DNA from: Roseateles aquatilis
GTDB taxonomy: Bacteria; Pseudomonadota; Gammaproteobacteria; Burkholderiales; Burkholderiaceae_C
Direction of reading: 5' to 3'
Length of the DNA: 64,000 nt
Assembly (NCBI RefSeq): GCF_002205645.1
Contig: NZ_NIOF01000003.1
Coordinates: 62,001 to 126,000, forward strand
Part shown: in pieces, positions 1 through 64,000 of the stretch
How the letters are laid out: the number at the start of each line of letters is the position of its first letter
Position numbering within the stretch: the first letter of the stretch is position 1
Notes under the pieces: generated by a model
Database searches by the model: none
What the model was told of the DNA's origin: nothing
The model's input: only the letters and a program-made list of their open reading frames with translations
Translations under genes and position numbers: made by a program

Positions 1-1023
1 AGCGACCGGGCGCTGCTCGCTGGCATGCTGCAGGTCGTCACTGACGAGATCCAGCGGCTGAAGAGCATCCGGTTTCTGACCGAGTGTGCGGGCGAAACGG
101 CGACGAACACCATCACCAAGATGGGCAACGACATTGCCGACACCGTGATTACTCCCCGGCTGCGCGACAGATTTCAGGAGGAGATTGTCAGGCTTGCGGC
201 CTCGAAGGTTCGCGTCGAAATCGTGCGCTCCGGCGGCAAGTACGGCTCACCGCAGTATCAGGTGCGCCTCTTCGCCAAGCCGGATGCCAAGGTCCACGAA
301 ATCCTGAGCGAAGGGGAAAAGACCTGCGTGGCGCTGGCCGCCTTCATGACCGAGCTTGCCACCGCGATGCACCGCTCTGCTCTGGTCTTCGATGACCCGG
401 TGTCCTCGTTGGACCATCGCTGGCGTGGGCAGGTGGCCAAGCGTCTCGTGGAAGAAGCGGAGAACCGTCAGGTCATTGTCTTCACGCATGATCTGGTGTT
501 CGTGAACGATCTGAATGACCACGCGACGAAGACCGGGCGGGCAGTGCGGCTCACGACGCTCAGTCGTGGCGCCGCGGGAGCCGGTATGGTGGCCGACGGC
601 CTGCCCTGGAAGGCCCAGAGCGTCGAAGATCGCATCGACAAGCTGGAGAAGGCGGCACGTGCGGTAAAGCTGCTGCATGACAACAACCAGGAAGACGAGT
701 ACGCGGTCGAGGTGGCAAAGCTCTACAACTCGCTGCGCGCCACATGGGAGCGCGGCCTGGAAGACATCGCTTTCGTCCGCGTTATTCAGCGCCACAGGGA
801 CTACATCAACGCCAAGGACCTGAAGAAGGTCAGTGCGCTCACCGAGGCTGACTGCGATGCTTTCGCCGCTGGATTCAAGAAGTGCTGCGACATTGTTGAC
901 GCACACGATCCATCCAGCGGTAGGAATGCCGCGCCGCCACCACCTACTGATCTCTTTCAGGACATCCAGGCTTTGAAGGACTGGGCCGCGTCTCTGCGAG
1001 ACAGGCAGAAGAAGATTGCTTGA
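1..1023 (+). CDS. AAA family ATPase, SMC/Rad50-like, C-terminal part (truncated by window edge)
   Basis: The frame is open from base 1, so the N-terminus with the Walker A motif lies outside the window; 340 residues are visible. An ABC-type signature LSEGEKT is at about residues 102-108, a Walker B ending in VFDDPVSSLD at about 128-138 and an H-loop FTHD near 161. This is the layout of the C-terminal ATPase lobe of SMC/Rad50/RecF-like proteins. Such proteins often occur as stand-alone phage-defence or DNA-repair genes on mobile elements, but which system this belongs to cannot be told from the fragment. It runs opposite to the transfer genes and sits where the family normally continues with more tra genes, so it looks like inserted cargo. 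Confidence 0.8.
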   Translation, partial: SDRALLAGMLQVVTDEIQRLKSIRFLTECAGETATNTITKMGNDIADTVITPRLRDRFQEEIVRLAASKVRVEIVRSGGKYGSPQYQVRLFAKPDAKVHEILSEGEKTCVALAAFMTELATAMHRSALVFDDPVSSLDHRWRGQVAKRLVEEAENRQVIVFTHDLVFVNDLNDHATKTGRAVRLTTLSRGAAGAGMVADGLPWKAQSVEDRIDKLEKAARAVKLLHDNNQEDEYAVEVAKLYNSLRATWERGLEDIAFVRVIQRHRDYINAKDLKKVSALTEADCDAFAAGFKKCCDIVDAHDPSSGRNAAPPPPTDLFQDIQALKDWAASLRDRQKKIA

Positions 1024-1114
1024 AACGTATTCGTTCACGCCGATGCTGACGTGCTTGACGAAACAGAGAACCGAAACTACGGCATCGTTCATCTGACCTG
1101 GCGCAGGGCTGCAG

Positions 1115-1864
1115 CTACAGATACTTCTTGAACGTCGCCGCCGCAATGCACACCGCCACGCCGAGCAATGCGGCGCTGGGCAGCAGGATCAGCAGCGGGT
1201 TCACGCTGACCGGCAGTGCCAGGTAAGTCACCCACGGCAGCACGGCCAGCGGGATCAGGCTGGCCCTGGCGCGGTGATAGATGAACCCCGATTCGCGTCC
1301 CGCGCCGAAGCGGCGGATGTCCCGGCGTACCAAGCCGTCCACCAGCCCGACGAAGGCGACCATCAGGAACAGCGGCAGGGTCAGGCACAGCACCAGCAGC
1401 CGCACGAGGAAGACCAGCGTCGTGTAGGCCGCCGCGATCAGGTAGCTCTCCACGTTCACGTAGACCAAGCCGATGTAGTAGCGAAAATCCTTGGTCGGGC
1501 GGTGGCTGCCGGCGCTGGCCTGCGCCGAGGCATCGCGTATCCAGTCCAGCAGACCGCTTTTCACGAACAGCCAGTCGTAGCCTTGCTCGACCAGCCGGTG
1601 TGCGGTGCGCCCCGGCTCCTGCACCAGCGCGCTGCGCGTGAAGTGCGTGGAGAGCTGACCCAGCTCGTAGTGCAGCATGCCCTGGGCGTGGCGCCAGCCC
1701 TGCTCGGGCCAGAAGAAGTGCATGCCGACGCATTCGATCAGGATGCACAGCAGCAGCGCGCCGCACAGCACGCCGAAGAAGCGGAACGGCAGCGTGACCA
1801 GGCCGGCGATCAGGCCTTGCTGTCGCTGCTGCTGGCGCTGGGCCGCGACGGCCGGATCGCTCAT
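1115..1864 (-). CDS. ICE membrane protein, TIGR03747 (PFL_4697) family
   Basis: A 249-residue inner-membrane protein of the mating-pair apparatus of PFGI-1-type ICEs. Hydrophobic segments are at about residues 20-45, 140-180 and 205-240, with a short amphipathic Gln/Arg-rich N-terminus. The pattern and gene order match the TIGR03747 (DUF4400-like) family, always next to traD. Its ATG overlaps the traD stop (ATGA), so the two are translationally coupled. Its exact role in transfer is not known to me. It is the last gene of this transfer block here; the next gene leftwards is cargo on the other strand. Confidence 0.88.
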   Translation of the reverse strand: MSDPAVAAQRQQQRQQGLIAGLVTLPFRFFGVLCGALLLCILIECVGMHFFWPEQGWRHAQGMLHYELGQLSTHFTRSALVQEPGRTAHRLVEQGYDWLFVKSGLLDWIRDASAQASAGSHRPTKDFRYYIGLVYVNVESYLIAAAYTTLVFLVRLLVLCLTLPLFLMVAFVGLVDGLVRRDIRRFGAGRESGFIYHRARASLIPLAVLPWVTYLALPVSVNPLLILLPSAALLGVAVCIAAATFKKYL

Positions 1865-4032
1865 GCTTCGGCCTCTTCACCGACGGCCGCCATCTGCTTG
1901 AAGTCGTCCAGCAGGTCGGCGGGCAACCCGCTGTCCTGCAGGCCGGGCAGGCCGGGCAGGCCCTGATTGTCCCACCAGTCGCCGGCCTCGACGTAGTGCT
2001 GGCGCATGTAGCCGGCCAGCTCCTGCAGATCCTTCGGCATGGCCTCGTCGGGGTCGGGCGCCGGCAGCGGCATGCGGACTTTCCATAGGTTGCCGCCCTC
2101 GATCAGCGCGAAGCACTGCCCCTTGGGCAGCGCAACCACATGCGCCGGCTCGATCAGCGGCACGCTGTTGCTGCTGATGCGGTCCTGGGTGTTGGACGTG
2201 AAAGCGGTATTGCCGCGCGGGTCGGAACTGTCGGTGGCGCCGCTCATCAACGCCGTGGCATACACCTCGACCTTGGGCAGTTGTCGCGTCAACAGCTCGG
2301 CGGTGGCGGTCTCGCGCACGCGCAGCATGAACAGATTGTTGAAGTTGCCGACCACCTGGCCGGCCTTGGCCCTGTTGCCGATGCGGGCCTCGATGTCGCT
2401 CAAGGTCTGCGTGTAGGCCGTCACCTGCACGCCGGCACCGCCGCCCTTGTTGACCATCGGAATGAACTCGTCGCCCATGAGTTCATTGAATTCGTCGGCG
2501 TGGACGTTGATCGGAATCTTGGCGCTCATCGCTGCGCCGGGTAGCCCGTCGTCGATGCCGAATTTGTAGATGTGGCCGGCGACCGAGACCAGATCGCTGA
2601 ACATCGAGTTGCCCACCGCCGCCGCGACTTCGGCGTCGGACAGCGCATCCAGCCCCACGTAGACCACCGCACGTTTGCGGATGACCTGCATCCAGTCGAA
2701 GATCGGCCGCGGGTCGGACAGGTCGGAATAGTTCGGTGCGAGCAGTTGCGCGATCTTGCCGGTGGTGAGCTTCTCCAGCAGCGGCAGCAGCGAAGCGACG
2801 ATCTTGTCGAAGTACGTCCGGTCGTAGCGCACCGCGCTGCGCAGGCCATCGAGCACCGGGTCATAGATGCGCACTTGGGACAGGTACTGTTCGAGGGCCA
2901 CCACGCGCTTCTCGCGCCCGATCATGTTGCGCGGGATGTTCTTGTCGTTCAGCTTCGCTTCGAGCTGGACGATGACCTCCCAGGCCTTCGGCTCGTTTTT
3001 GGCGAAGTAGTGCTGGGCATACTCGATGAACAGCGCGTCGATGTTGATGACGTGGCGCTGGATCAGCAGGTAGTCCGGCCGCTGCCCCAGCTCGACCAGG
3101 GCGCGGGCGATGATGTTGACGAAGCGCCAGGCGAATTCGCGGAACGCGGCGCTGTTGCCTTCGCCCGAGAGCTGTCCGGCGATGCGCGTGGCCACCTCGG
3201 AGATCCGCCCGAACCGGCCCACCGCGTTGTAGCGCGCGCTGATGTCCGGCCAGCCCAGGTGGAAGACGTAGAACTCGCCTTCGCGCCCCGCGCGCTTGGC
3301 CTCCACGTACATGCGTTTCAAGAGGTCGGCATCGCCCTTGGGGTCGAAAACGATCACCACCTCGTACTCGCCGGCCGCATTGCGGCGGCGGATGTCCTGA
3401 GTGATGAACAGCTCGGCCAGCCGCGTCTTGCCCACGCGCGTGGTGCCGAGCACCAGCGTGTGCCCCACGCGCTCGCCCAGCGGTAGCGTCACGTCGGTCT
3501 CGTGGGGTTCGATGCCGTGCAGCCGTGGCTGTCCGCCCACCGGCGGCAGAGGCCGGGCCGGGTTGAAGGGGCTGTCCCAGGCCAGGACCCGCGCGAGCTT
3601 CGATAGTGGAAACGGCGCGAACTCCAGCCACTCCTCCATCCGCCGCGCCGCGCGATAGATCGCGGTCGGCTCCACGAAGCGGCGGAACTCCGGCCGGTAG
3701 GTCTGCATCAGCCGGTGCGTGTGCCGCTGCTCCCACTTGAAACCCCGGCCGATGAACAGCCGTTGCTGGCTCACCGGCACGTTACGGCTGATCATCACGT
3801 AGCGCGGCAGGCGGCGGATGTTGCGCCGGTAGCGCAGAATCGCCCAGGCGTCATGCAGGCGGATGGCGCCGAAGGTCAGGAAGGCCAGCGCCGTTCCCAG
3901 GCCCAGCAGCGGATTCAGCGCGAGCGACCACGGTGCCACCAGGCACAGAAGCGCGGCGCCGGCGCAGACCGCCACGGTGTAAAGCTCCACCGCGGGACGG
4001 AGCAGAACTTCCACCGCATGCGGCTGCGCCAT
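1861..4032 (-). CDS. traD: Type IV coupling protein TraD (TIGR03743)
   Basis: The coupling ATPase that brings the relaxosome-bound DNA to the mating channel at the inner membrane. It has 723 residues. N-terminal hydrophobic segments lie at about 20-60; a Walker A (GTTRVGKT) is at 196-203 and a Walker B (VVIVFDPKGD) ends near 234. The length and the adjacent TIGR03747 and TIGR03765 genes are those of the SXT/PFGI-type TraD family. It lies four bases downstream of the TIGR03765 gene and overlaps the next gene by ATGA, in a tightly packed operon that starts at pilL. It appears intact. Confidence 0.95.
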   Translation of the reverse strand: MAQPHAVEVLLRPAVELYTVAVCAGAALLCLVAPWSLALNPLLGLGTALAFLTFGAIRLHDAWAILRYRRNIRRLPRYVMISRNVPVSQQRLFIGRGFKWEQRHTHRLMQTYRPEFRRFVEPTAIYRAARRMEEWLEFAPFPLSKLARVLAWDSPFNPARPLPPVGGQPRLHGIEPHETDVTLPLGERVGHTLVLGTTRVGKTRLAELFITQDIRRRNAAGEYEVVIVFDPKGDADLLKRMYVEAKRAGREGEFYVFHLGWPDISARYNAVGRFGRISEVATRIAGQLSGEGNSAAFREFAWRFVNIIARALVELGQRPDYLLIQRHVINIDALFIEYAQHYFAKNEPKAWEVIVQLEAKLNDKNIPRNMIGREKRVVALEQYLSQVRIYDPVLDGLRSAVRYDRTYFDKIVASLLPLLEKLTTGKIAQLLAPNYSDLSDPRPIFDWMQVIRKRAVVYVGLDALSDAEVAAAVGNSMFSDLVSVAGHIYKFGIDDGLPGAAMSAKIPINVHADEFNELMGDEFIPMVNKGGGAGVQVTAYTQTLSDIEARIGNRAKAGQVVGNFNNLFMLRVRETATAELLTRQLPKVEVYATALMSGATDSSDPRGNTAFTSNTQDRISSNSVPLIEPAHVVALPKGQCFALIEGGNLWKVRMPLPAPDPDEAMPKDLQELAGYMRQHYVEAGDWWDNQGLPGLPGLQDSGLPADLLDDFKQMAAVGEEAEA

Positions 4033-4036
4033 CGTC

Positions 4037-4570
4037 TCACTGCTCGATGCCGGTGGCGGTGATGAGCACCGGGTAGTGGCGCAGGCCCAGGCGCTGGGCC
4101 AGGTCGTCGCCCGAGGCCGGCGCGAGAGTCAGGCCGGGCACCAGGCGGCGCAGCTCGACCAGCGCCGCCGTCGACTCCACGTTGACCACCAGGCCCACGG
4201 CGCCCAGCTCTCGCAGCGTGGCGTGGCGCTGCCGCAGCCAGGCGCGCGAGCGTGCGTCGTCGCCGACCAGGAACAGCGGCGTCAGGCCCGGCGCGCGGAT
4301 CACGCGGCGCGGCACGTCACCCGGTGACAGGTTCGCCGAGCGCACTGGCAGCATCGCGGCTTCGGCCTCGGCCGAGTTGCCCACGCGCGGGCGTGGCAGC
4401 GGAGTTGGCCGCGCGGTGTCGTCCGGCTGCGGATTCAAGGGCTGGTAGTACGGCAGTGCGGACGCGCCGCCGCGGTCCTCGACCACGATCAGTGGCACGG
4501 AGGCGGTCTGGGCGAAGACGGTGGTCGTGGACAGCAGCCCGATGGCGGCGATGAGGACGATGTGGTTCAT
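4037..4570 (-). CDS. ICE protein, TIGR03765 (PFL_4695) family
   Basis: A 177-residue exported protein with a Sec signal peptide (residues 1-20, ending TVFAQ). A conserved mature part includes VPLIVVEDRGG near 25-35 and LTPLFLVGDDARSRAWL near 95-110. It is a marker of PFGI-1/ICEclc-type transfer operons and always lies between the lytic transglycosylase and traD, as here. It presumably acts in the periplasm in pilus or channel assembly, but the family has no defined biochemical role. Start and stop are coupled with its neighbours: its ATG overlaps the upstream stop by four bases. Confidence 0.9.
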   Translation of the reverse strand: MNHIVLIAAIGLLSTTTVFAQTASVPLIVVEDRGGASALPYYQPLNPQPDDTARPTPLPRPRVGNSAEAEAAMLPVRSANLSPGDVPRRVIRAPGLTPLFLVGDDARSRAWLRQRHATLRELGAVGLVVNVESTAALVELRRLVPGLTLAPASGDDLAQRLGLRHYPVLITATGIEQ

Positions 4571-5166
4571 GGCGTGGTGGCCTGGAGGGTTGTAACGGGA
4601 GCGCCAGGGCCGAGCACGCGGGTCAGGTGCCGGTGCACGCTGCGCCGGTAGCGCGCTGCGGGGGCGCCCCCGGCCGGGCGGTGGTAGCGGCCGATGGCGA
4701 GCAGCCAGTCCTCGCCCGGCGTGTGCTGCTCGCGCAGGATCTCGGCGGCGATGGCGAGGTTGCGGTACGGGTCCAGCAGCTCGCAGGGCTGCGCATAGCG
4801 CTGCGCGTGGTAGCCGAGATTGACCTGGCCGAGCCCAGCGTCGATGCGGGTGGCGGACGTGCGCTTGAGTGCCTGGCGCAGTCCCGCGCAGGCCTCGGCG
4901 CGGGTGGCATAGCGGTACGGCTTACCGGCGACGTTGAGCGTCCACGGCCAGGGCATCAGGCGCCCGCGCAGCCGGGTGCCGCTCTCCTGCAGGGCCACGG
5001 CGTACAGCACCGCCGCCGGCACGTCCGCACGCTGGGCCGCCAGTTGATAGGCCGGCGGCGGGACTTCGCGCGGCGGCGTGGCAAAGGCCGAGGCGCCGGT
5101 GGCGAGCAGCGCGGCGCAGGCGCCCCACAGGGCGCGGCGGCGTTGGGTGGCTACTGGCGCTGCCAT
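4567..5166 (-). CDS. Lytic transglycosylase of the conjugation apparatus
   Basis: A 199-residue exported SLT-domain protein that would open peptidoglycan for the mating channel. Residues 1-29 form a basic, hydrophobic export signal. The SLT catalytic Glu is seen in ALQESGTR (E61), followed by a GLGQVNLGYH motif and NLAIAAEIL, the usual landmarks of family 1 transglycosylases. It overlaps the end of the upstream TIGR03759 gene by 16 bases and the next gene by four. Context as well as motifs support the call. Confidence 0.9.
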   Translation of the reverse strand: MAAPVATQRRRALWGACAALLATGASAFATPPREVPPPAYQLAAQRADVPAAVLYAVALQESGTRLRGRLMPWPWTLNVAGKPYRYATRAEACAGLRQALKRTSATRIDAGLGQVNLGYHAQRYAQPCELLDPYRNLAIAAEILREQHTPGEDWLLAIGRYHRPAGGAPAARYRRSVHRHLTRVLGPGAPVTTLQATTP

Positions 5167-5867
5167 TGCCCGTTCACCTCGCGCACCACGGCCGGCAGTT
5201 CACCGGGCAGGCCGAGCGACAGCCAGCGCCCGGCGTCGTGGTTGAGCGTGACGGTGCGGGCGCGCACCCGGGCCGGGTCGATGCCTGCCTGGGTGGCCCA
5301 CTGGCGGATGCGCGCGTCGTCCTGGCGGCTGCCGACCATGTAGAGATCGAAGGCGGTGCCCGCGGCCTGCAACTGCTGCACGCGCTGCGCGCAGGAAGCG
5401 CAGTCGGCCTTGATGAAGACGGCGAGCCGGCCGGAACCGGTGTTGCCGGCGGCCGGCGTCTTTGCGCCGGGCAGGTTCACGCGCGGCTGGCCGGGCGCGA
5501 GGCGCTGCCAGGCCGCGTCATAGGCGCGCTGGTAGGCGAGCAGCTTCTCGACGCGCCGGGCCTCCATCCGCACCTGCAGCTCCGCGTAGCGCCTGCGTTC
5601 CCCATCGCTGCGGGCCTCGATGCCCAGGGCCGTGAGCGGGTCGAGCTGGGGGGAATGCACGCCGAGCGGCCCCTGCATCAATTGTCGGAAGCGTGCCCAC
5701 TCCTCGGGTTGCAGGCCCCAGTCCCGCGCTTGACGCTCGTCGAGCGCCGCATCGGTGTTGGGCTGTACCTGGCTGGGCACCACGCGCGCATTCGTCACCG
5801 GAGATTGCGCGGAGGCCCCCAGGGAGACGGACAGAAGAACGGCAGCAAGCATCGGCCGCAGGGTCAT
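5151..5867 (-). CDS. ICE protein, TIGR03759 (PFL_4693) family, thioredoxin-like
   Basis: A 238-residue periplasmic protein with a signal peptide ending near LGASAQ (residue 21). The C-terminal half has a thioredoxin-like look: a beta-strand AVFIKADCASC with Cys156 and Cys159 as a CxxC pair, then a helix. The region EEWARFRQLMQGPLG near 56-69 is the family hallmark. By position it is part of the transfer operon; a redox or disulfide role is inferred from the CxxC only. Confidence 0.88.
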   Translation of the reverse strand: MTLRPMLAAVLLSVSLGASAQSPVTNARVVPSQVQPNTDAALDERQARDWGLQPEEWARFRQLMQGPLGVHSPQLDPLTALGIEARSDGERRRYAELQVRMEARRVEKLLAYQRAYDAAWQRLAPGQPRVNLPGAKTPAAGNTGSGRLAVFIKADCASCAQRVQQLQAAGTAFDLYMVGSRQDDARIRQWATQAGIDPARVRARTVTLNHDAGRWLSLGLPGELPAVVREVNGQWQRQ

Positions 5868-5878
5868 GGCCCGCCCTC

Positions 5879-6526
5879 CTACGGCACGGCAAGGCGCTGC
5901 ACCTGGCCGTCCACGCGGAACACGGCGGCGCGAGCCTCGATGGATTGCAGGTGCCAGCCGCTCTCCGCGTCACCCTCGCGCAGCAGCCGGACACTGCCGA
6001 GCGAGGTGGCGGCCATGGGTGCGACCGACAGGAAGCGCTCGCCGCCGCGCAGTTCCACGCCGACCACCTGGAACGGTGGAGCCGGCAGCGCCGGCTTTGT
6101 CACCTCGGGTGCTCGACGGGCGGCGACGGCGGTAGTTTTGCGGGCTTCTTCCAGACGGGTTTCGATCCCGTGCACACGAGCCTGCAAGGTCTGCAGGTCG
6201 ATGGCGAGGCTGTCCGCAGACTGTGCCGCCTCGACACGCGCGATGCGCTCGTCCAGCGCCTGTTGCGCGGTGGCGAATTCGGCCTGGCTGAGCGGCGTAG
6301 GCCGGCGCCTGTCCACCTCGGCCTGCTGTTCGAGTTCGGCCAGCCGCAGGCCCAGCGCCTGGACATGGGCGTCCTGCGCACTGGCCTCGGCCTGTTCGGT
6401 GAGACGCGACAGGCCGACACTGTTGACGACGGCCAGGGTGCTTGTGAGCAGCAGCCAGACGGTCGCGGCGATCTTGAGCCAACGCGTGCGGGAACTGCGC
6501 TCGGATGGCGCTTGGGGAAAGGTCAT
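5879..6526 (-). CDS. ICE transfer-operon membrane protein with coiled coil, function unknown
   Basis: A 215-residue bitopic protein: one membrane segment at about residues 20-40, then a heptad-like Glu/Ala/Leu-rich stretch (about 42-130) that should form a coiled coil. After it comes a compact C-terminal domain (VVGVELRGGERFLSVAP near 150-170) resembling a small beta domain such as those of pilus-assembly proteins. It is coupled by ATGA to the upstream pilL gene and lies 11 bases before TIGR03759. I recognise its position as that of a conserved but unnamed ICE gene; no enzymatic motif is visible. Confidence 0.75.
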   Translation of the reverse strand: MTFPQAPSERSSRTRWLKIAATVWLLLTSTLAVVNSVGLSRLTEQAEASAQDAHVQALGLRLAELEQQAEVDRRRPTPLSQAEFATAQQALDERIARVEAAQSADSLAIDLQTLQARVHGIETRLEEARKTTAVAARRAPEVTKPALPAPPFQVVGVELRGGERFLSVAPMAATSLGSVRLLREGDAESGWHLQSIEARAAVFRVDGQVQRLAVP

Positions 6527-7071
6527 GGCTGCAGTTCCTCGGGCCGGTGGGCGTCCGGCACGGGCGTGGCGGTGCCGGGCGGGTTGGCGGAAAGGAAGGT
6601 GGGAGCACCGTGCCGGCTGAAGCAGACCTGGCGGGTCAAGTCATCGACCGACAGCTCCCAGGTGGGGCCGGCAAGGGTCAGCAAGGCATCGCGCAGCATC
6701 AGCGGACCCACGTGCAGATGTGCGGCAGGCAGCGGCAGCGCGTAAAGCGTGGCGGCCTCGGCCGCATCGCAGAGCCGGTAGCCCGAGCGCAGGAGCACAT
6801 GGCGCATGGCATCGCCCACGCTGGCATCGAGCATGGGCGGAATCGAGACCACCACCGCCTGCTGCAAGAGATCACGCTGCGCGGGCTCCGGCACCAGCTC
6901 GACCAGGGTGTAGCGGCCGTAGCGGGCCACGGGCACCAGTCGCTGCTCCGAAGCTGGCTCGTCGGGCGGTGCTTCTATGTGGTCAGGGGTGGCCGGTGTC
7001 GTCGTGCAGCCGGACAGCAGGCCGCTGAGCACGGCGAAGATGCAGAGAAAACGAGGCAGAGACGGCAGCAT
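6523..7071 (-). CDS. pilL: PilL N-terminal-domain lipoprotein of the ICE type IV pilus/transfer operon (TIGR03748)
   Basis: A 182-residue lipoprotein: signal peptide with lipobox LLSGC near residues 18-22. The mature domain has the PilL2 hallmarks YGRYTLVELVPEPAQRDLL (about 47-65) and a conserved SVDDLTRQVCFSRHG near the end. In PFGI-1-class ICEs this gene opens the transfer operon, as here. Two in-frame starts exist, at 7083 and 7071; the latter gives the more typical signal peptide and is chosen. The usual long PilL C-terminal part is absent, which is normal for this class. Confidence 0.85.
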   Translation of the reverse strand: MLPSLPRFLCIFAVLSGLLSGCTTTPATPDHIEAPPDEPASEQRLVPVARYGRYTLVELVPEPAQRDLLQQAVVVSIPPMLDASVGDAMRHVLLRSGYRLCDAAEAATLYALPLPAAHLHVGPLMLRDALLTLAGPTWELSVDDLTRQVCFSRHGAPTFLSANPPGTATPVPDAHRPEELQP

Positions 7072-7083
7072 GTGGCACCCCAT

Positions 7084-7458
7084 GGCGATGAGATGCCTTC
7101 ACCATTGCAGAACCGTGCTGCGCGGGATGCCGGAAATCCGAAACGCGCGGCGCCCCGTTTCCGAGGGAAGTCAGGACGGGTTCGGGCCCGTCATTTCGCC
7201 GGTGGCGATGGCGCTCGGGTTCGCCGTTGAAGACGCCGCCCGGTCCGGCAAGTGCGGCCGCACCGGTTCGATCCGCTCGATGAACCGGCGAAGTTGCTCC
7301 GGTGACTCGGTGCTCCGACACGGCAGCTGGTCTTCGATGATCAGGATGCGCATGACGGCACCGTTCCAGACGGATGCCGTCAATCTATGGCCCGCTTCGC
7401 GACCGGTCTACTGAAGTGTTTCTGACTTTCCCATCAGGATCGGGCGCGGGGACCGGCC
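7084..7458. other. Intergenic 375 bp between pilL and the MFS gene; possible gene debris
   Basis: No convincing gene. A short minus-strand frame beginning at about 7353 reads MRILIIEDQ, identical in style to the first strand of a response-regulator receiver domain, but it changes at once into unrelated sequence and stops at 7171. This may be the scar of a regulator gene lost when the chromate block was joined to the transfer operon, or chance. The pilL promoter should lie here; I see no clear -35/-10 pair. Confidence 0.4.
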
Positions 7459-8673
7459 TCACGGCGTCGCCTCCCCGTGCCGTCGGAAGGCGCGCCAGAG
7501 CGCGAGGTCATAGGCAATCTTCAGCGCGCCACAGGCCACCAGCGGTGCGGCCAGCCAGCCGGCGGCGAACAGCGCGCCACCGATGGCCGGGCTCACCGCG
7601 GCCGCGAGGCTCCTGGGCACGGCGGTGAAGCTTGCCGCCGCGGCGCGCTCAGCCGGCGTGACTACCGCCATGACGAAGGCCGAGCGCGTCGGCACGTCCA
7701 TCTGCGACAGGGCGCTGCGCAGGAACAGCAACGCGAGCGCCACCGGCAGACTCTCGGCGAGGGCGGCGAGGATCAGGCAGACGCTCGACGGGATGTGGGT
7801 GAACACCATCGTGTTGACGAGGCCGATGCGGCGCGCCACCCAGGGCGCTGCGAGCTGGGAGCCTGCCGAGAGCAGCCCCGCCCAGAAGAAGAACTGGCCG
7901 GCGGCGGCGAGCGAGAGGTCGAAGCGCTCGAACAGCCAGAGCGCGAGCAAGGTGTTGACGATCAGTCCTCCGGCGAAGGCGTCGACCGAGAACAGCGCGG
8001 CCAGTTTGATCACGATGCCGCGCGAAGGCCCCAGTGGTGCGGGCGGCGCCGCCTGTGCGTGGACCGGATGGTTCGGCAGCGTGCGGTAAAGAAGGAAGAT
8101 CGCGACGCCGGTCAGCCCGTAGGCGACGAACATGAGGCGCAGCGCGTCGAGCTGCACCAGGCCCGCATTCGTCAGGGTTTGCGGAATGGCCGTCGCCAGG
8201 GAACCGGCCGCGGCGCACAAGGCGCCGACGAAGGTGTAGCGCGCGAAGAGGAAGGTACGCGCCTCGCCCTGCGCCGACTCGGCCAAGCGGGCGTGCTCCA
8301 GCGGCAGGAAGACGCTGACGTCGCCGGAGCTGGGATTCATCGTGCCGACGAAGGCGACGAGCAGCAGCGGCCAGAAGTCGCCAACGCCACCCAGGCCGGC
8401 CAGCAGCAGACCGGTCAGGCACATCAGTCCGGCGGCGGCGAGCAGCAGCCGGCGCTGCGGGAAGTGATGTCCCCACTGGCCTACCGCCAGGGTCGCCAGC
8501 GCCGAGCCGAGCAGTGTGGCGGTACTGATCAGCCCGACTTCCCATGTGCCCAGCCCCAAGGCCAGCAGATAGACCGGCAGCAGGATGGCGACATAACCGT
8601 CGGTGAAGGCCCGCAGCGCCCGGCCGACGAGCAGCAGGCGCGCCTCGGGCGCGGCCCCGGCGGGTAGCAGCAT
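7459..8673 (-). CDS. MFS transporter in the chromate-resistance block
   Basis: A 404-residue major facilitator with about 12 hydrophobic segments, two halves and a basic central loop near residue 190. The typical MFS start RALRAFTDGYVAILLPVYL is near 17-35 and a WGHHFPQRRLLL loop near 60-72. The start at 8673 overlaps the stop of the ChrB-C-domain gene (TGATG), so the pair is coupled. MFS genes of this type commonly follow ChrB-C proteins in chromate clusters. The substrate is unknown; efflux of chromate or a metal stress product is inference. Confidence 0.82.
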   Translation of the reverse strand: MLLPAGAAPEARLLLVGRALRAFTDGYVAILLPVYLLALGLGTWEVGLISTATLLGSALATLAVGQWGHHFPQRRLLLAAAGLMCLTGLLLAGLGGVGDFWPLLLVAFVGTMNPSSGDVSVFLPLEHARLAESAQGEARTFLFARYTFVGALCAAAGSLATAIPQTLTNAGLVQLDALRLMFVAYGLTGVAIFLLYRTLPNHPVHAQAAPPAPLGPSRGIVIKLAALFSVDAFAGGLIVNTLLALWLFERFDLSLAAAGQFFFWAGLLSAGSQLAAPWVARRIGLVNTMVFTHIPSSVCLILAALAESLPVALALLFLRSALSQMDVPTRSAFVMAVVTPAERAAAASFTAVPRSLAAAVSPAIGGALFAAGWLAAPLVACGALKIAYDLALWRAFRRHGEATP

Positions 8674-9128
8674 CACTTCGAGCCGAGCAGCCGCGCGACC
8701 TTCTTCAGCGGCGTATCCGCACACCAGGCGTAGAGCGCGTCGTACATCACTATGCCTGCCTTCAGCATCTCGTGGTCGTCGGCGAAGTTGAGCGACAGCC
8801 CTTTCGAGATGGCCAGCAGGCCGGCCGCTTCCTTCGCCAGTTGCGGCTGGGCGCAGTCGGCGGCGCGCACGATGATGGCCAGCTTCTGCAAGGACGGGTC
8901 CGTCAGCTGGTATTTGGCGATGAAAGCATCGAAGCTGCATTGATCGCCGTGGTGACCCAGTTCCACCCCGGAGACGTCATAGGGGGTAGCCCCAGTCTCG
9001 GCGGCGATCCTCATGACGTCGCCCGACGGCACGTAGAGAAACTCCGGGCTTTCGTCGATGAAGCGGGCAATCAGCCAGGGACAGGCGATGCGGTCGATTT
9101 TCGGGCGTTCACGGGTAATCCATTGCAT
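8673..9128 (-). CDS. Stand-alone ChrB C-terminal-domain protein (chromate resistance)
   Basis: A 151-residue soluble protein consisting of the ChrB C-terminal domain only (family PF09828): RPKIDRIACPWLIARFID near residues 8-25 and a conserved ADC-containing helix near 89-100. The same domain forms the C-terminal half of the chrB gene at 12137-13081, where RPWVDRLASAWLIRRFID is the equivalent motif, so the block carries two versions. A strong ribosome-binding site (AGGAGA) precedes the ATG. The family is linked to chromate sensing or resistance; whether this short form binds chromate is not known. Confidence 0.85.
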   Translation of the reverse strand: MQWITRERPKIDRIACPWLIARFIDESPEFLYVPSGDVMRIAAETGATPYDVSGVELGHHGDQCSFDAFIAKYQLTDPSLQKLAIIVRAADCAQPQLAKEAAGLLAISKGLSLNFADDHEMLKAGIVMYDALYAWCADTPLKKVARLLGSK

Positions 9129-9229
9129 GACGGTCTCCTACTCTTGTTTCTGAGCGTTCGAACTGCCAGCCCTCGCCGCAATCAGGCAAGCCACGAGGCA
9201 GGGCAAAGAGCGCCAGGGGCCGGCCCGCG

Positions 9230-10132
9230 TCATTTCACGGCCTTCTGTGCGTCCAAAGTCCTTTTCAACGACTGCGCCAGCTCCGCCGCTTTGCCTTTGC
9301 CCCAGTAGTGCAGAAAGACGTAGCGCGGCTCCTCGTGCGTCATGTGGTTGTGGATCGCCACGATGTTGATTCCTTCTCGCCGCAACACCTTGAGTACGGT
9401 CTGGAGTTCCTCCTCACGCATCGCGAAGTCACCGTCCACCACGGCCCGCTCGTCGGTCCCTGCAAACGCAGCCCAGGTGTTGACGCCCATCTCATTGCCG
9501 ACGGGTGTGCCGTACATCTTCGCCTCGCGCCCGAAGCTCACCTTGACCATGCCGTCCTTCACTTGCGGCTTGGCGCCGAGGATTTCCTCGATGCGCGCCG
9601 CGGTGATGCTGCTGGGCGTGGGAATGCTGCCGCCAAAGGCCTTTGCGGGTTTGGGTTGGCTTGCTCGCACCTGCGCGACCCGGTCATACACAGCCTTGAC
9701 CCCTGTGGCCAGTTGCCGCGCATCGCCCATCCCGCCGATGTGCATGAAGTAAACCTTGGGCTGGTCGAAGAAGAAGTGGTTGTGCAGCGCCGTCACTTCC
9801 AGGCCGGCTTCAAGAGCGGCGCTCATGGCCGGATTGACCTCGTCCTCGAACAGCACCGTGTCGCCCATCATCATCGTGCTGCCGCCCATCGGCGTGAATG
9901 CAGCCCACGATGTCAGGCCCATGAAGGGGGGCATCGTCCAGCGATCCACGCTGATCTTCACGTCATCGCGCGGCTTGCTGACCTTGAAGACGTTCTCGGT
10001 CTTGTTGTAGTTGCCCTTGAGTCCCGTCACGGACTCGATCGTTGCCGTGTCGACCGTCGGTCCGGCCGCAACGGCCATTTGCATGCAGACTGCTGTTGCT
10101 GCGGCGAAAAGGATTCGGGTTTTACGGGTCAT
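9230..10132 (-). CDS. Exported DUF1259 (LppY/LpqO-like) protein
   Basis: A 300-residue secreted protein with a signal peptide (residues 1-22, ending AVAAG). It contains two tandem DUF1259 repeats, seen as paired ALHNHFFFDQPKVYFMHIGG and AIHNHMTHEEPRYVFLHYWG motifs rich in histidine. The His clusters suggest metal binding, but no activity is established for the family. The start has an excellent ribosome-binding site (AGGAGGTAAT). DUF1259 genes are recurrent members of chromate operons, consistent with its place between the superoxide dismutase and the ChrB-C gene. Confidence 0.87.
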   Translation of the reverse strand: MTRKTRILFAAATAVCMQMAVAAGPTVDTATIESVTGLKGNYNKTENVFKVSKPRDDVKISVDRWTMPPFMGLTSWAAFTPMGGSTMMMGDTVLFEDEVNPAMSAALEAGLEVTALHNHFFFDQPKVYFMHIGGMGDARQLATGVKAVYDRVAQVRASQPKPAKAFGGSIPTPSSITAARIEEILGAKPQVKDGMVKVSFGREAKMYGTPVGNEMGVNTWAAFAGTDERAVVDGDFAMREEELQTVLKVLRREGINIVAIHNHMTHEEPRYVFLHYWGKGKAAELAQSLKRTLDAQKAVK

Positions 10133-10254
10133 ATTACCTCCTGGTGGGGATAAACGATCAACACATCGTTCCGGGCGCCTCCCTCCCGCAGCAGGATTGA
10201 ACGTACTGGCGAGTTCGGATTTCGGGGTTTCGGGTTTGATGGTGCGGTCCATGT

Positions 10255-10848
10255 TCAGGCTCCCAATCGGGTGAAAGCCGCTTCGGCGGTGGTCCAGGAC
10301 AGGTTTTGCATGAAGGCGTCCACGTAAGCCCCGGCCTTGGCGCCGAAGTCCATGTGGTAGCTGTGCTCGTACATGTCGAGGGCGATCAGCGGCGTGGCGC
10401 CGGGCAGGTTGTGGGCGTGGTCGGCGGCCCAGGCGTTCACGAGACGCCCCCGGCGCGGACTCCACACCAACAGGGTCCAGCCGGAGCCGCCGCCCTGGGC
10501 CTTGCCCATGGCCGTGAATTGGGCGCGCCAGGCGTCCATGGAGCCGAAATCGCGCACGATGGCCGCCTTCAGCGTCCCGCCAGGGTCGCCTCCCGCGCCA
10601 CCGAGGGAATCGAAGTACACCTCGTGCAGGATCATGGAACCGCTGGCGATCATCTCCTCGCGCTTGAGGCCGTTGATCTCGAACACCGGCGCCGCTCCCC
10701 AGTTCAATTGCGCCAGCTCTTGCTCGATGGCGTTGAGACGCTTGACAGCGCCGCCGTAGTTGTTCTCCCAATGGCTGACGATGAGTTTCTCAGACAGGCC
10801 GGTGAGTTTGGCCGGATCGCATGAAAGGGACTTCAGTTCGTAAGGCAT
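10255..10848 (-). CDS. chrC: Fe/Mn-type superoxide dismutase of the chromate operon
   Basis: A 197-residue superoxide dismutase, expected to remove superoxide made when Cr(VI) is reduced in the cytoplasm. The four metal ligands are visible: His26 (SHWENNYGG), His75 (ILHEVYFD), Asp158 and His162 (LDMYEHSYH). There is no signal peptide. It follows chrA after a 59-base gap, giving the order chrB-chrA-chrC known from plasmid and transposon chromate operons; the symbol follows that convention. The start MPYELK aligns with other members of the family. Confidence 0.92.
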   Translation of the reverse strand: MPYELKSLSCDPAKLTGLSEKLIVSHWENNYGGAVKRLNAIEQELAQLNWGAAPVFEINGLKREEMIASGSMILHEVYFDSLGGAGGDPGGTLKAAIVRDFGSMDAWRAQFTAMGKAQGGGSGWTLLVWSPRRGRLVNAWAADHAHNLPGATPLIALDMYEHSYHMDFGAKAGAYVDAFMQNLSWTTAEAAFTRLGA

Positions 10849-10907
10849 CTTGGCTTCCTCAGCAAGGTGGATCGGAAACGGCGCGACGAAGGCTGACTCG
10901 ATCAGGT

Positions 10908-12140
10908 TCAGCCTTGGCCCGGAAACACCAGCCACCCCGCCAGTCCCGCCGCGAGGATCACGACGACGACGTTGAGCTTGTTCTTCCAGACATAAAGGAA
11001 TGCCAGGGCCGCGGCGAAGATCGACATGCCCGCCGTCAGCGATGGCACGCGTTCGGCAGTGACCCGCGCCAAGTCGATTGTGGTTGCGCCGATCAGGCCG
11101 ACTACCCCAGCCGCGACGCCGTCCAGAAAGGCGTGTAGCCGTTTGTTCTCCACGACCGCCTCCAGCCGGTCGTAGAAAATCAGCGAGAACGCAAAGGCCG
11201 GAAGAAACACACCCACCGTCATGGCCACCGCCCCGATCGGCCCCCCCGCCACATAGCCGACGAACGTGGCGAAGATGATGAGCGGTGCCGGCAGCACACC
11301 GGACAGCGCCAGGCCGTCCAGGAACTGCCCATCCGTCATCCACCCGCGCCCGACGGCGTCGTTGCGAACGAACGGAATCGCTGTGTAGGCGCCGCCGAAG
11401 GTGAGCAAGCCGGCCTTGAGGCCTGAGGCGAAGATGAGCAACACCGAGGCTTGGCCCCGAACGACCGTTTCCACCAGCTTTGCTGTTGGCTCAGCCCAAA
11501 ATGCCATGGCCGTGGCCAGCGCCACCGCTGCCAGCGTCACTAGCAGTGCTGAGGCCCGATGCTTGAGCACGAGCAGGGCGTACACAAGCCCACCCACGGG
11601 CAGGGTGATCCAAAAGTCGACACGAACTATGGCTGCCAGCGCGCAAACGATGGCAATGGCCCACAACCAGCGATCGAGCAGGATGTGCTCGCCGATGCGG
11701 TGCACGGCGCGCACGATCAGGGCGATCACGGCCGCCTGTACGCCAAGGAACGCAGCGCCCAGCGCGGTACCCACGATGTCAATCTGGAAGTACAACCAGG
11801 ACAGCGCGAACATCAGCAAGAATCCGGGAAGCATGAACCCGAGTCCCGCCAGCATGCCACCCAGCCGCCCTTTCGCTCGGATGCCCAAATGAACGCATAA
11901 TTCGTGGGCTTCGGGTCCGGGCAGCACCTGCATCACCGCAAGCAGCTTGTTGAAGCGTTTGACGGAGATCCAGCGTTCCTCGTCCACGAGCTCGCGGCGC
12001 AACATGCCGATCTGAGCCACAGGCCCGCCCCATGCGAGCAAGCCGAACTTGAGGAAGCGAACGAAGAGCTGCAGGTAGCTCATCGCTGGAGGGACGGCTT
12101 CAGTCGTGGCATCCGTCTGAGGACGGGTCAGGGTGTTCAC
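10908..12140 (-). CDS. chrA: Chromate efflux transporter ChrA (long, two-domain CHR family)
   Basis: A 410-residue inner-membrane chromate exporter with two homologous CHR halves. The N-terminal one has AWGGPVAQIGMLRRELV and VMQVLPGPEAHELCVHLG; the second has LTFGGAYTAIPFVRNDAV and LALSGVLPAPLIIFATFVG. About ten membrane segments are present. I place the start at the GTG at 12140 because it overlaps the chrB stop (GTGA) and sits behind GAGGA; an ATG at 12173 would add 11 residues. Coupled expression with the regulator/sensor chrB is implied. Confidence 0.94.
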   Translation of the reverse strand: MNTLTRPQTDATTEAVPPAMSYLQLFVRFLKFGLLAWGGPVAQIGMLRRELVDEERWISVKRFNKLLAVMQVLPGPEAHELCVHLGIRAKGRLGGMLAGLGFMLPGFLLMFALSWLYFQIDIVGTALGAAFLGVQAAVIALIVRAVHRIGEHILLDRWLWAIAIVCALAAIVRVDFWITLPVGGLVYALLVLKHRASALLVTLAAVALATAMAFWAEPTAKLVETVVRGQASVLLIFASGLKAGLLTFGGAYTAIPFVRNDAVGRGWMTDGQFLDGLALSGVLPAPLIIFATFVGYVAGGPIGAVAMTVGVFLPAFAFSLIFYDRLEAVVENKRLHAFLDGVAAGVVGLIGATTIDLARVTAERVPSLTAGMSIFAAALAFLYVWKNKLNVVVVILAAGLAGWLVFPGQG

Positions 12141-13081
12141 GTTATTTTTTCCTCGTAACTCTTCAACAGCCAATCAAAAACTTCGCACGCGCGAACAAGC
12201 AGCGCGTCGTCGTCGGATTCGGATGCCCTCAGGCCCGCGAGCAGCTGTTCGATGCCCGGCGCTTCCGGTACCGGCAGTCCGCCCACGTCCAGGCAATGCA
12301 CCACTTCGCCCAGGCGCGTCAGCGCCCGGTCGTCCTCCAGGCCAAAACTCGCCAGCAGCGTCTCGAAGGTGACCTTGGTACCGACGTGGCTGAACGTCGC
12401 ACCGTCGAAATCGAAGCCGAGCCAATCGGCTTTGCAGTCGGCGGGACTCGTCAGCCAGACGATGCGGGCCTTCGGGTCGATAAACCGGCGGATCAGCCAG
12501 GCCGAGGCGAGCCGGTCGACCCACGGACGGGCCCGCGTGGCCCAGACACGGCCCCGATAGTCGGCCCGCTCCAGTCGCGGAATGTCAGCCTGCCGAGGGG
12601 TCGGCTCGTCGGGAGAAAGCCGGCGGGTGAGCGCGTCGCGCAGGTCGTCGAGCAGGCTCAAGGTCTGCCGCTGCGCCTCGCCGGGGAAGAAGTCGATGCG
12701 CGCCACCTGCTCGAAGCGGCGCACGAGCGGCTGGAGCTTACGCGCGGCGGCTGCGCCGTCCAGGGATGCCAGGCTCCGTCCGAGCCCTTTGATCTCCTCG
12801 ACGATGCCCGCGTACTCCTCGCCCCGGTCGAACAGGGCGCGCAGCGCGGCTTCCTGAGCTTCGTCACACCCCGACAGTCGATAGACCTCGCCGCTGCCCC
12901 CGGCCTCGACCGACTGCGCCGCCACTTCGTCCAGCGCCGTAGCGCTATCGGCCGAGTCGGGCAGCAGATAGACCCCATCGCGCAGCGTCGCGCAGCCCAG
13001 CGCCTTGACGGAGCGCCAGACGCGCATGCGGCCGGTCGATGCCTTGGTGGGCAGGCTGATGAACAGCGCGAGAAAGCTCAA
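12137..13081 (-). CDS. chrB: ChrB, chromate-responsive regulator/sensor
   Basis: A 314-residue two-domain ChrB. The N-terminal part (about 1-150) begins FLALFISLPTKASTGRMRVWRSVKALG, the putative DNA-binding region. The C-terminal ChrB-C domain (about 175-310) has RPWVDRLASAWLIRRFIDPKARIVWL and LDVGGLPVPEAPGIEQLL. In studied systems ChrB represses or tunes the chr promoter and responds to chromate. It is the first gene of the block, followed without a gap by chrA. A plausible promoter lies about 40-65 bases upstream. Confidence 0.92.
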   Translation of the reverse strand: MSFLALFISLPTKASTGRMRVWRSVKALGCATLRDGVYLLPDSADSATALDEVAAQSVEAGGSGEVYRLSGCDEAQEAALRALFDRGEEYAGIVEEIKGLGRSLASLDGAAAARKLQPLVRRFEQVARIDFFPGEAQRQTLSLLDDLRDALTRRLSPDEPTPRQADIPRLERADYRGRVWATRARPWVDRLASAWLIRRFIDPKARIVWLTSPADCKADWLGFDFDGATFSHVGTKVTFETLLASFGLEDDRALTRLGEVVHCLDVGGLPVPEAPGIEQLLAGLRASESDDDALLVRACEVFDWLLKSYEEKIT

Positions 13082-13118
13082 GCACGGACTCCTTTATCGC
13101 CAAGGGGTGGGTAATGAG

Positions 13119-13148
13119 TTATATATCTTACTGCATGTTATAGATCAA
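13119..13148 (-). promoter_or_regulatory. Putative chr operon promoter
   Basis: Read on the minus strand, TTGATC (13148-13143) and ATATAA (13124-13119) are spaced by 18 bases, about 40 bases before the chrB start, in an AT-rich patch unlike its GC-rich flanks. This would drive the whole chr block and is the likely ChrB target. No experimentally known operator could be matched. Confidence 0.5.
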
Positions 13149-13182
13149 ACGAAATCTACGAAGTTGCGTAGCGAGTCCGTCG

Positions 13183-13326
13183 GATCTGATCCCAAATCGC
13201 ATGGTGCCCGCCGATGCGCCGACCAGCCTTATCAAGGAACGCTGGGAGAAGCTGGTGATGGCCGATGCTGGCATTGACCGGCACTACTACGGCCGCGCTT
13301 TTTTGTTTTCTGAAACGCTCCCCTGA
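13183..13326 (+). pseudogene. Tn3-family transposase (TnpA) fragment
   Basis: A short plus-strand frame reads MVPADAPTSLIKERWEKLV then MADAGIDRHYY and ends at a stop at 13324. This corresponds to part of the N-terminal region of Tn3-family TnpA, where VPADAPTSF, KRWEKLV and GIDRRYYE are conserved landmarks. The rest of the roughly 980-residue protein is missing. It lies directly upstream of chrB in the opposite direction and is most simply the scar of the transposon that delivered the chromate operon. Confidence 0.7.
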
Positions 13327-13360
13327 AATAGCGACTGCGGCAACGACCGAAGACAAGAAT

Positions 13361-13380
13361 TCGGCCCCCGAAGGGGCCGA
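13361..13380 (-). terminator. Hairpin after the helicase gene
   Basis: A perfect 8-bp stem (TCGGCCCC/GGGGCCGA) with a four-base loop, 18 bases after the helicase stop. The following minus-strand sequence is only moderately T-rich, so termination may be partial. It would separate the helicase transcription unit from the chr block. Confidence 0.55.
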
Positions 13381-13397
13381 TCAAGAGGGAAACAATC

Positions 13398-15683
13398 TCA
13401 ATGCACCAACTGCCGCGCCAACGCCACCTCCACCGAGTCGCCATCCTGGTTCAGGACATCGAGCCCTGATTCGGGCACGTCGCCGGAGGTGGATTGCGAC
13501 ACCATGATCTTCTTGGCCATCAGCCCCAGGCAGGTCATCTGCGAGGAGTTGGCGTAGCCGAGGTAGATCACCTTGACCGACTGCTTCTGACCGATACGCC
13601 ATGAACGGCGTGCGGCCTGCTGCAGCGAATACACGTTGTAGCCCGACTGCATGAACACGATCGTCGGGAACTCCAACAGGTCCAGGCCGGTTTTCACCAG
13701 CTCTGGATTGGTGACGAGCACGTCGATACCGCGGTCCAGCTGCTCGGCGATCCAGTCTTCCCGGCGGGAGGCATCCACGCTCGCGCGCAGTACCGCCACC
13801 TTGAAGCCTTCCTGCTCCAGCAGCACCTTCAGGCGCGACGTGGTGTCGCGCGTGCCGGTGTAGACCGTATAGACCAGGGTCTTGCGACCTTCTGCTTTCT
13901 CCTGCTTGCAGATATCAATCAGCTCGCGCTCCTTGGGCATCACCTCCAGCTCGTTGAACTGAGCCGGGACGAAGGCCAGGGTGTTGCGCGTGCGTGGATG
14001 CACCACCGTCTCCGACCGGAAGCAGCAATCCGGCCAGGCCAGCAGCACGTTGAGGACCACACCCAGCAGCGTCGTGTCGCGCTTCGCCAGGGCCTGCTTC
14101 AGCTCCGCGGTCAGCCGTCCCGCCAGATCGCGATAGGCCGCGGATTGCGCCGTGTCCATCGTGACCTCACGGAACTCCTCGTCGTAGGGCGGCAGCACGT
14201 TGCCGCCGATGTCCTTCAACTTGAGGAAGACGGTGAACGGCAGAACGCAACGCAGCACGCCCTTCGGACCGAAGCCCGGCGCCTTGACCGTGCGCACCGA
14301 TACTTTGGTGCCCTTGGCGGTCTTGTGCGCCGTGCCCGTGCTCTCGGAGTAGATGTCCTTGAGCACGCCGTGATCGCGCATGAACGCCATCGCGGCCGAC
14401 GTCATGGAACCTTGCTTGGTCGGCCGGTAGCCGTCTTCGATCATCCGCCCAGGCAGGGCGCGGAACAGCAGGTGGAACAGGTCGTCGCCGTAGCCGCCCA
14501 TCAGCGTGCCGGTGAGCAGCAGCGTCTTGCGCGCCTTGGCCGCCAACACCCCCATGGCCTGGCCCTGTGCGGAGCCGCCGTTCTTGTACTCGTGCGCCTC
14601 GTCGGCGATGAGCAGGTCGAACGCGCCTTGGGGAAGCTGCCTCTTGATGAACTCGGACGGCTGGTAGCCGCCCTCGCCGAAGCCGAACTCCATGTTGGCC
14701 ATCGCACGTTCCATGCGATGGGCTTGCCGGTCCGAGAAGACCAGCTCGCCGTTGCCATCCATCAGGTTGATGAACTCATGGATGTTGTCCCCGAGCATCG
14801 ACGCGAGAAAGGCGTCACCGAACTTCTGCATCAGCTTCTGCGCGGTGACTTCGCCAATCGTGGGAATACGCTTCAGCGCCTTGAGCACGGTCGAGGACTG
14901 GTCACTGGCGGACAAGCCCCTGGGACGGATCAGCGTCCACAGCGGTGCGGCGCAATGGCTGCACTTGCGGCGGCTCTCTTCGGCTTCGAGTTCGACCGGG
15001 TTGATGGGCTCGCCGTCGAGGTCGGTGATGATGTGGCCGCAGTCCGGGCACGCCGCCACGTCGCCGTGGGGCGTGCGCCGCCGGGTGAAGACGGGCTTCC
15101 AGTGGAACCCCATCCGCATCCGCACGCGGCCCAGGACGAAGAACTCCTGACCCTGCGCCGGTACACCCAACTGCTCGCGCAGCTTCAGCAGCTTGACCAG
15201 CGTGTCCGGGCCGTTGAGCACCCAGACCTTGGCGCCGGCCACCGTCTCCTGGATTTCCCGCCGCCACTTGTAGACCAGATGCGGCGGAGAAAGAACCAAG
15301 GTTCGGCGGTAGCCTTCGGCGTTGAGCACGGCGGCGGTGGCAATACCCACCGTCGTCTTGCCGCATCCCATCTCGCCATTGACGATCGCGGCGCGTTCAC
15401 CGCTATCGACCAGCAGCTCGGTGACGGCATGGACCACATCGGCTTGCGCCTGGAACAGCTTGCGCTTGAGGGCTGCGAGGATGAGTTGCCGATGTACCCG
15501 CACCTGGCCGGTGTAGACCGGGGGATTGGCACGGTTGAGCGAGTCGAGCAGCTCGTCGCCGAACTCCGACACGAAGTCGGTCAGGCTGATGGCGAGCGGA
15601 GAAGATGCGGCTTCGAGCAGGTCGCCCTGCACGGGCGAGGCATCGGAAACAGCCGCGGGAACAGTTTCGAGATCAAGTGACAT
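13398..15683 (-). CDS. SNF2/DEAH-type helicase of the ICE accessory region
   Basis: A 761-residue superfamily 2 helicase. Walker A GEMGCGKTT is at residues 103-111, the DEAH box (IADEAHEY) at 361-364, LLLTGTLMGG near 386-395 as motif III, and VTNPELVKTGLDLLEF and QQAARRSWRIGQ as motifs V and VI of the C-terminal helicase lobe. The last of these is typical of SNF2-like proteins. A four-cysteine zinc site (C212, C215, C241, C244) interrupts lobe 1. Homologues are conserved in ICEclc-type elements next to the methyltransferase-like gene; a role in ICE DNA processing or replication is inferred. Start at the ATG at 15683, behind a hairpin leader. Confidence 0.88.
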   Translation of the reverse strand: MSLDLETVPAAVSDASPVQGDLLEAASSPLAISLTDFVSEFGDELLDSLNRANPPVYTGQVRVHRQLILAALKRKLFQAQADVVHAVTELLVDSGERAAIVNGEMGCGKTTVGIATAAVLNAEGYRRTLVLSPPHLVYKWRREIQETVAGAKVWVLNGPDTLVKLLKLREQLGVPAQGQEFFVLGRVRMRMGFHWKPVFTRRRTPHGDVAACPDCGHIITDLDGEPINPVELEAEESRRKCSHCAAPLWTLIRPRGLSASDQSSTVLKALKRIPTIGEVTAQKLMQKFGDAFLASMLGDNIHEFINLMDGNGELVFSDRQAHRMERAMANMEFGFGEGGYQPSEFIKRQLPQGAFDLLIADEAHEYKNGGSAQGQAMGVLAAKARKTLLLTGTLMGGYGDDLFHLLFRALPGRMIEDGYRPTKQGSMTSAAMAFMRDHGVLKDIYSESTGTAHKTAKGTKVSVRTVKAPGFGPKGVLRCVLPFTVFLKLKDIGGNVLPPYDEEFREVTMDTAQSAAYRDLAGRLTAELKQALAKRDTTLLGVVLNVLLAWPDCCFRSETVVHPRTRNTLAFVPAQFNELEVMPKERELIDICKQEKAEGRKTLVYTVYTGTRDTTSRLKVLLEQEGFKVAVLRASVDASRREDWIAEQLDRGIDVLVTNPELVKTGLDLLEFPTIVFMQSGYNVYSLQQAARRSWRIGQKQSVKVIYLGYANSSQMTCLGLMAKKIMVSQSTSGDVPESGLDVLNQDGDSVEVALARQLVH

Positions 15684-15698
15684 GGTGATGCTCCAATG

Positions 15699-15751
15699 AA
15701 AATGGGGCATGCACCGCCCCCTGCGGGGCGATGGCATGCCCCAGGGGTGGG
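15699..15751 (-). promoter_or_regulatory. GC-hairpin leader before the helicase gene
   Basis: On the minus strand CCCACCC is followed by a long hairpin: outer stem GGGGCATGC/GCATGCCCC and inner stem CGCCCC/GGGGCG, then ATTTTC and the ribosome-binding region. One of about eleven similar leaders in this part of the ICE. Confidence 0.6.
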
Positions 15752-15783
15752 AAGAGAAAGACGGCCGAGCCGTCAGAGGACGA

Positions 15784-16086
15784 TCAGTACTCGGATGGCA
15801 GCAGCAGCGTGGTGACGCTGCGGTCCCACTCGGTGATGATCCAGAGCTTCAAGGTCGGCGTGACCTGGTAGGACGAGAACAAGCGGTCTCCGGACTTCAA
15901 TGCAGCGTCGTTGGAACGCCGGTCGCAGTCATCGAGATCGCCCCAGTCGCAACGCAGGTGGCGGCGCAGATAAGGCACCGGATTGAACTGACCCTGCTGG
16001 ACCAGATCGTTGATGCCGGCGGTCATGACCACTTGTCCGGATGGGAACCGTGGTTGCGAGACGAGATTGAGAACAGCGAGTGCCAT
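15784..16086 (-). CDS. Conserved ICE/plasmid-related small protein, unknown function
   Basis: A 100-residue soluble protein beginning MALAVLNLVSQPRFPSGQVV and ending SVTTLLLPSEY. I recognise it as a conserved gene beside the helicase in ICEs of this family, usually labelled plasmid-related protein. It contains no catalytic motif that I can see. The ATG at 16086 has a good ribosome-binding site (AAGGAGA). It lies between two hairpin leaders and belongs to the leftward accessory gene run. Confidence 0.75.
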   Translation of the reverse strand: MALAVLNLVSQPRFPSGQVVMTAGINDLVQQGQFNPVPYLRRHLRCDWGDLDDCDRRSNDAALKSGDRLFSSYQVTPTLKLWIITEWDRSVTTLLLPSEY

Positions 16087-16104
16087 GGTGATTTCTCCTT
16101 CAGA

Positions 16105-16156
16105 AAGAAAAAGAGGCCACGGCACCCCATCGGGGCGACATGACCCCGGTGGGTGG
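16105..16156 (-). promoter_or_regulatory. GC-hairpin leader before the 100-residue gene
   Basis: Minus strand: CCACCCACCGGGG, then GCCCCGATGGGG, then GGCCTCTTTTTC ahead of the ribosome-binding site. It is closely similar to the leader at 18815-18859, which shares CCACCC, CCGGGGT, CCCCGATGGGG and CTTTTTC in the same order. Confidence 0.6.
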
Positions 16157-16204
16157 ACAAAGAAGGCGGCGAAGCGCTGGCAGCTTGCCGTCAGGGAACA
16201 ACGA

Positions 16205-17314
16205 TCAGCGGATGATTAGCACCTCGCCCCGCGTGGCGGAGCCCGGTGTCATGTCCCAGGCACGGATGACCGGCACGAACTTGTCGGTGAGGATGCGTGT
16301 CTCGGCCACGGAGCCGTCGTCGCGTTCGGTGTATTCCGTCTGGAGAGTCTTCTCCTTATGGGTATCACCTTTCACGACGAGCGTTCTGCCGCTCTTCGAG
16401 GTCACGACGCCCGAGATCGCGCCCGCGGCCAAGGCCAGAGCGAGATGCCAGTGGGACAAGGCCCGCGCCGGTGGACGCAGCGACTGCTGCGCGGCCCCCA
16501 GGTGGGTGTCGAGCGACGGCCATAGCCCCTGCAGTCGGCCGACTTCATCGGCGAACTGCTCAGGCTCCATCGTCACGCGATAGAAGTGCTCCGGCTCCGC
16601 GGGAGACACTGGGACGGTGTACTGCAGGAACGGCCATTCCACTGGCAGTTCCTCGGCCTCAGCATCGCCTTGCCCGATCTGCAACAGCAGCCCGCGCACG
16701 GCTTTGGCCGAGTCCGACGCCTGGTCGCGCTGGCGAGCCCGCCGACCGAAGATCACCACCTGCTTGAACTGCGCCTCTACCGCACGGTAGATCCGCAGGT
16801 CTGCGAAATGGCGCGTCAGCCATCCGACCAGCTCCGGATCGAGCACGTAGGACGGCACGATGAAGATCAGCACACCGCCGTATTGCAGCAGCGGCAGGCT
16901 GCGCTGATAGAACAACTTCTCCAGCCTGGCACGACCTTGGCCCTGATAGCCGATGTTGCCGTTGACGTCCTTGGAGAGGTCGCCATACGGCGGGTTCAGC
17001 CACAACAGGCCGAAGCTCTGCCGGCTGATCAGCGAGTCCATCAGGTCGCCGTGGAGGCAACGATCGACCAGTTGCCGGGCGTGGCGGGCACGCTCGGCGT
17101 CGTACTCGACGGCATAAGCCGAAACCTGCTCGCGCCCGAGGGCGTGCGCAGCTTCGGCAATCGCCACGCCTTCGCCGGCGCAGGGATCGAGGATGGAGAG
17201 CGGGCCAGAGGCTGGCGCCAGTGCGGACAACGCCCGTTCCAATGTGGGCTCATCGGTCGGGAAATAGCCGTTTTTGATGAAGTTGCGCGCAAGGCGCGGG
17301 AACATGAGAGCCAT
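16205..17314 (-). CDS. DUF6094-type protein with an adenine-methyltransferase fold
   Basis: A 369-residue protein whose N-terminal two-thirds look like an N6-adenine/RNA methylase: the SAM-binding loop ILDPCAGEGVAIAEA at about 41-55 and the catalytic-type motif LWLNPPYGD at 105-113. There is no attached target-recognition domain of a restriction system and no nuclease partner nearby. It is a standard ICE gene beside the helicase; it may protect or modify ICE DNA, which is inference. The ATG at 17314 has a strong ribosome-binding site (CAGGAGG). Confidence 0.85.
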   Translation of the reverse strand: MALMFPRLARNFIKNGYFPTDEPTLERALSALAPASGPLSILDPCAGEGVAIAEAAHALGREQVSAYAVEYDAERARHARQLVDRCLHGDLMDSLISRQSFGLLWLNPPYGDLSKDVNGNIGYQGQGRARLEKLFYQRSLPLLQYGGVLIFIVPSYVLDPELVGWLTRHFADLRIYRAVEAQFKQVVIFGRRARQRDQASDSAKAVRGLLLQIGQGDAEAEELPVEWPFLQYTVPVSPAEPEHFYRVTMEPEQFADEVGRLQGLWPSLDTHLGAAQQSLRPPARALSHWHLALALAAGAISGVVTSKSGRTLVVKGDTHKEKTLQTEYTERDDGSVAETRILTDKFVPVIRAWDMTPGSATRGEVLIIR

Positions 17315-17348
17315 AAGAACCTCCTGAAAGGAAGTGGGATGAAGGAAG

Positions 17349-17375
17349 ACGGGCACGCGCGCCGCGCATGCCCGT
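17349..17375 (-). promoter_or_regulatory. GC-hairpin leader before the DUF6094-type gene
   Basis: Minus strand hairpin ACGGGCA...GCGC / GCGC...TGCCCGT, followed by CTTCCTTCATCCC and the ribosome-binding site. It lacks the CCACCC box of its relatives but holds the same place between stop and next start. Confidence 0.5.
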
Positions 17376-17388
17376 ACATGGAGATGAC

Positions 17389-18039
17389 TCAGGCCACGCG
17401 CCGAAGCGGTGCGCCGGAAGCCAGCTCGTACCGCGACGCCCCGAGGGTGCCGTTGCGAATCAGGTCACCCAGCGCGGTGGTCAGCGCCGGGACGTCGATC
17501 GCCAGCCGATGACCTTCCAACGCGCCGATGGCGGATGGCAGGCGGCTCAGCATCGCGCGGGCTTGCAGCAGTTCCAGCACGGTGTCGCGCCAGTGATCGA
17601 GCAACGGCAGTGGGCAGGTGTCCTGCACCAGCGTCCACAGCCGATCGGTGCGATGCGATGAATCCCTGGGCAGCAGGGCCAGCGCGCCGGCGTTGGCCTT
17701 GTCGGGCTTCACGCAGCGGCGGTCGAACAACCACAGGTTGACCATGGAACCGAACAGCGTGCGCCGGAAGACGCGCGTGGAGCGTTTCTCCAGGTTCTCG
17801 ACGTTGCCGACGAAGACCGGGATCGATCCGCCCTGTTCGGTGATGACGTGGAACTGGTCCAGCCCCTGTTCGTCGCGCCCGAGGGTCAGACGTGCCAGGA
17901 ACTCCTGGATGGCTGTGTCGCGCGCCCAGATGGAAAGGAACACGAGATTGCCCTGTTCGTCGCCGACGCAGCCATCGGCCATCAGGTCGGGGCATTCGTC
18001 GATGCGGTAGAGCGGCTTGGGATCGGAGTGTGCAGGCAT
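17389..18039 (-). CDS. Conserved ICE protein of unknown function (216 aa)
   Basis: A soluble protein starting MPAHSDPKPLYRIDECPDLMADGCVG with a region DEQGNLVFLSIWARDTAIQEFL (about 28-50) and a Leu-rich C-terminal half. No signal peptide, membrane segment or known catalytic motif is visible. It lies in the leftward accessory series between the methyltransferase-like gene and an 86-residue gene, each behind its own hairpin leader. I do not recognise its function. Confidence 0.7.
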   Translation of the reverse strand: MPAHSDPKPLYRIDECPDLMADGCVGDEQGNLVFLSIWARDTAIQEFLARLTLGRDEQGLDQFHVITEQGGSIPVFVGNVENLEKRSTRVFRRTLFGSMVNLWLFDRRCVKPDKANAGALALLPRDSSHRTDRLWTLVQDTCPLPLLDHWRDTVLELLQARAMLSRLPSAIGALEGHRLAIDVPALTTALGDLIRNGTLGASRYELASGAPLRRVA

Positions 18040-18064
18040 GGTGATGTCCTCTTGGATAAAGGAA

Positions 18065-18109
18065 AGGGACAGCACTGCCCGCTGGGGCAAGTACTGCCCC
18101 GTGGGGTGG
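18065..18109 (-). promoter_or_regulatory. GC-hairpin leader before the 216-residue gene
   Basis: Minus strand: CCACCCCACGGGGC, AGTACTT, GCCCC, then GGGCAGTGCTGTCCC, which is itself a self-complementary stem, and TTTCC before the ribosome-binding region. Same layout as the other leaders. Confidence 0.6.
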
Positions 18110-18121
18110 AAAAGGAATGGC

Positions 18122-18382
18122 TCAGTCCGGCTTGAACTGCCGGGTGGCCGGATTGAAACGAAGCGCCTCGTCTGCCTTGCGGATCGGCGTGAAGCCTTCC
18201 AGGTAGATGTTGGCCGAGTAGTTGTCGCGGTAGGTCAACGCCTGCCGTGCCTGCTCATCGGTGAGGCCGTTGGCGATGAAGTGGTCGAGCAGTTCCTCGT
18301 CGGGCGAGACGTCGTTGTTGGACAACTGGTCTTCGACGAAAGACAGCAGCGATGCCGGAAGAGACGCGAGGATGGAGTCCAT
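18122..18382 (-). CDS. Small conserved ICE protein, unknown function (86 aa)
   Basis: MDSILASLPASLLSFVEDQL leads into an acidic stretch (NNDVSPDEELLDHFI) and a C-terminal basic part. There is no known domain. A ribosome-binding site (AGGAGG) precedes the ATG at 18382, and the gene follows the DUF6927-type gene by 16 bases, so the two are cotranscribed. Short length and partner-like position would fit an accessory or antidote protein, but nothing shows that. Confidence 0.65.
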   Translation of the reverse strand: MDSILASLPASLLSFVEDQLSNNDVSPDEELLDHFIANGLTDEQARQALTYRDNYSANIYLEGFTPIRKADEALRFNPATRQFKPD

Positions 18383-18398
18383 CGTGAGCCTCCTGGGA

Positions 18399-18797
18399 TC
18401 AGGCCGACACCGGCGTAGCCGGTAGGGTCGGCGTGCGACGACGCGCGTGGTAGGCGCGCACGCCTTCGCGCCACTGGGGGGACTGCTCGGGCGCCATCGC
18501 CAGATAGCTGAGCGGGCACGAGTAGTAGTACGGGTGCATCGACTCATCCATCGGCTTGTAGCCCCATTCATTGCCGGAGCCTTCCAGCAGGTCGCAGCGG
18601 ATGTAGTGATAGGAGTCGCCAACCCCGAGGCCCGGCTTGATGCCTTCCTGCTTGGCGGTGATGCGCACGACGGACCACAGCACGTTGCCGCGCAAGGTGT
18701 GTGCGACGGTCTCCGCGCGAAGCTGCTCGTTGTCGCGGGGTTCGATCAGCTCCTGGATCAGCTGATGGCGGGATTGCCTTGAGAAATACCAGCCCAT
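18399..18797 (-). CDS. DUF6927-type ICE protein (132 aa)
   Basis: It begins MGWYFSRQSRHQLIQELIEP and contains WSVVRITAKQEGI and an aromatic patch (MHPYYYSCPLSYL) near 88-100. I recognise it as a conserved ICE-borne gene now labelled DUF6927; function unknown. It carries a hairpin leader (18815-18859) and an AAGGAGA ribosome-binding site, and runs straight into the 86-residue gene. Confidence 0.72.
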   Translation of the reverse strand: MGWYFSRQSRHQLIQELIEPRDNEQLRAETVAHTLRGNVLWSVVRITAKQEGIKPGLGVGDSYHYIRCDLLEGSGNEWGYKPMDESMHPYYYSCPLSYLAMAPEQSPQWREGVRAYHARRRTPTLPATPVSA

Positions 18798-18814
18798 GAG
18801 AGTTCTCCTTGAAG

Positions 18815-18859
18815 AAAAAGCCGGAGTCCTCCCCATCGGGGAAGAACCCCGGCGGGTGG
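18815..18859 (-). promoter_or_regulatory. GC-hairpin leader before the DUF6927-type gene
   Basis: Minus strand: CCACCCGCCGGGGT, TTCTT, CCCCGATGGGG, ACTCCGGC, TTTTTC. The outer GCCGG/CCGGC pair and the inner CCCC/GGGG pair nest neatly. It is the best match to the leader at 16105-16156. Confidence 0.62.
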
Positions 18860-18886
18860 TGACTGACCGCTTGCGCGGCCGATGGA

Positions 18887-19501
18887 TCAGGCGGTGGCGA
18901 GGTGCCAGTCCTGAGACAACGGGGCGAACGAATAACCCAGCACCCCGAGGCGGTCGCGCTGCTGACGCAGGACACGACGATCCACGGTCGGATCGAGCTT
19001 GACGCTGTCGCCCAGCGGCCAAAGCGCGCCGAACAGTGCGGTGTCGTCTTCCTCGGCCGAGGCTTCGAGAGACGGCTTGGCTGCTTTCTCCGTGCCGAAC
19101 GGCGTGGTATCGACCAGCGGATCGCGGGTCTTGCGACCCTTCGCCTTGGCAGGTGCCGGGGCTGCGACAGGCACAGGTGCCTGCGCCTCTTCGTCGATCG
19201 GATCGACTTCCTGCGGACTCAGCCGGCGGGCTTCGTCACGGCTCAGGGGATCGATGCTGGACAAGGTCATACCGCCCAGGTGGGCGCGAATCTCGATCAC
19301 CATCCGCCCACTGGTGTTGTAGGTGGAGGGCCGGATCTCGGTGATGATGAAGTCGCCGTCGTACTTGCCTTCGGCGTACTGGTCGAGTTCGGCATTCTTG
19401 ATGACGAACTCGCCGATGGAAGTCGCCAGACGGCCGACGTTGAAGTCGCCGTTGCGACCGTGGATGGTCTTGATGGCCAGTTGGCCTGGAACATTGATCA
19501 T
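18887..19501 (-). CDS. DUF3275 family ICE protein
   Basis: A 204-residue protein. The conserved N-terminal domain (about 1-80: INVPGQLAIKTIHGRNGDFNVGRL, then YDGDFIITEIRPSTY) is typical of DUF3275 and looks like a beta-rich fold of the kind found in nucleic-acid-binding proteins. It is followed by an Ala/Pro-rich linker and a C-terminal helical segment ending LGYSFAPLSQDWHLATA. DUF3275 genes accompany DUF3577 genes in ICEs, as here. Role in replication or processing is inferred only from that company. Confidence 0.85.
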   Translation of the reverse strand: MINVPGQLAIKTIHGRNGDFNVGRLATSIGEFVIKNAELDQYAEGKYDGDFIITEIRPSTYNTSGRMVIEIRAHLGGMTLSSIDPLSRDEARRLSPQEVDPIDEEAQAPVPVAAPAPAKAKGRKTRDPLVDTTPFGTEKAAKPSLEASAEEDDTALFGALWPLGDSVKLDPTVDRRVLRQQRDRLGVLGYSFAPLSQDWHLATA

Positions 19502-19576
19502 GGATAGCTCCTTTCGACGAATGAGCGATCGCGTGCCGCCGGCGCCGAAGCGCAAGCGGTGCTCGATCGAAGGGGA

Positions 19577-19613
19577 AGAAAACAAGGCCCCGGTGCATGC
19601 GCATGGGGCCTTG
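19577..19613 (-). terminator. Intrinsic terminator after the DUF3577 gene
   Basis: Minus strand: stem CAAGGCCCC/GGGGCCTTG with a 13-base loop followed by TTTTC, directly after the stop at 19618. It should end or attenuate the DUF3577 transcript before the DUF3275 gene. Confidence 0.7.
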
Positions 19614-19617
19614 CAGA

Positions 19618-20154
19618 TCAGAACGACTCGGCCAGGGCCGGCGCGTCAGCGGGTGCATCGGCGTCGTCATTGGCGGCGGCTTCGGATGCGGGCGCGTCCT
19701 GGGCTGCCGACGCGCTGGAGGGTGCTGGTGCATCCTCGCTCGCCGCGTCATCGGTCGTCTTGGGCTCGGCCTTGTAGACCATCTCGCCATCAATCTTGAT
19801 CCAGTTCACAAAGAGCAGGCGGGCCTTCAGGCTGACGCCCTGCTGGCCGGCATTCTTCCCCTTGGAGTAGGTGAAGATGTCGGTCCACAGGTCGCCGAGG
19901 CGGAAGCCGATCAGCACCTTGCGTTCGGCCTTGACGGCCTCTTCGCAACGGCGGACCAGATGCTGAGCTTCGCTGCCGGACACCCGCACGTCGAAACGGC
20001 GGTACTCGGGAGCGTTGCTCGGACCATTGAGCGCTGCGATGTCGCAGGCCAGGAACGGCTCACCTTTCTTGGGCTTCACTTCGCGGATGCGATTGAGATA
20101 CCCGAGGCCAGTGATGTGCAGGTCGAAGAACGATTTTTCGGATGAAGTGGTCAT
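19618..20154 (-). CDS. DUF3577 (STY4534-type) ICE replication-associated protein
   Basis: A 178-residue protein. The conserved part (about 1-130) has SFFDLHITGLGYLNRIREVKP and FLACDIAALNG, then KARLLFVNWIKIDG; the tail is Ala/Glu/Asp-rich and low in complexity, as in single-stranded-DNA-binding proteins. The family is annotated as ICE replication protein of STY4534 type. A long upstream region (20155-20548) holds a hairpin leader and copy A of the three-copy structured element, so this gene seems to be under elaborate 5' control. Confidence 0.87.
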   Translation of the reverse strand: MTTSSEKSFFDLHITGLGYLNRIREVKPKKGEPFLACDIAALNGPSNAPEYRRFDVRVSGSEAQHLVRRCEEAVKAERKVLIGFRLGDLWTDIFTYSKGKNAGQQGVSLKARLLFVNWIKIDGEMVYKAEPKTTDDAASEDAPAPSSASAAQDAPASEAAANDDADAPADAPALAESF

Positions 20155-20180
20155 GGTGAATCTCCAGACTTGAGAACAAG

Positions 20181-20239
20181 AAAAGCGGAGACACACCGAC
20201 CCTGGCGGGGAGGTGTGGAAACCCCCGCGCGGGTTGTGG
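20181..20239 (-). promoter_or_regulatory. GC-hairpin leader before DUF3577
   Basis: Minus strand: ACCCGCGCGGGGGT, then CACACC-TCCCCGCCAGGG-GGTGTG, then CCGCTTTTC before the ribosome-binding site. Two stacked hairpins; same place as the other leaders. Confidence 0.6.
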
Positions 20240-20350
20240 ATCGTGAGACCCGGAAACAACTACCGTGGCATCTCCATCGATGACTCGACGGACGTTCGCG
20301 CTATGGATGCCGAGAGCGAACTGGGGTGATCAACGCGGCCGGAACCGCGT

Positions 20351-20410
20351 CGTAGCCTTGAAGACCTTGGCTACCTGGGCATGCTGCTGACGGGTGTCAG
20401 CGGAACATGG
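20351..20410 (-). promoter_or_regulatory. Three-copy structured element, copy A (upstream of DUF3577)
   Basis: Two hairpins separated by a conserved linker. Plus-strand reading gives stem GTAGCC/GGCTAC, linker CTGGGCATGCT and stem GCTGAC/GTCAGC, then GGAACATGG. It lies about 200 bases before the DUF3577 start and after a terminator. Copies B and C are at 21475-21536 and 24451-24509; copy C keeps the first stem through a compensatory pair change. Confidence 0.65.
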
Positions 20411-20500
20411 CAGCAGCGTGGCTCCTACAGACGCGGGCTGCCAGAAGGAATCGGCATCAGCGATGTTCCCGATTGCTCGACCACCGGGGGCATGAACCAA

Positions 20501-20525
20501 AGAAAAGCCCCTCGATCGAGGGGCT
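20501..20525 (-). terminator. Intrinsic terminator after the 266-residue gene
   Basis: Minus strand AGCCCCTC/GAGGGGCT stem followed by TTTC, 24 bases after the stop at 20549. Confidence 0.75.
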
Positions 20526-20548
20526 GTGAAGGAACACAAGGGTTGGTT

Positions 20549-21349
20549 TCAGTGCCGCACGCTGCGCGCCTTGCCGGAGAGCGTTTCCACCCGGATAAGG
20601 CGCCAACTGCCGTCATCGATTAAGCGCTCCAGCGTGTCACCGAGATCGTCGAAATAGACGTCATCGACGCGCTCGACGGATTCACCGTCGCGGTGCAGTT
20701 CGACCACATAGACGTCGCCGCCGCGGTCGTAGCTCACCGTGACCTGGCCGCTGAACTTACCGGTCTCGACCGTGAAACGGATGGACGGCGGAGTGGCGAT
20801 GATGTCGTGCGGCTTGGGGTCGACCAGCGAGAAGTCCCGGGCATTGGCGTCAACCAGCAGGTGGCTGATGTACCGATGACCATCTGGTGCGGGCAGCTTC
20901 TGCAACTGCTGGATCAGTTCGGCCAGTTCCGGGCAGCGTGCCTGTGGCACAGGCAGCTCCGTGGTGGCGTCGCCCAGAATCACCGACTTGACGGTGTAGG
21001 GCCTGCCATCGGCCAGGTACTCCGTCTTCTCCCGGGGTGTGCCGACGCGCTGGCCATCGAAGTGGCGACGCGCATACGGAATGACTTCCACTTTGCTGCC
21101 TTCGGCTGGAACAGCAGTGACCAGATGGCGATCGACCACTGCGAACTGGGTCGGCTTGACCTTCACAACGATCGCGTCGTCGGTGACCGCGATCACCTTG
21201 CCTTGGAACGGACTGGGATCGGCCGCGAAGCCCAGCATAGTTTTCTGCGGCGTACCGTCGTAGACGTTGAACTTGAACGACCTAGCATTGCGAGGCACAT
21301 GGCCTGCGACCAGGGTGGGCATTTGAGAGCGGATGAGAGCGTGGTCCAT
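20549..21349 (-). CDS. Conserved ICE protein of unknown function (266 aa)
   Basis: A soluble, beta-rich-looking protein: MDHALIRSQMPTLVAGHVPRNARSF, then KVIAVTDDAIVVKVKPTQFAVVD (about 50-75), a charged middle, and DRGGDVYVVELHRDGE with a C-terminal DDGSWRLIRVETL. No catalytic motif is visible. It is bounded by terminators on both sides and preceded by a hairpin leader and structured-element copy B, so it forms its own transcription unit. I do not recognise a function. Confidence 0.72.
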   Translation of the reverse strand: MDHALIRSQMPTLVAGHVPRNARSFKFNVYDGTPQKTMLGFAADPSPFQGKVIAVTDDAIVVKVKPTQFAVVDRHLVTAVPAEGSKVEVIPYARRHFDGQRVGTPREKTEYLADGRPYTVKSVILGDATTELPVPQARCPELAELIQQLQKLPAPDGHRYISHLLVDANARDFSLVDPKPHDIIATPPSIRFTVETGKFSGQVTVSYDRGGDVYVVELHRDGESVERVDDVYFDDLGDTLERLIDDGSWRLIRVETLSGKARSVRH

Positions 21350-21370
21350 GGAAATCTCCTAGAAGAAGAC

Positions 21371-21416
21371 CAAAGGACGCCCGCCCGCCACCGGGGTTGG
21401 GAGCCCCTGGTGGGTT
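21371..21416 (-). promoter_or_regulatory. GC-hairpin leader before the 266-residue gene
   Basis: Minus strand: CCCACCAGGGGCTCCC, then AACCCCGGTGG pairs with CCACC, followed by a G/C-rich run and CCTTTGG before AGGAGA. Member of the leader family. Confidence 0.58.
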
Positions 21417-21474
21417 GAGGTAAATGGCGCGGGATGCGCCGGGGATGAACAACGACCTGTGCGGCGAACCGCAC

Positions 21475-21536
21475 CGTAGCCTTGGAGGTCGATGGCTACC
21501 TGGGCATGTTGCTGACCTCAAGTCAGCGGAACATGG
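21475..21536 (-). promoter_or_regulatory. Three-copy structured element, copy B
   Basis: Plus-strand reading: GTAGCC/GGCTAC stem, CTGGGCATGTT linker, GCTGAC/GTCAGC stem, GGAACATGG. The loop sequences differ from copy A while both stems are kept. It lies between a terminator (21611-21635) and the 266-residue gene start. Confidence 0.65.
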
Positions 21537-21610
21537 GTTCAGAGTGCACCGGCTCCATTGACCTGCCGACAAAGAATCGGCACCCCGGCCGGGTCGGTTT
21601 CCTGCACGCG

Positions 21611-21635
21611 AAAAAAACCCCTGCGAACAGGGGCT
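21611..21635 (-). terminator. Intrinsic terminator after the DUF5983-like gene
   Basis: Minus strand AGCCCCTG/CAGGGG stem with a short loop, followed by seven T residues: a textbook factor-independent terminator 19 bases after the stop at 21654. Confidence 0.85.
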
Positions 21636-21653
21636 GTGGCTTGAGGTGTGGCG

Positions 21654-22367
21654 TCACTCCTCGAAGATCGGCAGACCTTCCAGGATCTGCGCGTCCGCAT
21701 CGAGGATCAGGATGCGCACGTCGGCCTGCGCTGCCAGGTGCAGGACGTTGACCAGGCTCTCGGGCATGGCCTTCTTGAGATGCTCCCGACGCAGGTCTTC
21801 GGCCGTGATGCCCTCGACATGGCCGAGGTTCTCGTCCGTCCAGGGCGTGGCGATCAGCTTGACCCCGATCGCCGGGCTGTACGGAATGCGGAACGCGACG
21901 AACAGAAACCGGGTCGGCGTGGCGATGTCGGCCAGCTCGGCCAGGTAGCGCCCGGCATCTTCGGTGATGTGGGCGGAACTGATCTCCCAGCAGCGGCTGT
22001 AGAAGCCGGTATCGAATGTCAGGCGCCGGATGACTTCGCGTGCGGCCTCGTCGGAATAGGTGTCGCCGACATGGACAGGCTGGCCGAAGTCATCGCCGGC
22101 AACCGCATAGGTCACGGTTCGCACGATGCCCTCGGTCTGGCATTGATCCTCGAGTTCCTCGCTGATCTCCTGGCCCTCGGTGATCAGGGCAAAGTCGTTG
22201 CAGAAGATGCAGGGGAACTGTGCGACCTGATCGTCAGGCAGATGAGCCTGGCTGGAGTGAAGTAGCCGCCAGACCGGTGGGCTGTCGTCCTCGTAGGTGA
22301 TGCAAAGCGTGCGGACGATGCGCAGGTTCTGATAACCGCGAACGAACGGATTCGATTGGATGGACAT
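21654..22367 (-). CDS. DUF5983-like conserved ICE protein
   Basis: A 237-residue protein with CIFCND (CxxC) near residues 53-58. Its strongly conserved C-terminal half is FYSRCWEISSAHIT, FLFVAFRIPYSPAIGVKLIATPW and VRILILDADAQILEGLPIF. I recall this family as DUF5983, common in ICEs of this type; no function is known. The mix of an N-terminal CxxC and a C-terminal alpha/beta pattern suggests two domains. A hairpin leader precedes it. Confidence 0.7.
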   Translation of the reverse strand: MSIQSNPFVRGYQNLRIVRTLCITYEDDSPPVWRLLHSSQAHLPDDQVAQFPCIFCNDFALITEGQEISEELEDQCQTEGIVRTVTYAVAGDDFGQPVHVGDTYSDEAAREVIRRLTFDTGFYSRCWEISSAHITEDAGRYLAELADIATPTRFLFVAFRIPYSPAIGVKLIATPWTDENLGHVEGITAEDLRREHLKKAMPESLVNVLHLAAQADVRILILDADAQILEGLPIFEE

Positions 22368-22385
22368 GGGATTTCTCCAGCAGAG

Positions 22386-22432
22386 AATAGGCGGAGCTAT
22401 CCCCTGCTGGGGATTAAGCCCCAGCGGGTGGA
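22386..22432 (-). promoter_or_regulatory. GC-hairpin leader before the DUF5983-like gene
   Basis: Minus strand: CCACCCGCTGGGGCTTAATCCCCAGCAGGGGATAGC. CTGGGG can pair with CCCCAG, or the following GGGG with the same CCCC, giving two exclusive folds. CTATTCTC and the ribosome-binding site follow. Confidence 0.62.
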
Positions 22433-22447
22433 TGAAGTGGTGGACGC

Positions 22448-23137
22448 TCAGGCGGAGCGGTGGGAAGTGCTGCTTTCCAGCAGGCGTTCGGCGAGCCTCA
22501 GGCGCAGGGATCTGCGGGTGGCGTCATCGCCGATACCGGCGAGCAGGCTGACGGTTTCGAGCGCGATCCGGGCGGCCGCCTCGTCAAGATCGCCGGCCTG
22601 AATCGCCTTGTGCAGGTCCTGCCCGAGTTCCAGGGCGCGGGTCGAGCTGCTGTAGACGGTGACGTCGCGGCTGATGAACATGCCGTTGCCGCCAAACTCG
22701 AAGAGACGCGGCCTGTCGCTGTGCCAACATCCCTCGAACCGGATGGCTCGGAGGCCGTGTCCGTCGTCGAAGCATCTGGCGACGACAAACAGCGTGTCCA
22801 GTTCCGCGCCGTCCTCGAAGCGATGAGCCCTGAGAAGGTGATCCAGTTGCGGATCGCTCTCCGCGGAAAAGTGCTTCGCCAGCAGGCGTAGGTAGGACTG
22901 AATGCTGGGCTCTTCATCCTCGGGGAACGGCCGGCCGAGCTGGTAGGCCAGTTCGACCAGGTTGTCGCGGATGTCGTCCCATTGCGGATCGCTGCCTTCG
23001 GATGTCCGGGCGATGTACGTCTCTCCGTCGCCGGGATAGGTCTCGTCCAGATTGAACCCGCCGAATAGCGCGGTGATGACCGGCGTGATCCGGTCGAGCA
23101 CAAGAACGCCGGTGGCGTCGTAGTAGTTGTTGGACAT
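22448..23137 (-). CDS. Conserved ICE protein of unknown function (229 aa)
   Basis: It starts MSNNYYDATGVLVLDRITPVITALF and is acidic overall. A GNGMFISRDVTVYSSSTRALELG segment is near 155-177 and the C-terminus is helical (RRSLRLRLAERLLES). No signal peptide, membrane segment or catalytic motif. AAGGAGCC precedes the ATG at 23137. It is a member of the leftward accessory run; function not recognised. Confidence 0.7.
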   Translation of the reverse strand: MSNNYYDATGVLVLDRITPVITALFGGFNLDETYPGDGETYIARTSEGSDPQWDDIRDNLVELAYQLGRPFPEDEEPSIQSYLRLLAKHFSAESDPQLDHLLRAHRFEDGAELDTLFVVARCFDDGHGLRAIRFEGCWHSDRPRLFEFGGNGMFISRDVTVYSSSTRALELGQDLHKAIQAGDLDEAAARIALETVSLLAGIGDDATRRSLRLRLAERLLESSTSHRSA

Positions 23138-23159
23138 GGTGGCTCCTTGGTTGAAGAAA

Positions 23160-23199
23160 CTGCGGAGCCGCGCCCTGGCGGACGTGGGGAGTCCGCAGA
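23160..23199 (-). promoter_or_regulatory. GC-hairpin leader before the 229-residue gene
   Basis: Minus strand: outer stem CTGCGGA/TCCGCAG around TCCCCACGTCCGCCAGGG, then TTTC and the ribosome-binding site. Confidence 0.55.
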
Positions 23200-23260
23200 G
23201 TTGCGAAGCGAGGTATCGACGCCAGACAGGCATCGGTCCTCGGGTAGCGGACGCAGCTGC

Positions 23261-23524
23261 TCAGCGGGCGGGCATGCCTGCTACCGGTGTGTCCGATGGG
23301 GGATAGATCACGGTCAGGAACTGCCTGCCGTTGTGATCGCGGAAGCACGTGCCGTCCGGTACGGCAACCCAGGTGATCCAGTCATGGACCTCCAGCGTCG
23401 TGCCGCGAACGATTCGGGCTCTGAACCAGCGGCCGGGCAGTTGGCCGTCGCCGTAGAACCCGGCGCTGGTGCGCGCGTGATGCGCGTTGAGCCGCCGGAC
23501 GATTTGTCTGAGCGTCAGGGACAT
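23261..23524 (-). CDS. Small conserved ICE protein (87 aa), unknown function
   Basis: MSLTLRQIVRRLNAHHARTSAG at the start and an aromatic, beta-rich remainder (GRWFRARIVRGTTLEVHDWITWVAVPDGT, split by short loops). It could be a small nucleic-acid-binding barrel, but that is only a visual impression. CAGGAG precedes the ATG at 23524. It is positioned between two similar orphan genes, each with its own leader. Confidence 0.62.
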   Translation of the reverse strand: MSLTLRQIVRRLNAHHARTSAGFYGDGQLPGRWFRARIVRGTTLEVHDWITWVAVPDGTCFRDHNGRQFLTVIYPPSDTPVAGMPAR

Positions 23525-23550
23525 GTGCCACTCCTGAGATGAAGAGGAGG

Positions 23551-23590
23551 AACACGGCCCCGGCAGGGACACGTGTCCCTCGTAGGGTTG
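23551..23590 (-). promoter_or_regulatory. GC-hairpin leader before the 87-residue gene
   Basis: Minus strand: CCCTACGAGGGACACGTGTCCCTGCCGGGGCCGTGTTCC. The inner GGGACACGTGTCCC is a perfect palindrome. Confidence 0.55.
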
Positions 23591-23623
23591 GAGAAAAGGT
23601 GCGAGTGCGACGGCGAGGCAGGC

Positions 23624-24016
23624 TCACCAACCGTTGTAGTTGAGGACCAAGTCGGCGATGACCTTGCGCCGCTCCAGATCGAGGCCGCCGAAGTCGGACA
23701 GCCCCTCGAAGCCGCAACGCTTGAGCATCGCGCCGCCTTCGCGGGCGTTGTAGAAGCTCACCATCGCGGACAGGAACATCCGCTGGCCACTGCTCAGGAC
23801 ACCCAGGGCGTCGTTGAGCATCAGCATGTTGGGCCGCAGCTCCCACTTGGTCGTGGCACGCTGCAAGCCTTCGCGGGTGCCGTCGCCGAACCACTCGGCG
23901 CCGGCGATCTCGGCACCGCGCTTCCAGGCCTGGAAGAACGCGGACGGGGCCTGGGTGAAATGCGCATCTTCCCGCGCGATCTGATCGAACACTTCTTGAG
24001 GCAATGACAAGCTCAT
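23624..24016 (-). CDS. Conserved ICE protein (130 aa), unknown function
   Basis: A helical, soluble protein starting MSLSLPQEVFDQIAREDAHFTQAP. It has SSGQRMFLSAMVSFYNAREGGAMLKRCGF in the middle (about 76-104) and a conserved-looking end DLERRKVIADLVLNYNGW. The sequence pattern recalls other ICE proteins in which expression-linked helices surround a FYN motif, but I cannot name a family with certainty. AAGGAG lies before the ATG at 24016. Confidence 0.68.
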   Translation of the reverse strand: MSLSLPQEVFDQIAREDAHFTQAPSAFFQAWKRGAEIAGAEWFGDGTREGLQRATTKWELRPNMLMLNDALGVLSSGQRMFLSAMVSFYNAREGGAMLKRCGFEGLSDFGGLDLERRKVIADLVLNYNGW

Positions 24017-24044
24017 GAGGAATCTCCTTGGATGGCAGGGGCAA

Positions 24045-24299
24045 TCACGGGTGCGAGCGCTGTGTCCACGCGCCTGTCGCCAGGGCTTTGGCTGCGGCGT
24101 CGCGGCTGGGGAAGTACTCGAAGGACTCGCGGGAGCAAGGTCCGTCGTGGTCATCGAACGCGCCGATGTAGTAACCAGCGGCACTGCGAAGAACCTGCAG
24201 AGGCAGGCGCTTGCCGACAAAGGTCAGGGCCAGGTAGCCGATGGAATCGGCTCGGGCCGCCTGTGCCGTGATGGGTGGCGAAGTGGAAGCAAGGGACAT
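24045..24299 (-). CDS. Small ICE protein (84 aa), unknown function
   Basis: MSLASTSPPITAQAARADSIG opens a short alpha/beta protein with LQVLRSAAGYYIGAFDDHDGPCSRESFEYF and a C-terminal AAAKALATGAW. GGAGAG precedes the ATG at 24299; another in-frame ATG nine bases upstream is possible. It is the first gene of the accessory run after the topB intergenic region and carries a leader and structured-element copy C upstream, so it probably has its own promoter. Confidence 0.65.
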   Translation of the reverse strand: MSLASTSPPITAQAARADSIGYLALTFVGKRLPLQVLRSAAGYYIGAFDDHDGPCSRESFEYFPSRDAAAKALATGAWTQRSHP

Positions 24300-24325
24300 G
24301 GGGCTCTCCATGGGGAAAATGGAAA

Positions 24326-24365
24326 GCTCAATCCCGACGGGATGAAGGAACTTCCCGTGAGGTGG
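24326..24365 (-). promoter_or_regulatory. GC-hairpin leader before the 84-residue gene
   Basis: Minus strand: CCACCTCACGGGAAGTTCC, TTCATCCCGTCGGGAT. CCCG/CGGG forms the core, and the CCACC box is kept. Confidence 0.52.
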
Positions 24366-24450
24366 ATCGAAGCATCGACGCCAGGTATCGGCGGCGTCCG
24401 CGCGGGCGATGCGAAGCGGACTGGTTCGGTCTACGCGGAAGGTTCCGCGG

Positions 24451-24509
24451 CGCAGCCTTGAAGACCGGAGCTGCCTGGGCATGGCGCTGACGGAGTCAGC
24501 AACGCATGG
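24451..24509 (-). promoter_or_regulatory. Three-copy structured element, copy C
   Basis: Plus-strand reading: GCAGC/GCTGC stem (where copies A and B have GTAGC/GCTAC: T-A changed to C-G on both sides), CTGGGCATGGC linker, GCTGAC/GTCAGC stem and a CATGG end. The compensatory change argues for selection on RNA or cruciform pairing. Confidence 0.65.
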
Positions 24510-24616
24510 GCTTAGCTTCGGAGAGCAGTGCGAGCTTGTCGTGCAACAAATCGAAGCTGCGCGGTTCCTGATTTCCAAGCGCTGGATAGCGCTGTCGCCA
24601 TTTAGCAGCGCACACG

Positions 24617-24639
24617 AAAAGGCCCCGCAGTGCGGAGCC
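24617..24639 (-). terminator. Putative terminator in the topB downstream region
   Basis: Minus strand GGCTCCGCA/TGCGGGGCC (one mismatch) followed by TTTTC. It would stop transcripts coming from the topB side before the accessory genes. Confidence 0.6.
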
Positions 24640-25172
24640 GGTTGTGAAACAGGGAGCAGAGGTTGTCGGCCGTGCGGCCGGCGTGTTTCAGGACAAGGAA
24701 AGACCAAGGTGCCGAAGGCTGGAGGCCTTCGGCTGGATGACAAAGGAGTGCCACCCGTGGGCTGCTACAGGCGTGGGGCCGTCGTCAAAGCCGCCGCTGC
24801 ACCAGCAATCGCACTCGACCGGTATCGTGGCTGGGGTCGATATCCTCTGGCACGCATCCGCGCACAAAGGGCGCCCGTTTTTTCACCGGCGGGCACCGGC
24901 ACCGAATACCGTCGACCCCGAAGAGTCTCCTGGCGGCTCGCGAGACGAGGCGCCAGGAGACTCTTCTGAGTGAACGGAAGAACCGCGGATCAAGGGAATC
25001 GCGTGGGGCGCCATTCGCGGACCAACTGCCTTCTCGCCCTGTGGCCACACGTGCCAGGCAGGACGCGCACACCGTCGCAGAAGGGATCGCGTGCTGGGGA
25101 GGCCCCGCAACGCGCGGGGCGCATGCCTCGCCGCCGGGGGAGCGGCAGGCGCGGCAGACGTGTTTTCAGGCT
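24640..25172. other. 533-bp non-coding region with a 16-bp perfect inverted repeat
   Basis: No supported gene. The main feature is the perfect inverted repeat 24920-24935/24951-24966 (GAAGAGTCTCCTGGCG and its complement) with a 15-base spacer that itself contains CTCGCGAG. Nearer topB is a second hairpin, GCCCCGCG/CGCGGGGC-like, at about 25098-25118. It lies between the DNA-processing genes and the accessory genes and is therefore a candidate site for an origin of transfer or another protein-binding site. Confidence 0.5.
24920..24966. repeat. Perfect 16-bp inverted repeat
   Basis: Arms 24920-24935 and 24951-24966 are exact complements, with a spacer of 15 bases. There is no T-run on either side, so it is not a standard terminator. 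It lies about 200 bases after the topoisomerase stop. Confidence 0.85.
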
Positions 25173-27188
25173 TCAGGACGCCTTGGGTGACGCGCGCCGC
25201 TTGCGCGGCGCCGGGCGTTTGCCCGTCGAAGATTCGACAGGCAGTGTGCCCTTGCAGTCTGGGTAGCGGCTGCACGACCAAAAGATGCCGCTCTTGCCGG
25301 TGCGCTGGCGCATCGGCGACGTGCACAACGGGCAGGCCGGCGTCGGCGGCAGCTTGAGGGACAACCTGGTGCCGCGGTGCTGCTGGACCAACTGCGTGAT
25401 CCAGGCCGACTGCTTCTCGATAAAGGTGTCCAGCGTCATCTGGCCGGCCTCGATCATGTCCAGCGCCTGCTCCCAGATCGCCGTGGTGCCCGGATCGGCA
25501 ATCGCCACCGGCACCGCATCGATCAGCGTGAAGGCCGCATCCGACGCGCGGATGGCGCGGCCTTTCTTCAGCAGATAGCTACGGCCCAGCAGGCCGTTGA
25601 TGATGCTGGCGCGCGTGGCTTCGGTGCCGATACCCGTCGTTTCCTTGAGCTTCTGCTTCAGTCGCGGGTCGGTCACCAACTTGGCAACACCCTTCATGGC
25701 CTTGATCAGTTCGCCCTGGGTGTAGGGCTTGGGTGGCAAGGTCTTCAGCGCCTTCATCTCAACTTGCTCGACGCCGCACGGCATGCCGCTGGTCAGCGGC
25801 GGCAGGATCTGACCGCGCTGCGCCGGCTCATCATCCGACTTCTCCGGACCAGCATTGACCAACGCCAGGCGCCAGCCAGGCACGACCACCTGCTTGCCGG
25901 TCGCCTGCAGTGGCTGGCCACCGCTGGTCAACACCGCTGTGGTCCGATCGAACTCATGGTGCGGCAGGAACTGCGCCAGGTAGTGGGACCGGATCAGGCC
26001 GTACACCGCCTGTTCCTTCTCCGACATGGCTGAAAGCCGGGTGGGTTCCAGCGTCGGGATGATGCCGTGGTGAGCCGTCACCTTGTCGTCATTCCACGCG
26101 CGTGAACGTTGGCTGCGGTCCAGCTTATCGATTAGCGGTCGCAGGCCGGGATCGGTGGCGAGCAAGGCACCGAGGACGGCCGGCACTTCGGCCAGCATGC
26201 TTTCGGGCAGGTAGCCCGAGTCGGAGCGTGGATAGGTCGTCGCCTTGTGCGTTTCGTACAGCGCCTGGGCAATGTCCAGCGTCTCCTGCACATCGAGGCC
26301 GAGCTGGCGCGAACACACTTCCTGCAAGGTACCCAGGTCGAACGGCAGCGGTGCGGCTTCCCGCACGCGCTCGGTCTCGACCGACACCACCCGCGCCTCG
26401 CGGTCGGCGCGGATACGATCGGCTGCGTGCTGCGCCACCGGCTGCTGGAGGCAGCGTCCCGCCGCATCGGAGGTGCTGTCGGGCGGCAGCCAATGGGCGC
26501 CGAAGGAGTGGCCCGACTGAGCCAGCAAGACCTCGACCGTCCAGTACGGCACGGATACGAACCTAGCGATCTCGCGGTCGCGGTCGACCACCAGGCGCAG
26601 CGTGGGGGTCTGTACCCGACCGACCGACAGCACGCCCGAGTAGCCGGCTTGGCGTCCGAGCACGGTGAACAGCCGACTCAGGTTCATGCCGATCAGCCAG
26701 TCGGCACGCGAGCGGGCCAGGGCCGAGTAGTACAACGACAGCGTCTCGGCCGAAGGCTTCAACGCGCCCAGCGCTTTGCGGATCGATGCATCGTTGAGCG
26801 CCGACAGCCACAGCCGCTGGATTGGGCCGCGGTAGCTGCACAGGTCGAGGATTTCGCGGGCGATCATTTCGCCTTCGCGATCGGCGTCGGTGGCGATCAC
26901 CAACTCGCTCGCTTGGGCGACGAGGTGCTTGACCACCTTGAATTGCGCTGCGACCGAAGCCTTGACCTCGACGCGCCAGCGCTCGGGAATGATAGGTAGT
27001 TGCTCGATGGACCAGCGCTTGTACTGCTCGCCGTAGCCTTCGGGCGGAACCGCTTCGATCAGATGGCCGATGCACCAGGTCACGACGGTACCCGAACCGC
27101 TGTAGCAGCCGGAACCTCGCTGGCCGGCGCCCAGCACGCGGGCGATGTCCTTGCCTTGCGAAGGCTTCTCGCACAGGAACACGCGCAT
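25173..27188 (-). CDS. topB: DNA topoisomerase III (type IA) of the ICE
   Basis: A 671-residue type IA topoisomerase, related to TraE/TopB proteins of conjugative elements, which relaxes or decatenates DNA during ICE processing. It has a TOPRIM domain with DADREGE (D101, D103, E105), SRADWLIGMNLSRL near 160-173, GVLSVGRVQTPTL near 185-197 and the catalytic tyrosine in HKATTYPRSDSGYL (Y319). A C-terminal four-Cys zinc finger (CPLC...CSRYPDC) and a basic tail finish the protein. Start at 27188 behind GGAGG. A 15-bp palindrome lies 214 bases upstream. Confidence 0.95.
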   Translation of the reverse strand: MRVFLCEKPSQGKDIARVLGAGQRGSGCYSGSGTVVTWCIGHLIEAVPPEGYGEQYKRWSIEQLPIIPERWRVEVKASVAAQFKVVKHLVAQASELVIATDADREGEMIAREILDLCSYRGPIQRLWLSALNDASIRKALGALKPSAETLSLYYSALARSRADWLIGMNLSRLFTVLGRQAGYSGVLSVGRVQTPTLRLVVDRDREIARFVSVPYWTVEVLLAQSGHSFGAHWLPPDSTSDAAGRCLQQPVAQHAADRIRADREARVVSVETERVREAAPLPFDLGTLQEVCSRQLGLDVQETLDIAQALYETHKATTYPRSDSGYLPESMLAEVPAVLGALLATDPGLRPLIDKLDRSQRSRAWNDDKVTAHHGIIPTLEPTRLSAMSEKEQAVYGLIRSHYLAQFLPHHEFDRTTAVLTSGGQPLQATGKQVVVPGWRLALVNAGPEKSDDEPAQRGQILPPLTSGMPCGVEQVEMKALKTLPPKPYTQGELIKAMKGVAKLVTDPRLKQKLKETTGIGTEATRASIINGLLGRSYLLKKGRAIRASDAAFTLIDAVPVAIADPGTTAIWEQALDMIEAGQMTLDTFIEKQSAWITQLVQQHRGTRLSLKLPPTPACPLCTSPMRQRTGKSGIFWSCSRYPDCKGTLPVESSTGKRPAPRKRRASPKAS

Positions 27189-27468
27189 GGAGCCTCCTCG
27201 GATACGTGCTGTTGATCGGATGGACGACAGCATGTCCGCGCAGGGAGAACTCGACAGCAAGGAAGCGGAACGGGATGGACACCGATTTGTGTGGACGACA
27301 GGAAAACGCCGCCCGCAGCGGTGTGGGCAGGTCGCTGCGGAAGGCGTTACGGAAGCGTCGTGTCGGGAGGGCGACTGGAAGCCGATGGACGTCGATGACG
27401 CTATCCCCAGGGGATAACTGGTGCATGGCGGGCGGTTGACGGTTGCTACAGCCGCCCTCGAAGGACAT
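27189..27468. other. 280-bp intergenic region upstream of topB
   Basis: No gene. It contains the palindrome at 27402-27416 directly after the ssb stop and a moderately AT-richer stretch at 27205-27300, the likely topB promoter region; no clear -35/-10 pair stands out. Confidence 0.5.
27402..27416. promoter_or_regulatory. Palindromic site TATCCCC-A-GGGGATA, copy 1
   Basis: Perfect 7-1-7 palindrome upstream of topB. Two further copies with a T centre lie at 29378-29392 and 30413-30427. All three sit in gaps before leftward genes of the processing cluster, so a shared regulator or partition protein is likely. Confidence 0.7.
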
Positions 27469-27852
27469 CTATTGGCCGGCGGCCGGCTTGGTGCCGAGCA
27501 CCACCGCCTCGACGCGATACGGCAGGATGCCCACACGCCTGGCCTCGATCTTGAACGTGACCCGTTCGTTCTCGTCGGCATCCTCCCACTCGTCGCGCAC
27601 CGTGCGGCCATCGACCAGTACGCGCATGCCTTTCTGGTAGAGACTGGCCCAGTGCTCGGCATCGCGATGCCACAGTTCCACCGGCGCCCAAAAGCCGCCG
27701 CGGTCCTCGTATTCACCGTCCTTCTTCGGCACCGGGTTGTCGAAGTAGACGTTCAGGCGCAGCAGACGCCGCGGTTCGTCGTTGCCGTTGGTGAACTCGC
27801 GGTACTCGGGCGCAGAACCGATGTTGCCTTCGCCGCTGAAATGCGTGCTCAT
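27469..27852 (-). CDS. ssb: Single-stranded DNA-binding protein (ICE type)
   Basis: A 127-residue OB-fold protein: MSTHFSGEGNIGSAPEYREF at the start, then RRLLRLNVYFDNPVPKK, FWAPVELWHRDAEHWASLYQKGMRVLVDG and a basic RVTFKIEARRVGIL strand. This is the SSB layout without the usual acidic C-terminal tip of chromosomal SSB. It protects transferred or replicating ICE single strands. It overlaps the upstream gene by ATGA and ends the small operon PFL_4669-PFL_4670-ssb. Confidence 0.92.
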   Translation of the reverse strand: MSTHFSGEGNIGSAPEYREFTNGNDEPRRLLRLNVYFDNPVPKKDGEYEDRGGFWAPVELWHRDAEHWASLYQKGMRVLVDGRTVRDEWEDADENERVTFKIEARRVGILPYRVEAVVLGTKPAAGQ

Positions 27853-28400
27853 GGTGCCTCCTGTCGCGTGGTGGGTTGGATCGAAACGCCGTGCCCGTGG
27901 TGGACACGGCGCAGGTAGACCGCCTCGGCCTGGGACATCTTGTCGGCGCATTCCAGGGCCTGGCGGGCAATGCTGTGAGTCAGGCTGATCTGCATGTTCA
28001 GCGCGATGCGCTGCAGCTCCATCGCGTAGAGATCGTCGACCAGGCGATCGGGCGTGGACGGGCTGGCGATGAGGTGCTGCCACAGCGTCACACCCATGCT
28101 GGACCGGTCGAGGTTGCGCCAGCGCAGGAAGGTCGTGCCTGCGCCAGTGGTCTGCTGAGCCAGTTGCGAGCCGAGCAGGTTGAAGGGGTAGGTGCGTGCC
28201 TGCGGCAGCACTCGTCTCATCGCCAGCGCGATCAAGTCGTCGCGCAGCGCCATGCATTGGCTGGCCCAGGCCTCCAGACTTCCCTTACCTTTAAAAGGCT
28301 TCAAAAGGCCTTTTAGGTAGGCGGCGTGTTCCAGTCGCTGGAAGTCGGGCTGTTCCAGCGGCATGAAGTGTCGAGGCGCCGCGGAGGATTGCGCCGTCAT
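27849..28400 (-). CDS. DUF3158 (PFL_4670-type) ICE protein
   Basis: A 183-residue soluble helical protein. Characteristic parts are MPLEQPDFQRLEHAAYLKGLLKPFKGKGSLE (about 13-43), NLLGSQLAQQTTGAGTTFLRWRN and a C-terminal helix. It is always found between the PFL_4669 gene and ssb in this ICE family; here it overlaps both by ATGA. The role is presumed to be ICE DNA replication or processing. It contains a noticeably AT-rich AAAAGGCTTCAAAAGGCC stretch at about 28292-28311. Confidence 0.87.
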   Translation of the reverse strand: MTAQSSAAPRHFMPLEQPDFQRLEHAAYLKGLLKPFKGKGSLEAWASQCMALRDDLIALAMRRVLPQARTYPFNLLGSQLAQQTTGAGTTFLRWRNLDRSSMGVTLWQHLIASPSTPDRLVDDLYAMELQRIALNMQISLTHSIARQALECADKMSQAEAVYLRRVHHGHGVSIQPTTRQEAP

Positions 28401-29254
28401 GCTGGTGCATCCCCATCGGTGGATTCGGTCGCCTTGGCGGACTTCCTCGACCTCTTGGGTTTGTCGGGCTTGGCGGTGTCCTCGTCCGTCGCAACGGCTT
28501 CGGCCTCGTCCGCGGTTGCCGCCGGTGTGCTGGCCCTGGCCTCGGCAGGTTCGCGCTGCATGGCGGTCAGTGGAGTGCGGCGCACCAAGGGCGGCGCGAA
28601 GCGCGAGCGGTGTGTGCCTTCGAGCACCTCCTGCGGCAGCGGCCCGTATTTCTCCAGTGCGACACGCGCCGCGGCGTTGTTCGCAGCGAAGTCATCGCGC
28701 TGGGTGCCGGAATAGCGGTACTGCTGGGCCAGCGAGAACAGGCTGCGCAAGGCGTGCGCGCCATCGTTGAGCCAGCGCTCCAAGGTGCTGCGGTCGATCA
28801 GCGCCGTGTGGTGGGCCAGGATCAGCTTGCGGGCCAGGTCGTCGTAGTCGGCCAGCAGGTAGACCGCCATGAAGCCGAGCTGTGCATTCACGAACAGCGG
28901 CAGCTTCACCGGCTGCACGTTCATGTTCTCGCCCAGCGACAGCGCTGGCGGCACGTCGGCCAGGGCCTGATCCACCTGTTCGCGCAGGGTCTGCAGGCGG
29001 GTCTTGGTGTCGGCGAGCTTGTCTTCGATCCGCAACATCCACCAGTCCGAGTACGGGTCGTCCTGCTCGGCGCCGCGCTTCATCTTGTTCATGGCGCCGA
29101 TGAAGCCGTTGAGTCCGATGATGCCGGGGCGCCCCTCGGTCGGCGCACGGCCGTGCCAGATGCGCGAAGCGTGGTGCGTGTGCAGCGTCAGCGACATCGC
29201 GCTGCGCAGCGATCCGAGATTCAGTTGCAGGGGTTCTGTGCGTTCGTTGGCCAT
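28397..29254 (-). CDS. ICE protein TIGR03761 (PFL_4669) family
   Basis: A 285-residue protein with the family start LNLGSLRSAMSLTLHTHHASRIWHGR (about 12-37), then GIIGLNGFIGAMNKMKRGAEQDDPYSDWWML, LFVNAQLGFMAVYLLADYDDLARKLILAHHTALI and a variable Ala/Lys/Asp-rich tail. It is a universal marker of the processing cluster in PFGI-1/ICEclc-type elements; biochemical function unknown. The palindromic site copy 2 lies 124 bases upstream of its start. Confidence 0.9.
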   Translation of the reverse strand: MANERTEPLQLNLGSLRSAMSLTLHTHHASRIWHGRAPTEGRPGIIGLNGFIGAMNKMKRGAEQDDPYSDWWMLRIEDKLADTKTRLQTLREQVDQALADVPPALSLGENMNVQPVKLPLFVNAQLGFMAVYLLADYDDLARKLILAHHTALIDRSTLERWLNDGAHALRSLFSLAQQYRYSGTQRDDFAANNAAARVALEKYGPLPQEVLEGTHRSRFAPPLVRRTPLTAMQREPAEARASTPAATADEAEAVATDEDTAKPDKPKRSRKSAKATESTDGDAPA

Positions 29255-29375
29255 GGGAGCGACTCGCGGTGAAGGGGCGAGTCGCCAGCATCGGCATCGG
29301 CCGGAAGGCTGTCAGTCAACAAACCGCAGCCCATGCGCGCCCGGTTTTGTTCCGCACGGAAGGCTGTGAGTGCCG

Positions 29376-29394
29376 GCTATCCCCTGGGGATAGC
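29376..29394. promoter_or_regulatory. Palindromic site TATCCCC-T-GGGGATA, copy 2 (19-bp perfect)
   Basis: GCTATCCCCTGGGGATAGC is a perfect 19-bp palindrome in the gap between the OST-HTH stop (29444) and the PFL_4669 start (29254), the longest of the three copies. Confidence 0.72.
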
Positions 29395-29443
29395 TAGGCG
29401 AAGTTGTTCGCGGCTCGCGCGGAGGTGAGACCGCGTTGCGGGG

Positions 29444-30304
29444 CTATGCCTCGCGAGGTCTGTACCAGGCGGCCCGTTGCCCCTCCACCTCACGGTAGCG
29501 AAGCTCGAACAGGCGGCACTCGTGCACCACCTGCCGCCAACTGCTGCAGCCGTACTTGGCTGGAAGCTGCTCGGGATGCCGGTCCGCGATCCAGCGGCCA
29601 GCGGCGACGATGGGTGTCCAGCCCTCGACGGCCAACTGCGCGGCGGCCTCGCGCAGCGCGCGAACGATGCCGGCGGCCGGCCAGTCCACCGTGCCGTCCG
29701 GCGCGATGCCATTGACCACCAGGTCGTGGAACACATCCGACTGGACGAACTCCGCTGCCAGGCGCCGCGCCTGATCCATGTGCTCGGCCCAGCCGCGCAG
29801 CTGCTCGAAGTGTTGATCGATGCGCGTGTAGGCGGAACCGAGTTCGTCCTGTGCAGCGCGGCACCCGTCCACGGTCCATAGATCGTGCTGGTCGATGAAG
29901 TGGTGCACCAAGGTGTTGCGCAGCGAGACCAGGTCTTTGAGGTCGGCCTGGGTCTTGGCGTAGTCCTGCGCAGACAGGCTCAGTTGCACGCGCGTGCGAA
30001 AGGAAATCACGTCGCCGGGAAGATCGTCGTCGCGTTCCTTGCCACCATTTCCATCGGTGACGACATACGAACCAAACAGTTGTCCGACCAACGTGCCCAG
30101 GGTCTTGGTCGCGGCATCTTCGATCCGCGCTGCGCGAATGGCCTCCTGCGAATGCGCCGGGCCTGAAATCTCGTGGTGCGCCACGATGGCTTTCATGAGG
30201 CGCTCGTATTGTTGAAGGCGCAACAGGCACCTGCCCAGCAAGCGCTGAACGTCTCGCTGTAGTGGTTGCAGTGCGTTTGTGACGGGGGAAGTCGTCATGT
30301 CCAT
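29444..30304 (-). CDS. OST-HTH/LOTUS-domain ICE protein
   Basis: A 286-residue protein. The N-terminal helical region (about 1-150) includes CLLRLQQYERLMKAIVAHHEISG and SLRNTLVHHFIDQHDLW, reminiscent of HEPN-type four-helix proteins. The C-terminal part (about 215-280: LAVEGWTPIVAAGRWIADRHPEQLPAKYG, SWRQVVHE, LFELRYRE) is the OST-HTH/LOTUS RNA-binding-like module. It is conserved in this ICE class upstream of PFL_4669. RNA binding is a family property; its role in the ICE is unknown. Starts at 30304 or 30298 are equally possible. Confidence 0.82.
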   Translation of the reverse strand: MDMTTSPVTNALQPLQRDVQRLLGRCLLRLQQYERLMKAIVAHHEISGPAHSQEAIRAARIEDAATKTLGTLVGQLFGSYVVTDGNGGKERDDDLPGDVISFRTRVQLSLSAQDYAKTQADLKDLVSLRNTLVHHFIDQHDLWTVDGCRAAQDELGSAYTRIDQHFEQLRGWAEHMDQARRLAAEFVQSDVFHDLVVNGIAPDGTVDWPAAGIVRALREAAAQLAVEGWTPIVAAGRWIADRHPEQLPAKYGCSSWRQVVHECRLFELRYREVEGQRAAWYRPREA

Positions 30305-30412
30305 CGTCGGCCGGGCTCGTGCGTGGCTGTCCTCGTCTGATTCACAGGCGACAGTTTCGCCTGTCGTTCGGCGGGCGGCAATCGAGCACGGCGGAAGGGT
30401 GTCTGTTCCAGC

Positions 30413-30427
30413 TATCCCCTGGGGATA
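30413..30427. promoter_or_regulatory. Palindromic site TATCCCC-T-GGGGATA, copy 3
   Basis: Perfect 7-1-7 palindrome, eight bases after the STY4528-type stop and 109 bases before the OST-HTH start. Confidence 0.7.
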
Positions 30428-30434
30428 GTCAACA

Positions 30435-31628
30435 TCAGCGTTCACGCAAGGCTTCTCGGAGCTGTGCCAGGTAGGCACGTGCCACCTCGGGGTCAGCCAC
30501 ACGGGATGCCGGCGGTGACGATGGCGCAGGTGGCGGGGGCGCTGGCGGCGCCGATGCACTTTCTCCGGCCCAGGCCTTGAACTCCCCGCGGATCGCCTTC
30601 TGGATGATGCCAAACAGGTAGCCGGCCGGGTTGCGTACCGCGCTGTTGCGGCAGCGTGCCGCCCACTCGTCGAGAACGGCCTGCCGCTGCGCCTCGTCCA
30701 CCTGCTGCAGCGCCACCAGCGCGCCGGCCTGCTGTTCGTCCTTCAAGCGCAGGAAACGCTCGGGCAGCCGCAGGTTCTGCAAGACCCTCGCGCGCGGTAC
30801 TGTACGTACTTCATTTATACGATCATTACGTACTGTACGGTCCTCCTTCGGAATCCGAAGAGAGCCGTCCAGCGCGGGTTTCGGCCCTGCTTCGGATTCC
30901 GAAGACGGGCGCGCGCCATTCCGAAGCAGGGCTTCCTGGCCTTCTTCGGATTCGTGGTCCGCACCCTCCTGTGGATAACTCCCCGTCGTCCAGCCATGCC
31001 GCGCCATGCGCTGTGCCAGCACCTGCAAGCGCGTCGGCAGCGTGCGCCCGCTGAGCAGCGGGTCTTCGGCGATCTCCCGCAGGGTGTTCATGCCCACGAC
31101 CTGCACCGCCTTCGCCGCGTGCGTGAGCGCCTGGCTCACCAGGCCCAGGTAGTCGGGGTCGAGTTGCATCGCCTCGAAGGGCGACAGCGGTTCGTCGTGC
31201 AGCACGTAGAGGTTGCCTTGGATACGGCCGGTCTTGGGATCGCGCCGCCGCCGCACCAGGCTGAGCCAGCGCGTCAGCCGCAGCAGCGTCAAGGCGCGCG
31301 CCACGGTCTCGTGCGAGGCTTGCGCCGCGCAGGGCATGGACGCCAGATAGGGGCGGAGCTGGTCGTAGGTGGGAAAGGCAGTCACGCCGTCGTCGTTGAG
31401 CTGCAAGCGGAACACCTGCCAGGCGTTTCGCTCCAGCGGCGTCAGGCGCCGGTCGAGGAACAGCGCGCGCGGGACGCTCTCGTGCCGGTTGCCGCTGTAG
31501 AGAAAGCCGTCCTGGCTCGGCGCCGTGCCCTGCGCCGGTTCCTTCGGCTCAAGGTGCCGCAGCGCCTCGTCGAACAACATCGACAGCGCAACCGGGCCAT
31601 CGCGCCGTGGTGCGCTGCCCGTGGTCAT
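30435..31628 (-). CDS. STY4528-type ICE/pathogenicity-island replication protein
   Basis: A 397-residue protein with the family landmarks HESVPRALFLDRRLTPLERNAWQVFRLQLND (about 50-80), YDQLRPYLAS, RALTLLRLTRWLSLVRRRRDPKTGRIQGNLYVLHDEP and a C-terminal NPAGYLFGIIQKAIRGEFKAWA. These resemble replication-initiator-like winged-helix regions. Between them lies a variable Glu/Arg linker whose DNA (30797-30953) is packed with repeats and unusually AT-rich. It is followed by three palindrome-bearing intergenic gaps and preceded by DUF2857 (2-base gap). Confidence 0.85.
   Translation of the reverse strand: MTTGSAPRRDGPVALSMLFDEALRHLEPKEPAQGTAPSQDGFLYSGNRHESVPRALFLDRRLTPLERNAWQVFRLQLNDDGVTAFPTYDQLRPYLASMPCAAQASHETVARALTLLRLTRWLSLVRRRRDPKTGRIQGNLYVLHDEPLSPFEAMQLDPDYLGLVSQALTHAAKAVQVVGMNTLREIAEDPLLSGRTLPTRLQVLAQRMARHGWTTGSYPQEGADHESEEGQEALLRNGARPSSESEAGPKPALDGSLRIPKEDRTVRNDRINEVRTVPRARVLQNLRLPERFLRLKDEQQAGALVALQQVDEAQRQAVLDEWAARCRNSAVRNPAGYLFGIIQKAIRGEFKAWAGESASAPPAPPPPAPSSPPASRVADPEVARAYLAQLREALRER
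30797..30953. repeat. AT-rich repeat cluster inside the STY4528-type gene
   Basis: Direct repeats GTACTGTACG at 30797-30806 and 30830-30839 flank an AT-rich spacer. Then palindromes CTTCGGAATCCGAAG (30846-30860) and CTTCGGATTCCGAAG (30890-30904) follow, with half-site-like copies ATTCCGAAG (30918-30926) and CTTCGGATTC (30944-30953). The clustered pattern in the linker of a replication gene resembles iteron-type binding sites. Confidence 0.75.
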
Positions 31629-31630
31629 GG

Positions 31631-32191
31631 CTACACCAGCCCCTGGTCGATCCAGTTCCGTATCGCCGACCAGATCACCGACATGGGCAGGGTCATGGCC
31701 TCGGCCAGGTCCATGGTCAGCGCCAGCATCGCCATGTCGTCGGTCAGGGCGATATGGCGCTCGGCGACGCCGGCCTTCCAGCGCTCCCACAAGGCCACGT
31801 CCTGCGCCTCGTCGAGCACCGGATGCCGGCCCTTGCGCTTGGGCAGCCCGAGGATGTCGCGGCGCAGCGCCACTTCCTGATGCGTGAGGCCGTAGAACTT
31901 GCTGACCATCTCCGTGCTCGCCCCCAGGCGCAGCATGCGGTCCACCGTGGCGATCTCCCGCTCCACGTCGTGCACCTGGCTCAGCAGCCGCTTCAACACT
32001 TCCCGGTTCACCGACACCGAGCACCACGACACCGTGGCATTCACCAGCATGCTCACGAGTTCGGGGTGCTTCAGCGCATCCAGCTCCTCCTCGCCGAAGC
32101 CCATGGCCTTGCAGCGGCGCAACTGGCCGTTGCGCAGGTCATGCAGGGCCTGGGCGATCACGGCCTGGTTGAGCGGGTGCGGTGCCGACAT
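31631..32191 (-). CDS. DUF2857 protein, ICE regulator candidate
   Basis: A 186-residue protein: MSAPHPLNQAVIAQALHDLRNGQLRRC, then FGEEELDALKHPELVSMLV and LRLGASTEMVSKFYGLTHQEVALRRDILGL, a helix-turn-helix-like segment at about 105-130 as in FlhC-type proteins. DUF2857 genes sit at this place in ICEclc-type elements, where a neighbouring regulator pair switches on late transfer genes; equivalence is an inference from order. GGAGGC lies before its start and the gene runs into STY4528. Confidence 0.78.
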   Translation of the reverse strand: MSAPHPLNQAVIAQALHDLRNGQLRRCKAMGFGEEELDALKHPELVSMLVNATVSWCSVSVNREVLKRLLSQVHDVEREIATVDRMLRLGASTEMVSKFYGLTHQEVALRRDILGLPKRKGRHPVLDEAQDVALWERWKAGVAERHIALTDDMAMLALTMDLAEAMTLPMSVIWSAIRNWIDQGLV

Positions 32192-32208
32192 ACGGGAGCC
32201 TCCTGCGC

Positions 32209-33867
32209 TCAGGATTCCTGGCCCGCTACGCCGGCTTCCTGGTCCAGCAGCCGGCGCGCCAGACGCAGCAGACGGAACAGCTTCACCAGTGCAGCATCGC
32301 TCAGGCGTGTGGCCGAGCCGCCGTGGCCATGCAGCAGCGCCGCCAGCTCGTCGGCCAGCCGCGCGCGGTCCAATCCGTTCGCGGAGGGCGGAGCCGCACT
32401 CAGCGCATGCAGCAGGGTCAGCACCGCCCGCGCGAACGCCGGCAGCGCCTTCGCCTGGCCCACAACTGGCGCCACGCAGACGAAGCCGATGCCGCCGTCG
32501 CTGGCCTCGATGTGATCGGCTACCGCCGCTTCCCCGGCGATCTCGCGCGCGAACTGCGCGATGTGCACGCGCAGGCGATCCGGTACGTCCAGCCCCGGCT
32601 CGACGTACCAAACGTCCGAGATGGGATAGAGCCCGCCGACCTGCACGGGGATCGCGCGCAGCGCATCGGCCTCGAAGTCGGGCAGCTTGTCGCCGAGCTG
32701 GTCCGCGACCATCCGCTGGATGGACTGCAGGCGGTCGGTGGTCGGTGCCGGTGTCACGATGTGCCCTTGCAGGCGCTCGTCGCGTTGCCCGTGTTGGTCC
32801 TCCGGCGCTTCGGGCGATGCAGGCGGTGTCGCTGCTGGCGCCGCAGGCGCGACCGGCGTGGTGTCGCGCGGCACAGACGAGACGGGTGGCTGCTGAGACG
32901 CGGAGACCTGCGGGGGAGGAGCAGCAGGCACGACAGGCGCTGCAGGTGGCGTCGGCGCCGCCGGTTCGCTGGTCAGCGCACGCTGGCGGCTTTCGCTGTC
33001 GTTGATCTCCAGCGCCAGCGTGTCGTAGTCCGCCTCCAGCAACTCGGCCATCTGGCCCACCAGCTCGTCCTGCACTCGCTGCGGCGAGAAGTCGTCCGGC
33101 TGTGTGTCGAACTGCGTCAGCACGTCCTGAAACAAGGTGGCGAAGTCCACGGCCACGGTGCGGCCCAGCGCACGCCGCTCCCAGGTGCGCTCGCACGCCT
33201 TGCGCAGCACCGCGAGCCGGTCCACCTGATGCCGGCCCAATCCGCCGTACAACAGCGTCGGGATCGCCGGCAGCAGATAGCGCACCGCATCGTTCATGCG
33301 GCTGATGTGTGACTGCGGCACCGGATAGCCGTCGGCAGTCAGCCGCCGCGCGAGTTCGCTCTGCGACAGCGCCTGGCCGCTTTCCTGCTCGTAGAACTCG
33401 CGCGCCTTCTCGATGCCCAAGGCCCGCTCGATGAAGGTCAGCCCGCCGCGCAGCTCGTTCTCGGCCAGATGTCCGGTCAGCGCCACGATTTCGCCGCGGG
33501 CCGGCCACGGGCGGAACAGGCACGCAATGCGGAAGAAGCGTTCCTCCTTGGTCTCGCTCCACAACTCGCGCAGGATCGCCAGCCGCGTATTGCCGCCGTT
33601 GCGAATGATGTAGTGCGCCTCGCCCGGCCTGCGCGTGATCGCGGGGGGCGCGTCGAGCCCGCGTTCGCGGATGGACGCCTTGATCTCCGCATAGGCCGGG
33701 TTGCGCGTCACGCGCGGGTCGTGGTCGTAGGGCCGCAACTGGTCCAGCGTCACCGCCATCGGCGTGTCGGCGATGGGGTCGCTCAAGGTCGCGGCCGAAG
33801 GGCCGCTGCGCTCGAAACCGGTGGCCAGCAGCTTGGCAGCCATGTCCTGCGGCGTCAGCTCAGCCAC
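32209..33867 (-). CDS. parB: ParB family protein, PFGI-1-class ICE (TIGR03764)
   Basis: A 552-residue ParB-like protein. The N-terminal ParB/sulfiredoxin fold contains DQLRPYDHDPRVTRNPAYAEI and YIIRNGGNTRLAILRELW (about 35-110). A KorB/ParB-type helix-turn-helix has SQSELARRLTADGYPVPQSHISRMNDAV near 180-207. A Pro/Ala-rich linker (about 295-365) leads to a second C-terminal domain ending in a Leu/Arg helix. I choose the GTG at 33867, which overlaps the HicA-like gene by eight bases and has AGGAGA six bases upstream. It should maintain the excised or replicating ICE and may also regulate. Confidence 0.9.
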   Translation of the reverse strand: MAELTPQDMAAKLLATGFERSGPSAATLSDPIADTPMAVTLDQLRPYDHDPRVTRNPAYAEIKASIRERGLDAPPAITRRPGEAHYIIRNGGNTRLAILRELWSETKEERFFRIACLFRPWPARGEIVALTGHLAENELRGGLTFIERALGIEKAREFYEQESGQALSQSELARRLTADGYPVPQSHISRMNDAVRYLLPAIPTLLYGGLGRHQVDRLAVLRKACERTWERRALGRTVAVDFATLFQDVLTQFDTQPDDFSPQRVQDELVGQMAELLEADYDTLALEINDSESRQRALTSEPAAPTPPAAPVVPAAPPPQVSASQQPPVSSVPRDTTPVAPAAPAATPPASPEAPEDQHGQRDERLQGHIVTPAPTTDRLQSIQRMVADQLGDKLPDFEADALRAIPVQVGGLYPISDVWYVEPGLDVPDRLRVHIAQFAREIAGEAAVADHIEASDGGIGFVCVAPVVGQAKALPAFARAVLTLLHALSAAPPSANGLDRARLADELAALLHGHGGSATRLSDAALVKLFRLLRLARRLLDQEAGVAGQES

Positions 33868-34096
33868 GGCCGTTCTCCTGCGCCTGCCGGTCGGCGCGGC
33901 GAAGTTGCGCGCGGGCATTGCGGTCGGCACGGTGGTCGCTCGCAGTCGAGCTGGTGTAGATCGACGCGTAGCCTTGTTTCGTGAACTTCAGGTGCCCGCC
34001 GGACGTGCGCACCACGCGCCAGCCTTCGCCCAGCGCGAACTCGATCAGCGCGCGCAGCCGTTCACGGCCGCGCGCCAGTTCATGCGCGCTCGCCAT
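33860..34096 (-). CDS. HicA-like small protein between parA and parB
   Basis: A 78-residue protein with a compact HicA/YcfA-like pattern: GRERLRALIEFALGEGWRVVR, SGGHLKF with His35 at the place of the HicA catalytic histidine, then SIYTSSTASDHRADRNARAQLRRAD. No HicB antitoxin is next to it. In ICEclc the gene between parA and parB (shi) is linked to growth arrest of transfer-competent cells; this gene has the same position, so a toxin-like role is worth considering. GGGAGGGG lies before the ATG, and it overlaps both neighbours. Confidence 0.75.
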   Translation of the reverse strand: MASAHELARGRERLRALIEFALGEGWRVVRTSGGHLKFTKQGYASIYTSSTASDHRADRNARAQLRRADRQAQENGRG

Positions 34097-34946
34097 GGCC
34101 GGCCCCTCCCGCATCGGCCCGGCCGGTGACCAGCGCGAAGCGCTCCCGCCACGCGGGGAACAGCTCGCCAGCCAGCGTGCGCATGGTGTCCAGCGCCGCG
34201 GGCGCCGTGCGCCCAGCCGGCCGCCGGTACTCCACCCGATGCACCGGCAATCCTCGTGTCGCAGCGCGCGGATAGGCTTCGATGGCCGGCACGTCGGTGT
34301 CCAGCACCTGCACGCCGGCCTGTTCCTGGAACACCTGTCGCAGCGCCTGCTGGACCAGCCGCGCGTTCGACGACACCGGATGCACACGGTTGATGAGCAG
34401 GCGCAGCGGCGGCGGCTCGATGCCCAGGTGCCGATACGGCGCGATGTCCTCGATCAGTTGCAGCGTGCCGCGCCGCAGCTCGCGCGCCGCGAGGATTTCC
34501 GGCGTCACCGGCGACAGCGCCAGGTCGGACGCCAGCACCGCCATCTCCAGCAGCACGCTGCGCGCGCCCTGCGTGTCGATCAACAGCAAGTCATAGTGCG
34601 TGCGGAAGACGGGAAGCAAATGGCGCAGTCGCAGGCGCCCATCCGGTGCGTGCAGCAGCAGCGTGTTCAGTTCGCCGCGGTCGTCGTTGGAGAGCACCAG
34701 GTCCAGGCCCGCGATCGCGGTGCGCGACACCAGTTGCTCGATGCTCCGCTCGTTGAAGGCCAGCATCTCGTAGATGCCGCCGGGCGCGCGCACGTCCAGC
34801 ATGAAGTAGCTCGACAGCGTGGGCTGCACGTCCAGGTCCAGCAGCAGCACTCGCAGCCCGGCATCGGCGATGAAGCCGCCCAGGTTGGCCGCCGTCGTGG
34901 TCTTGCCCACGCCGCCCTTGGTCGAAATGATGGACACCACCTGCAT
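34080..34946 (-). CDS. parA: ParA family ATPase of the ICE
   Basis: A 288-residue partition-type ATPase. The deviant Walker A STKGGVGKTT is at 8-17 and VLLLDLDVQPTLSSYF follows near 33-48 (the A' box). LLIDTQGA is near 115-122. It acts with ParB in ICE maintenance or distribution during the transfer-competent state. I start at the ATG at 34946, behind GGAGAAGCTC; an upstream ATG at 34970 lacks that spacing. It lies between alpA and the HicA-like gene. Confidence 0.92.
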   Translation of the reverse strand: MQVVSIISTKGGVGKTTTAANLGGFIADAGLRVLLLDLDVQPTLSSYFMLDVRAPGGIYEMLAFNERSIEQLVSRTAIAGLDLVLSNDDRGELNTLLLHAPDGRLRLRHLLPVFRTHYDLLLIDTQGARSVLLEMAVLASDLALSPVTPEILAARELRRGTLQLIEDIAPYRHLGIEPPPLRLLINRVHPVSSNARLVQQALRQVFQEQAGVQVLDTDVPAIEAYPRAATRGLPVHRVEYRRPAGRTAPAALDTMRTLAGELFPAWRERFALVTGRADAGGAGHGERA

Positions 34947-34986
34947 GAGCTTCTCCTCGTCGAATGGCATGAACCGAGAAGAAGCG

Positions 34987-35205
34987 TCAGGCGCGTTCTT
35001 TGAGGCGATCGGCGATCCACTGTTCGATCTCCACCGAGTCCCAGCCCACCGCGCGCACGCCCAGACGTAGCGCCTTGGGGAACTTGCCTTCCTTCATCAG
35101 GCTGTAGATGTGCGCGCGCTTGAAGCCGGTCTTGGCTTCGACCTCGGCGCGGCGCAGGATGCGGTGCTCGGTCGGTGCCGCCGTGGCGGTGGTCTGCGAA
35201 GACAT
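34987..35205 (-). CDS. alpA: AlpA-type excisionase/regulator
   Basis: A 72-residue MerR/Xis-like winged helix protein: ILRRAEVEAKTGFKRAHIYSLMKEGKFPKALRLG, then VGWDSVEIEQWIADRLKERA. AlpA proteins act as small DNA-binding regulators or directionality factors of integrases. Start at 35205, eight bases after AAGGAG; the GTG at 35214 has no room for a ribosome-binding site. It opens the alpA-parA-HicA-parB-DUF2857-STY4528 gene string, whose promoter should lie in 35206-35323. Confidence 0.9.
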   Translation of the reverse strand: MSSQTTATAAPTEHRILRRAEVEAKTGFKRAHIYSLMKEGKFPKALRLGVRAVGWDSVEIEQWIADRLKERA

Positions 35206-35323
35206 GAGGGTCACTCCTTAACGCTCAGTGGCGCTGATTGGCGTGACTCGCATTAAGAACGCCGCGCTGAGGAAAGACACCGCAAATGCGGCGTCCGCGA
35301 CCGCAGATACGGTCTGGCATCGC

Positions 35324-36085
35324 TCAGGAAGTCGTGCTCTGCAGATTGCGCCGAGCCAGTGCGAACTTGGCCTGCAGGGTGCGCTCGGTGATGCCCATCG
35401 CGTTGCCGTGGTGCGCCACCATCGCGCTGATGATGGCTTCCTGCGTCAGGAAGCTGGAATACGGCATGCCGCTGGGAGACTTGCCCAGCAGTAGCGTCAG
35501 TAACCCGCCAACGATGTTCAGGTAGGTCGATTCGCTGCGCGGCCCAGGTGTGTTCGCACGCTCCGCGTCGGCTGTGTAGTCGGCGTGCGTCTTCAGCAGC
35601 GCCTCGTGCTCGGCGCGCAGCGTCTCGTGCACGCCCAAGTGTTCCGCCAGCCGCGCCTTGATCGCTTCCCGCTCGGCCAGCAATGCGCCCACTGTGTCCA
35701 GGCTGATCGCCGGGTGAAGTGCACGCTCGATCTCATCGAACAGAAACGCCGGTTTCTCGCCGGGGTAGTAGTGCGCCATCCAGGATTTCAGGTCGACGTG
35801 CCGCACCGTCAGCGACAGGTCGTCCATCGTCAGGCCCTGCGTGTCCCGCACCAAACCCTCCTTGCCATACGGCATCTCGCCGTGAGCCAGCGCATCGAAG
35901 ATTCTTTCGGTGTTCAACCGCAGCATCGGCCAGCGCGGAAACTCCGTTGCCTCCGGTAGAGGCCGCTGTCCCAAGGTCGCCAGAATGCGCCGCTCGAAGC
36001 GCAGCAATCCGCTCCAGCGGATTGCCGCCTCGATCGGGCGGTAGTAGGTCTTGGCGCCATCGGCCAGGCTGCTCGACTTCGGCAT
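35324..36085 (-). CDS. Conserved ICE protein upstream of alpA (253 aa)
   Basis: It starts MPKSSSLADGAKTYYRPIEAAIRWSGLL and has conserved blocks RLNTERIFDALAHGEMPYGKEGLVRD and SLTVRHVDLKSWMAHYYPGEKPAFLFDEIER. A helical middle follows, and the end (MPYSSFLTQEAIISAMVAHHGNAMGITERTLQAKFALARR) looks like a DNA-binding helical bundle. It occupies the position of the regulator gene that precedes alpA in ICEclc-type elements; regulatory function is therefore plausible but not shown. GGAGG lies before the start. Confidence 0.75.
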   Translation of the reverse strand: MPKSSSLADGAKTYYRPIEAAIRWSGLLRFERRILATLGQRPLPEATEFPRWPMLRLNTERIFDALAHGEMPYGKEGLVRDTQGLTMDDLSLTVRHVDLKSWMAHYYPGEKPAFLFDEIERALHPAISLDTVGALLAEREAIKARLAEHLGVHETLRAEHEALLKTHADYTADAERANTPGPRSESTYLNIVGGLLTLLLGKSPSGMPYSSFLTQEAIISAMVAHHGNAMGITERTLQAKFALARRNLQSTTS

Positions 36086-36615
36086 ATCGCGCGCCTCCAT
36101 TCGTCATCGCACCGAGTCCACGCACACGCACCCGCCGTACAGGCGACGTGCGTGGCTGTCCAGGAATCTCCGGGCGAAACGAGCAAGTGGCGAAGCGGCG
36201 AAGACCGTGGCATCGACGATGCCGCCGGTTTCGTTGCGAGATGTGCGTCTTGCCGCGCAGGGCGCCATCACTCACAATTCGCAAGCCGCGAAACATGCTG
36301 TCACCAGCGTCATTCGCGGGCACCATGCCTGACCCGGATAACCAGGCCAAAGTCTTTGCAGGGGAAAAGACCCAGTAAAGCGCGATCAGCTCAACACGCC
36401 AGAGCCGATGCGCATACGGCAAGCGCTGTTGCGCCGCGCGTCTTCGCTGTGACGCGATGCGATGGGCATGCAAGTCTCATCGCAGGATGCCAACCGCAAG
36501 CGCGAGCAGCCTGAGTGCAGCACGCCCGTGCACCGCGTCAATGGAACCCCGCTATGACAAAACAGGTCTGGCACCTTGACCAAAATGGCATCGCCCCAAC
36601 CCGCCTGAAGCAGCC
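36086..36615. other. 530-bp intergenic region between the pre-alpA gene and the LysR gene
   Basis: No supported gene. Small frames here have no homology I recognise. It must contain the promoter of the pre-alpA gene; I see no strong sigma-70 match. Confidence 0.45.
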
Positions 36616-37527
36616 TCATGCGAGCCGTTGCGTATCCAACGGCATATGGCCGACACGCTGCGCACGGTCGATGAAGTGGCGCAGTGGCTCCGACATCGCG
36701 CCCTCGGGATGTAGCAGGTAGGTCGTCAACGCCGCCGAGTCCTCGTCCAGCGGCCGGACGATCACGTCCGCCTGCCGGCATGCCACCGCGTGCGCCGCGG
36801 TGGAAAATCCCACGCCATAGCCGGCCGCCACCAGGGCTAGCATCAACGAGTGGGTCGTCACGTACTCGGCCACGACCGGCGGTGTCTCCACCAGGCGCAG
36901 CAGGCGCTCGCATTGCCGGCTGCACTCCTGACAAACCTGCGGGTGACACAGCACCAGCGGGTAGCCCACCACCTCGTCCAGCGGTACCCGCTTGTGCGCC
37001 AGCAAGGGGTGCCGCGCCGGTATGGCCACCACCAGTGGATCTTGCCACACCGGCCTGGCGACCACCCCGGCCTCCATCTCGCCGGCCATCGCAAAGGCCG
37101 CGTCGTACAGGTCGTTGCCCAGGCCGCCCACCACCTGCGACAGCGGCGCCTCGAACAGCCGGATGCCCACTTCCGGCGCCTCCTCCCGGCACAGCGCGAG
37201 CAGCGCCGACAGCCGGGTCCGCCCGACGCCGCCGGCCAGGGCGATGCGCAGGGTGCCCCGGTGTCCCACCGCCACCGCCCGCGTCTTGGTCTGGGCTTGC
37301 TCAAGGGTCAGCAGCACGCGCCGGGCCTCCTCCAGAAACACCTGCCCGGCCGGGGTCAGGCGCACGCCGCGCTGCGTGCGCTCCAGCAGCGCCACGCCCA
37401 GGTCGGCCTCCAGTTGGCGGATCGTGCGCGACAGGGGCGACTGCTCCACATGCAGCCGCCGCGCCGCCCGGCCAAAGTGCAACTCTTCGGCCACGGCTAT
37501 GAAACAGCGAAGATGGCGTAAGTTCAT
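36616..37527 (-). CDS. LysR-type transcriptional regulator 1 at the ICE end
   Basis: A 303-residue LysR protein: N-terminal winged HTH MNLRHLRCFIAVAEELHFGRAARRLHVEQSPLSRTIRQLE (1-40), then a substrate-binding domain with the usual RIALAGGVG and VVAIPARHPLLAH stretches. It has a Cys-rich patch CHPQVCQECSRQCERLL near 200-216 that could bind metal. Its ATG at 37527 follows GGGGGGAAG. It is clearly paralogous to the LysR gene at 38262 (same EELHXXRAA and IEQSP/VEQSP motifs, similar domains), and the pair flanks an exbD fragment. Confidence 0.9.
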   Translation of the reverse strand: MNLRHLRCFIAVAEELHFGRAARRLHVEQSPLSRTIRQLEADLGVALLERTQRGVRLTPAGQVFLEEARRVLLTLEQAQTKTRAVAVGHRGTLRIALAGGVGRTRLSALLALCREEAPEVGIRLFEAPLSQVVGGLGNDLYDAAFAMAGEMEAGVVARPVWQDPLVVAIPARHPLLAHKRVPLDEVVGYPLVLCHPQVCQECSRQCERLLRLVETPPVVAEYVTTHSLMLALVAAGYGVGFSTAAHAVACRQADVIVRPLDEDSAALTTYLLHPEGAMSEPLRHFIDRAQRVGHMPLDTQRLA

Positions 37528-37700
37528 GTACTTCCCCCCAGAAAGTGGAGTCCATTCCTCTGGCCGCAGGGAACCGCATGAGTGCTTCCCGGTGGCGATG
37601 CCGGTCACAGAGGCTTCCAGTTGCCGCCATCCGACCTTCAGTCGCCGGCGAGGCGGCGAGGCGGCGAGTGTCCAGGCAAGGCCGGGTTATTCCATCGGTG

Positions 37701-37749
37701 TTGCCATATCACACAAAACCACGGACAATCAATAATAATTCTCATTAGC
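37701..37749 (+). promoter_or_regulatory. Promoter-like sequence with a Fur-box-like site
   Basis: TTGCCA (37701-37706), 17 bases, GACAAT (37724-37729), followed at once by AATAATAATTCTCATTAGC (37731-37749). Its complement matches 15 of 19 positions of the classical Fur consensus GATAATGATAATCATTATC. It precedes the exbD remnant, so it is probably the leftover of an iron-regulated TonB-system promoter. Confidence 0.55.
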
Positions 37750-37760
37750 ATCCGTGTCTG

Positions 37761-38040
37761 AATGGAGTAAAGCCGATCAAGCCCGACGTGGCGAACCTGT
37801 CCGTCACCACCCACGGCAGCGTGTTCTGGAACGACGATCGCATGGGCGACGAGCAGCTCGCGCAGCGGCTGCAGGCCTCCGCGCCGCGTCACCCGCAGCC
37901 CGAGGACTTCATCCGCGGCGACCGCCTGGTGGGCCTACCAGCGCGTCGCCCAGGTGTTGGCGGCTGCGCAGAAGTCCGGGGGTTGAAACTGAGCTTCGTG
38001 ACCGACCAGGGCAGCAACCGGGGTGAGCCGAAAGACACCC
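37761..38040 (+). pseudogene. exbD: exbD fragment (TonB-system biopolymer transport), frameshifted
   Basis: The plus-strand frame reads IKPDVANLSVTTHGSVFWNDD, GDEQLAQRLQASAPRHPQPEDFIRGDRLVG, then needs a +1 shift to read YQRVAQVLAAAQKSG, and a shift back to read LKLSFVTDQGSNR. This is the periplasmic C-terminal part of ExbD. The N-terminal membrane anchor and the start are missing and two frameshifts break the rest, so it cannot be functional. It lies behind a Fur-box-like promoter and between the two LysR genes. Confidence 0.8.
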
Positions 38041-38261
38041 TCATGAAACTGCATCGGCACGCTCGCCCTGACGCCGGCGTGACGTCGTCGGCTGCACCGA
38101 TCGCGGACTCCAGCACACGTGAGCGCCTGCGCGCCGTGCCCGGCGCACCAAGCGGGCATGAGGCTTTGACGCGATGCCATCGAAGGAGGTGCTGACGGGA
38201 TGCGGATGGAGATGCTGGCGCCCGATAGGCCGAACCAGAAGAAGACAAACGGGAGGTGGCC
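38041..38261. other. Short non-coding stretch before LysR 2
   Basis: No gene supported. It holds the 5' region of the second LysR gene with GGGAGG at 38251-38256. Confidence 0.5.
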
Positions 38262-39170
38262 TTGGATTTCAGATTGCTGCGTTACTTCGTCGCAGTTGCG
38301 GAAGAACTGCATCTGGCCCGTGCAGCCGAGCGTCTGGGCATCGAGCAGTCGCCTGTGTCGCGTGCGATGCGCGACCTGGAAAGCCAGCTTGGCGTGCAGT
38401 TGTTCGACCGCAGCACACGCCTGACGCGGCTGACCTGGGCCGGCCAGGTGTTCCTCGGCGAATGCCGGCGCGTGATGGCCACCGTGGAGCAGGCAGTCAA
38501 GAGCGCCAAGGCGGCGGCACAGGGCTACCAGGGCCATCTGCGCATCGCCATCTGCGACAGCCTGGCGCAGCCCCACATCGCCACCTTGCTGGCACGCAGC
38601 CGCGAGGATGAGCCCGAGCTGGAGATTCGCGTCTTCGAGCTGCCGTTCGCGCAGCAGCTCAAGATGCTGCACAACGATCTGCTGGACATCGGCTTTGCGT
38701 TGTCAAACGCGGTGCATGCTGGCCTCGTCGCTGAGCCGGTGTGGACCGATCCACTGTCGGTGATCGTGCCCGCACGCCACCCCTTGCTGGCACACATGCA
38801 GGTGCCGCTGGCCGAAGCCTTGAAGTTCCCGCTGGTTCTGTGCCATCCCGAATCGGGATCGGGCTGCCGCCATCAGATTCAAGCGATGCTGCAGGACGCG
38901 GGCACGCCGCTCAAGCTGGTCGATGAAGTGACCAGCCTCGGCGTGATGCTGACCCTGGTCGGCGCCGGCTACGGCATCGGCTTCGCCATCGCCTCGCAAG
39001 TGCAGACCCTACAGCGCCCGGACATCTCCATTCGTCCCCTGGCCGGCACCCCACCGATGCTCTCTACCTACCTGCTGCGCCGCCAGGGCGAACCCTCGGA
39101 GCCCATGAAGCGGTTCATCGAGCGGGTGAAAGACGAGGCCGCGCCGATCGATGATGAGCCGGTCCTTTGA
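38262..39170 (+). CDS. LysR-type transcriptional regulator 2 at the ICE end
   Basis: A 302-residue LysR protein: DFRLLRYFVAVAEELHLARAAERLGIEQSPVSRAMRDLE at the start (winged HTH), then RIAICDSLAQPHIATLL and VIVPARHPLLAH in the effector domain. I prefer a TTG start at 38262, five bases after GGGAGG; a GTG at 38256 would overlap that site. The gene points towards the ICE end and is the last gene of the element. It is a paralogue of LysR 1, read in the other direction. Confidence 0.88.
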   Translation: MDFRLLRYFVAVAEELHLARAAERLGIEQSPVSRAMRDLESQLGVQLFDRSTRLTRLTWAGQVFLGECRRVMATVEQAVKSAKAAAQGYQGHLRIAICDSLAQPHIATLLARSREDEPELEIRVFELPFAQQLKMLHNDLLDIGFALSNAVHAGLVAEPVWTDPLSVIVPARHPLLAHMQVPLAEALKFPLVLCHPESGSGCRHQIQAMLQDAGTPLKLVDEVTSLGVMLTLVGAGYGIGFAIASQVQTLQRPDISIRPLAGTPPMLSTYLLRRQGEPSEPMKRFIERVKDEAAPIDDEPVL

Positions 39171-39402
39171 GGACGCAGCTCGCCTGTCCGTTGCGACCTG
39201 TGGCGTGGTGTGCCAGTAGACAGATAGACTTCGGAATGAAATCCGATGCTCTGGCTGTTGGTGGATGTGCTTGGCTCGCTTTGGATCACCCGCAACGGCC
39301 TGCGTTGACCAGGCCGAAGACTTGAGTCCACAATCGAGTCCATTCCGTGACGCTTGGATCGGAAAAGACGTTCGTAATAAACGAGTTAGCGAACGGGTGC
39401 TG
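39171..39402. other. ICE terminal non-coding region
   Basis: 232 bases between the last ICE gene and the att core. There is no gene and no tRNA body, so this is the tRNA-distal end. A moderately AT-rich piece (39367-39390) adjoins the core and may contain integrase or directionality-factor sites. Confidence 0.5.
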
Positions 39403-39420
39403 TTCCCATCACCCGCTCCA
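39403..39420 (+). other. ICE attachment core (tRNA-Gly CCC 3'-end sequence)
   Basis: TTCCCATCACCCGCTCCA equals the T-stem/acceptor/CCA end of bacterial tRNA-Gly(CCC), but the rest of the tRNA is absent upstream. This is the expected direct-repeat end left by site-specific integration into a tRNA-Gly gene, the known habit of ICEclc-type elements. Gene content changes from ICE to chromosome exactly here. Confidence 0.9.
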
Positions 39421-39667
39421 GGCTTCTTCTTTGCTTCTCCTTCCTCGCGCTGGCGACGGTGTCCCGATGACGGATCCGTCGCCGTTTTGCTTCTGGGGGG
39501 ACGAGCCGCCGCGGCCAGCGCCGCGCGCCGCTCACCCATGCCCGGCATCACGGACGCAGCAATCACGGCGAGGGCGCTCAGCGACCCTGCCCGCCTGCGG
39601 GCCGTCCGATCCGTGTTGCAATGCTGAACGTTTCCTGAACGCCGCCTTGCCGGCGCATTGCAGTCCC

Positions 39668-40867
39668 ATGTCCGCCGCCAGCCCCACCGCCTCCGATTCC
39701 CCAGCCGCGCAGCGCGGCGCCCACGTCGGCTGGGCCTTGCTGGCCTTGGCCATCGGCGGCTTCGCGATCGGCACCACCGAGTTCGCGGCGATGAGCCTGG
39801 TGCCGTTCTTCGCGCCGGACCTGGGTATCGACGTGCCCACCGCCGGCCACGTGATCAGCGCCTACGCGCTGGGCGTGGTGGTCGGGGCGCCGCTGCTGGC
39901 GGTGCTCGGCGCGAAGGTGCCGCGGCGCACGTTGCTGATCGGGTTGATGCTGGCGTTCGCGCTCGGCAACGGGCTCAGCGCGTTGGCGCCGGGGTATCAC
40001 GCGATGCTGCTGTTCCGCTTCCTGAGCGGGCTGCCACACGGCGCCTACTTCGGTGTCGGCGCGCTGGTGGCAGCCTCGCTGGTCGCGCCCGAGCGCCGCG
40101 CGCAGGCGGTCAGCCTGATGATGCTGGGGCTCACCGTGGCGACGATCGTCGGCGTGCCGCTGGCCAATGCGCTCGGCCAGTGGGCCGGGTGGCGCTGGGG
40201 ATTCGGCGTCGTCACCGTGCTGGCGCTGCTCACGGCTGCGCTGATCGCGATGCACGCGCCGCGCGACCGCGTCCAGCCGGGCGCCAGCGCGATGCGCGAG
40301 CTCGGCGCCCTCGGCCGTCGCCAGGTCTGGCTGACGCTGGGGATCGCGACGATCGGCTTCGGCGGCATGTTCGCCGTCTACACCTACCTGGGCTCGACGC
40401 TGCTCGAAGTCACCGGCACCGGTCCGGGCATGTTGCCGGTGGTGCTGAGCGTCTTCGGCATGGGCATGACGGGCGGGACGCTGGTCGCCGCCTGGGCGGC
40501 GGACCGGGCGCTGATGCCCACCGTCGGCGCGCTGCTGCTGTGGAGCGCCGTGTCGCTGGGCCTGTACCCGTTCGCGGCCGGCAGCCTGTGGACGCTGCTG
40601 CCGGTGGTCTTCATGATCGGCTGCGGCGGCGGGCTCGGCGCGGTGCTGCAGACGCGGCTGATGGATGTCGCCGGCGAGGCGCAGACGCTGGCCGCGGCGC
40701 TCAACCATTCGGCGTTCAACGCCGCCAATGCGCTCGGCCCCTGGCTGGGCGGCCTGGCGATCGCCGCCGGCCACGGCTGGACGTCCACCGGCTGGGTCGG
40801 CGTGGTGCTCGCGCTGGGCGGGATGGCGTTCTGGGCGGTGTCGCTGGCGCTGGACAAGCGGGGTTGA
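39668..40867 (+). CDS. MFS transporter, DHA1-type drug/sugar exporter
   Basis: A 399-residue major facilitator with twelve hydrophobic segments. The start LLALAIGGFAIGTTEFAAMSLVPFFAPDLGI and the motif-A-like GAKVPRRTLLIGLMLAF fit the AraJ/SotB/YdhP-type DHA1 exporters. Substrate unknown. It is the first chromosomal gene after the ICE. The 247 bases between the att core and its ATG would, before ICE entry, have linked it to the tRNA-Gly gene. No operon partner downstream (184-base gap). Confidence 0.87.
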   Translation: MSAASPTASDSPAAQRGAHVGWALLALAIGGFAIGTTEFAAMSLVPFFAPDLGIDVPTAGHVISAYALGVVVGAPLLAVLGAKVPRRTLLIGLMLAFALGNGLSALAPGYHAMLLFRFLSGLPHGAYFGVGALVAASLVAPERRAQAVSLMMLGLTVATIVGVPLANALGQWAGWRWGFGVVTVLALLTAALIAMHAPRDRVQPGASAMRELGALGRRQVWLTLGIATIGFGGMFAVYTYLGSTLLEVTGTGPGMLPVVLSVFGMGMTGGTLVAAWAADRALMPTVGALLLWSAVSLGLYPFAAGSLWTLLPVVFMIGCGGGLGAVLQTRLMDVAGEAQTLAAALNHSAFNAANALGPWLGGLAIAAGHGWTSTGWVGVVLALGGMAFWAVSLALDKRG

Positions 40868-41051
40868 TCGGCTCGCGACGTGGCGCGTGCGGCTGGCGTG
40901 ACGGCGACACGGCAAGCATCAACTGCCGCACCGGACGCGTCCTGCGGTGGCTGCGGGCTTTCCCGTGCCCGGCGATAATCCGCCGCTTTACGCGGCCGAC
41001 CATCGTCCGCACGTTCCGGCGCCGTCCGTCGCGCCCTCTGGAGACCTGCAC

Positions 41052-41969
41052 ATGGCCGAATGGCTGCCGCCGACGCGTTACTGGGTGCTGGCGATCTTCA
41101 TCGCCTCGGCGCTGTATGCCCACTTCCGGGGGCGCGTCCGATTCAAGCTGTCCCGCGCGCTGACCGACTTCACGGTCCTGATCTCGCCCGTCAACGCGAT
41201 CATGTACCTGTTCTCGCGCGCCCCCGCGACGCCGTACATCAAGACCGACCAGTTCCAGGAGCTCCAGCTCCTGCGCGACAACTGGCAGGTGATCCGCGAC
41301 GAGGCCCTCAAGCTCAACGACGAGGGCTACATCAAGGCCGCGTCCGGCTACAACGACATCGGCTTCAACTCGTTCTTCCGCACCGGCTGGAAGCGTTTCT
41401 ACCTGAAGTGGTACGACCGGGACATGGACTCGGCGCAGACGCTGTGCCCCAAGACGGTCGAGCTGCTCAAGCGCATCCCGACGGTGAAGGCGGCGATGTT
41501 CGCGTCGCTGCCGCCCGGCGCGCGGCTGGTGCGCCACCGCGACCCCTACGCGGGCTCGCTGCGTTATCACCTGGGCCTGACGACGCCCAACGATCCGGGC
41601 TGCTACATCGACGTCGACGGCCAGCAGTACCACTGGCGCGATGGCGAGGACGTCATCTTCGACGAGACCTTCATCCATTACGCCGAGAACACCACCGACC
41701 AGCAGCGCGTGATCCTCTTCTGCGACGTCGAGCGGCCGCTGTTCTTCGCGCCGACGCGTTGGCTGAACCGCTGGTTCGGCAAGCTGGTCATGACCGCCGC
41801 GGCGACGCAGAACCTGGAGAGCGAGCCGATCGGCGGTCTCAACAAGTTCTTCTATCACGCGTACAAGGTCCGCCTGTTCTTCAAGGCGTTCAAGGCGAGG
41901 AGCCGCACCGGCTACTACATCGTCAAGTGGGTGTTGATCCTGGGCATTCTGGCGGCGATCTTCATCTGA
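41052..41969 (+). CDS. lpxO: Lipid A / aspartyl-asparaginyl beta-hydroxylase LpxO
   Basis: A 305-residue Fe(II)/2-oxoglutarate hydroxylase anchored by an N-terminal membrane segment (about 9-24) and with a second hydrophobic C-terminal end. The metal ligands are visible: H162 and D164 in LVRHRDPYAGSLRYHLGL, and H209 in DETFIHYAENTTDQQRVILF. LpxO adds a 2-OH to lipid A acyl chains at the inner membrane and can change antimicrobial-peptide sensitivity. Start at 41052 after GGAGA. A likely terminator follows at 42020. Confidence 0.9.
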   Translation: MAEWLPPTRYWVLAIFIASALYAHFRGRVRFKLSRALTDFTVLISPVNAIMYLFSRAPATPYIKTDQFQELQLLRDNWQVIRDEALKLNDEGYIKAASGYNDIGFNSFFRTGWKRFYLKWYDRDMDSAQTLCPKTVELLKRIPTVKAAMFASLPPGARLVRHRDPYAGSLRYHLGLTTPNDPGCYIDVDGQQYHWRDGEDVIFDETFIHYAENTTDQQRVILFCDVERPLFFAPTRWLNRWFGKLVMTAAATQNLESEPIGGLNKFFYHAYKVRLFFKAFKARSRTGYYIVKWVLILGILAAIFI

Positions 41970-42019
41970 GCGTCGGGCGGCGCGCTTGCGCGCCCCGACC
42001 GCCCCCAGCCCACGCTGAA

Positions 42020-42042
42020 CGGCCCCTTCGCGGGCCGATTTC
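42020..42042 (+). terminator. Hairpin after lpxO
   Basis: CGGCCC/GGGCCG stem with a six-base loop followed by ATTTC. It lies between the convergent ends of lpxO and the dioxygenase gene. Confidence 0.55.
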
Positions 42043-42124
42043 ATTGGTGCCGGCGGAACTTCGGGAACCGCCGGGACTTCCAAGAGGCGAGGGCGGCAGG
42101 GGCCTTGGAGGACCGCCCGCTGAA

Positions 42125-42994
42125 TCAGGCCGGCAAGGCGGCCGGCTGCGCGTCGAGCAGCGCCGCCAGACGCGCCGCCTCCGGGCCGAAGCCGTAGGCG
42201 TCCATGCCGAGGCAACCGAAGGTGACGCCCGCGTGCAGCCGCAGCGGCGCATCGTCGCGACCCCCGGCGCCAGCGGCGACATACCACGGCAGCAGGTGCT
42301 CGTCGGTGGGGTGCATCAGCACCGCCCCGGGCGCCTGCTGGCGATAGTCGGCCAGCGCCGCCCAGTCCCGCGCCGCGGAGCGCTGGGCGAACCAGGCGCG
42401 GAAGGCGGCCGATTCCGGCATCTCCGGCGCGTCCTCGCCAGGGCGTTGGCCGCCGGGAGCGGGTCGCATCAGCAGTCGCAGGTTGTGGGTGATGCTGCCC
42501 GTCGCCAGGATCAGCACGCCCTGTCTGGACAGCGCGCCCAGCCGCCCGCCCAGCGCCATCAATTGCGTCGGGGAGGCCTCTGGCGTCAACGCCAGCGGCA
42601 CGACGGGCACGTCCGCCTCGGGATAGAGGAAGCGAAGCGCGGTCCAGATGCCGTGGTCCAGGCCGCCGTGGTCGATGGCCTGCAGGCCGAGCGACTCACC
42701 GATGCTGGCCGCCAGCGCCGGATCGCCGGGCGCGTCATAACGCAGCTGGTAGAGCGCGGGCGGGAAGCCGCCGAAGTCGTAAATCGCCTGATGGCGGGCG
42801 CCGCCGAGCAGCACCGCGTCGTGCGCGGTCGTGTGGGCGGACACGGCCAGCACCGCTTTCGGGCGGCCCCAGCCGGCGTCCAGCGTGCGGCCCAGGCGCT
42901 GCATGAAACGGCCGGCGTCGCCGGGTTCCAGCGCGATCATCGGGGAGCCGTGCGAGACGAACAGGGGAGGGAGGGTGGCAGTCATGTCCATCAT
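42125..42994 (-). CDS. ygiD: Class III extradiol dioxygenase, YgiD/DODA type
   Basis: A 289-residue LigB-fold enzyme related to 4,5-DOPA extradiol dioxygenase. Metal-site landmarks are PPLFVSHGSPMIALE near the start, AVSAHTTAHD (about 50-59), HGGLDHGIWTALRFLYPEADVPVVPLAL (about 110-137) and ILATGSITHNLR (about 160-171). The substrate in bacteria is uncertain. Three close in-frame ATGs (42994, 42991, 42985) make the exact start uncertain; none has a clear ribosome-binding site. It is divergent from the permease gene. Confidence 0.87.
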   Translation of the reverse strand: MMDMTATLPPLFVSHGSPMIALEPGDAGRFMQRLGRTLDAGWGRPKAVLAVSAHTTAHDAVLLGGARHQAIYDFGGFPPALYQLRYDAPGDPALAASIGESLGLQAIDHGGLDHGIWTALRFLYPEADVPVVPLALTPEASPTQLMALGGRLGALSRQGVLILATGSITHNLRLLMRPAPGGQRPGEDAPEMPESAAFRAWFAQRSAARDWAALADYRQQAPGAVLMHPTDEHLLPWYVAAGAGGRDDAPLRLHAGVTFGCLGMDAYGFGPEAARLAALLDAQPAALPA

Positions 42995-43099
42995 TGGACG
43001 CCCCGGGGCGCGGTGGACCGTCGAAACCCCTTGCACGGACTGTTCAAGCCGCTTGCATGACCGCCAGCGGGCGGGCACGTGGTTCGCTACAGTCCGCCC

Positions 43100-45691
43100 A
43101 TGAGCGCGCATCCTTCTCCCACGTCCGCGGTGTCGTCCGCGGTCCCGTCCGCCGCCGAGCCGCGGCCCAGGCGCCGGCCCCCGTCGCTGTGGCGCCAGTC
43201 GGCGCTCCAGACCTGGCGCGACGCGCGCGCCGGGGAGCTCCACCTGCTGATCCTGGCCCTGATGCTGGCGGTGGCCGCGGTATGCGCGGTGGCCTTCCTG
43301 TCGGACCGGCTGGACCAGGGGTTGCGGCGCGATGCCGCGCAACTGCTGGGCGGCGACGCGGTGGTGGCGAGCGATCAACCGACCCCGGCGCCGGTGCGCG
43401 AGCTGGCCGCCCGGCTCGGCCTGCGGACCGTGGACACGCTGAACTTCCCGAGCATGGCCCGCGCCACCGAGGCCCAGGGCGGCGGCAGCCGGCTGGTGGC
43501 GGTGAAGGCCGTCGGCGAGACCTATCCGCTGCGCGGCAAGCTGGCGCTGAAGGACGGCCGCCAGGCCGGCGCACCAGCGCCCGGCACGGTGTGGGCCGAT
43601 GCCGGCGTGCTGAGCGCGCTGGGGCTGAAGGTCGGCGACGCGCTGCTGCTCGGCGACAGCACGCTGAAGATCACCGGAGAGATCGCCAACGAGCCGGACC
43701 GGGGCGCGGGCTTCCTGAACTTCGCGCCGCGCGTGATGCTGGCGCAGGCCGACCTGGCGGCGACGGCGCTGATCCAGCCGGCCAGCCGCGTCACCTACCG
43801 CTTCGCCGTGATCGGGCAGGACACGGCGGTGAAGCAGTTCAACGCCGAATCACAGAAGCAGATGAAGGCCAGCAACTGGCGCGGCGTGCGGCTCGAATCG
43901 CTCGACACCGGCCGCCCGGAGATGCGCCAGACGCTGGACCGCGCGACCAAGTTCCTCAACCTGGTGGCGCTGCTGGCGGCGTTGCTGGCGGCGATCGCGG
44001 TGGCGCTGGCGGCGCGTGAATTCGCCAATCGGCACCTGGACGACTGCGCCATGCTGCGCGTACTGGGCCAGCCGCAGCGGCGGCTGACCTGGGTGTTCAC
44101 GCTGGAATTCGCGACCATCGGCCTGATCGCCAGCGCGGCCGGCGTGCTGCTCGGCTTCCTGCTGCATTACGGCTTCATCTCGCTGCTGGCGGGGCTGATC
44201 TCGGTGGACCTGCCGGCGCCAGGGATCTGGCCGGTGCTGCTGGGCCTGGGCATGGGCATGAGCCTGCTGCTGGGCTTCGGCCTGCCGCCGGTGCTGCAAC
44301 TGGCGGCGGTGCCGCCGCTGCGCGTGATCCGGCGCGAGCTGGGGCGGCCCAAGATGGGCTCGATCGTGGTGCTGCTGGCTGGCGTGGTCGGCTTCGCGGC
44401 GGTGCTGACCGCGCTGTCGGCGGACTGGCGGCTGGGGCTGGTGGCCACCGGCGGGTTCGCGGTGGCGCTGGGGTTCTTCGCGCTGCTGGCCTGGTTGGCG
44501 GTGCTGGGCCTGCGACGCGTCGTGCCGCAGGCCGGCGCGCCGCGCTGGCTGTTGCTGGCGACGCGCCAGGTGGCCGCGCGTCCGGCGTTCGCGGTGCTGC
44601 AGGTGGGGTCGTTGTCGCTGGGGCTGCTGGCGCTGGCGCTGCTGGTGCTGATGCGCACCGACCTGATCGAAAGCTGGCGCGCCGCCACGCCCGCGAACGC
44701 GCCGGACCGTTTCGTCATCAACATCCAGCCCGAGCAGGGCGCCGGCTTCCGCGGTGATCTGGAGCGCGCCGGCGTCAAGGACTTCGACTGGTACCCGATG
44801 ATCCGCGGCCGGCTGGTGGCGATCAACGGCGAGGCGGTGCGGGCCAACCAGTTCAGCGAGGAGCGCGCCCAGCGCCTGGTCGAGCGCGAGTTCAACCTGA
44901 GCCACAGCGCCGCGCTGCCGACCCACAACCAGCTCACCGCCGGCACCTGGGCGCCGGAGGACAAGGACGGCGTCAGCGTCGAGCAGGGCCTGGCCGATCA
45001 ACTCGGCCTGAAGCTGGGCGACCGGGTGCGCTTCGACATCGCCGGTGTGATCGTGGACTCGAAGATCACCACGCTGCGCAAGGTCGACTGGGGGTCGATG
45101 CGGGTCAACTTCTTCGTGCTGTATCCGCGCGCGGCGATGCCGGAATTGCCGGTCAGCTACATCTCCGCCTACCGGTCGCCGACGGGGGAGGGCGCGCCGG
45201 CCGCGCTCGACCGCAAGCTGGTCAACGAGTTTCCCAACCTGACGCTGATCGACGTGTCCGCCGAGTTGCGGCAGATCCAGCAGGTGCTGGAGCAGGTCAT
45301 CATGGCCGTGCAGTTGCTGTTCACCGTCGCGCTCGCGCTGGGCGTGGTCGTGCTGCTGGTGGCGGCGGTGGGCTCACGGGACGCGCGGACGCGGGAGTTC
45401 GCGCTGATGCGCGCCTTCGGTGCTTCCAGCAAGCTGATGGCGGCGGTGCAGCGGGCCGAGTTGCTGGGGCTGGGCGCCCTGGCCGGGCTGCTCGCCGGGC
45501 TGGCCGCGCAGGCGCTCGGCTGGGCGATCACGCATTACGCGTTCGACTTCGAATGGCAATTCAAGCCGGGCGTGCTGATCGGGACCACCCTCGGCGGCGC
45601 GGTGCTGGCACAACTCGCCGGGTGGTGGGCGCTGCGCGGGGTGCTGCAACGGCCGGTCGTTCAGACGCTGCGGGAGGCGGATACGAACTGA
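43100..45691 (+). CDS. Large ABC transporter permease, YbbP/FtsX type
   Basis: An 863-residue membrane protein with two FtsX-like halves: an N-terminal segment near 45-65, a long periplasmic domain, a four-segment block at about 290-480 (RVLGQPQRRLTWVFTLEFATIGLIAS), and a second periplasmic domain. The C-terminal FtsX triad contains LMRAFGASSKLMAAVQRAELLGLGALAGL near the end. This is the YbbP architecture. The usual ATPase partner YbbA and esterase TesA are not adjacent. Start at the ATG at 43100; a GTG at 43079 is possible. Confidence 0.85.
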   Translation: MSAHPSPTSAVSSAVPSAAEPRPRRRPPSLWRQSALQTWRDARAGELHLLILALMLAVAAVCAVAFLSDRLDQGLRRDAAQLLGGDAVVASDQPTPAPVRELAARLGLRTVDTLNFPSMARATEAQGGGSRLVAVKAVGETYPLRGKLALKDGRQAGAPAPGTVWADAGVLSALGLKVGDALLLGDSTLKITGEIANEPDRGAGFLNFAPRVMLAQADLAATALIQPASRVTYRFAVIGQDTAVKQFNAESQKQMKASNWRGVRLESLDTGRPEMRQTLDRATKFLNLVALLAALLAAIAVALAAREFANRHLDDCAMLRVLGQPQRRLTWVFTLEFATIGLIASAAGVLLGFLLHYGFISLLAGLISVDLPAPGIWPVLLGLGMGMSLLLGFGLPPVLQLAAVPPLRVIRRELGRPKMGSIVVLLAGVVGFAAVLTALSADWRLGLVATGGFAVALGFFALLAWLAVLGLRRVVPQAGAPRWLLLATRQVAARPAFAVLQVGSLSLGLLALALLVLMRTDLIESWRAATPANAPDRFVINIQPEQGAGFRGDLERAGVKDFDWYPMIRGRLVAINGEAVRANQFSEERAQRLVEREFNLSHSAALPTHNQLTAGTWAPEDKDGVSVEQGLADQLGLKLGDRVRFDIAGVIVDSKITTLRKVDWGSMRVNFFVLYPRAAMPELPVSYISAYRSPTGEGAPAALDRKLVNEFPNLTLIDVSAELRQIQQVLEQVIMAVQLLFTVALALGVVVLLVAAVGSRDARTREFALMRAFGASSKLMAAVQRAELLGLGALAGLLAGLAAQALGWAITHYAFDFEWQFKPGVLIGTTLGGAVLAQLAGWWALRGVLQRPVVQTLREADTN

Positions 45692-45728
45692 CTTCGCGGG
45701 GCATCGCCCATGTGCGCCCGTGGAGCAA

Positions 45729-45840
45729 GGGACAGGCTGACCGGGTCCCTTTTCCTCCATGTCCCTCCTCTTCAACTGCCTGTCGGCAGTCGAATTCACC
45801 TTCCTTGACTTACGGAAAAGGGACCCGGTCAGCCTGTCCC
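45729..45840. repeat. Long-inverted-repeat element, copy 1 (MITE/REP-like)
   Basis: Perfect 27-bp inverted arms (45729-45755 and 45814-45840) enclose a 58-bp centre that carries a small hairpin ACTGCC/GGCAGT. About 53 bp of the centre, from the CCCTCCTCTTCAACTGCC start to the CCTTGACTTAC end, recur with a few changes in copy 2 at 63579-63760. Located between two convergent genes. Confidence 0.85.
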
Positions 45841-45905
45841 CGATCCGCCGAGGTCAACGTGAGAAACGACACTTCTGCGCGTGGCGCTGATGCCGGTGTT
45901 GACGC

Positions 45906-47996
45906 TCAGAACGTTTCCCAGTCGCCGTCGTCGGCCTTCGAAGCGGCCGTCGGCGTGGGGGTAGGTGTGGCCTGCACGGGGGCCGCGGCCGTGACCGGCC
46001 TTGGCTTCGGCGCGGTCGAGGAGGCAGCCTTTGCGAGGGGGCGAGGCGCGTGCGTCTTCGTCGTTGTGGCTGCGGGCTTGTGGGCTGGCGCCGGCGTGGC
46101 CGCGGAGCCGGAGGTGGGCGAGGCGGCTTTCACCGATTCGATCGGCTTGGGAGCGGGCGCGGCCTTCGGCGCCGCGACGACGTGCTTGCGGTCGTCGCCG
46201 AGCCGGAACACCGAGACGATCTCCGTCAACCGGTGCGCCTGATCCTTGAGGCTCTCGGCCGCCGCCGCGGATTCCTCGACCAACGCCGCGTTCTGCTGCG
46301 TCATGCGATCCAGCTGCGTGACGGCGTCGTTGACCTGCGCGATGCCGCCGCTCTGCTCGGTGGACGCCGCGGTGATCTCGCCGATGATGTCCGTCACGCG
46401 CTGCACGCTGTTCACGATGTCGTTCATCGACGCGCCCGCGGCTTCCACCAGCCGCGACCCGGCCTCGACGCGGTCCACGCTCGTGCCGATCAGCGCCTTG
46501 ATCTCCTTGGCCGCCTCGGCGCTGCGCTGCGCCAGCGACCGGACCTCGCTCGCCACGACCGCGAAGCCGCGGCCCTGCTCGCCGGCACGCGCGGCCTCCA
46601 CCGCGGCGTTCAGCGCGAGGATGTTGGTCTGGAACGCGATGCCGTCGATGGTGCCGATGATGTCGTTGATCTTCTTGGAGCTGGTGTTGATCTCCTCCAT
46701 CGTCGAGACCACCTGGCTCACCACCTCGCCGCCCTTGGCCGCCGCGCTGGAGGCGCTCGACGCGAGCTGATTGGCGGTCTGCGCGGCGTCCGCGGTCTGG
46801 CGCACCGTCGCGGTCAATTGTTCCGTCGACGAGGCCGCCTGCTGCAGGTTGGACGCCGTCTGCTCGGTGCGCTGCGACAGGTCCTGCGCGCCGATGGCGA
46901 TCTCGCTCGACGCCGTGGAGATCGAGTTGCTGGCCGAGCGCACGTCCAGCAGGATGCGCTGGATTTTCTCGGCGAACAGGTTGAACGAGGCGGCAATCCG
47001 CCCCACCTCGTCGCGTCCGCCCGCGGGCAGGCGCAGGGTCAGGTCGCCGTCCCCGGCGCTGATGTCGTCCAGCGCCGCGCGCACCCGGTCGACGCCGCGC
47101 AGCATCGCGGCGATCGTGCCGGTCATCGCGATCGCGGCGATGACCATCATGACCAGCGCCGTGATGACCGCCGTGCGCAGCAGCGCGCTCAGCGACGCCA
47201 GCGCCTCGCCGCGCTTGGCGGCGACGAAGAGCTGCCAGTCGGTGTCCGGGATGGGCGTGCCGCTGATCAGGAAATCCTCGTCGCCGACGCGGGCCTGGAC
47301 CCAGCCCGCCTTCGGATCGAGCGCCTCGTTCAAGGCCTGCGGGGTCAGTTGCTCCGAGATCGCGCTCGCGCCCTTCAGGGCCAGGGCGGGATCCGGATGC
47401 GCCACGATCTTGCCGTCCTTGGACATCAGGAAGGCGAAGCCGCCCGGCGTGGGCTTGATCGCCTTGACCGTGGCGACGACGTCGTCGAGGAACACGTCGG
47501 TGGCGATGACCGCCTTCGTGCCGCCGCCGCTCTTGTCCGCCATCGCGAAGGTCACGACCAACCGGCCCTTGGAGGCGTCCATGTAGGGCGCCGTGAGCAC
47601 GACGCCGGACCCCGCGGCCGCGCCCGTGTACCAGGGGCGTCCGGTCGGGTCGTAGCCCGCCGGCAGGTTCTGCGGGACGTTGAAGACGATCTTCTTGTCG
47701 GCGAAGCCGATGTAGGCGGCCTCCAGCCGCCCGGACTTCTGCGCCTGCTGCAGCAGCGGCACCGGATCCGCCGCCGTCACCGCCGGCTGCAGCGCGGTGA
47801 CGATGTCGCGCTGGGTCCGGACCCATTGCCGGATCGCGTCGGAGCGCGCCGCGGCCAGTTCGTCCAGGGCCTGGGAGACCTGCTGCTCGGTGTGGCCCCG
47901 CACCGTCAGGTAGTTGGCGACGGTGATCGCCAGCAAGGTGAGGGCGACGATGCCGACGCCCAGCGAGATCAACCGCGTCTTGATCGAGTCGAACAT
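45906..47996 (-). CDS. Methyl-accepting chemotaxis protein with dCACHE sensor
   Basis: A 696-residue transducer. Membrane segments are at about 10-30 and 285-310; between them is a dCACHE-type periplasmic domain ([36 protein letters not shown]). HAMP follows, then a methyl-accepting/signalling domain with the hairpin tip [37 protein letters not shown] (broken into helices). After it come a long Ala/Pro/Lys linker and a C-terminal DWETF pentapeptide that would tether CheR/CheB. AAGGAG lies before the ATG. Last gene of the chemotaxis operon. Confidence 0.93.
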
Positions 47997-48095
47997 GGAT
48001 CGCTCCTTGGCTGCCGGCGCCGGGCATTCCGCCCGCGCGCGCCGTGTCCCCGATGACTGCATCCCACTTCGCCGACCCGCCGCCGGCTCCCAATG

Positions 48096-48123
48096 AAAAA
48101 CGCCCGGACGGTGCCGGGCGTTC
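48096..48123 (-). terminator. Intrinsic terminator after cheW
   Basis: Minus strand AACGCCCGG/CCGGGCGTT nine-bp stem followed by TTTTT, seven bases after the cheW stop. It should reduce read-through into the second mcp gene. Confidence 0.85.
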
Positions 48124-48129
48124 GTTCGA

Positions 48130-48675
48130 TCAGGAGATCGTCAGGCTGTCCATCAGCCCCATGTCCGCGCTGGACATGAGCCCTTCGATGTCGATCAGGA
48201 TCAGCATGCGGTCGCTGACGGCGCCGATGCCCATGATGAAGCTGGTGTTGACGGTGCTGGCGCTCAGCTCCGGCGCCGGACGGATCACGTCGCGGTTGAG
48301 CTCCAGCACGTCGGACACCGAGTCCACCACCGCGCCGACGACGCGGTTCTTCACGTTCAGCACGATGACGACGGTGAAGCTGTTGTACTCCGCCGTGGCG
48401 CAGCCCAGCTTCAGGCGCAGGTCGACGATCGGGACGATCACGCCGCGCAGGTTGACGACGCCCTTGATGAAGTCGGGCGCGTTGGCGATGCGGGTGGGCT
48501 GCTCGTAGGAACGGATCTCCTGGACCTTCAGGATGTCGATGCCGTATTCCTCCTGGCCCAGGCGGAAGGTGAGGTATTCACCACCGGCGGGCGCCGCGCT
48601 CGCGCCACCCTTGGCGACCAGCGCGCCGGCGCCTGCTTGCACGACTTGCGTGCCGGTTTGTTGGACGATTTCCAT
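48130..48675 (-). CDS. cheW: Chemotaxis coupling protein CheW
   Basis: A 181-residue CheW linking receptors to CheA. The fold shows [23 protein letters not shown] (about 33-55), [29 protein letters not shown] and the C-terminal [25 protein letters not shown]. An extra N-terminal Gln/Ala/Gly extension of about 30 residues is present. It is between the two mcp genes, downstream of cheA; GAGG precedes the start. Confidence 0.95.
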
Positions 48676-48695
48676 GTTTGACCTCGTGCGGCTGA

Positions 48696-50591
48696 TTAGA
48701 AGGTTTCCCAGTCGCCGTCGTCGGCGGTGGTGGCCGGGACTGCCGGCGCGGGGGTGAACGAAGCGGGGGCGGCCTTGGCGGCCGCGGGTTTCCTGACGGG
48801 CGGGGGCGCCGCCTTCTTGACCGCGGGCTTCGCGGCGGACGCGCCCGGCGCCTTCGCCGTGGCTTGTGAAGTCGGCAAGGATGCCTTGGCTACCGGTGCC
48901 TTCGCGGCCGGGGCCGCTACGGTGGGCTTGGCCGGCGTCGACGGCTTGAAGCTGGCTGCGGCGGGGGCCTTGGCGGCCGCTGGCTTGAACGACGCGGGCG
49001 ATGCGGCGGCCGTGATCGGCGCGTTCGCGTTGACGCGGAAGCGGTCCACCACGGCGCCCAGGCGCTCGGCCTGGTCCTTCAGGCTTTCGGCGGCAGCGGC
49101 GGATTGCTCCACCAGCGCGGCGTTCTGCTGCGTCATCTGGTCCAGGTTGCTGACGCCCTGGTTGACCTGGCTGATGCCGTCGCTCTGCTCGCTGGAGGCG
49201 GCGGTGATCTCGCCGATGATGTCGGTCACGCGCTGCACGCTGGAGACGATCTCGCTCATCGTGCTGCCGGCTTCCTGCACGAGGCGGGAGCCGGTCTCGA
49301 CGCGCTCGACGCTGGCGCCGATCAGGGTCTTGATCTCGCGGGCGGCCTCGGCGCTGCGCTGCGCCAGCGAGCGCACCTCGCCGGCCACGACCGCGAAGCC
49401 GCGGCCCTGCTCGCCGGCCCGTGCCGCTTCCACGGCGGCGTTCAGCGCCAGGATGTTGGTCTGGAACGCGATGCCGTCGATCGTGCCGATGATGTCGCTG
49501 ATGCGCTTGGAGCTGGTGTTGATCTCGTCCATCGTCGAGACCACCTGGCTCACCACGTCGCCGCCCTTGGCCGCGGCGCCGGAGGCGGAGCTGGCCAGCT
49601 GGTTGGCGGTGCGCGCGGAGTCGGCGGTCTGCTTGACGGTGCCCGTCAACTGCACCAGCGAGGAGGCGGCCTCCTGCAGGTTGGACGCGGTCTGTTCGGT
49701 GCGGCTGGACAGGTCCTGGTTGCCGGTGGCGATCTCGACCGACGCGGTGCGGATCGAGTCGGCCGCCGTGCGCAACTGGCCGACCATGGTCTGCAGCGCT
49801 TCCTGCATGCGATGCAGCGAGCGCATCAGCTTGGACGCCTCGTCCACGCCCACGACCGGCTTCATCACGCGGGACAGGTCGCCCTCGGCGATGGCCTCGG
49901 CCAGCGCCTCGGCCTCGGCCAGCGGCGCGCAGATGGTCTGCATGTTCAGCAGCGTCAGCGGCACCACGACGACCGCGGCGAACACCAGCACCAGGCCGAA
50001 GGCCCACAGGACGCCGCCCTGCGTGCTCTCCATGCCCTTGCGCATCGCCTCGGACTGGGCTTCCAGGCGCTTGGTCAACTCGTCGAGCTGCTTCTCGGCC
50101 TCCGCCACCTGATCCTTGGCCGGCTGCAGCAGCCGGTCGGCCACGGCGGCATGGTCATAGGCGCCGGACTCCAGCTGCGTCACCACGTTGGAGGCCTTCG
50201 CGGCATACGTCTCCAACGCGCCCTGCAGCTTCTTGATCGCGTCCTGATCCTCTTCCGCGCTGAGCTTGGCCAGCTCGGCCAGCTCCGTGGTCGCCTGCTT
50301 GCGCGCCTGGTCCCACAGGGCATGACGCTGCTTGACGACCTCGGACTTCTCGTAATTGATGATCATGTCCTTCTCATGGAGACGGAGCTTGCCCATCGTG
50401 CCCGTGAGATCGGCCAGCAGGTTGGCGCGCGCCGTGGACTTCTCGAGGAATTCCTGCGTCTGCCCCCGCATCGATTGCATGCCGAAAAGGCCGACGCTGC
50501 CCACCACCAGCAACAGCAGCAGCACGATGGCGATCGCGCCCATCATGCGGGTGCGGATGCTGAATTGACGCAGCAGTGCACTGAAATTCAT
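48696..50591 (-). CDS. Methyl-accepting chemotaxis protein, four-helix-bundle sensor
   Basis: A 631-residue transducer: membrane segments at about 17-37 and 190-215, a helical periplasmic domain (4HB type, Lys/Glu/Ala-rich with [26 protein letters not shown]), HAMP, and a signalling domain almost identical to that of the mcp at 45906-47996. An Ala/Pro/Lys linker and the same DDGDWETF end follow. The ligand is not deducible. It lies between cheA and cheW, with a 52-base gap to cheA. Confidence 0.94.
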
Positions 50592-50643
50592 GTCCTACCT
50601 CTTCTGATCTTCTGAGTTCTGGCGGCCGCCGGGCACCGGCCCG

Positions 50644-52779
50644 TCAATGGCGCGAGCGCCGCACCAGGCTGCCCACGTCCAGGATCAATGCGACGCGGCC
50701 ATCGCCCATGATGGTGGCGCCCGAGACGTCCTGCACCTTGCGGTAGTTCGCCTCCAGGTTCTTCACCACCACCTGCTGCTGGCCCAGCAATTCGTCGACC
50801 AGCATCGCGACGCGTCCGCCCTCGGCTTCCACGACCACCATGATGGAGCTGACGTGCTCGAAATCGAAACGCGGAACATTGAAGACCTGCTCCAATTCCA
50901 CGACCGGCATGTATTCGTCGCGCACCTCGACCACGCGGCCCGAGCCGCCGACGGTCTTGATGGTGTCGGACTGCACCTGGAACGACTCGACCACCGACGA
51001 CAGCGGCAGGATGTAGACCTCCTCGCCGACACCGACGCTCATGCCGTCCATGATGGCCAGCGTCAGCGGCAGCCGCACCGAGACCTTCATGCCGTAGCCT
51101 TCGGCGGAGTCGATCTCCACCGTGCCGCCCAGCGAGGTGATGTTCTTCTTGACCACGTCCATGCCGACACCGCGGCCGGACACGTCCGTCACCTGGTCGG
51201 CGGTCGAGAAGCCCGGCGCGAAGATCAGGCCCCAGACTTCCTGGTCGCTCATCGTGTCCGGCGCGTCGATGCCTTTCTCGCGCGCCTTTTTGATCAGCTT
51301 CTCGCGATTCAGGCCGCGGCCGTCGTCGCGGACCTCGATGACGATGGAGCCGCCCTGATGCGACGCCACCAGCGTGATCGTGCCCTGCTCGGGCTTGCCC
51401 TTGGCGGCGCGGTCGGCGGGCGACTCGATGCCGTGGTCGCAGCTGTTGCGCACCAGGTGGGTCAGCGGGTCGGTGATCTTCTCGACCAGGCCCTTGTCCA
51501 GCTCGGTGGCTTCGCCCTGCGTGACCAGCTCGACCTTCTTGCCCAGCTTGGCGGCCAGGTCGCGCAGCATGCGCGGGAAGCGGTTGAACACGACCGACAT
51601 CGGAATCATGCGGATCGACATGACCGATTCCTGCAGGTCGCGCGTGTTGCGCTCCAGGTCGGCCAGGCCGGACGCCAGCTGCTGATACAGGCCGGGGTCC
51701 ACGTTGCGGCTGTTCTGCGCCAGCATCGCCTGCGTGATGACGAGCTCGCCGACCAGGTTGATCAGTTGGTCGACCTTCTCGACGGAGACGCGCAGCGTGG
51801 ACTGGTCCATGTTGGCGCCGCCGGCGCGCGGGGCGGCCTCGGCCTTGACGGGCACCGCGGCGGGCTTGGCCGGCACCGGCACGCTGGCCTTGGCGGCTTC
51901 GGCGGCCTTGGCCTCGGCGGCGGTCGCGGCGGGCACGCCCGGCGCGTCGTCGAAGAAGCCGTAGCCAGGGTCCTCGTCCTTCTTGGTTTCCACCGGCGCG
52001 CCGGGCGCGCCTTCATGGAAGCCGTAGCCCTCGCCCAGCGGCAGGATCTTGACCTGCTCGCGCGAGACGTGGAAGGTGAACAGGTCCAGCAGGTCGTTGT
52101 CGGTGCTGCTGGTCAGGACCTTGAAACGGCGCATGCCGTCGGCCGGGATGCCGCCGTCCAGCGGCTCGATCGTGCCGAGGTCGGTGATCTCCTTGAACAG
52201 GTCGACCAGGTTGTCGGCCTGCGACGGGTTGTCCAGCGGGCCGACCAGCAGCTCCAGCTGGCGCACCGTCGACTTCAGCGGCGCGGCCGCCGGCGCGGCG
52301 GCGGGGGCCGGAGCGGGGCTCGGCGCGGGCGCCGCGGCGCGGACGCCGTCCAGCGGGCGGCCCTCCACCAGCGTGCGGATGCTGCTCAGCAGGTCGCCCG
52401 TGTCGACCGCGTCGGCGCCGGAGCCCTGGTGTCGCGCGAGCTGCGCGCGCAGCGCGTCGCCCGACTGCAGCAGCACGTCCACCATCGGCGACGTCGGCGC
52501 CAGTTCGTGGCGGCGCAGCTTGTCCAGCAGCGTCTCCATCTGGTGGGTCAGCTCGGCCACGTCGTTGAAGCCGAACGTCGCCGCGCCCCCCTTGATGGAG
52601 TGGGCACAGCGGAAGATGGCATTCATCTGCTCGTCGTCCGGGTTCTCGATGTCCAGGTTCAGCAGCAGCTGTTCCATGTTGTCGAGGTTTTCCCCGGCTT
52701 CCTCGAAGAAGACCTGGTAGAACTGGCTCAGGTCAATGCCGGCGCCCAGATTCGCGCCCTCGGAAGTCATATCACCCAT
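50644..52779 (-). CDS. cheA: Chemotaxis histidine kinase CheA
   Basis: A 711-residue CheA. HPt has the phosphorylated His60 in FRCAHSIKGGAATFG. A variable Ala/Pro linker with two short GYGFxDDAPG/GYGFHEGAPG-like repeats near 250-280 follows, then the dimerisation domain (MDQSTLRVSVEKVDQLINLVGELVI). The ATPase has HLVRNSCDHGIESPADR (N box), DDGRGLN (G1) and GRGVGMDVVKKNI (G2), and a C-terminal CheW-like domain completes the protein. GGAGAG precedes the ATG at 52779. It autophosphorylates under receptor control and hands phosphate to CheY. Confidence 0.96.
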   Translation of the reverse strand: MGDMTSEGANLGAGIDLSQFYQVFFEEAGENLDNMEQLLLNLDIENPDDEQMNAIFRCAHSIKGGAATFGFNDVAELTHQMETLLDKLRRHELAPTSPMVDVLLQSGDALRAQLARHQGSGADAVDTGDLLSSIRTLVEGRPLDGVRAAAPAPSPAPAPAAAPAAAPLKSTVRQLELLVGPLDNPSQADNLVDLFKEITDLGTIEPLDGGIPADGMRRFKVLTSSTDNDLLDLFTFHVSREQVKILPLGEGYGFHEGAPGAPVETKKDEDPGYGFFDDAPGVPAATAAEAKAAEAAKASVPVPAKPAAVPVKAEAAPRAGGANMDQSTLRVSVEKVDQLINLVGELVITQAMLAQNSRNVDPGLYQQLASGLADLERNTRDLQESVMSIRMIPMSVVFNRFPRMLRDLAAKLGKKVELVTQGEATELDKGLVEKITDPLTHLVRNSCDHGIESPADRAAKGKPEQGTITLVASHQGGSIVIEVRDDGRGLNREKLIKKAREKGIDAPDTMSDQEVWGLIFAPGFSTADQVTDVSGRGVGMDVVKKNITSLGGTVEIDSAEGYGMKVSVRLPLTLAIMDGMSVGVGEEVYILPLSSVVESFQVQSDTIKTVGGSGRVVEVRDEYMPVVELEQVFNVPRFDFEHVSSIMVVVEAEGGRVAMLVDELLGQQQVVVKNLEANYRKVQDVSGATIMGDGRVALILDVGSLVRRSRH

Positions 52780-52798
52780 CGATCTCTCCCGCGCGGAC

Positions 52799-53161
52799 TC
52801 AGCGAATCACCTTGCCGATCACTTCGATCAGCTTGGCGGGGTCGAACGGCTTCACCAGCCATCCGGTCGCACCGGCGGCCCGACCCGCCTGCTTCATCTG
52901 ATCGCTGGACTCGGTGGTCAGGATCAGGATCGGCGTGGTCTTGAATTTGGGGTTGTCACGCAGCTTTTTGGTCAGGCTGATGCCATCCATGCGGGGCATG
53001 TTCTGGTCGGTCAGCACCAGGTCGAAATCGCGCTGGGACGACTTCTCCCAGGCGTCCTGCCCGTCCACCGCCTCCACGACGTTGAAACCCGCATTCTTGA
53101 GGGTGAACGAGACCATCTGGCGCATGGAGGCCGAATCGTCTACGGCGAGGATCGAGGGCAT
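52799..53161 (-). CDS. cheY: Chemotaxis response regulator CheY
   Basis: A 120-residue single-domain receiver: acidic pair DD (8-9), phospho-acceptor D52 in LTDQNMPRMDG, T82 in ILTTESS and K104 in WLVKPFDP. It would signal to the flagellar switch. GGAGAA precedes the ATG. It lies 19 bases before cheA and 112 bases after the CheZ-like gene. Confidence 0.95.
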   Translation of the reverse strand: MPSILAVDDSASMRQMVSFTLKNAGFNVVEAVDGQDAWEKSSQRDFDLVLTDQNMPRMDGISLTKKLRDNPKFKTTPILILTTESSDQMKQAGRAAGATGWLVKPFDPAKLIEVIGKVIR

Positions 53162-53273
53162 TTTTGGTTCTCCGGATGACAAGCGATTTTCGGGTGGACC
53201 TGAGGATTCTTGAGGACCTTGTGGACGTCCTAATGACGACGCCCGGTGTTTTCGTGATGTAAGCGTCAGTTCA

Positions 53274-53729
53274 TCAGAACAACTCGATCGAACCGGCGTC
53301 CATCTCGTCCTGCGTGACGGGGTTCGGGCGCAGCGGGGCGGTCTCGACGACAGCCATGCCGTCCTCATCGTCGCCGAAAGTGTCGCGCGCCAGTTGATCG
53401 GAGCAGTTGCGCAGGCGCTGGCTGGTGTGCGCGATCAACTGCGTGGACATGTCCTGGAACTGCAGCGCGGTGATCGCCCCCGCCAGGTGCAGCATCAACT
53501 GCTGCAGCGCATCCTGGTCCCTGGCCTCGGGCAGCCGCGCGCGCATCTGCTCCACCAGGCCCGACGCGCCGAAGAAATGCGTCGACAGCGCCTCGCACGC
53601 ATCGTCGAGCAGGCGCTGCAACCGCTCGAGATCGTTGTTGACCGTCATGAGATGGTCCTGCATCTCGGCCGCGGCCAGCAGCGGCATCAGCCCACCCTCT
53701 GGCTCGACCGATGTCTCATCGATTTGCAT
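53274..53729 (-). CDS. CheZ-like chemotaxis protein
   Basis: A 151-residue helical protein at the head of the chemotaxis operon. The segment AGAITALQFQDMSTQLIAHTSQRL (about 89-112) resembles the CheZ active-site helix with its QDFQDLT-like motif. The acidic C-terminal end, EMDAGSIELF, resembles the CheY-binding tail of CheZ. It is shorter than enteric CheZ (about 214 residues), so it may be a reduced phosphatase or an unnamed partner. I start at 53729, behind GGAG; an ATG at 53765 would add 12 residues. Confidence 0.65.
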   Translation of the reverse strand: MQIDETSVEPEGGLMPLLAAAEMQDHLMTVNNDLERLQRLLDDACEALSTHFFGASGLVEQMRARLPEARDQDALQQLMLHLAGAITALQFQDMSTQLIAHTSQRLRNCSDQLARDTFGDDEDGMAVVETAPLRPNPVTQDEMDAGSIELF

Positions 53730-54000
53730 CTTGGCTCCACATTGGCTGTCCTGGTGCGTTTTCATGTCTGCCCAACACAGACATGCGCCCGGACTTCACG
53801 GCTGACAAGAATCTTCGGCTTTTGGATCGCATCTGTCGACGGGACAAACTGGTCAAAGTGGGCCCAATAACGTAGATCGACCTATGAGCACAATTCTCGA
53901 TAAGGGTAAACCCAACACTCTACGGTTTCCGCCGTAGATAAGAGAGGGTAGAGACCAGCATAGATGAGGGATGCGCGACAAACTTGGCATACTCGCGGCC
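53730..54000. other. Divergent promoter region of the chemotaxis and sensor-kinase operons
   Basis: 271 bases with several AT-richer patches and the dyad CTACGG/CCGTAG at about 53922-53937. No convincing sigma-28 (TAAA-N15-GCCGATAA) promoter was found in either direction. Confidence 0.5.
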
Positions 54001-55194
54001 ATGCCGACTTCCCCCCTTGCCGAGCGCTGCCTGCGTTTGCTTCATATCGAAGATTCCGACCTGGATCACCAGTTGATCCTGGCCCAGTTGCAGCGCGCGG
54101 GATTGCGCTTCGAGGTGACCCGCATGGACACCTTGCCCGATATCGAGGCGGCGCTGGAGAGGCCCTGGGACGCGGTCATTTCGGATTACAACCTGCCCGG
54201 TTTTTCCGGCCTGGTCGTGCTGGACATGATCAAGCAGCGGCAACGGGTGCTGCCTTTCGTCCTGGTATCGGGCGAGATCGGCGAGGACACCGCCGTCGCC
54301 GCGATGCGGACCGGCGCCTCGGATTACCTGCTCAAGAACAACCTGGCGCGGCTGGCGCCGGCGCTGCTGCACGCGATCGAGTCCTGCGAGGCGCAGCGCG
54401 CCCGCCAGGAGGCGGATCGCGAGCTGCTCAAGTCCAAGCAGCAACTGCATGAGCTGGCCGGTCATCTGCAGACCAGCGTCGAGATGGAACGCGCCGCGAT
54501 CGCGCGCGAAATCCACGACGACGTCGGCGGATCGCTGACGGCGCTGAAGTTCGACCTGGCCTGGATCGCCCGCCACAGCGGCGACGCGGACGTGCAGCAG
54601 CGCGTGCAGTCGGCGCTGGAGACCGTCACCAGCGCCATCGAGTCCAGCCAGCGGATCATGCACAACCTGCGTCCGGCGATCCTGGAACAAGGATTGCTGG
54701 CAGCGGTGCAATGGCTGGCCGCGCGCTTCGAGCGCCGCACCGGCATCACCACGGTGGTGCGGCATATCGGCGAGCAGTTCCAGCTGCCGGCCGGCGTCCC
54801 GCTGGTGGCCTACCGCTGCGCGCAGGAAGCGTTGACCAATGTGTCCAAGCATGCCGATGCGACCAAGGTCGAGGTGGAGTTGAGCATGGAAGGCGGCGTC
54901 CTGACGCTGGAGATCAAGGACAACGGTCACGGCGTGGCGCCGGGCGACCTGAGCAAGGCGCGCAGCTTCGGCATCCGCGGCCTGCGCGAACGCGCGGCGA
55001 CCGTGGGCGGCTGGGTGGACCTGAGCTCCGGGGCGCAGGGCACGGCGCTGATCCTGTCGGTGCCACTGCGCGGCATGTTCGGGACCTTCGATTTCGACGA
55101 GGACGAGGATGACGGCGGCGCCGCGCGCGCCGTCGAAAAGGGCGGCATGCCTGCCGGCGCCGCCCACGATCCGTCTTCCTGGGGCGACCTATGA
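54001..55194 (+). CDS. Hybrid sensor kinase: N-terminal receiver plus NarL-type HisKA_3 kinase
   Basis: A 397-residue cytoplasmic kinase without membrane segments. The receiver domain (about 10-130) has D62 in ISDYNLPGFSG and K113 after DYLL. The dimerisation/phosphoacceptor helix is AIAREIHDDVGGSLTALKFDLAW with H172. The HATPase domain has QEALTNVSKHADATKVEV and DNGHGV near 280-310. It overlaps the downstream regulator gene by ATGA, forming a two-component pair. Input probably arrives by phosphotransfer to its own receiver. ATG at 53971 is an alternative start. Confidence 0.9.
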   Translation: MPTSPLAERCLRLLHIEDSDLDHQLILAQLQRAGLRFEVTRMDTLPDIEAALERPWDAVISDYNLPGFSGLVVLDMIKQRQRVLPFVLVSGEIGEDTAVAAMRTGASDYLLKNNLARLAPALLHAIESCEAQRARQEADRELLKSKQQLHELAGHLQTSVEMERAAIAREIHDDVGGSLTALKFDLAWIARHSGDADVQQRVQSALETVTSAIESSQRIMHNLRPAILEQGLLAAVQWLAARFERRTGITTVVRHIGEQFQLPAGVPLVAYRCAQEALTNVSKHADATKVEVELSMEGGVLTLEIKDNGHGVAPGDLSKARSFGIRGLRERAATVGGWVDLSSGAQGTALILSVPLRGMFGTFDFDEDEDDGGAARAVEKGGMPAGAAHDPSSWGDL

Positions 55195-55838
55195 TCAAAG
55201 TCATTCTGTGCGATGACCACGCGCTGATCCGCCGCGGGATCCGCGACACGCTGTCCGATGCGCCCGACATCGAGGTCGTCGGCGAGGCGGGCGATTACGG
55301 CGAGCTGCGCAGCCTGATGCGCAGCCTGGCCGCCGACAAGCAGTGCGACGTGCTGGTGCTGGACATCAACATGCCGGGCCGCAGCGGCCTGGATGTGCTG
55401 CACGTGCTCAAGGACGAAGGCACGACCACACGGGTGCTGATCGTCTCGATGTACCCCGAGGACCAGTACGCGATCCGCGCGCTGCGCGCCGGCGCCTTCG
55501 GCTACGTCAACAAGGGCGGCGACCCGCAGTTGCTGGTGCAGGCGGTGCGCACGGTGGCGCAGGGCCGCAAGTACGTGACGCCCGAGATCGCCCAGATGCT
55601 GGTCGAGAGCCTGACCGCGCCGGCCCCCGAGCAGGCGCACCAGAAGCTGTCCGACCGCGAGCTGCAGACGCTGGTGATGATCGCCTCCGGCAAGCGGCTG
55701 TCCGACATCGCCGAGGAACTGATGCTCAGCCCCAAGACCGTCAGCGTGTACCGCGCGCGGGTGCTGGAGAAGCTGGCGCTGTCCAACAACTCGGAACTGA
55801 CCGTTTACGCGATCCGCAACGGCCTGGTGGCGAGCTGA
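55191..55838 (+). CDS. NarL/FixJ-type response regulator
   Basis: A 215-residue regulator: receiver (1-125) with D58 in VLVLDINMPGRSGLDVL and K107 in GYVNKGGD, and a LuxR-type HTH (about 150-210: KLSDRELQTLVMIASGKRLSDIAEELMLSPKTVSVYRARVLEKL, read in two helices plus wing). Cognate partner of the preceding kinase by overlap. Target genes unknown; the adjacent efflux operon begins about 160 bases downstream. Confidence 0.93.
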   Translation: MIKVILCDDHALIRRGIRDTLSDAPDIEVVGEAGDYGELRSLMRSLAADKQCDVLVLDINMPGRSGLDVLHVLKDEGTTTRVLIVSMYPEDQYAIRALRAGAFGYVNKGGDPQLLVQAVRTVAQGRKYVTPEIAQMLVESLTAPAPEQAHQKLSDRELQTLVMIASGKRLSDIAEELMLSPKTVSVYRARVLEKLALSNNSELTVYAIRNGLVAS

Positions 55839-55996
55839 CCCCGGGCCGCCGTCCGTCGGCGCCGCCGGGCATTCACGACCGCCCGGCACCATTCGTCGCA
55901 CGCCGGGCTTGACGAGGCCGGCGCGCCGAGCAGAATGCGCCCCGAACCGACCACGGCCCCGCGAGGGGTCACGACACACGTTTCGAGGGGGCCGTC

Positions 55997-57232
55997 ATCG
56001 ATACCGCACTGTTGAAAGAACTGCGCATCCAGGGCACGGAGCGCGACGACCATGGCGGTGGACCGCCGAAGTGGCTGTGGATCCTGCTGGTGGTGCTGGT
56101 CGTGCTGGCGCTGCTGGCCGGCGGCGGTTGGTGGTGGTGGCGGCAATCGCAGGTGCCCGACGTCGAGACGGCCGTGGCGCAGCCCCGCAGCGGCCCGGCC
56201 GGCGCCGCGGTGCTGCAGGCCACCGGCTACGTGACGGCGCGCCGTGCCGCCACGGTCTCGACGCAGATCACCGGCACGCTGACCGCCGTGCTCTTCGAGG
56301 AGGGGGACAGCGTCGCGAAGGGGCAGGTGCTGGCCCGGCTCGAGGACAACGCGCTGCGCGCCGGCCTGGACATGGCCCGCGCCAATCTCAAGAGCGCGCA
56401 GGCCAACATCGAGGCGACGCGCGCCCAACTGGCCCAGAGCCAGTCCGACCTGAAGCGCCAGGACGAACTGGCCGCCAGCGGCATGTCCACCCGGCAGGCG
56501 GCCGAGCAAGCGCGTACCGCCGTCAACAGCTACACCGCGCAACTGGAGGCCCGCCGGCGCGACGCCGATGCGGCCGCGGCCCAGGCGGCGCAGGCGCAGG
56601 TCAACTTCGACTACAGCGTGGTGAAGGCGCCGTTCGCGGGCGTCATCACGGCCAAGGCGGCGCAGGTGGGCGAGATCGTCTCGCCGCTGTCCGCCGGGGG
56701 TGGTTTCACGCGGACCGGCGTCGGCACCATCGTCGACATGGATTCGCTGGAGGTCGACGTCGACGTCAATGAGGCGTACATCGGCCAGGTCAAGGCCGAC
56801 ATGCCGGCGCAGGCGGTGCTGGACGCGTATCCCGACTGGCGCATCCCGGCGCACGTGATCGCGGTGGTGCCCTCGGCCGACCGCGGCAAGGCCACCGTCA
56901 AGGTGCGCGTGGCGCTGGAGCAGAAGGACCAGCGCGTGGTGCCCGACATGGGCGTGCGCGTGTCCTTCCTGGCCGCGAAGCAGGATGCGCAGGCGGCGCC
57001 GCCGCCGGGCGTGCTGGTGCCCAAGTCGGCCGTGGCGACGCGGGACGGCGCCGAGGTGGTGTTCGTCGTCGTCGGCCAGAACGCCGCGGCGCGCAAGGTC
57101 AAGCTGGGCACGCCGCTGGGCGAGCAGGCCGTGGTGCTGGACGGCCTCAAGGCCGGCGACCCGATCGTCGTGAATCCGCCCGAGGCGCTGCGCGATGGCG
57201 GTGAGATCCGGCTCGCCCCGTCGGGGCGCTGA
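55997..57232 (+). CDS. HlyD/MacA-type periplasmic adaptor of an ABC/efflux system
   Basis: About 411 residues: a basic/Gly-Pro start, one membrane segment (about 27-45 with a WWWW run), a lipoyl-like half (QATGYVTARRAATVSTQITGTL), a long coiled-coil hairpin (about 120-205) and the second half with VVKAPFAGVITAKAAQVGEIV. It should connect the inner-membrane permeases to an outer-membrane channel. No ATG lies at the 5' end. The best-spaced position behind GAGGGG is an ATC at 55997; a TTG at 56012 is the first conventional start. Confidence 0.85.
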   Translation: MDTALLKELRIQGTERDDHGGGPPKWLWILLVVLVVLALLAGGGWWWWRQSQVPDVETAVAQPRSGPAGAAVLQATGYVTARRAATVSTQITGTLTAVLFEEGDSVAKGQVLARLEDNALRAGLDMARANLKSAQANIEATRAQLAQSQSDLKRQDELAASGMSTRQAAEQARTAVNSYTAQLEARRRDADAAAAQAAQAQVNFDYSVVKAPFAGVITAKAAQVGEIVSPLSAGGGFTRTGVGTIVDMDSLEVDVDVNEAYIGQVKADMPAQAVLDAYPDWRIPAHVIAVVPSADRGKATVKVRVALEQKDQRVVPDMGVRVSFLAAKQDAQAAPPPGVLVPKSAVATRDGAEVVFVVVGQNAAARKVKLGTPLGEQAVVLDGLKAGDPIVVNPPEALRDGGEIRLAPSGR

Positions 57233-57444
57233 GGCCTCCGGGCCGCCGAGGCGAGGGCTTCGGTGCGAAGGTTTCCAAGATCAGGTTTCGAAGCGCAGGT
57301 TTCGAAGATCCGGCCCGTGATGGCGCCGGCGCGATGTTGAAGATGAGATGTCTGTCGATATGAGCGTCGCTCATTCGTCGTTCCCGCATGGAGGGCGACG
57401 AGGTGGGTCGGCGCCTCCATGAACCGTTGATGCGAGGAGTCACC
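57233..57444. other. Spacer with three 14-bp tandem units
   Basis: AGGTTTCCAAG/AGGTTTCGAAG units repeat at 57269, 57283 and 57297 with a period of 14 bases, each containing TTC(C/G)AA. Otherwise there is no gene; the rest leads to the ATPase ribosome-binding site. Confidence 0.6.
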
Positions 57445-58131
57445 GTGAGCAAGTTGATCGAGATCCGTGACCTGTCCAAGGTCTACACGCGCGGCAAGCA
57501 GAAGGTGGAGGTGCTGCACCACATCGACCTGGACGTGCCGCAGGGCGAGTTCCTGGCGCTGATGGGGCCGTCGGGCTCCGGCAAGACGACGCTGCTGAAC
57601 CTGATCGGCGGGCTGGACCAGCCCACCGGCGGCAGCATCGCCATCGGCGGCGAGCGCATCGACCAGCTCGGCGCCGGCGCGCTGGCGAAGTGGCGCGCGG
57701 CCAAGGTCGGCTTCGTGTTCCAGTTCTACAACCTGATGCCGATGCTCTCGGCGCAGCGCAACGTGGAGCTGCCGCTGCTGTTGACCAAGCTGTCCGCCGC
57801 GGAGCGCCGCAAGCGCGCGGCGATCGCGCTGCAACTGGTGGGGCTGTCCGACCGCGCCACCCACAAGCCGACCGAGCTGTCCGGCGGGCAGCAGCAGCGG
57901 GTGTCGATCGCGCGGGCGATCGTGTCCGACCCGACGCTGCTGGTCTGCGACGAGCCCACCGGCGACCTGGACCGGCAGTCCGCCGAGGACGTGCTGGCGC
58001 TGCTGCAGGCGCTGAACCGCGATCACGGCAAGACCATCGTGATGGTGACCCACGACCCGAAGGCGGCCGAGCGCGCCGGCCAGATCCTGCATCTGGACAA
58101 GGGCTCGCTGGTCGAGCAAGTCCCGGCCTGA
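57445..58131 (+). CDS. ABC transporter ATPase, MacB/LolD type
   Basis: A 228-residue ATPase: Walker [10 protein letters not shown] (41-49), Q-loop [10 protein letters not shown], signature LSGGQQQR (145-152), Walker B LLVCDEP (165-171) and H-loop MVTHDP. I use the GTG at 57445 behind GAGGAG, which gives the standard family N-terminus. It works with the two FtsX-type permeases that follow and the adaptor before it. Confidence 0.94.
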
Positions 58132-58158
58132 GGCCAGCGACGTCACGAGGCGCATGCC

Positions 58159-59328
58159 ATGAAATACCTTCACCTCATCTGGGCGGCGCTGTTCCGGCGC
58201 AAGCTGCGGACCGTGCTGACGCTGGTGTCCATCATCACCGCGTTCCTGCTGTTCGGGCTGCTGGACGCGGTCCGGACCTCCTTCGACCAGGCCGGCCAGA
58301 GCGCCAACGGCGCGACGCGGCTGCAGACGGGCTCGCGCCTGTCGTTCATCCAGACGCTGCCGATGGCGCTCACGCAGCGGCTGGAAGCGGTCGACGGCGT
58401 CAAGGCCGTGACCTACGCCAACTGGTTCGGCGGGGCCTACCAGGACCCGCACAACCAGGTCTTCAGCTTCGCGGTCGCGCCCAACTACCTGGACCTGTAT
58501 CCCGAGATGCAGGTCAGCGCCGAGGCCCGCAAGGCGTTCTCGACCACGCGCATCGGCGCGCTGGTCGGCGAGGGCCTGGCCAAGCGCTTCAACTGGAAGG
58601 TCGGGGACAAGATCCCGCTGCAGTCGACGATCTTTCCGGACCGCAGCGGCAGCAAGAACTGGCAGTTCGAGATCGTCGGCCTGATCCACGCGGCGGACAA
58701 GAAGTCCGGCGGCTGGTACGACCAGATGTTCCTGCTCAACTGGAAGTACTTCGACGACACCACGCCCTACAACCAGGGCGCCGTCGGCTGGTACGTGACG
58801 CGGGTCGCGGACGCCAATCAGACGGACCGGGTGGCCAAGGCCATCGACGGGTTGTCGGCCAACTCGGACCATGAGACGCGCACGCAGACCGAGCAGGCCG
58901 CGATGGCCTCGTGGATGAAGCAGGTCGCCAACATCGGGCTGATCGTCAGCTCCATCATGGGCGCCGTGTTCTTCACGCTGCTGCTGCTGTCGGGCAACAC
59001 CATGATGCAGGCGGTGCGGGAACGCACCAGCGAGATCGCGGTGCTGAAGACGATCGGCTTCTCGGGTCGCAGCGTACTGGCGATGGTGCTGGCGGAGTCC
59101 GTGCTCCTGCTGGTGATCGGCGGCGTGATCGGGCTGGCGCTGGCCAGCGTGATCGGGCCCGCCGTCGGCGCGGCCAGCGGCGGTACCTTGAACCTGCCGG
59201 CGGCCGGGCTGAACAGCTGGGCGATGGGCGTGGGCTTGATGGTGCTGTTCGGCGTTGTCGTCGGCGCGTTGCCGGCCTTGAACGCGATGCGGTTGAACAT
59301 CACCGATGCGCTGGCGGGGAGGGCCTGA
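58159..59328 (+). CDS. ABC transporter permease, FtsX/MacB type (1)
   Basis: A 389-residue permease: N-terminal membrane segment near 20-40, a periplasmic MacB-PCD-like domain (about 45-265) and three C-terminal segments with the FtsX signature RERTSEIAVLKTIGFSGRSVLAMVLAESVLLLVIGG. It lacks its own ATPase domain, so it depends on the ATPase 27 bases upstream. Cargo unknown. A two-base gap separates it from the second permease. Confidence 0.92.
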   Translation: MKYLHLIWAALFRRKLRTVLTLVSIITAFLLFGLLDAVRTSFDQAGQSANGATRLQTGSRLSFIQTLPMALTQRLEAVDGVKAVTYANWFGGAYQDPHNQVFSFAVAPNYLDLYPEMQVSAEARKAFSTTRIGALVGEGLAKRFNWKVGDKIPLQSTIFPDRSGSKNWQFEIVGLIHAADKKSGGWYDQMFLLNWKYFDDTTPYNQGAVGWYVTRVADANQTDRVAKAIDGLSANSDHETRTQTEQAAMASWMKQVANIGLIVSSIMGAVFFTLLLLSGNTMMQAVRERTSEIAVLKTIGFSGRSVLAMVLAESVLLLVIGGVIGLALASVIGPAVGAASGGTLNLPAAGLNSWAMGVGLMVLFGVVVGALPALNAMRLNITDALAGRA

Positions 59329-59330
59329 CC

Positions 59331-60647
59331 ATGAAATTCCTGAAACGACTCGGACTGTGCGTCTTCCTGGTGGCGGTGCTGATCGCCTGGGTGTTCCTGC
59401 CCTGGTACGGCGCGGTCGGCGTGGGCGCGCTGCTGGCGCTGTGGATGCTGCTGACGCGGCGCGGCGGGCAGGCGCGCTCGGTGACCAGCGTGGGCGTGAG
59501 CACGCTGCCGCAGCGGCTGGGCTCGTCGGCGGTGATCGTCGTGGGCATCGCCGGCGTGGTCGGCGTGCTGGTGGCCTTGCTGGCGATGGCGGAGGGTTAC
59601 TCCGAGACGCTGCGCAAGTCCGGCAGCGAGGACACGGCGATCGTGCTGCGCGGCGCGTCCGCGGCCGAGGTGGCGTCAGTGATGAGCCGCGACGACATCA
59701 CGCAGATCGGGCAGGCGCCCGGCGTGGCCAAATCGGCGAAGGGCGAGCCGCTCCTGTCGGCGGAGACCGTCGTCGCCGCCAACCTGCCGGTCAAGGACAC
59801 GAAGACCGACGAGGAAGGCAGCGTGCAGGTGCGCGGTGTCGGCGACGAGGCCTTCGCGGTGCGGCCTCGGGTCAAGATCATCGCGGGTCGCAAGTTCCAG
59901 CCGGGGCTCAAGGAGCTGATCGTCGGCCAGGGCGCGGCGCGGCAGTTCGAGGGCCTGGAACCTGGCAAGCAGATCCGGCTGGGCAGCCAGATGTGGACGG
60001 TGGCCGGCATCTTCGCGTCGGGAGACTCGATGGAATCGGAGTTGTGGGCCGATGCACCGGTCGTGGCCGAAACCTACCGGCGCGGCGCGAGCCGCAACTC
60101 GGTGACGGTGAAGCTGACCGACGCCAACGCGTTCAAGGCATTCAAGGCCGGGCTGGAGGCCAATCCGCAGCTGAAGGTCGATGCGACGACGACGCTGGCG
60201 TTCTTCGCCAAGCAGTCCGAGCAGATGACGAAGATCCTGCGCATCATCGGCATCGTGGTTGGCACGATCATGGCGATCGGCGCGATCTTCGGCGCGCTGA
60301 ACACCATGTTCGCCGCCGTCGCCACCCGGGCCCGCGAGATCGCCACGCTGCGCGCGATCGGCTTCCCGGGGCTGCCGGTGGTGGTGGCGGTGATGCTGGA
60401 GACGATGCTGATGGCGGCGCTGGGCGGCATCATCGGCGGCGCGATCGCCTACCTGCTGTTCAACGGCCACGCGGCGTCGACGATGGCGGCGGGCTCGGTG
60501 GGCAAGCTCAGCTTCGAGCTGCGTGTGTCGGGTCAGTTGCTGTGGGAAGGGCTCAAATGGGCCCTGGCCATCGGATTCATCGGCGGACTCTTCCCGGCGG
60601 TGAGGGCGGCGAGCGTGCCGGTGACGACGGCATTGCGCGAGCTGTGA
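59331..60647 (+). CDS. ABC transporter permease, FtsX/MacB type (2)
   Basis: A 438-residue relative of the preceding permease with two extra N-terminal hydrophobic segments (about 8-40), a periplasmic domain (about 90-325) and the C-terminal FtsX block ATRAREIATLRAIGFPGLPVVVAVMLETMLMAALGGIIGG. Together the two probably form a heterodimeric channel-gating pair. The operon adaptor-ATPase-permease-permease is complete here. Confidence 0.92.
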   Translation: MKFLKRLGLCVFLVAVLIAWVFLPWYGAVGVGALLALWMLLTRRGGQARSVTSVGVSTLPQRLGSSAVIVVGIAGVVGVLVALLAMAEGYSETLRKSGSEDTAIVLRGASAAEVASVMSRDDITQIGQAPGVAKSAKGEPLLSAETVVAANLPVKDTKTDEEGSVQVRGVGDEAFAVRPRVKIIAGRKFQPGLKELIVGQGAARQFEGLEPGKQIRLGSQMWTVAGIFASGDSMESELWADAPVVAETYRRGASRNSVTVKLTDANAFKAFKAGLEANPQLKVDATTTLAFFAKQSEQMTKILRIIGIVVGTIMAIGAIFGALNTMFAAVATRAREIATLRAIGFPGLPVVVAVMLETMLMAALGGIIGGAIAYLLFNGHAASTMAAGSVGKLSFELRVSGQLLWEGLKWALAIGFIGGLFPAVRAASVPVTTALREL

Positions 60648-60702
60648 TGAATCGCTGGCCGGTGCTGGGAAGCATCGGCTGGCGTGGAAGACGGCTGCTG
60701 GC

Positions 60703-61071
60703 TCAAGTCACCACGCAGAGCCGTGGCCCCTGCGGTGTCTTGATCAATTGCTGTCCCAGGGTTGCGATGGCAACCGTGTTGATGGCCATGTCTCTTTCGA
60801 ACGTCAACTCGAGTCGGTAGTCCGCGGCATTGCGCATTCGGCGGAGTCGACGTAGCAAGTCGGCAATCCTGGTGTTGCCACGCTCTTGAAAGTAGGCCTG
60901 TGTGTGGCGATGTACGTCGCTCTTCTTCGATGTGATGCCAGCGATCGCTCGGGCCGTGAGGAAGAGGCCGTAGTAGGACCGCGAGACGGCAGTCCGCCAG
61001 TGTGCTTCGCCTTCCTGAAGGCTTAGATATCCTGCCAGGACCAGGAAGGTTTCGGGGTTGAACTTGGACAT
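60703..61071 (-). CDS. HEPN-domain protein
   Basis: A 122-residue helical protein: LSLQEGEAHWRTAVSRSYYGLFLTARAIAG near 16-45 and DLLRRLRRMRNAADYRLEL near 71-89. RSYYxxF...A and RxxRNxADY are characteristic of HEPN proteins, many of which are RNases or toxins; the catalytic RxxxxH is not clearly present, as the histidine position reads ADY. It follows the 159-residue gene by 12 bases. The pair has lower GC than the flanks, which suggests transfer. Function unknown. Confidence 0.75.
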   Translation of the reverse strand: MSKFNPETFLVLAGYLSLQEGEAHWRTAVSRSYYGLFLTARAIAGITSKKSDVHRHTQAYFQERGNTRIADLLRRLRRMRNAADYRLELTFERDMAINTVAIATLGQQLIKTPQGPRLCVVT

Positions 61072-61083
61072 CGCGAGTCCTCC

Positions 61084-61563
61084 TCAAGTGCGCGCCAGTC
61101 CAGGAAATGGACGTTGTTGGTGGGTCACCCACACGTGATGCCGCAGGGCTTCAAACTCGGGCTTGTCGCGTTCAAGGTCCCAGAAGCGATCCATCTCTTT
61201 CGACCCCAGTTGGCCATCCACGCGGCATTCATAGATGGTGAGGCAGAGCTGGTAGACCGCAGTCTCCGGATTGAAATCCACTTGGGCAGTAATCGTTCGG
61301 CCCTCCGCGCACTTTTCAGCGAGCGCGAGGTAGTCGCCCAAGTCTGGCTCGTGCAGGCTGGGGTGCTTCTTCAGGAACCACCGAAGGATCCCCGCGAACT
61401 CGCGGCTGTGCCGCGGAGCTTCAAGATTGAAGGGCCACTCGCCGGGGCTGCATGCATGGTCGCCAAGTGGCCAGTCGGACCAGTCGTGCTGGTCCACCCA
61501 GCAACCGGGCGGTACCTTGCTGTTCATCATGGTGCGCGGCTCGGGCATGGATATGTGGAACAT
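61084..61563 (-). CDS. Unknown protein paired with the HEPN gene (159 aa)
   Basis: It starts MFHISMPEPRTMMNSKVPPG and has a Trp-rich part (CWVDQHDWSDWPLGDHAC), a helix AGILRWFLKKHPSLHEPDLGDYLALAEKC and a C-terminal acidic/aromatic helix KEMDRFWDLERDKPEFEALRHHVW. No family recognised. It comes first in a two-gene operon with the HEPN protein, an order used by many toxin-antitoxin or defence pairs. GGAAG lies before the start. Confidence 0.65.
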   Translation of the reverse strand: MFHISMPEPRTMMNSKVPPGCWVDQHDWSDWPLGDHACSPGEWPFNLEAPRHSREFAGILRWFLKKHPSLHEPDLGDYLALAEKCAEGRTITAQVDFNPETAVYQLCLTIYECRVDGQLGSKEMDRFWDLERDKPEFEALRHHVWVTHQQRPFPGLART

Positions 61564-61724
61564 GTGTCTTCCTTGCTTGATTGGATGCACTCCGCATCCG
61601 TCGTCTGACAAGGCGTCCATTCTCGAAACGCGCTCTCCTGCTGTCATGACTTGGACAGGTGAAAAACGGGGGGAAGCAATGCAAGAAATGTGGCACCCGG
61701 AGGTGGGTACCCAGACGGGCGTTA

Positions 61725-62489
61725 TCAGTTGAACGCCGCCAACAACCGCTCCAGCGCCACCATGAACGGCTGATGCATCAATGGCAGCGTCGCCACCAGG
61801 CCGACCAGCCCGATGCTGACGGTCAGCGGGAAGCCGACCGAGAACACATTCAACTGCGGCGCCACGCGCGAGATGATGCCCAGCACGAGGTTCACGAACA
61901 GCAGCATCGTGATCAGGGGCAGCGCGATCCACAGGCCCATGCGGAAGACTTCCGCGCCCCAGACCTGCGGCTGCGCGACGCGCAGGAAGCGGAACGGCTC
62001 CTCGCCGACGGGGAAGGCCTGGAAGCTCTCGACCAGCGAGTTGATGAGCATCAGATGCCCGTTGATCGCGACGAACAGGAACGCCACCATCGTGCCCAGG
62101 AAACGCGATGTCGACGTCCCTTGCGCGCCCGACGACGGGTCGAAGAAGCCGGCGAAATTCAAGCCCATCTGCAGGCCGATCAACTCGCCGGCGAACTCCA
62201 GCGACGCGAAGACCAGCCGCACCGCGAAGCCCATGGCCAGGCCGATCAGCACCTGCTGCGCGATCACGGTCAGGATCTGGGGCAAGGAATCCAGCGGGAT
62301 CACCGGCATGGCCGGCAGCGAAGGCTGCGCCGCGACGGCGATGAACAGCGCCAGTCCGATCCTCACGCGCGCCGGCACGTTGCGCTGGCTGAAGACCGGC
62401 ATGCCGGCGAACAGCGCCAGCGTCCGCACGAATGGCCACAGGATCGGATTGATCCAGGCCAGCAGCTGGGCTTCGCTGAAGGTGAGCAT
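61725..62489 (-). CDS. fliR: Flagellar type III export protein FliR
   Basis: A 254-residue export-gate membrane protein with six hydrophobic segments. It shows FRLALFAGMPVFSQRNVPARVRIGLAL-like (about 21-47), AQQVLIGLAMGFAVRLVFASLEFAGELIGLQMGLNFAGFFDP and a conserved C-terminal block. It forms the gate with FliP and FliQ. It is the last of the fliP-fliQ-fliR run, 24 bases after fliQ. Confidence 0.95.
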   Translation of the reverse strand: MLTFSEAQLLAWINPILWPFVRTLALFAGMPVFSQRNVPARVRIGLALFIAVAAQPSLPAMPVIPLDSLPQILTVIAQQVLIGLAMGFAVRLVFASLEFAGELIGLQMGLNFAGFFDPSSGAQGTSTSRFLGTMVAFLFVAINGHLMLINSLVESFQAFPVGEEPFRFLRVAQPQVWGAEVFRMGLWIALPLITMLLFVNLVLGIISRVAPQLNVFSVGFPLTVSIGLVGLVATLPLMHQPFMVALERLLAAFN

Positions 62490-62513
62490 CGGTCGGGCGA
62501 GCGGCCAGTCCCG

Positions 62514-62783
62514 TCAGCCCAGCGCTTGCGGAATGCTCTGCAGCGTCCGCTGGATGTATTCGACCAGCGTCGTGATCATCCACGGGCCGGCGATCGCCAG
62601 TACGAGCACCGCGGCCACGATCTTGGGCACGAACGACAGCGTCGATTCGTTGATCTGCGTCGCGGCCTGGAAGACCGACACCAGCACGCCGACGGCCAGC
62701 ACCGTCAGCAGCAGCGGGGCGGCCACCAGCAGCAGGACGTACAGCCCCTGCTGCCCGATGGTGAAGACCTGTTGCGCGTCCAT
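62514..62783 (-). CDS. fliQ: Flagellar type III export protein FliQ
   Basis: An 89-residue two-segment membrane protein of family length: VFTIGQQGLYVLLLVAAPLLLTVLAVGVLVSVFQAATQINESTLSFVPKIVAA (in two helices). It packs around FliP/FliR in the export gate. 18 bases downstream of fliP. Confidence 0.95.
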   Translation of the reverse strand: MDAQQVFTIGQQGLYVLLLVAAPLLLTVLAVGVLVSVFQAATQINESTLSFVPKIVAAVLVLAIAGPWMITTLVEYIQRTLQSIPQALG

Positions 62784-62801
62784 GCGAATGTCCTTTCCGC
62801 G

Positions 62802-63551
62802 CTACTGCGCGAACGAGGCCGCCAGCGACCCCAGCAGCAGATTCCACCCGTCCGCCAGGACGAACAGCATCAGCTTGAACGGCAGCGATACCAGCACCGG
62901 CGACAGCATCATCATGCCCAGGCTCATCAGCACGCTGGACACGATCATGTCGATGACCAGGAAGGGGATGAAGATCAGGAAGGCGATCTGGAACGCCGAC
63001 TTGAGCTCGCTTGTCACGAACGCCGGGACCAGCACGCGGAAGGGCACCTTGTCCGGGGTGACGTTCGGCTCCAGCTTCGCAAGCCGGGCGAACAGCGCGA
63101 CATCCGACTGGCGGGTCTGCTTCAGCATGAACGCGCGCATCGGCACCTCGGCCCGCTGCAACGCCGCCTCGAAACCGATCTGGCCGCTCTGGTACGGCTG
63201 CCAGGCCTCGGTGTAGACACGGTCCAGCGTGGGGCTCATCACAAAGAAGGTCAGGAACAGCGACAGGCCCACGATCACCTGGTTCGGCGGGGCCGCCTGC
63301 GTGCCCAGCGCTTGGCGCAGCAGCGACAGCACGATCACGATGCGGGTGAAGCCCGTCATCATCAGCAGCACGGCGGGCAGGAAACCCAGCGCGGTGAAGA
63401 ACAGCAGCGTCTGGATCGGGACCGAGTAGCTGTTGCCGCCGGCGCCTTGGCCGATGATCAATGGGACGCTGGCGGGGTTGCCGCCGCCTTGTTGGGCGTA
63501 GGCTGCGGCGCCGAGTCCGGCGAGGGCCAGCCCTGCCAATATGAGAGCCAC
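62802..63551 (-). CDS. fliP: Flagellar type III export protein FliP
   Basis: 249 residues from a GTG start: signal peptide ([21 protein letters not shown], cleavable in the family), then [39 protein letters not shown] and the conserved [48 protein letters not shown]. It is the core ring of the export gate. The frame stays open to an ATG at 63866 across a repeat element, which would give a 354-residue form; the shorter form matches the family length and is chosen. Confidence 0.88.
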
Positions 63552-63578
63552 GCTGCGCGTGTGCGACCTCCGGCGCGT

Positions 63579-63760
63579 GATCAGGCCAACCGGGGCCCCT
63601 TTCCCTTCATGCCGGGGCCGGGAGGCCCCGGCCTTCGCTAGGCACAAACAGTCCTCAGGACTGTTTGTGTCCGAGCTCAGTCCCTCCTCTTCAACTGCCT
63701 GCCCGGCAGTTGAATTCACCTTCCTTGACTTACGGGAAAGGGGCCCCGGTCGTCCTGATC
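63579..63760. repeat. Long-inverted-repeat element, copy 2 (MITE/REP-like, composite)
   Basis: 27-base arms (63579-63605 and 63734-63760, three mismatches) enclose three nested hairpins: GCCGGGGCC/GGCCCCGGC (63611-63632), the 27-bp palindrome 63643-63669 (CACAAACAGTCCT/AGGACTGTTTGTG) and ACTGCC/GGCAGT. The last lies in a segment shared with copy 1 (45729-45840). The element sits directly upstream of the fliP coding region. Confidence 0.85.
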
Positions 63761-63878
63761 CGAGAGGCTGAGGCCATCGACGATCAGACGGAGCGGTTGT
63801 CGTCTCTTGCAGATGCGAAGACGACGAGGAGGTCGGGGAGGTTTGGGATTGGATCGACTCGTTCATGGTCGTTCCGGG

Positions 63879-64000
63879 TCAGACCGTGGGTCCGTTGTCA
63901 GGGCCATTGGCATGCCTGCCACCAAGGCTGCGCCGAAGTACTGCGGCGAACGACGGCTGCGCCGCCTGCAATGCCGCGGCGGCGTCCGTCTGCGGCGGCA
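63879..64000 (-). CDS. fliO: Flagellar protein FliO, C-terminal end (partial, cut by window edge)
   Basis: The frame entering from the right edge reads PPQTDAAAALQAAQPSFAAVLRRSLGG and stops at 63881-63879. Position directly upstream of fliP and the style of the tail (PSFAxxLRxSLG) fit FliO, an accessory for FliP stability, but only 40 residues are visible. Confidence 0.6.
   Translation of the reverse strand, partial: PPQTDAAAALQAAQPSFAAVLRRSLGGRHANGPDNGPTV

Follow-up and report, generated by a model that had tools for sequence, protein, structure and literature searches.

The window, that is, the whole 64,000-nucleotide stretch of Roseateles aquatilis DNA analysed here, carries genes of an ICE. 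Three of its leftward genes, which encode a DUF3577 protein, a 266-residue protein and an 84-residue protein, are each preceded by a copy of one two-hairpin element, and each copy lies between a terminator-like hairpin and the start of the gene (Table 1). An initial annotation had described this layout and placement, with the copies at 20351-20410, 21475-21536 and 24451-24509, and the sequences agree with it, as they do with the reported change of T-A to C-G on both sides of stem 1 in copy 3. The two hairpins are real, but the feature is larger than had been proposed and lies on the opposite strand. According to cmscan, all three copies match radC RNA (Rfam RF01754) on the minus strand above the curated gathering cutoff of 40 bits; the match spans positions 1-149 of the 149 in the model, with both conserved hairpins present in each copy, copy 2 deviating in its 3' part. 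The three repeated elements are almost certainly radC RNAs, members of an already known family. No Rfam family other than radC was matched in the window at E<=1 among 4227 families, and the suggested identity with a DUF3577 or DUF3085 RNA motif is rejected on this ground. A fourth copy (G000:C34:49427-49577, 139 bits) is situated 12.4 kb beyond the window, where it precedes a radC gene; neither this copy, nor the whole 3' half of the element, nor the dyads upstream had appeared in the initial annotation.

Table 1. Positions of the radC RNA copies, their helices, the upstream elements and the neighbouring genes in the window
Feature	Position	Strand	Evidence or remark
radC RNA copy 1, before DUF3577 gene	20268..20419	-	cmscan RF01754 129.5 bits, E 1.6e-24
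Copy 1 P2	20396-20401/20386-20391	-	
Copy 1 P3	20369-20374/20352-20357	-	
Copy 1 P4	20345-20351/20332-20338	-	
Copy 1 PK1 (putative)	20363-20366 with 20328-20331	-	GGUC with GAUC
Copy 1 P5 (putative)	20316-20321 with 20294-20299	-	GUUCGC with GCGAAC
Copy 1 PK2 (putative)	20306-20311 with 20267-20272	-	GGCAUC with GAUGCC
radC RNA copy 2, before 266-aa gene	21385..21545	-	cmscan 92.3 bits, E 4.6e-16
Copy 2 PK1 (putative)	21487-21491 with 21453-21457	-	CGACC with GGUCG
radC RNA copy 3, before 84-aa gene	24372..24518	-	cmscan 102.2 bits, E 2.5e-18
Copy 3 P3		-	GCAGCU/GGCUGC
Copy 3 PK1 (putative)	24463-24467 with 24427-24431	-	CGGUC with GACCG
Copy 3 P5 (putative)	24416-24421 with 24396-24401	-	GUCCGC with GCGGAC
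Copy 3 PK2 (putative)	24407-24412 with 24372-24377	-	GCAUCG with CGAUGC
Dyad upstream of copy 1	20449..20474	-	AATCGG-N14-CCGATT; predicted +1 ~20408, A of CAUG
Dyad upstream of copy 2	21575..21600	-	9/10 positions; predicted +1 ~21534
Weaker dyad upstream of copy 3	24549..24573	-	8/10 positions; predicted +1 ~24507-24508
Dyad before AcaB gene (28397-29254)	29321..29346	-	9/10; then TTGACT 29314-29319 and TGCCGATGCT 29287-29296
Terminator-like hairpin upstream of copy 1	20506..20525	-	
Terminator-like hairpin upstream of copy 2	21616..21635	-	
Terminator-like hairpin upstream of copy 3	24621..24639	-	
DUF3577 / STY4534-family ICE replication protein, led by copy 1	19618..20154	-	PF12101 3.1e-60; NF040584 203.8 bits, cutoff 160
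266-aa gene, led by copy 2	20549..21349	-	sub-threshold KfrB match only, 17 bits vs cutoff 25
84-aa gene, led by copy 3	24045..24299	-	no family match
DUF2857 protein	31634..32191	-	PF11198 2.5e-64

Does the element act as RNA or as DNA? The initial annotation had offered a cis-acting regulatory RNA of the ICE or a cruciform-forming site. In P2-P4 and PK1 of 135 distinct rows, 135 cells are G-U and 23 are A-C, an asymmetry that points to an RNA of the minus strand; the cruciform is rejected, because A-C is not as frequent as G-U. The innermost stem 1 pair of copy 3, which reads C-A on the plus strand and U-G on the minus strand, points the same way, and the quoted sequence CTGGGCATG is the complement of CATGCCCAG in the RNA. 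A single-strand origin or a protein site on the transferred strand would suit the mobile elements, the DNA-handling neighbours and the one orientation of the copies (30 of 30 multi-copy sources), but with the pairs above any such DNA element appears extremely unlikely. The RNA alternative of the initial annotation, a predicted regulatory role in cis, is consistent with the Rfam type, Cis-reg, and with the position of the copies, in a single orientation on the sense strand upstream of ICE genes. The radC core pattern had 0 matches in the phage collection.

Beyond the structure printed by cmscan, we propose two pseudoknots, PK1 and PK2, and one stem, P5. The proposed PK1 is paired in 97.6% of 539 cells, while every slid version reaches at most 52%, and its double-change cells number 70 compared with 20.4 in shuffled sequences. 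A PK1 loop pairs with its own downstream segment (score >=4) in 105 of 123 distinct combinations, against a mean of 56.3 and a maximum of 70 in 200 random re-pairings of loops and segments. The combination of P5 and a PK2 lying within the P5 loop was found in 94 of 173 distinct RNAs, those of 125 nt or less being omitted, versus 8 of 865 shuffled 3' parts, and the PK2 words form 11 kinds of pair, such as GCUUCC/GGAAGC and GCAUUC/GAAUGC. By class, and with 2 unassigned rows omitted, P5 (at least 4 of 6 pairs) is limited to 5 of the 38 rows in classes 2, 3, 10 and 11, and all 103 other assigned rows have it; classes 2 and 3 are mostly without the 3' domain. For example, copy 2 keeps P2, P3, P4 and PK1, and its P5/PK2 part is replaced by a small hairpin (21426-21440) and the leader hairpin of the gene.

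Covariation, proposed as a check in the initial annotation, bears out the fold in part. It was judged by our own tree-based null on the model-guided alignments A2 and A3, built with knowledge of P2-P4 and without PK1, P5 and PK2; the MAFFT-only alignment misplaced P2, and its covariation list was not used. The stacked helix of PK1 passes when all 135 rows are used (E <=0.01) but not with the 99 full-type rows (E 0.37). Single PK1 column pairs do not pass (E 1.6 and 6.1), nor do the stacks of P3 (E 0.5 or more) and P5 (E 1.8). The RF01754 consensus printed by cmscan is without P5 (GUUCGC/GCGAAC in copy 1) and pairs the 3' part differently; a covariance model is unable to show pseudoknots, so that for PK1 and PK2 the comparison with Rfam extends to the printed consensus. 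It should be noted that radC has been named among the families whose Rfam and ZWD structures are without covarying pairs (PMC7657543); the pairs are left unspecified in that text, and part of the revised fold may consequently be in its supplement already.

Such a compact fold with two pseudoknots could belong to a riboswitch or another ligand-sensing RNA, a status given as "?" in the 2010 table (PMC2864571). However, inspection by eye revealed neither a terminator fixed behind the RNA nor any conserved pairing with the ribosome site, and the leaders 3' of the RNA vary with the gene class; we consider a ligand sensor improbable.

Upstream of the RNA, the dyad AANCGG-N-CCGNTT (score >=8 of 10) is present in 73 of 85 dereplicated promoter-class upstreams versus 15% of shuffles, and in 2 of 17 upstreams of the radC-gene class. 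The pattern was picked by eye from the very sequences later scored and the score is therefore partly circular, but its fixed place is not: the dyad ends at -28 to -32 in 66 of the 73, and at -29 in 43. In addition, a -10-like A..CT stands at model position 1 (+-1 nt) in 75 of the 85, in 0 of the 17 and at 1.3% of other places. Of the 109 dereplicated upstreams, both counts leave aside 7, namely 6 that have no class and 1 of class 9. A dyad also precedes the AcaB gene, with no radC RNA at this promoter, whose thymine 26 nt before the ATG lies 41-42 nt from the dyad end. For the ICEclc transcript described in PMC2892462, the published start is a thymine 25 nt ahead of ORF95213, with -35 TTGACT and -10 TGTCGATCCT; it agrees with the prediction to 1 nt. 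At 41 nt from the dyad, the +1 of copies 1 and 2 would be the A of CAUG; for copy 1 it was predicted from the -10-like A..CT as well as from the AcaB promoter. With dyad and -10-like box at fixed places, transcription outside the radC class likely starts at the conserved CAUG, the 5' edge of the radC RNA, and the RNA is expected to be the mRNA 5' end. For the window copies, a start downstream of the element, which the initial annotation had named as a refuting outcome, is thus not what is predicted. A leader peptide, AUG CCC AGG UAG, was rejected because its last codon varies between UAG and CAG among the copies.

The element has a homologue of BisC, the DUF2857 protein of Table 1, this being the domain reported for that ICEclc activator subunit (PMC7423338). 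The upstream dyad is at most a candidate for the shared 27-bp ICEclc promoter motif, which a figure legend places 152 bp from the PinR start (PMC9286271), a distance that does not fit the radC-RNA dyad. Among 398 genomes of the genus to which G467 belongs, 2 have matches to the published ICEclc promoter boxes.

The name-giving association of the family was recovered as well: in 44 of the 139 distinct RNAs, the ORF behind belongs to a single homologous cluster, whose own-genome member is PF04002 (5e-43). The three copies of the window stand before other genes. RNAs that precede radC are internal to an operon, and in 42 of 44 the reading frame upstream terminates within the second hairpin of the RNA. 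Dyad, -10 and free 5' end are all missing from these copies, and consequently the 5'-terminal position is not required. For most neighbours the RNA is 27-115 nt from the start codon, and the variation of this distance with neighbour class is consistent with an autonomous module. A TTGAC-type box precedes three copies located in tRNA/tmRNA islands, and the first long sense ORF to start behind these RNAs is 635, 671 and 1268 nt away, as might be expected of a leader processed into a stable trans-acting RNA; since a gene follows close behind most ICE copies and no terminator was noticed directly behind the RNA, this reading has little likelihood.

The predicted 5' end lies within a CAUG able to pair with a second CAUG. 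A folded, paired end of this kind could guard the mRNA against 5'-end-dependent decay or, before radC, guard a processed fragment. Related observations for ICEclc are a rapidly cleaved polycistronic mRNA, ORF68241-81655 (PMC2892462), and transcript processing considered at three sites (PMC9286271), with no radC copy mapped to any of these. However, the 5' CAUG itself is variable, and protection alone would need neither the conserved loop and joining sequences CUUCAAG and CCAG nor two pseudoknots, which makes a mere stabiliser unlikely.

Could the RNA act over a longer range? If made first, it might, by itself or together with a factor, modify RNA polymerase for reading through the terminator-like hairpins between the genes of the unit. 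Besides the predicted 5' position of the RNA, this processive antitermination would fit the 23 terminator-like sites (17 on the minus strand) in window 12000-30000, where 10.6+-3.3 are expected, an excess not seen in L026, on the T4SS side (9 vs 11.3); the T4SS genes, however, have little intergenic room, and the contrast is confounded. In relatives, with non-redundant regions counted and the 260 nt before the next copy left out, 85 sense and 14 antisense sites lie behind promoter-class copies in 190.2 kb, and 2 and 17, respectively, upstream of radC-class copies in 78.5 kb. A strong hairpin with a T-rich tail is also found inside the DUF3577 unit (window 18853-18820), and at least 12 relatives have one there, at about +1377 to +1460. 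Nevertheless, of 289 hairpins in all classes 49 stand before the next copy, 111 belong to the leader of a following gene and 129 are elsewhere, and many have broken T tracts. Behind copy 2, a single gene is followed by a terminator-like hairpin, which suggests local rather than long-range action. Before radC, too, the RNA leads one gene, in many relatives followed by a terminator-like hairpin about 600-700 nt 3' of the RNA; in the genome studied here, the hairpin behind radC lacks a T-rich tail and was not classed as terminator-like. We regard antitermination as possible, though doubtful.

Weighing these points, we think it probable that the radC RNA is a cis-acting leader, likely bound by a protein, that tunes the genes behind it. 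The comparison establishes, at the level of sequence, its family, strand, structure, single orientation and gene neighbours; the start site is inferred with support, whereas the identity of the activator, the protein binding and the local effect are conjectured. In the ICE of the window and its relatives, separate mRNAs would mostly begin with the RNA. The dyad about 41 nt upstream would be the site of action of an activator, perhaps one of the BisDC type belonging to the ICE itself, and RNA synthesis would begin at the conserved CAUG. The first ~145 nt would fold into three hairpins, one of which forms a pseudoknot with sequence further downstream; a second pseudoknotted domain would often come next. 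The RNA would exert its effect in cis, most likely by binding a protein common to all copies, and would set the translation or stability of the gene or genes directly behind. More speculatively, and with a rather small chance of being right, it may be a second lock on ICE activation, acting at the level of RNA: several transfer-competence transcripts switched on by the activator would begin with the double-pseudoknot RNA, and a factor of the element would have to accept this RNA, or the RNA alter RNA polymerase, before replication and maintenance genes are expressed, whereas before radC the gate would be a ribosome stopping inside the RNA. The placement of some four copies per element at what is predicted to be the first nucleotide of ICE transcripts, together with the revised fold, offers concrete mutants and an ICEclc-like model for studying function.

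The radC RNA was described in 2010 by Weinberg et al., whose table gives RNA Y, cis-regulatory y and switch ? (PMC2864571); no later functional study was found in the literature searched. The word radC is absent from the main text of PMC2892462, PMC9286271 and PMC7423338. The transfer-competence promoters of ICEclc (PMC9286271, PMC2892462) have counterparts here in the BisC-type gene and in the window promoter before the topB cluster, which resembles the published promoter in -35, -10 and start (PMC2892462). As described in PMC2864571, the STAXI motif likewise has pseudoknots near ssb, topoisomerase and antirestriction genes, but its pseudoknot is repeated two or three times, and the window matches radC alone in Rfam. 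The likeness to the radC RNA of RF01754 consists in the full-length matches far over the cutoff, the occurrence in Proteobacteria and the fourth copy before a radC gene. The window holds a known bacterial RNA, the predicted first stretch of several mobile-element mRNAs, which may control the genes behind it. The put RNAs of phage HK022 are hairpins at transcript 5' ends with terminators downstream, and their function has been shown. By description, the radC RNA is like them in its hairpins, predicted to be at the 5' end, and in the terminator-like sites downstream, antitermination being here a rival explanation only.

The whole window was scanned against all 4227 Rfam families, and only three matches scored above the curated cutoff, each to the radC RNA family and each on the minus strand (Table below). 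At E <= 1, families besides radC RNA were absent from the window. The initial annotation had described a structured element repeated three times upstream of leftward genes; this is borne out, since its three repeat copies lie inside the three matches. The elements are thus members of a known family, published in 2010 and listed in a table of PMC2864571 as RNA "Y", cis-regulatory "y" and switch "?". The analysis revises the structure of radC RNA and predicts that transcripts of the integrative and conjugative element (ICE) begin with it.

Table. radC RNA (RF01754) copies in the window and in the rest of the genome
Feature	Position	Strand	Score (bits)	Remark
Copy 1	20268-20419	minus	129.5	before the DUF3577 gene
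Copy 2	21385-21545	minus	92.3	before the 266-aa gene
Copy 3	24372-24518	minus	102.2	before the 84-aa gene
Fourth copy	G000:C34:49427-49577	minus		12.4 kb left of the window; the only further copy above cutoff in the whole genome; precedes a RadC gene (PF04002)

Surveys that counted the own genome found the family in 4 of 100 relatives and, within the class, in 2 of 369 genomes, with four to five copies each. Scanning named genomes with a sequence pattern matched at least 118 stretches, and most of the 80 titles listed name Beta- or Gammaproteobacteria; the pattern had no match in the phage collection. A model built from 21 copies gave 83 and 82 matches in the scan-derived loci plus the own contig, and the working set comprised 182 matches (139 distinct), including 17 survey copies. 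All copies lie on the same strand in each of the 30 sources holding more than one, and the 16 genomes reached through loci carry 1-20 copies. The first ORFs after the 139 distinct RNAs form 15 clusters, namely RadC-like (44), DUF3577 (32), the 266-aa gene (20), the 216-aa gene (16), the 84-aa gene (14) and a 130-aa gene (3), the remainder being one pair and eight singletons, some of which are poor ORF picks. The DUF3577 protein matches the NCBI STY4534 ICE replication protein. In the window, the Rfam scan placed no radC RNA before the 216-aa gene (17389-18039, minus strand), which has its own copy in 16 distinct relatives (class 3). We also found tandem identical copies about 1 kb apart in two loci (L157:5523-5664 and 6554-6695; L158:10079-10214 and 10988-11123), which suggests recent duplication. 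In addition, islands at tmRNA/tRNA genes carry radC RNAs (L163:2552-2685, L164:3743-3878, L166:3702-3837); a large hairpin and, by eye, a P4-type-integrase-like ORF stand upstream, and a long conserved stretch separates the RNA from the next sense ORF.

The structure was revised on model-guided alignments, of which A2 (143 rows, 135 distinct) was fitted to stems P2-P4 only. In A2, base pairs join the second hairpin loop to the four bases directly 3' of the third hairpin. This pseudoknot, PK1, is paired in 97.6% of 539 cells, against at most 52% for slid versions, with 70 double-change cells versus 20.4 when shuffled. Of the 123 distinct combinations of loop and downstream segment in A2 and a further alignment, A3, 105 reach a pairing score of at least 4, compared with a mean of 56.3 and a maximum of 70 under random dealing; three fail even at 3.5. 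Covariation was judged by our own tree-based null, for stacks of three pairs and for single column pairs. With all rows, E is at most 0.04 for the stacks of P2, P4 and PK1 (at most 0.01 for PK1), and P3 fails with E >= 0.5. When only the 99 rows of the full type are used, the stacks of P2 and P6 pass, and E is 0.37 for PK1 and 1.8 for P5. Single PK1 columns have E > 1 in this null and rank 4th and 8th of 10,296 pairs, the top eight of which are all structure pairs. Full-type RNAs carry a further stem, P5 (GUUCGC/GCGAAC), in their 3' domain, and a second pseudoknot, PK2, forms between the word GCAUCC in the P5 loop and GGAUGC at the end of the RNA. P5 with PK2 nested occurs in 94 of 173 distinct RNAs versus 8 of 865 shuffled 3' parts, and the paired changes of PK2 include GCUUCC/GGAAGC, GCUUCU/AGAAGC and GCAUUC/GAAUGC. 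At least four of the six P5 pairs are present in 103/103 assigned rows outside classes 2 (266-aa gene), 3, 10 and 11, and in 5/38 rows within them. Because G-U outnumbers A-C by 135 to 23 occurrences in P2-P4 and PK1, the conserved molecule is the minus-strand RNA. According to PMC7657543, covarying pairs are lacking from the structures that Rfam and ZWD give for radC; its supplement may therefore already contain part of the revised structure.

Upstream of copies outside the radC-gene class (promoter-class copies), 73 of 85 dereplicated sequences contain the dyad AANCGG-N12..16-CCGNTT at 8 or more of 10 positions, a score reached by 15% of mononucleotide shuffles, with the pattern picked by eye from the same sequences. 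Its fixed place is the stronger argument: counted from the first position of the RNA model, the last base of the dyad falls between -28 and -32 in 66 of these 73 sequences, and at -29 in 43 of them. In the radC-gene class, the dyad is found in 2 of 17 upstreams. The word A..CT stands within 1 nt of the first base of the RNA model in 75/85 promoter-class upstreams, but in 0/17 upstreams of radC-gene copies. Elsewhere in the upstream sequences it occurs at 1.3% of positions. Taken as a -10 box, it would set +1 by its last T, on CAUG. An ICEclc start site agrees with this prediction: the topB-cluster transcript begins 25 nt ahead of ORF95213, at a thymine, and its promoter boxes are TTGACT and TGTCGATCCT (PMC2892462). 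Likewise, the AcaB-DUF3158-topB cluster of the window has boxes TTGACT and TGCCGATGCT and a thymine 26 nt before the AcaB ATG, AcaB and ORF95213 being equated by gene order alone. The dyad lies 41-42 nt ahead of that thymine. A 41-nt spacing puts the predicted +1 at 20408 (copy 1) and 21534 (copy 2), the A of CAUG; for copy 3 the agreement is to about one base. In the distant sources L165, L167 and L172, several copies show by eye TTGAC-type -35 boxes in place of the dyad, about 17 nt ahead of a -10-like box at the start of the RNA. Dyads without radC RNA occur at 7135-7160, before a T4SS-side gene starting at 7071, and at 27263-27287, before topB (start 27188), the window containing four pattern matches where about two per pattern are expected by chance.

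Before radC genes, the RNA is probably internal to the transcript. In 42/44 tested copies of this class (class 0), a reading frame that has been open for 80 codons enters the RNA from upstream and stops at position 45, with the UAG in the second hairpin. The stop is the same in 2/2 copies of class 6. In such GC-rich DNA an open frame is by itself weak evidence: one ending at position 21 is present in 16/32 copies of class 1 (DUF3577). The class 0 frame of the own genome encodes a thioredoxin-fold protein and lies where the T4SS side ends. Translation and RNA folding would compete at such copies.

As to mechanism, comparison of the copies showed neither overlap of radC RNA with the ribosome site nor a fixed terminator behind it, the distance to the start codon is class-specific, and the genes led are unrelated, in single genes as well as longer units. 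We therefore favour a protein-bound module that would act on the directly following sequence. Alternatively, radC RNA could be a processive antiterminator, which would require terminator-like hairpins on the sense strand. The units behind promoter-class copies are rich in them: their non-redundant sequence of 190.2 kb, from which the last 260 nt ahead of a following copy were removed, contains 85 on the sense and 14 on the antisense strand. The corresponding counts upstream of class 0 copies are 2 sense and 17 antisense (78.5 kb). The window has six sense and no antisense at 13398-24372; the same script found none on its T4SS side. However, the 289 hairpins counted in all classes include 49 ahead of the next copy and 111 in gene leaders, the other 129 lying elsewhere, and interrupted T tracts are common among them. 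One 15-pair hairpin with a T-rich tail lies within the DUF3577 unit (18820-18853, minus strand), and at least 12 relatives have a similar one at about +1377 to +1460 from the RNA. Strong leader folding (z <= -1.8 vs. mononucleotide shuffles) was observed for 12 of 14 leftward genes tested at 13081-24372 (minus strand), typically as a GC-rich hairpin followed by a ribosome-site hairpin with an AAGGAG-like word in or near the loop. This looks like shared translational control, possibly RsmA/CsrA-like.

A candidate activator is encoded on the element itself, in the form of a DUF2857 protein, the domain reported for BisC of the ICEclc activator BisDC in PMC7423338. The dyad may correspond to the published BisDC motif, although the distance to the PinR start stated for that motif in a figure legend, 152 bp, does not fit it. 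The regulatory module at 27849-35205 (minus strand) comprises AlpA, ParA, an unassigned ORF in the expected place of BisD, DUF2857 (BisC), AcaB and DUF3158, and resembles that of ICEclc.
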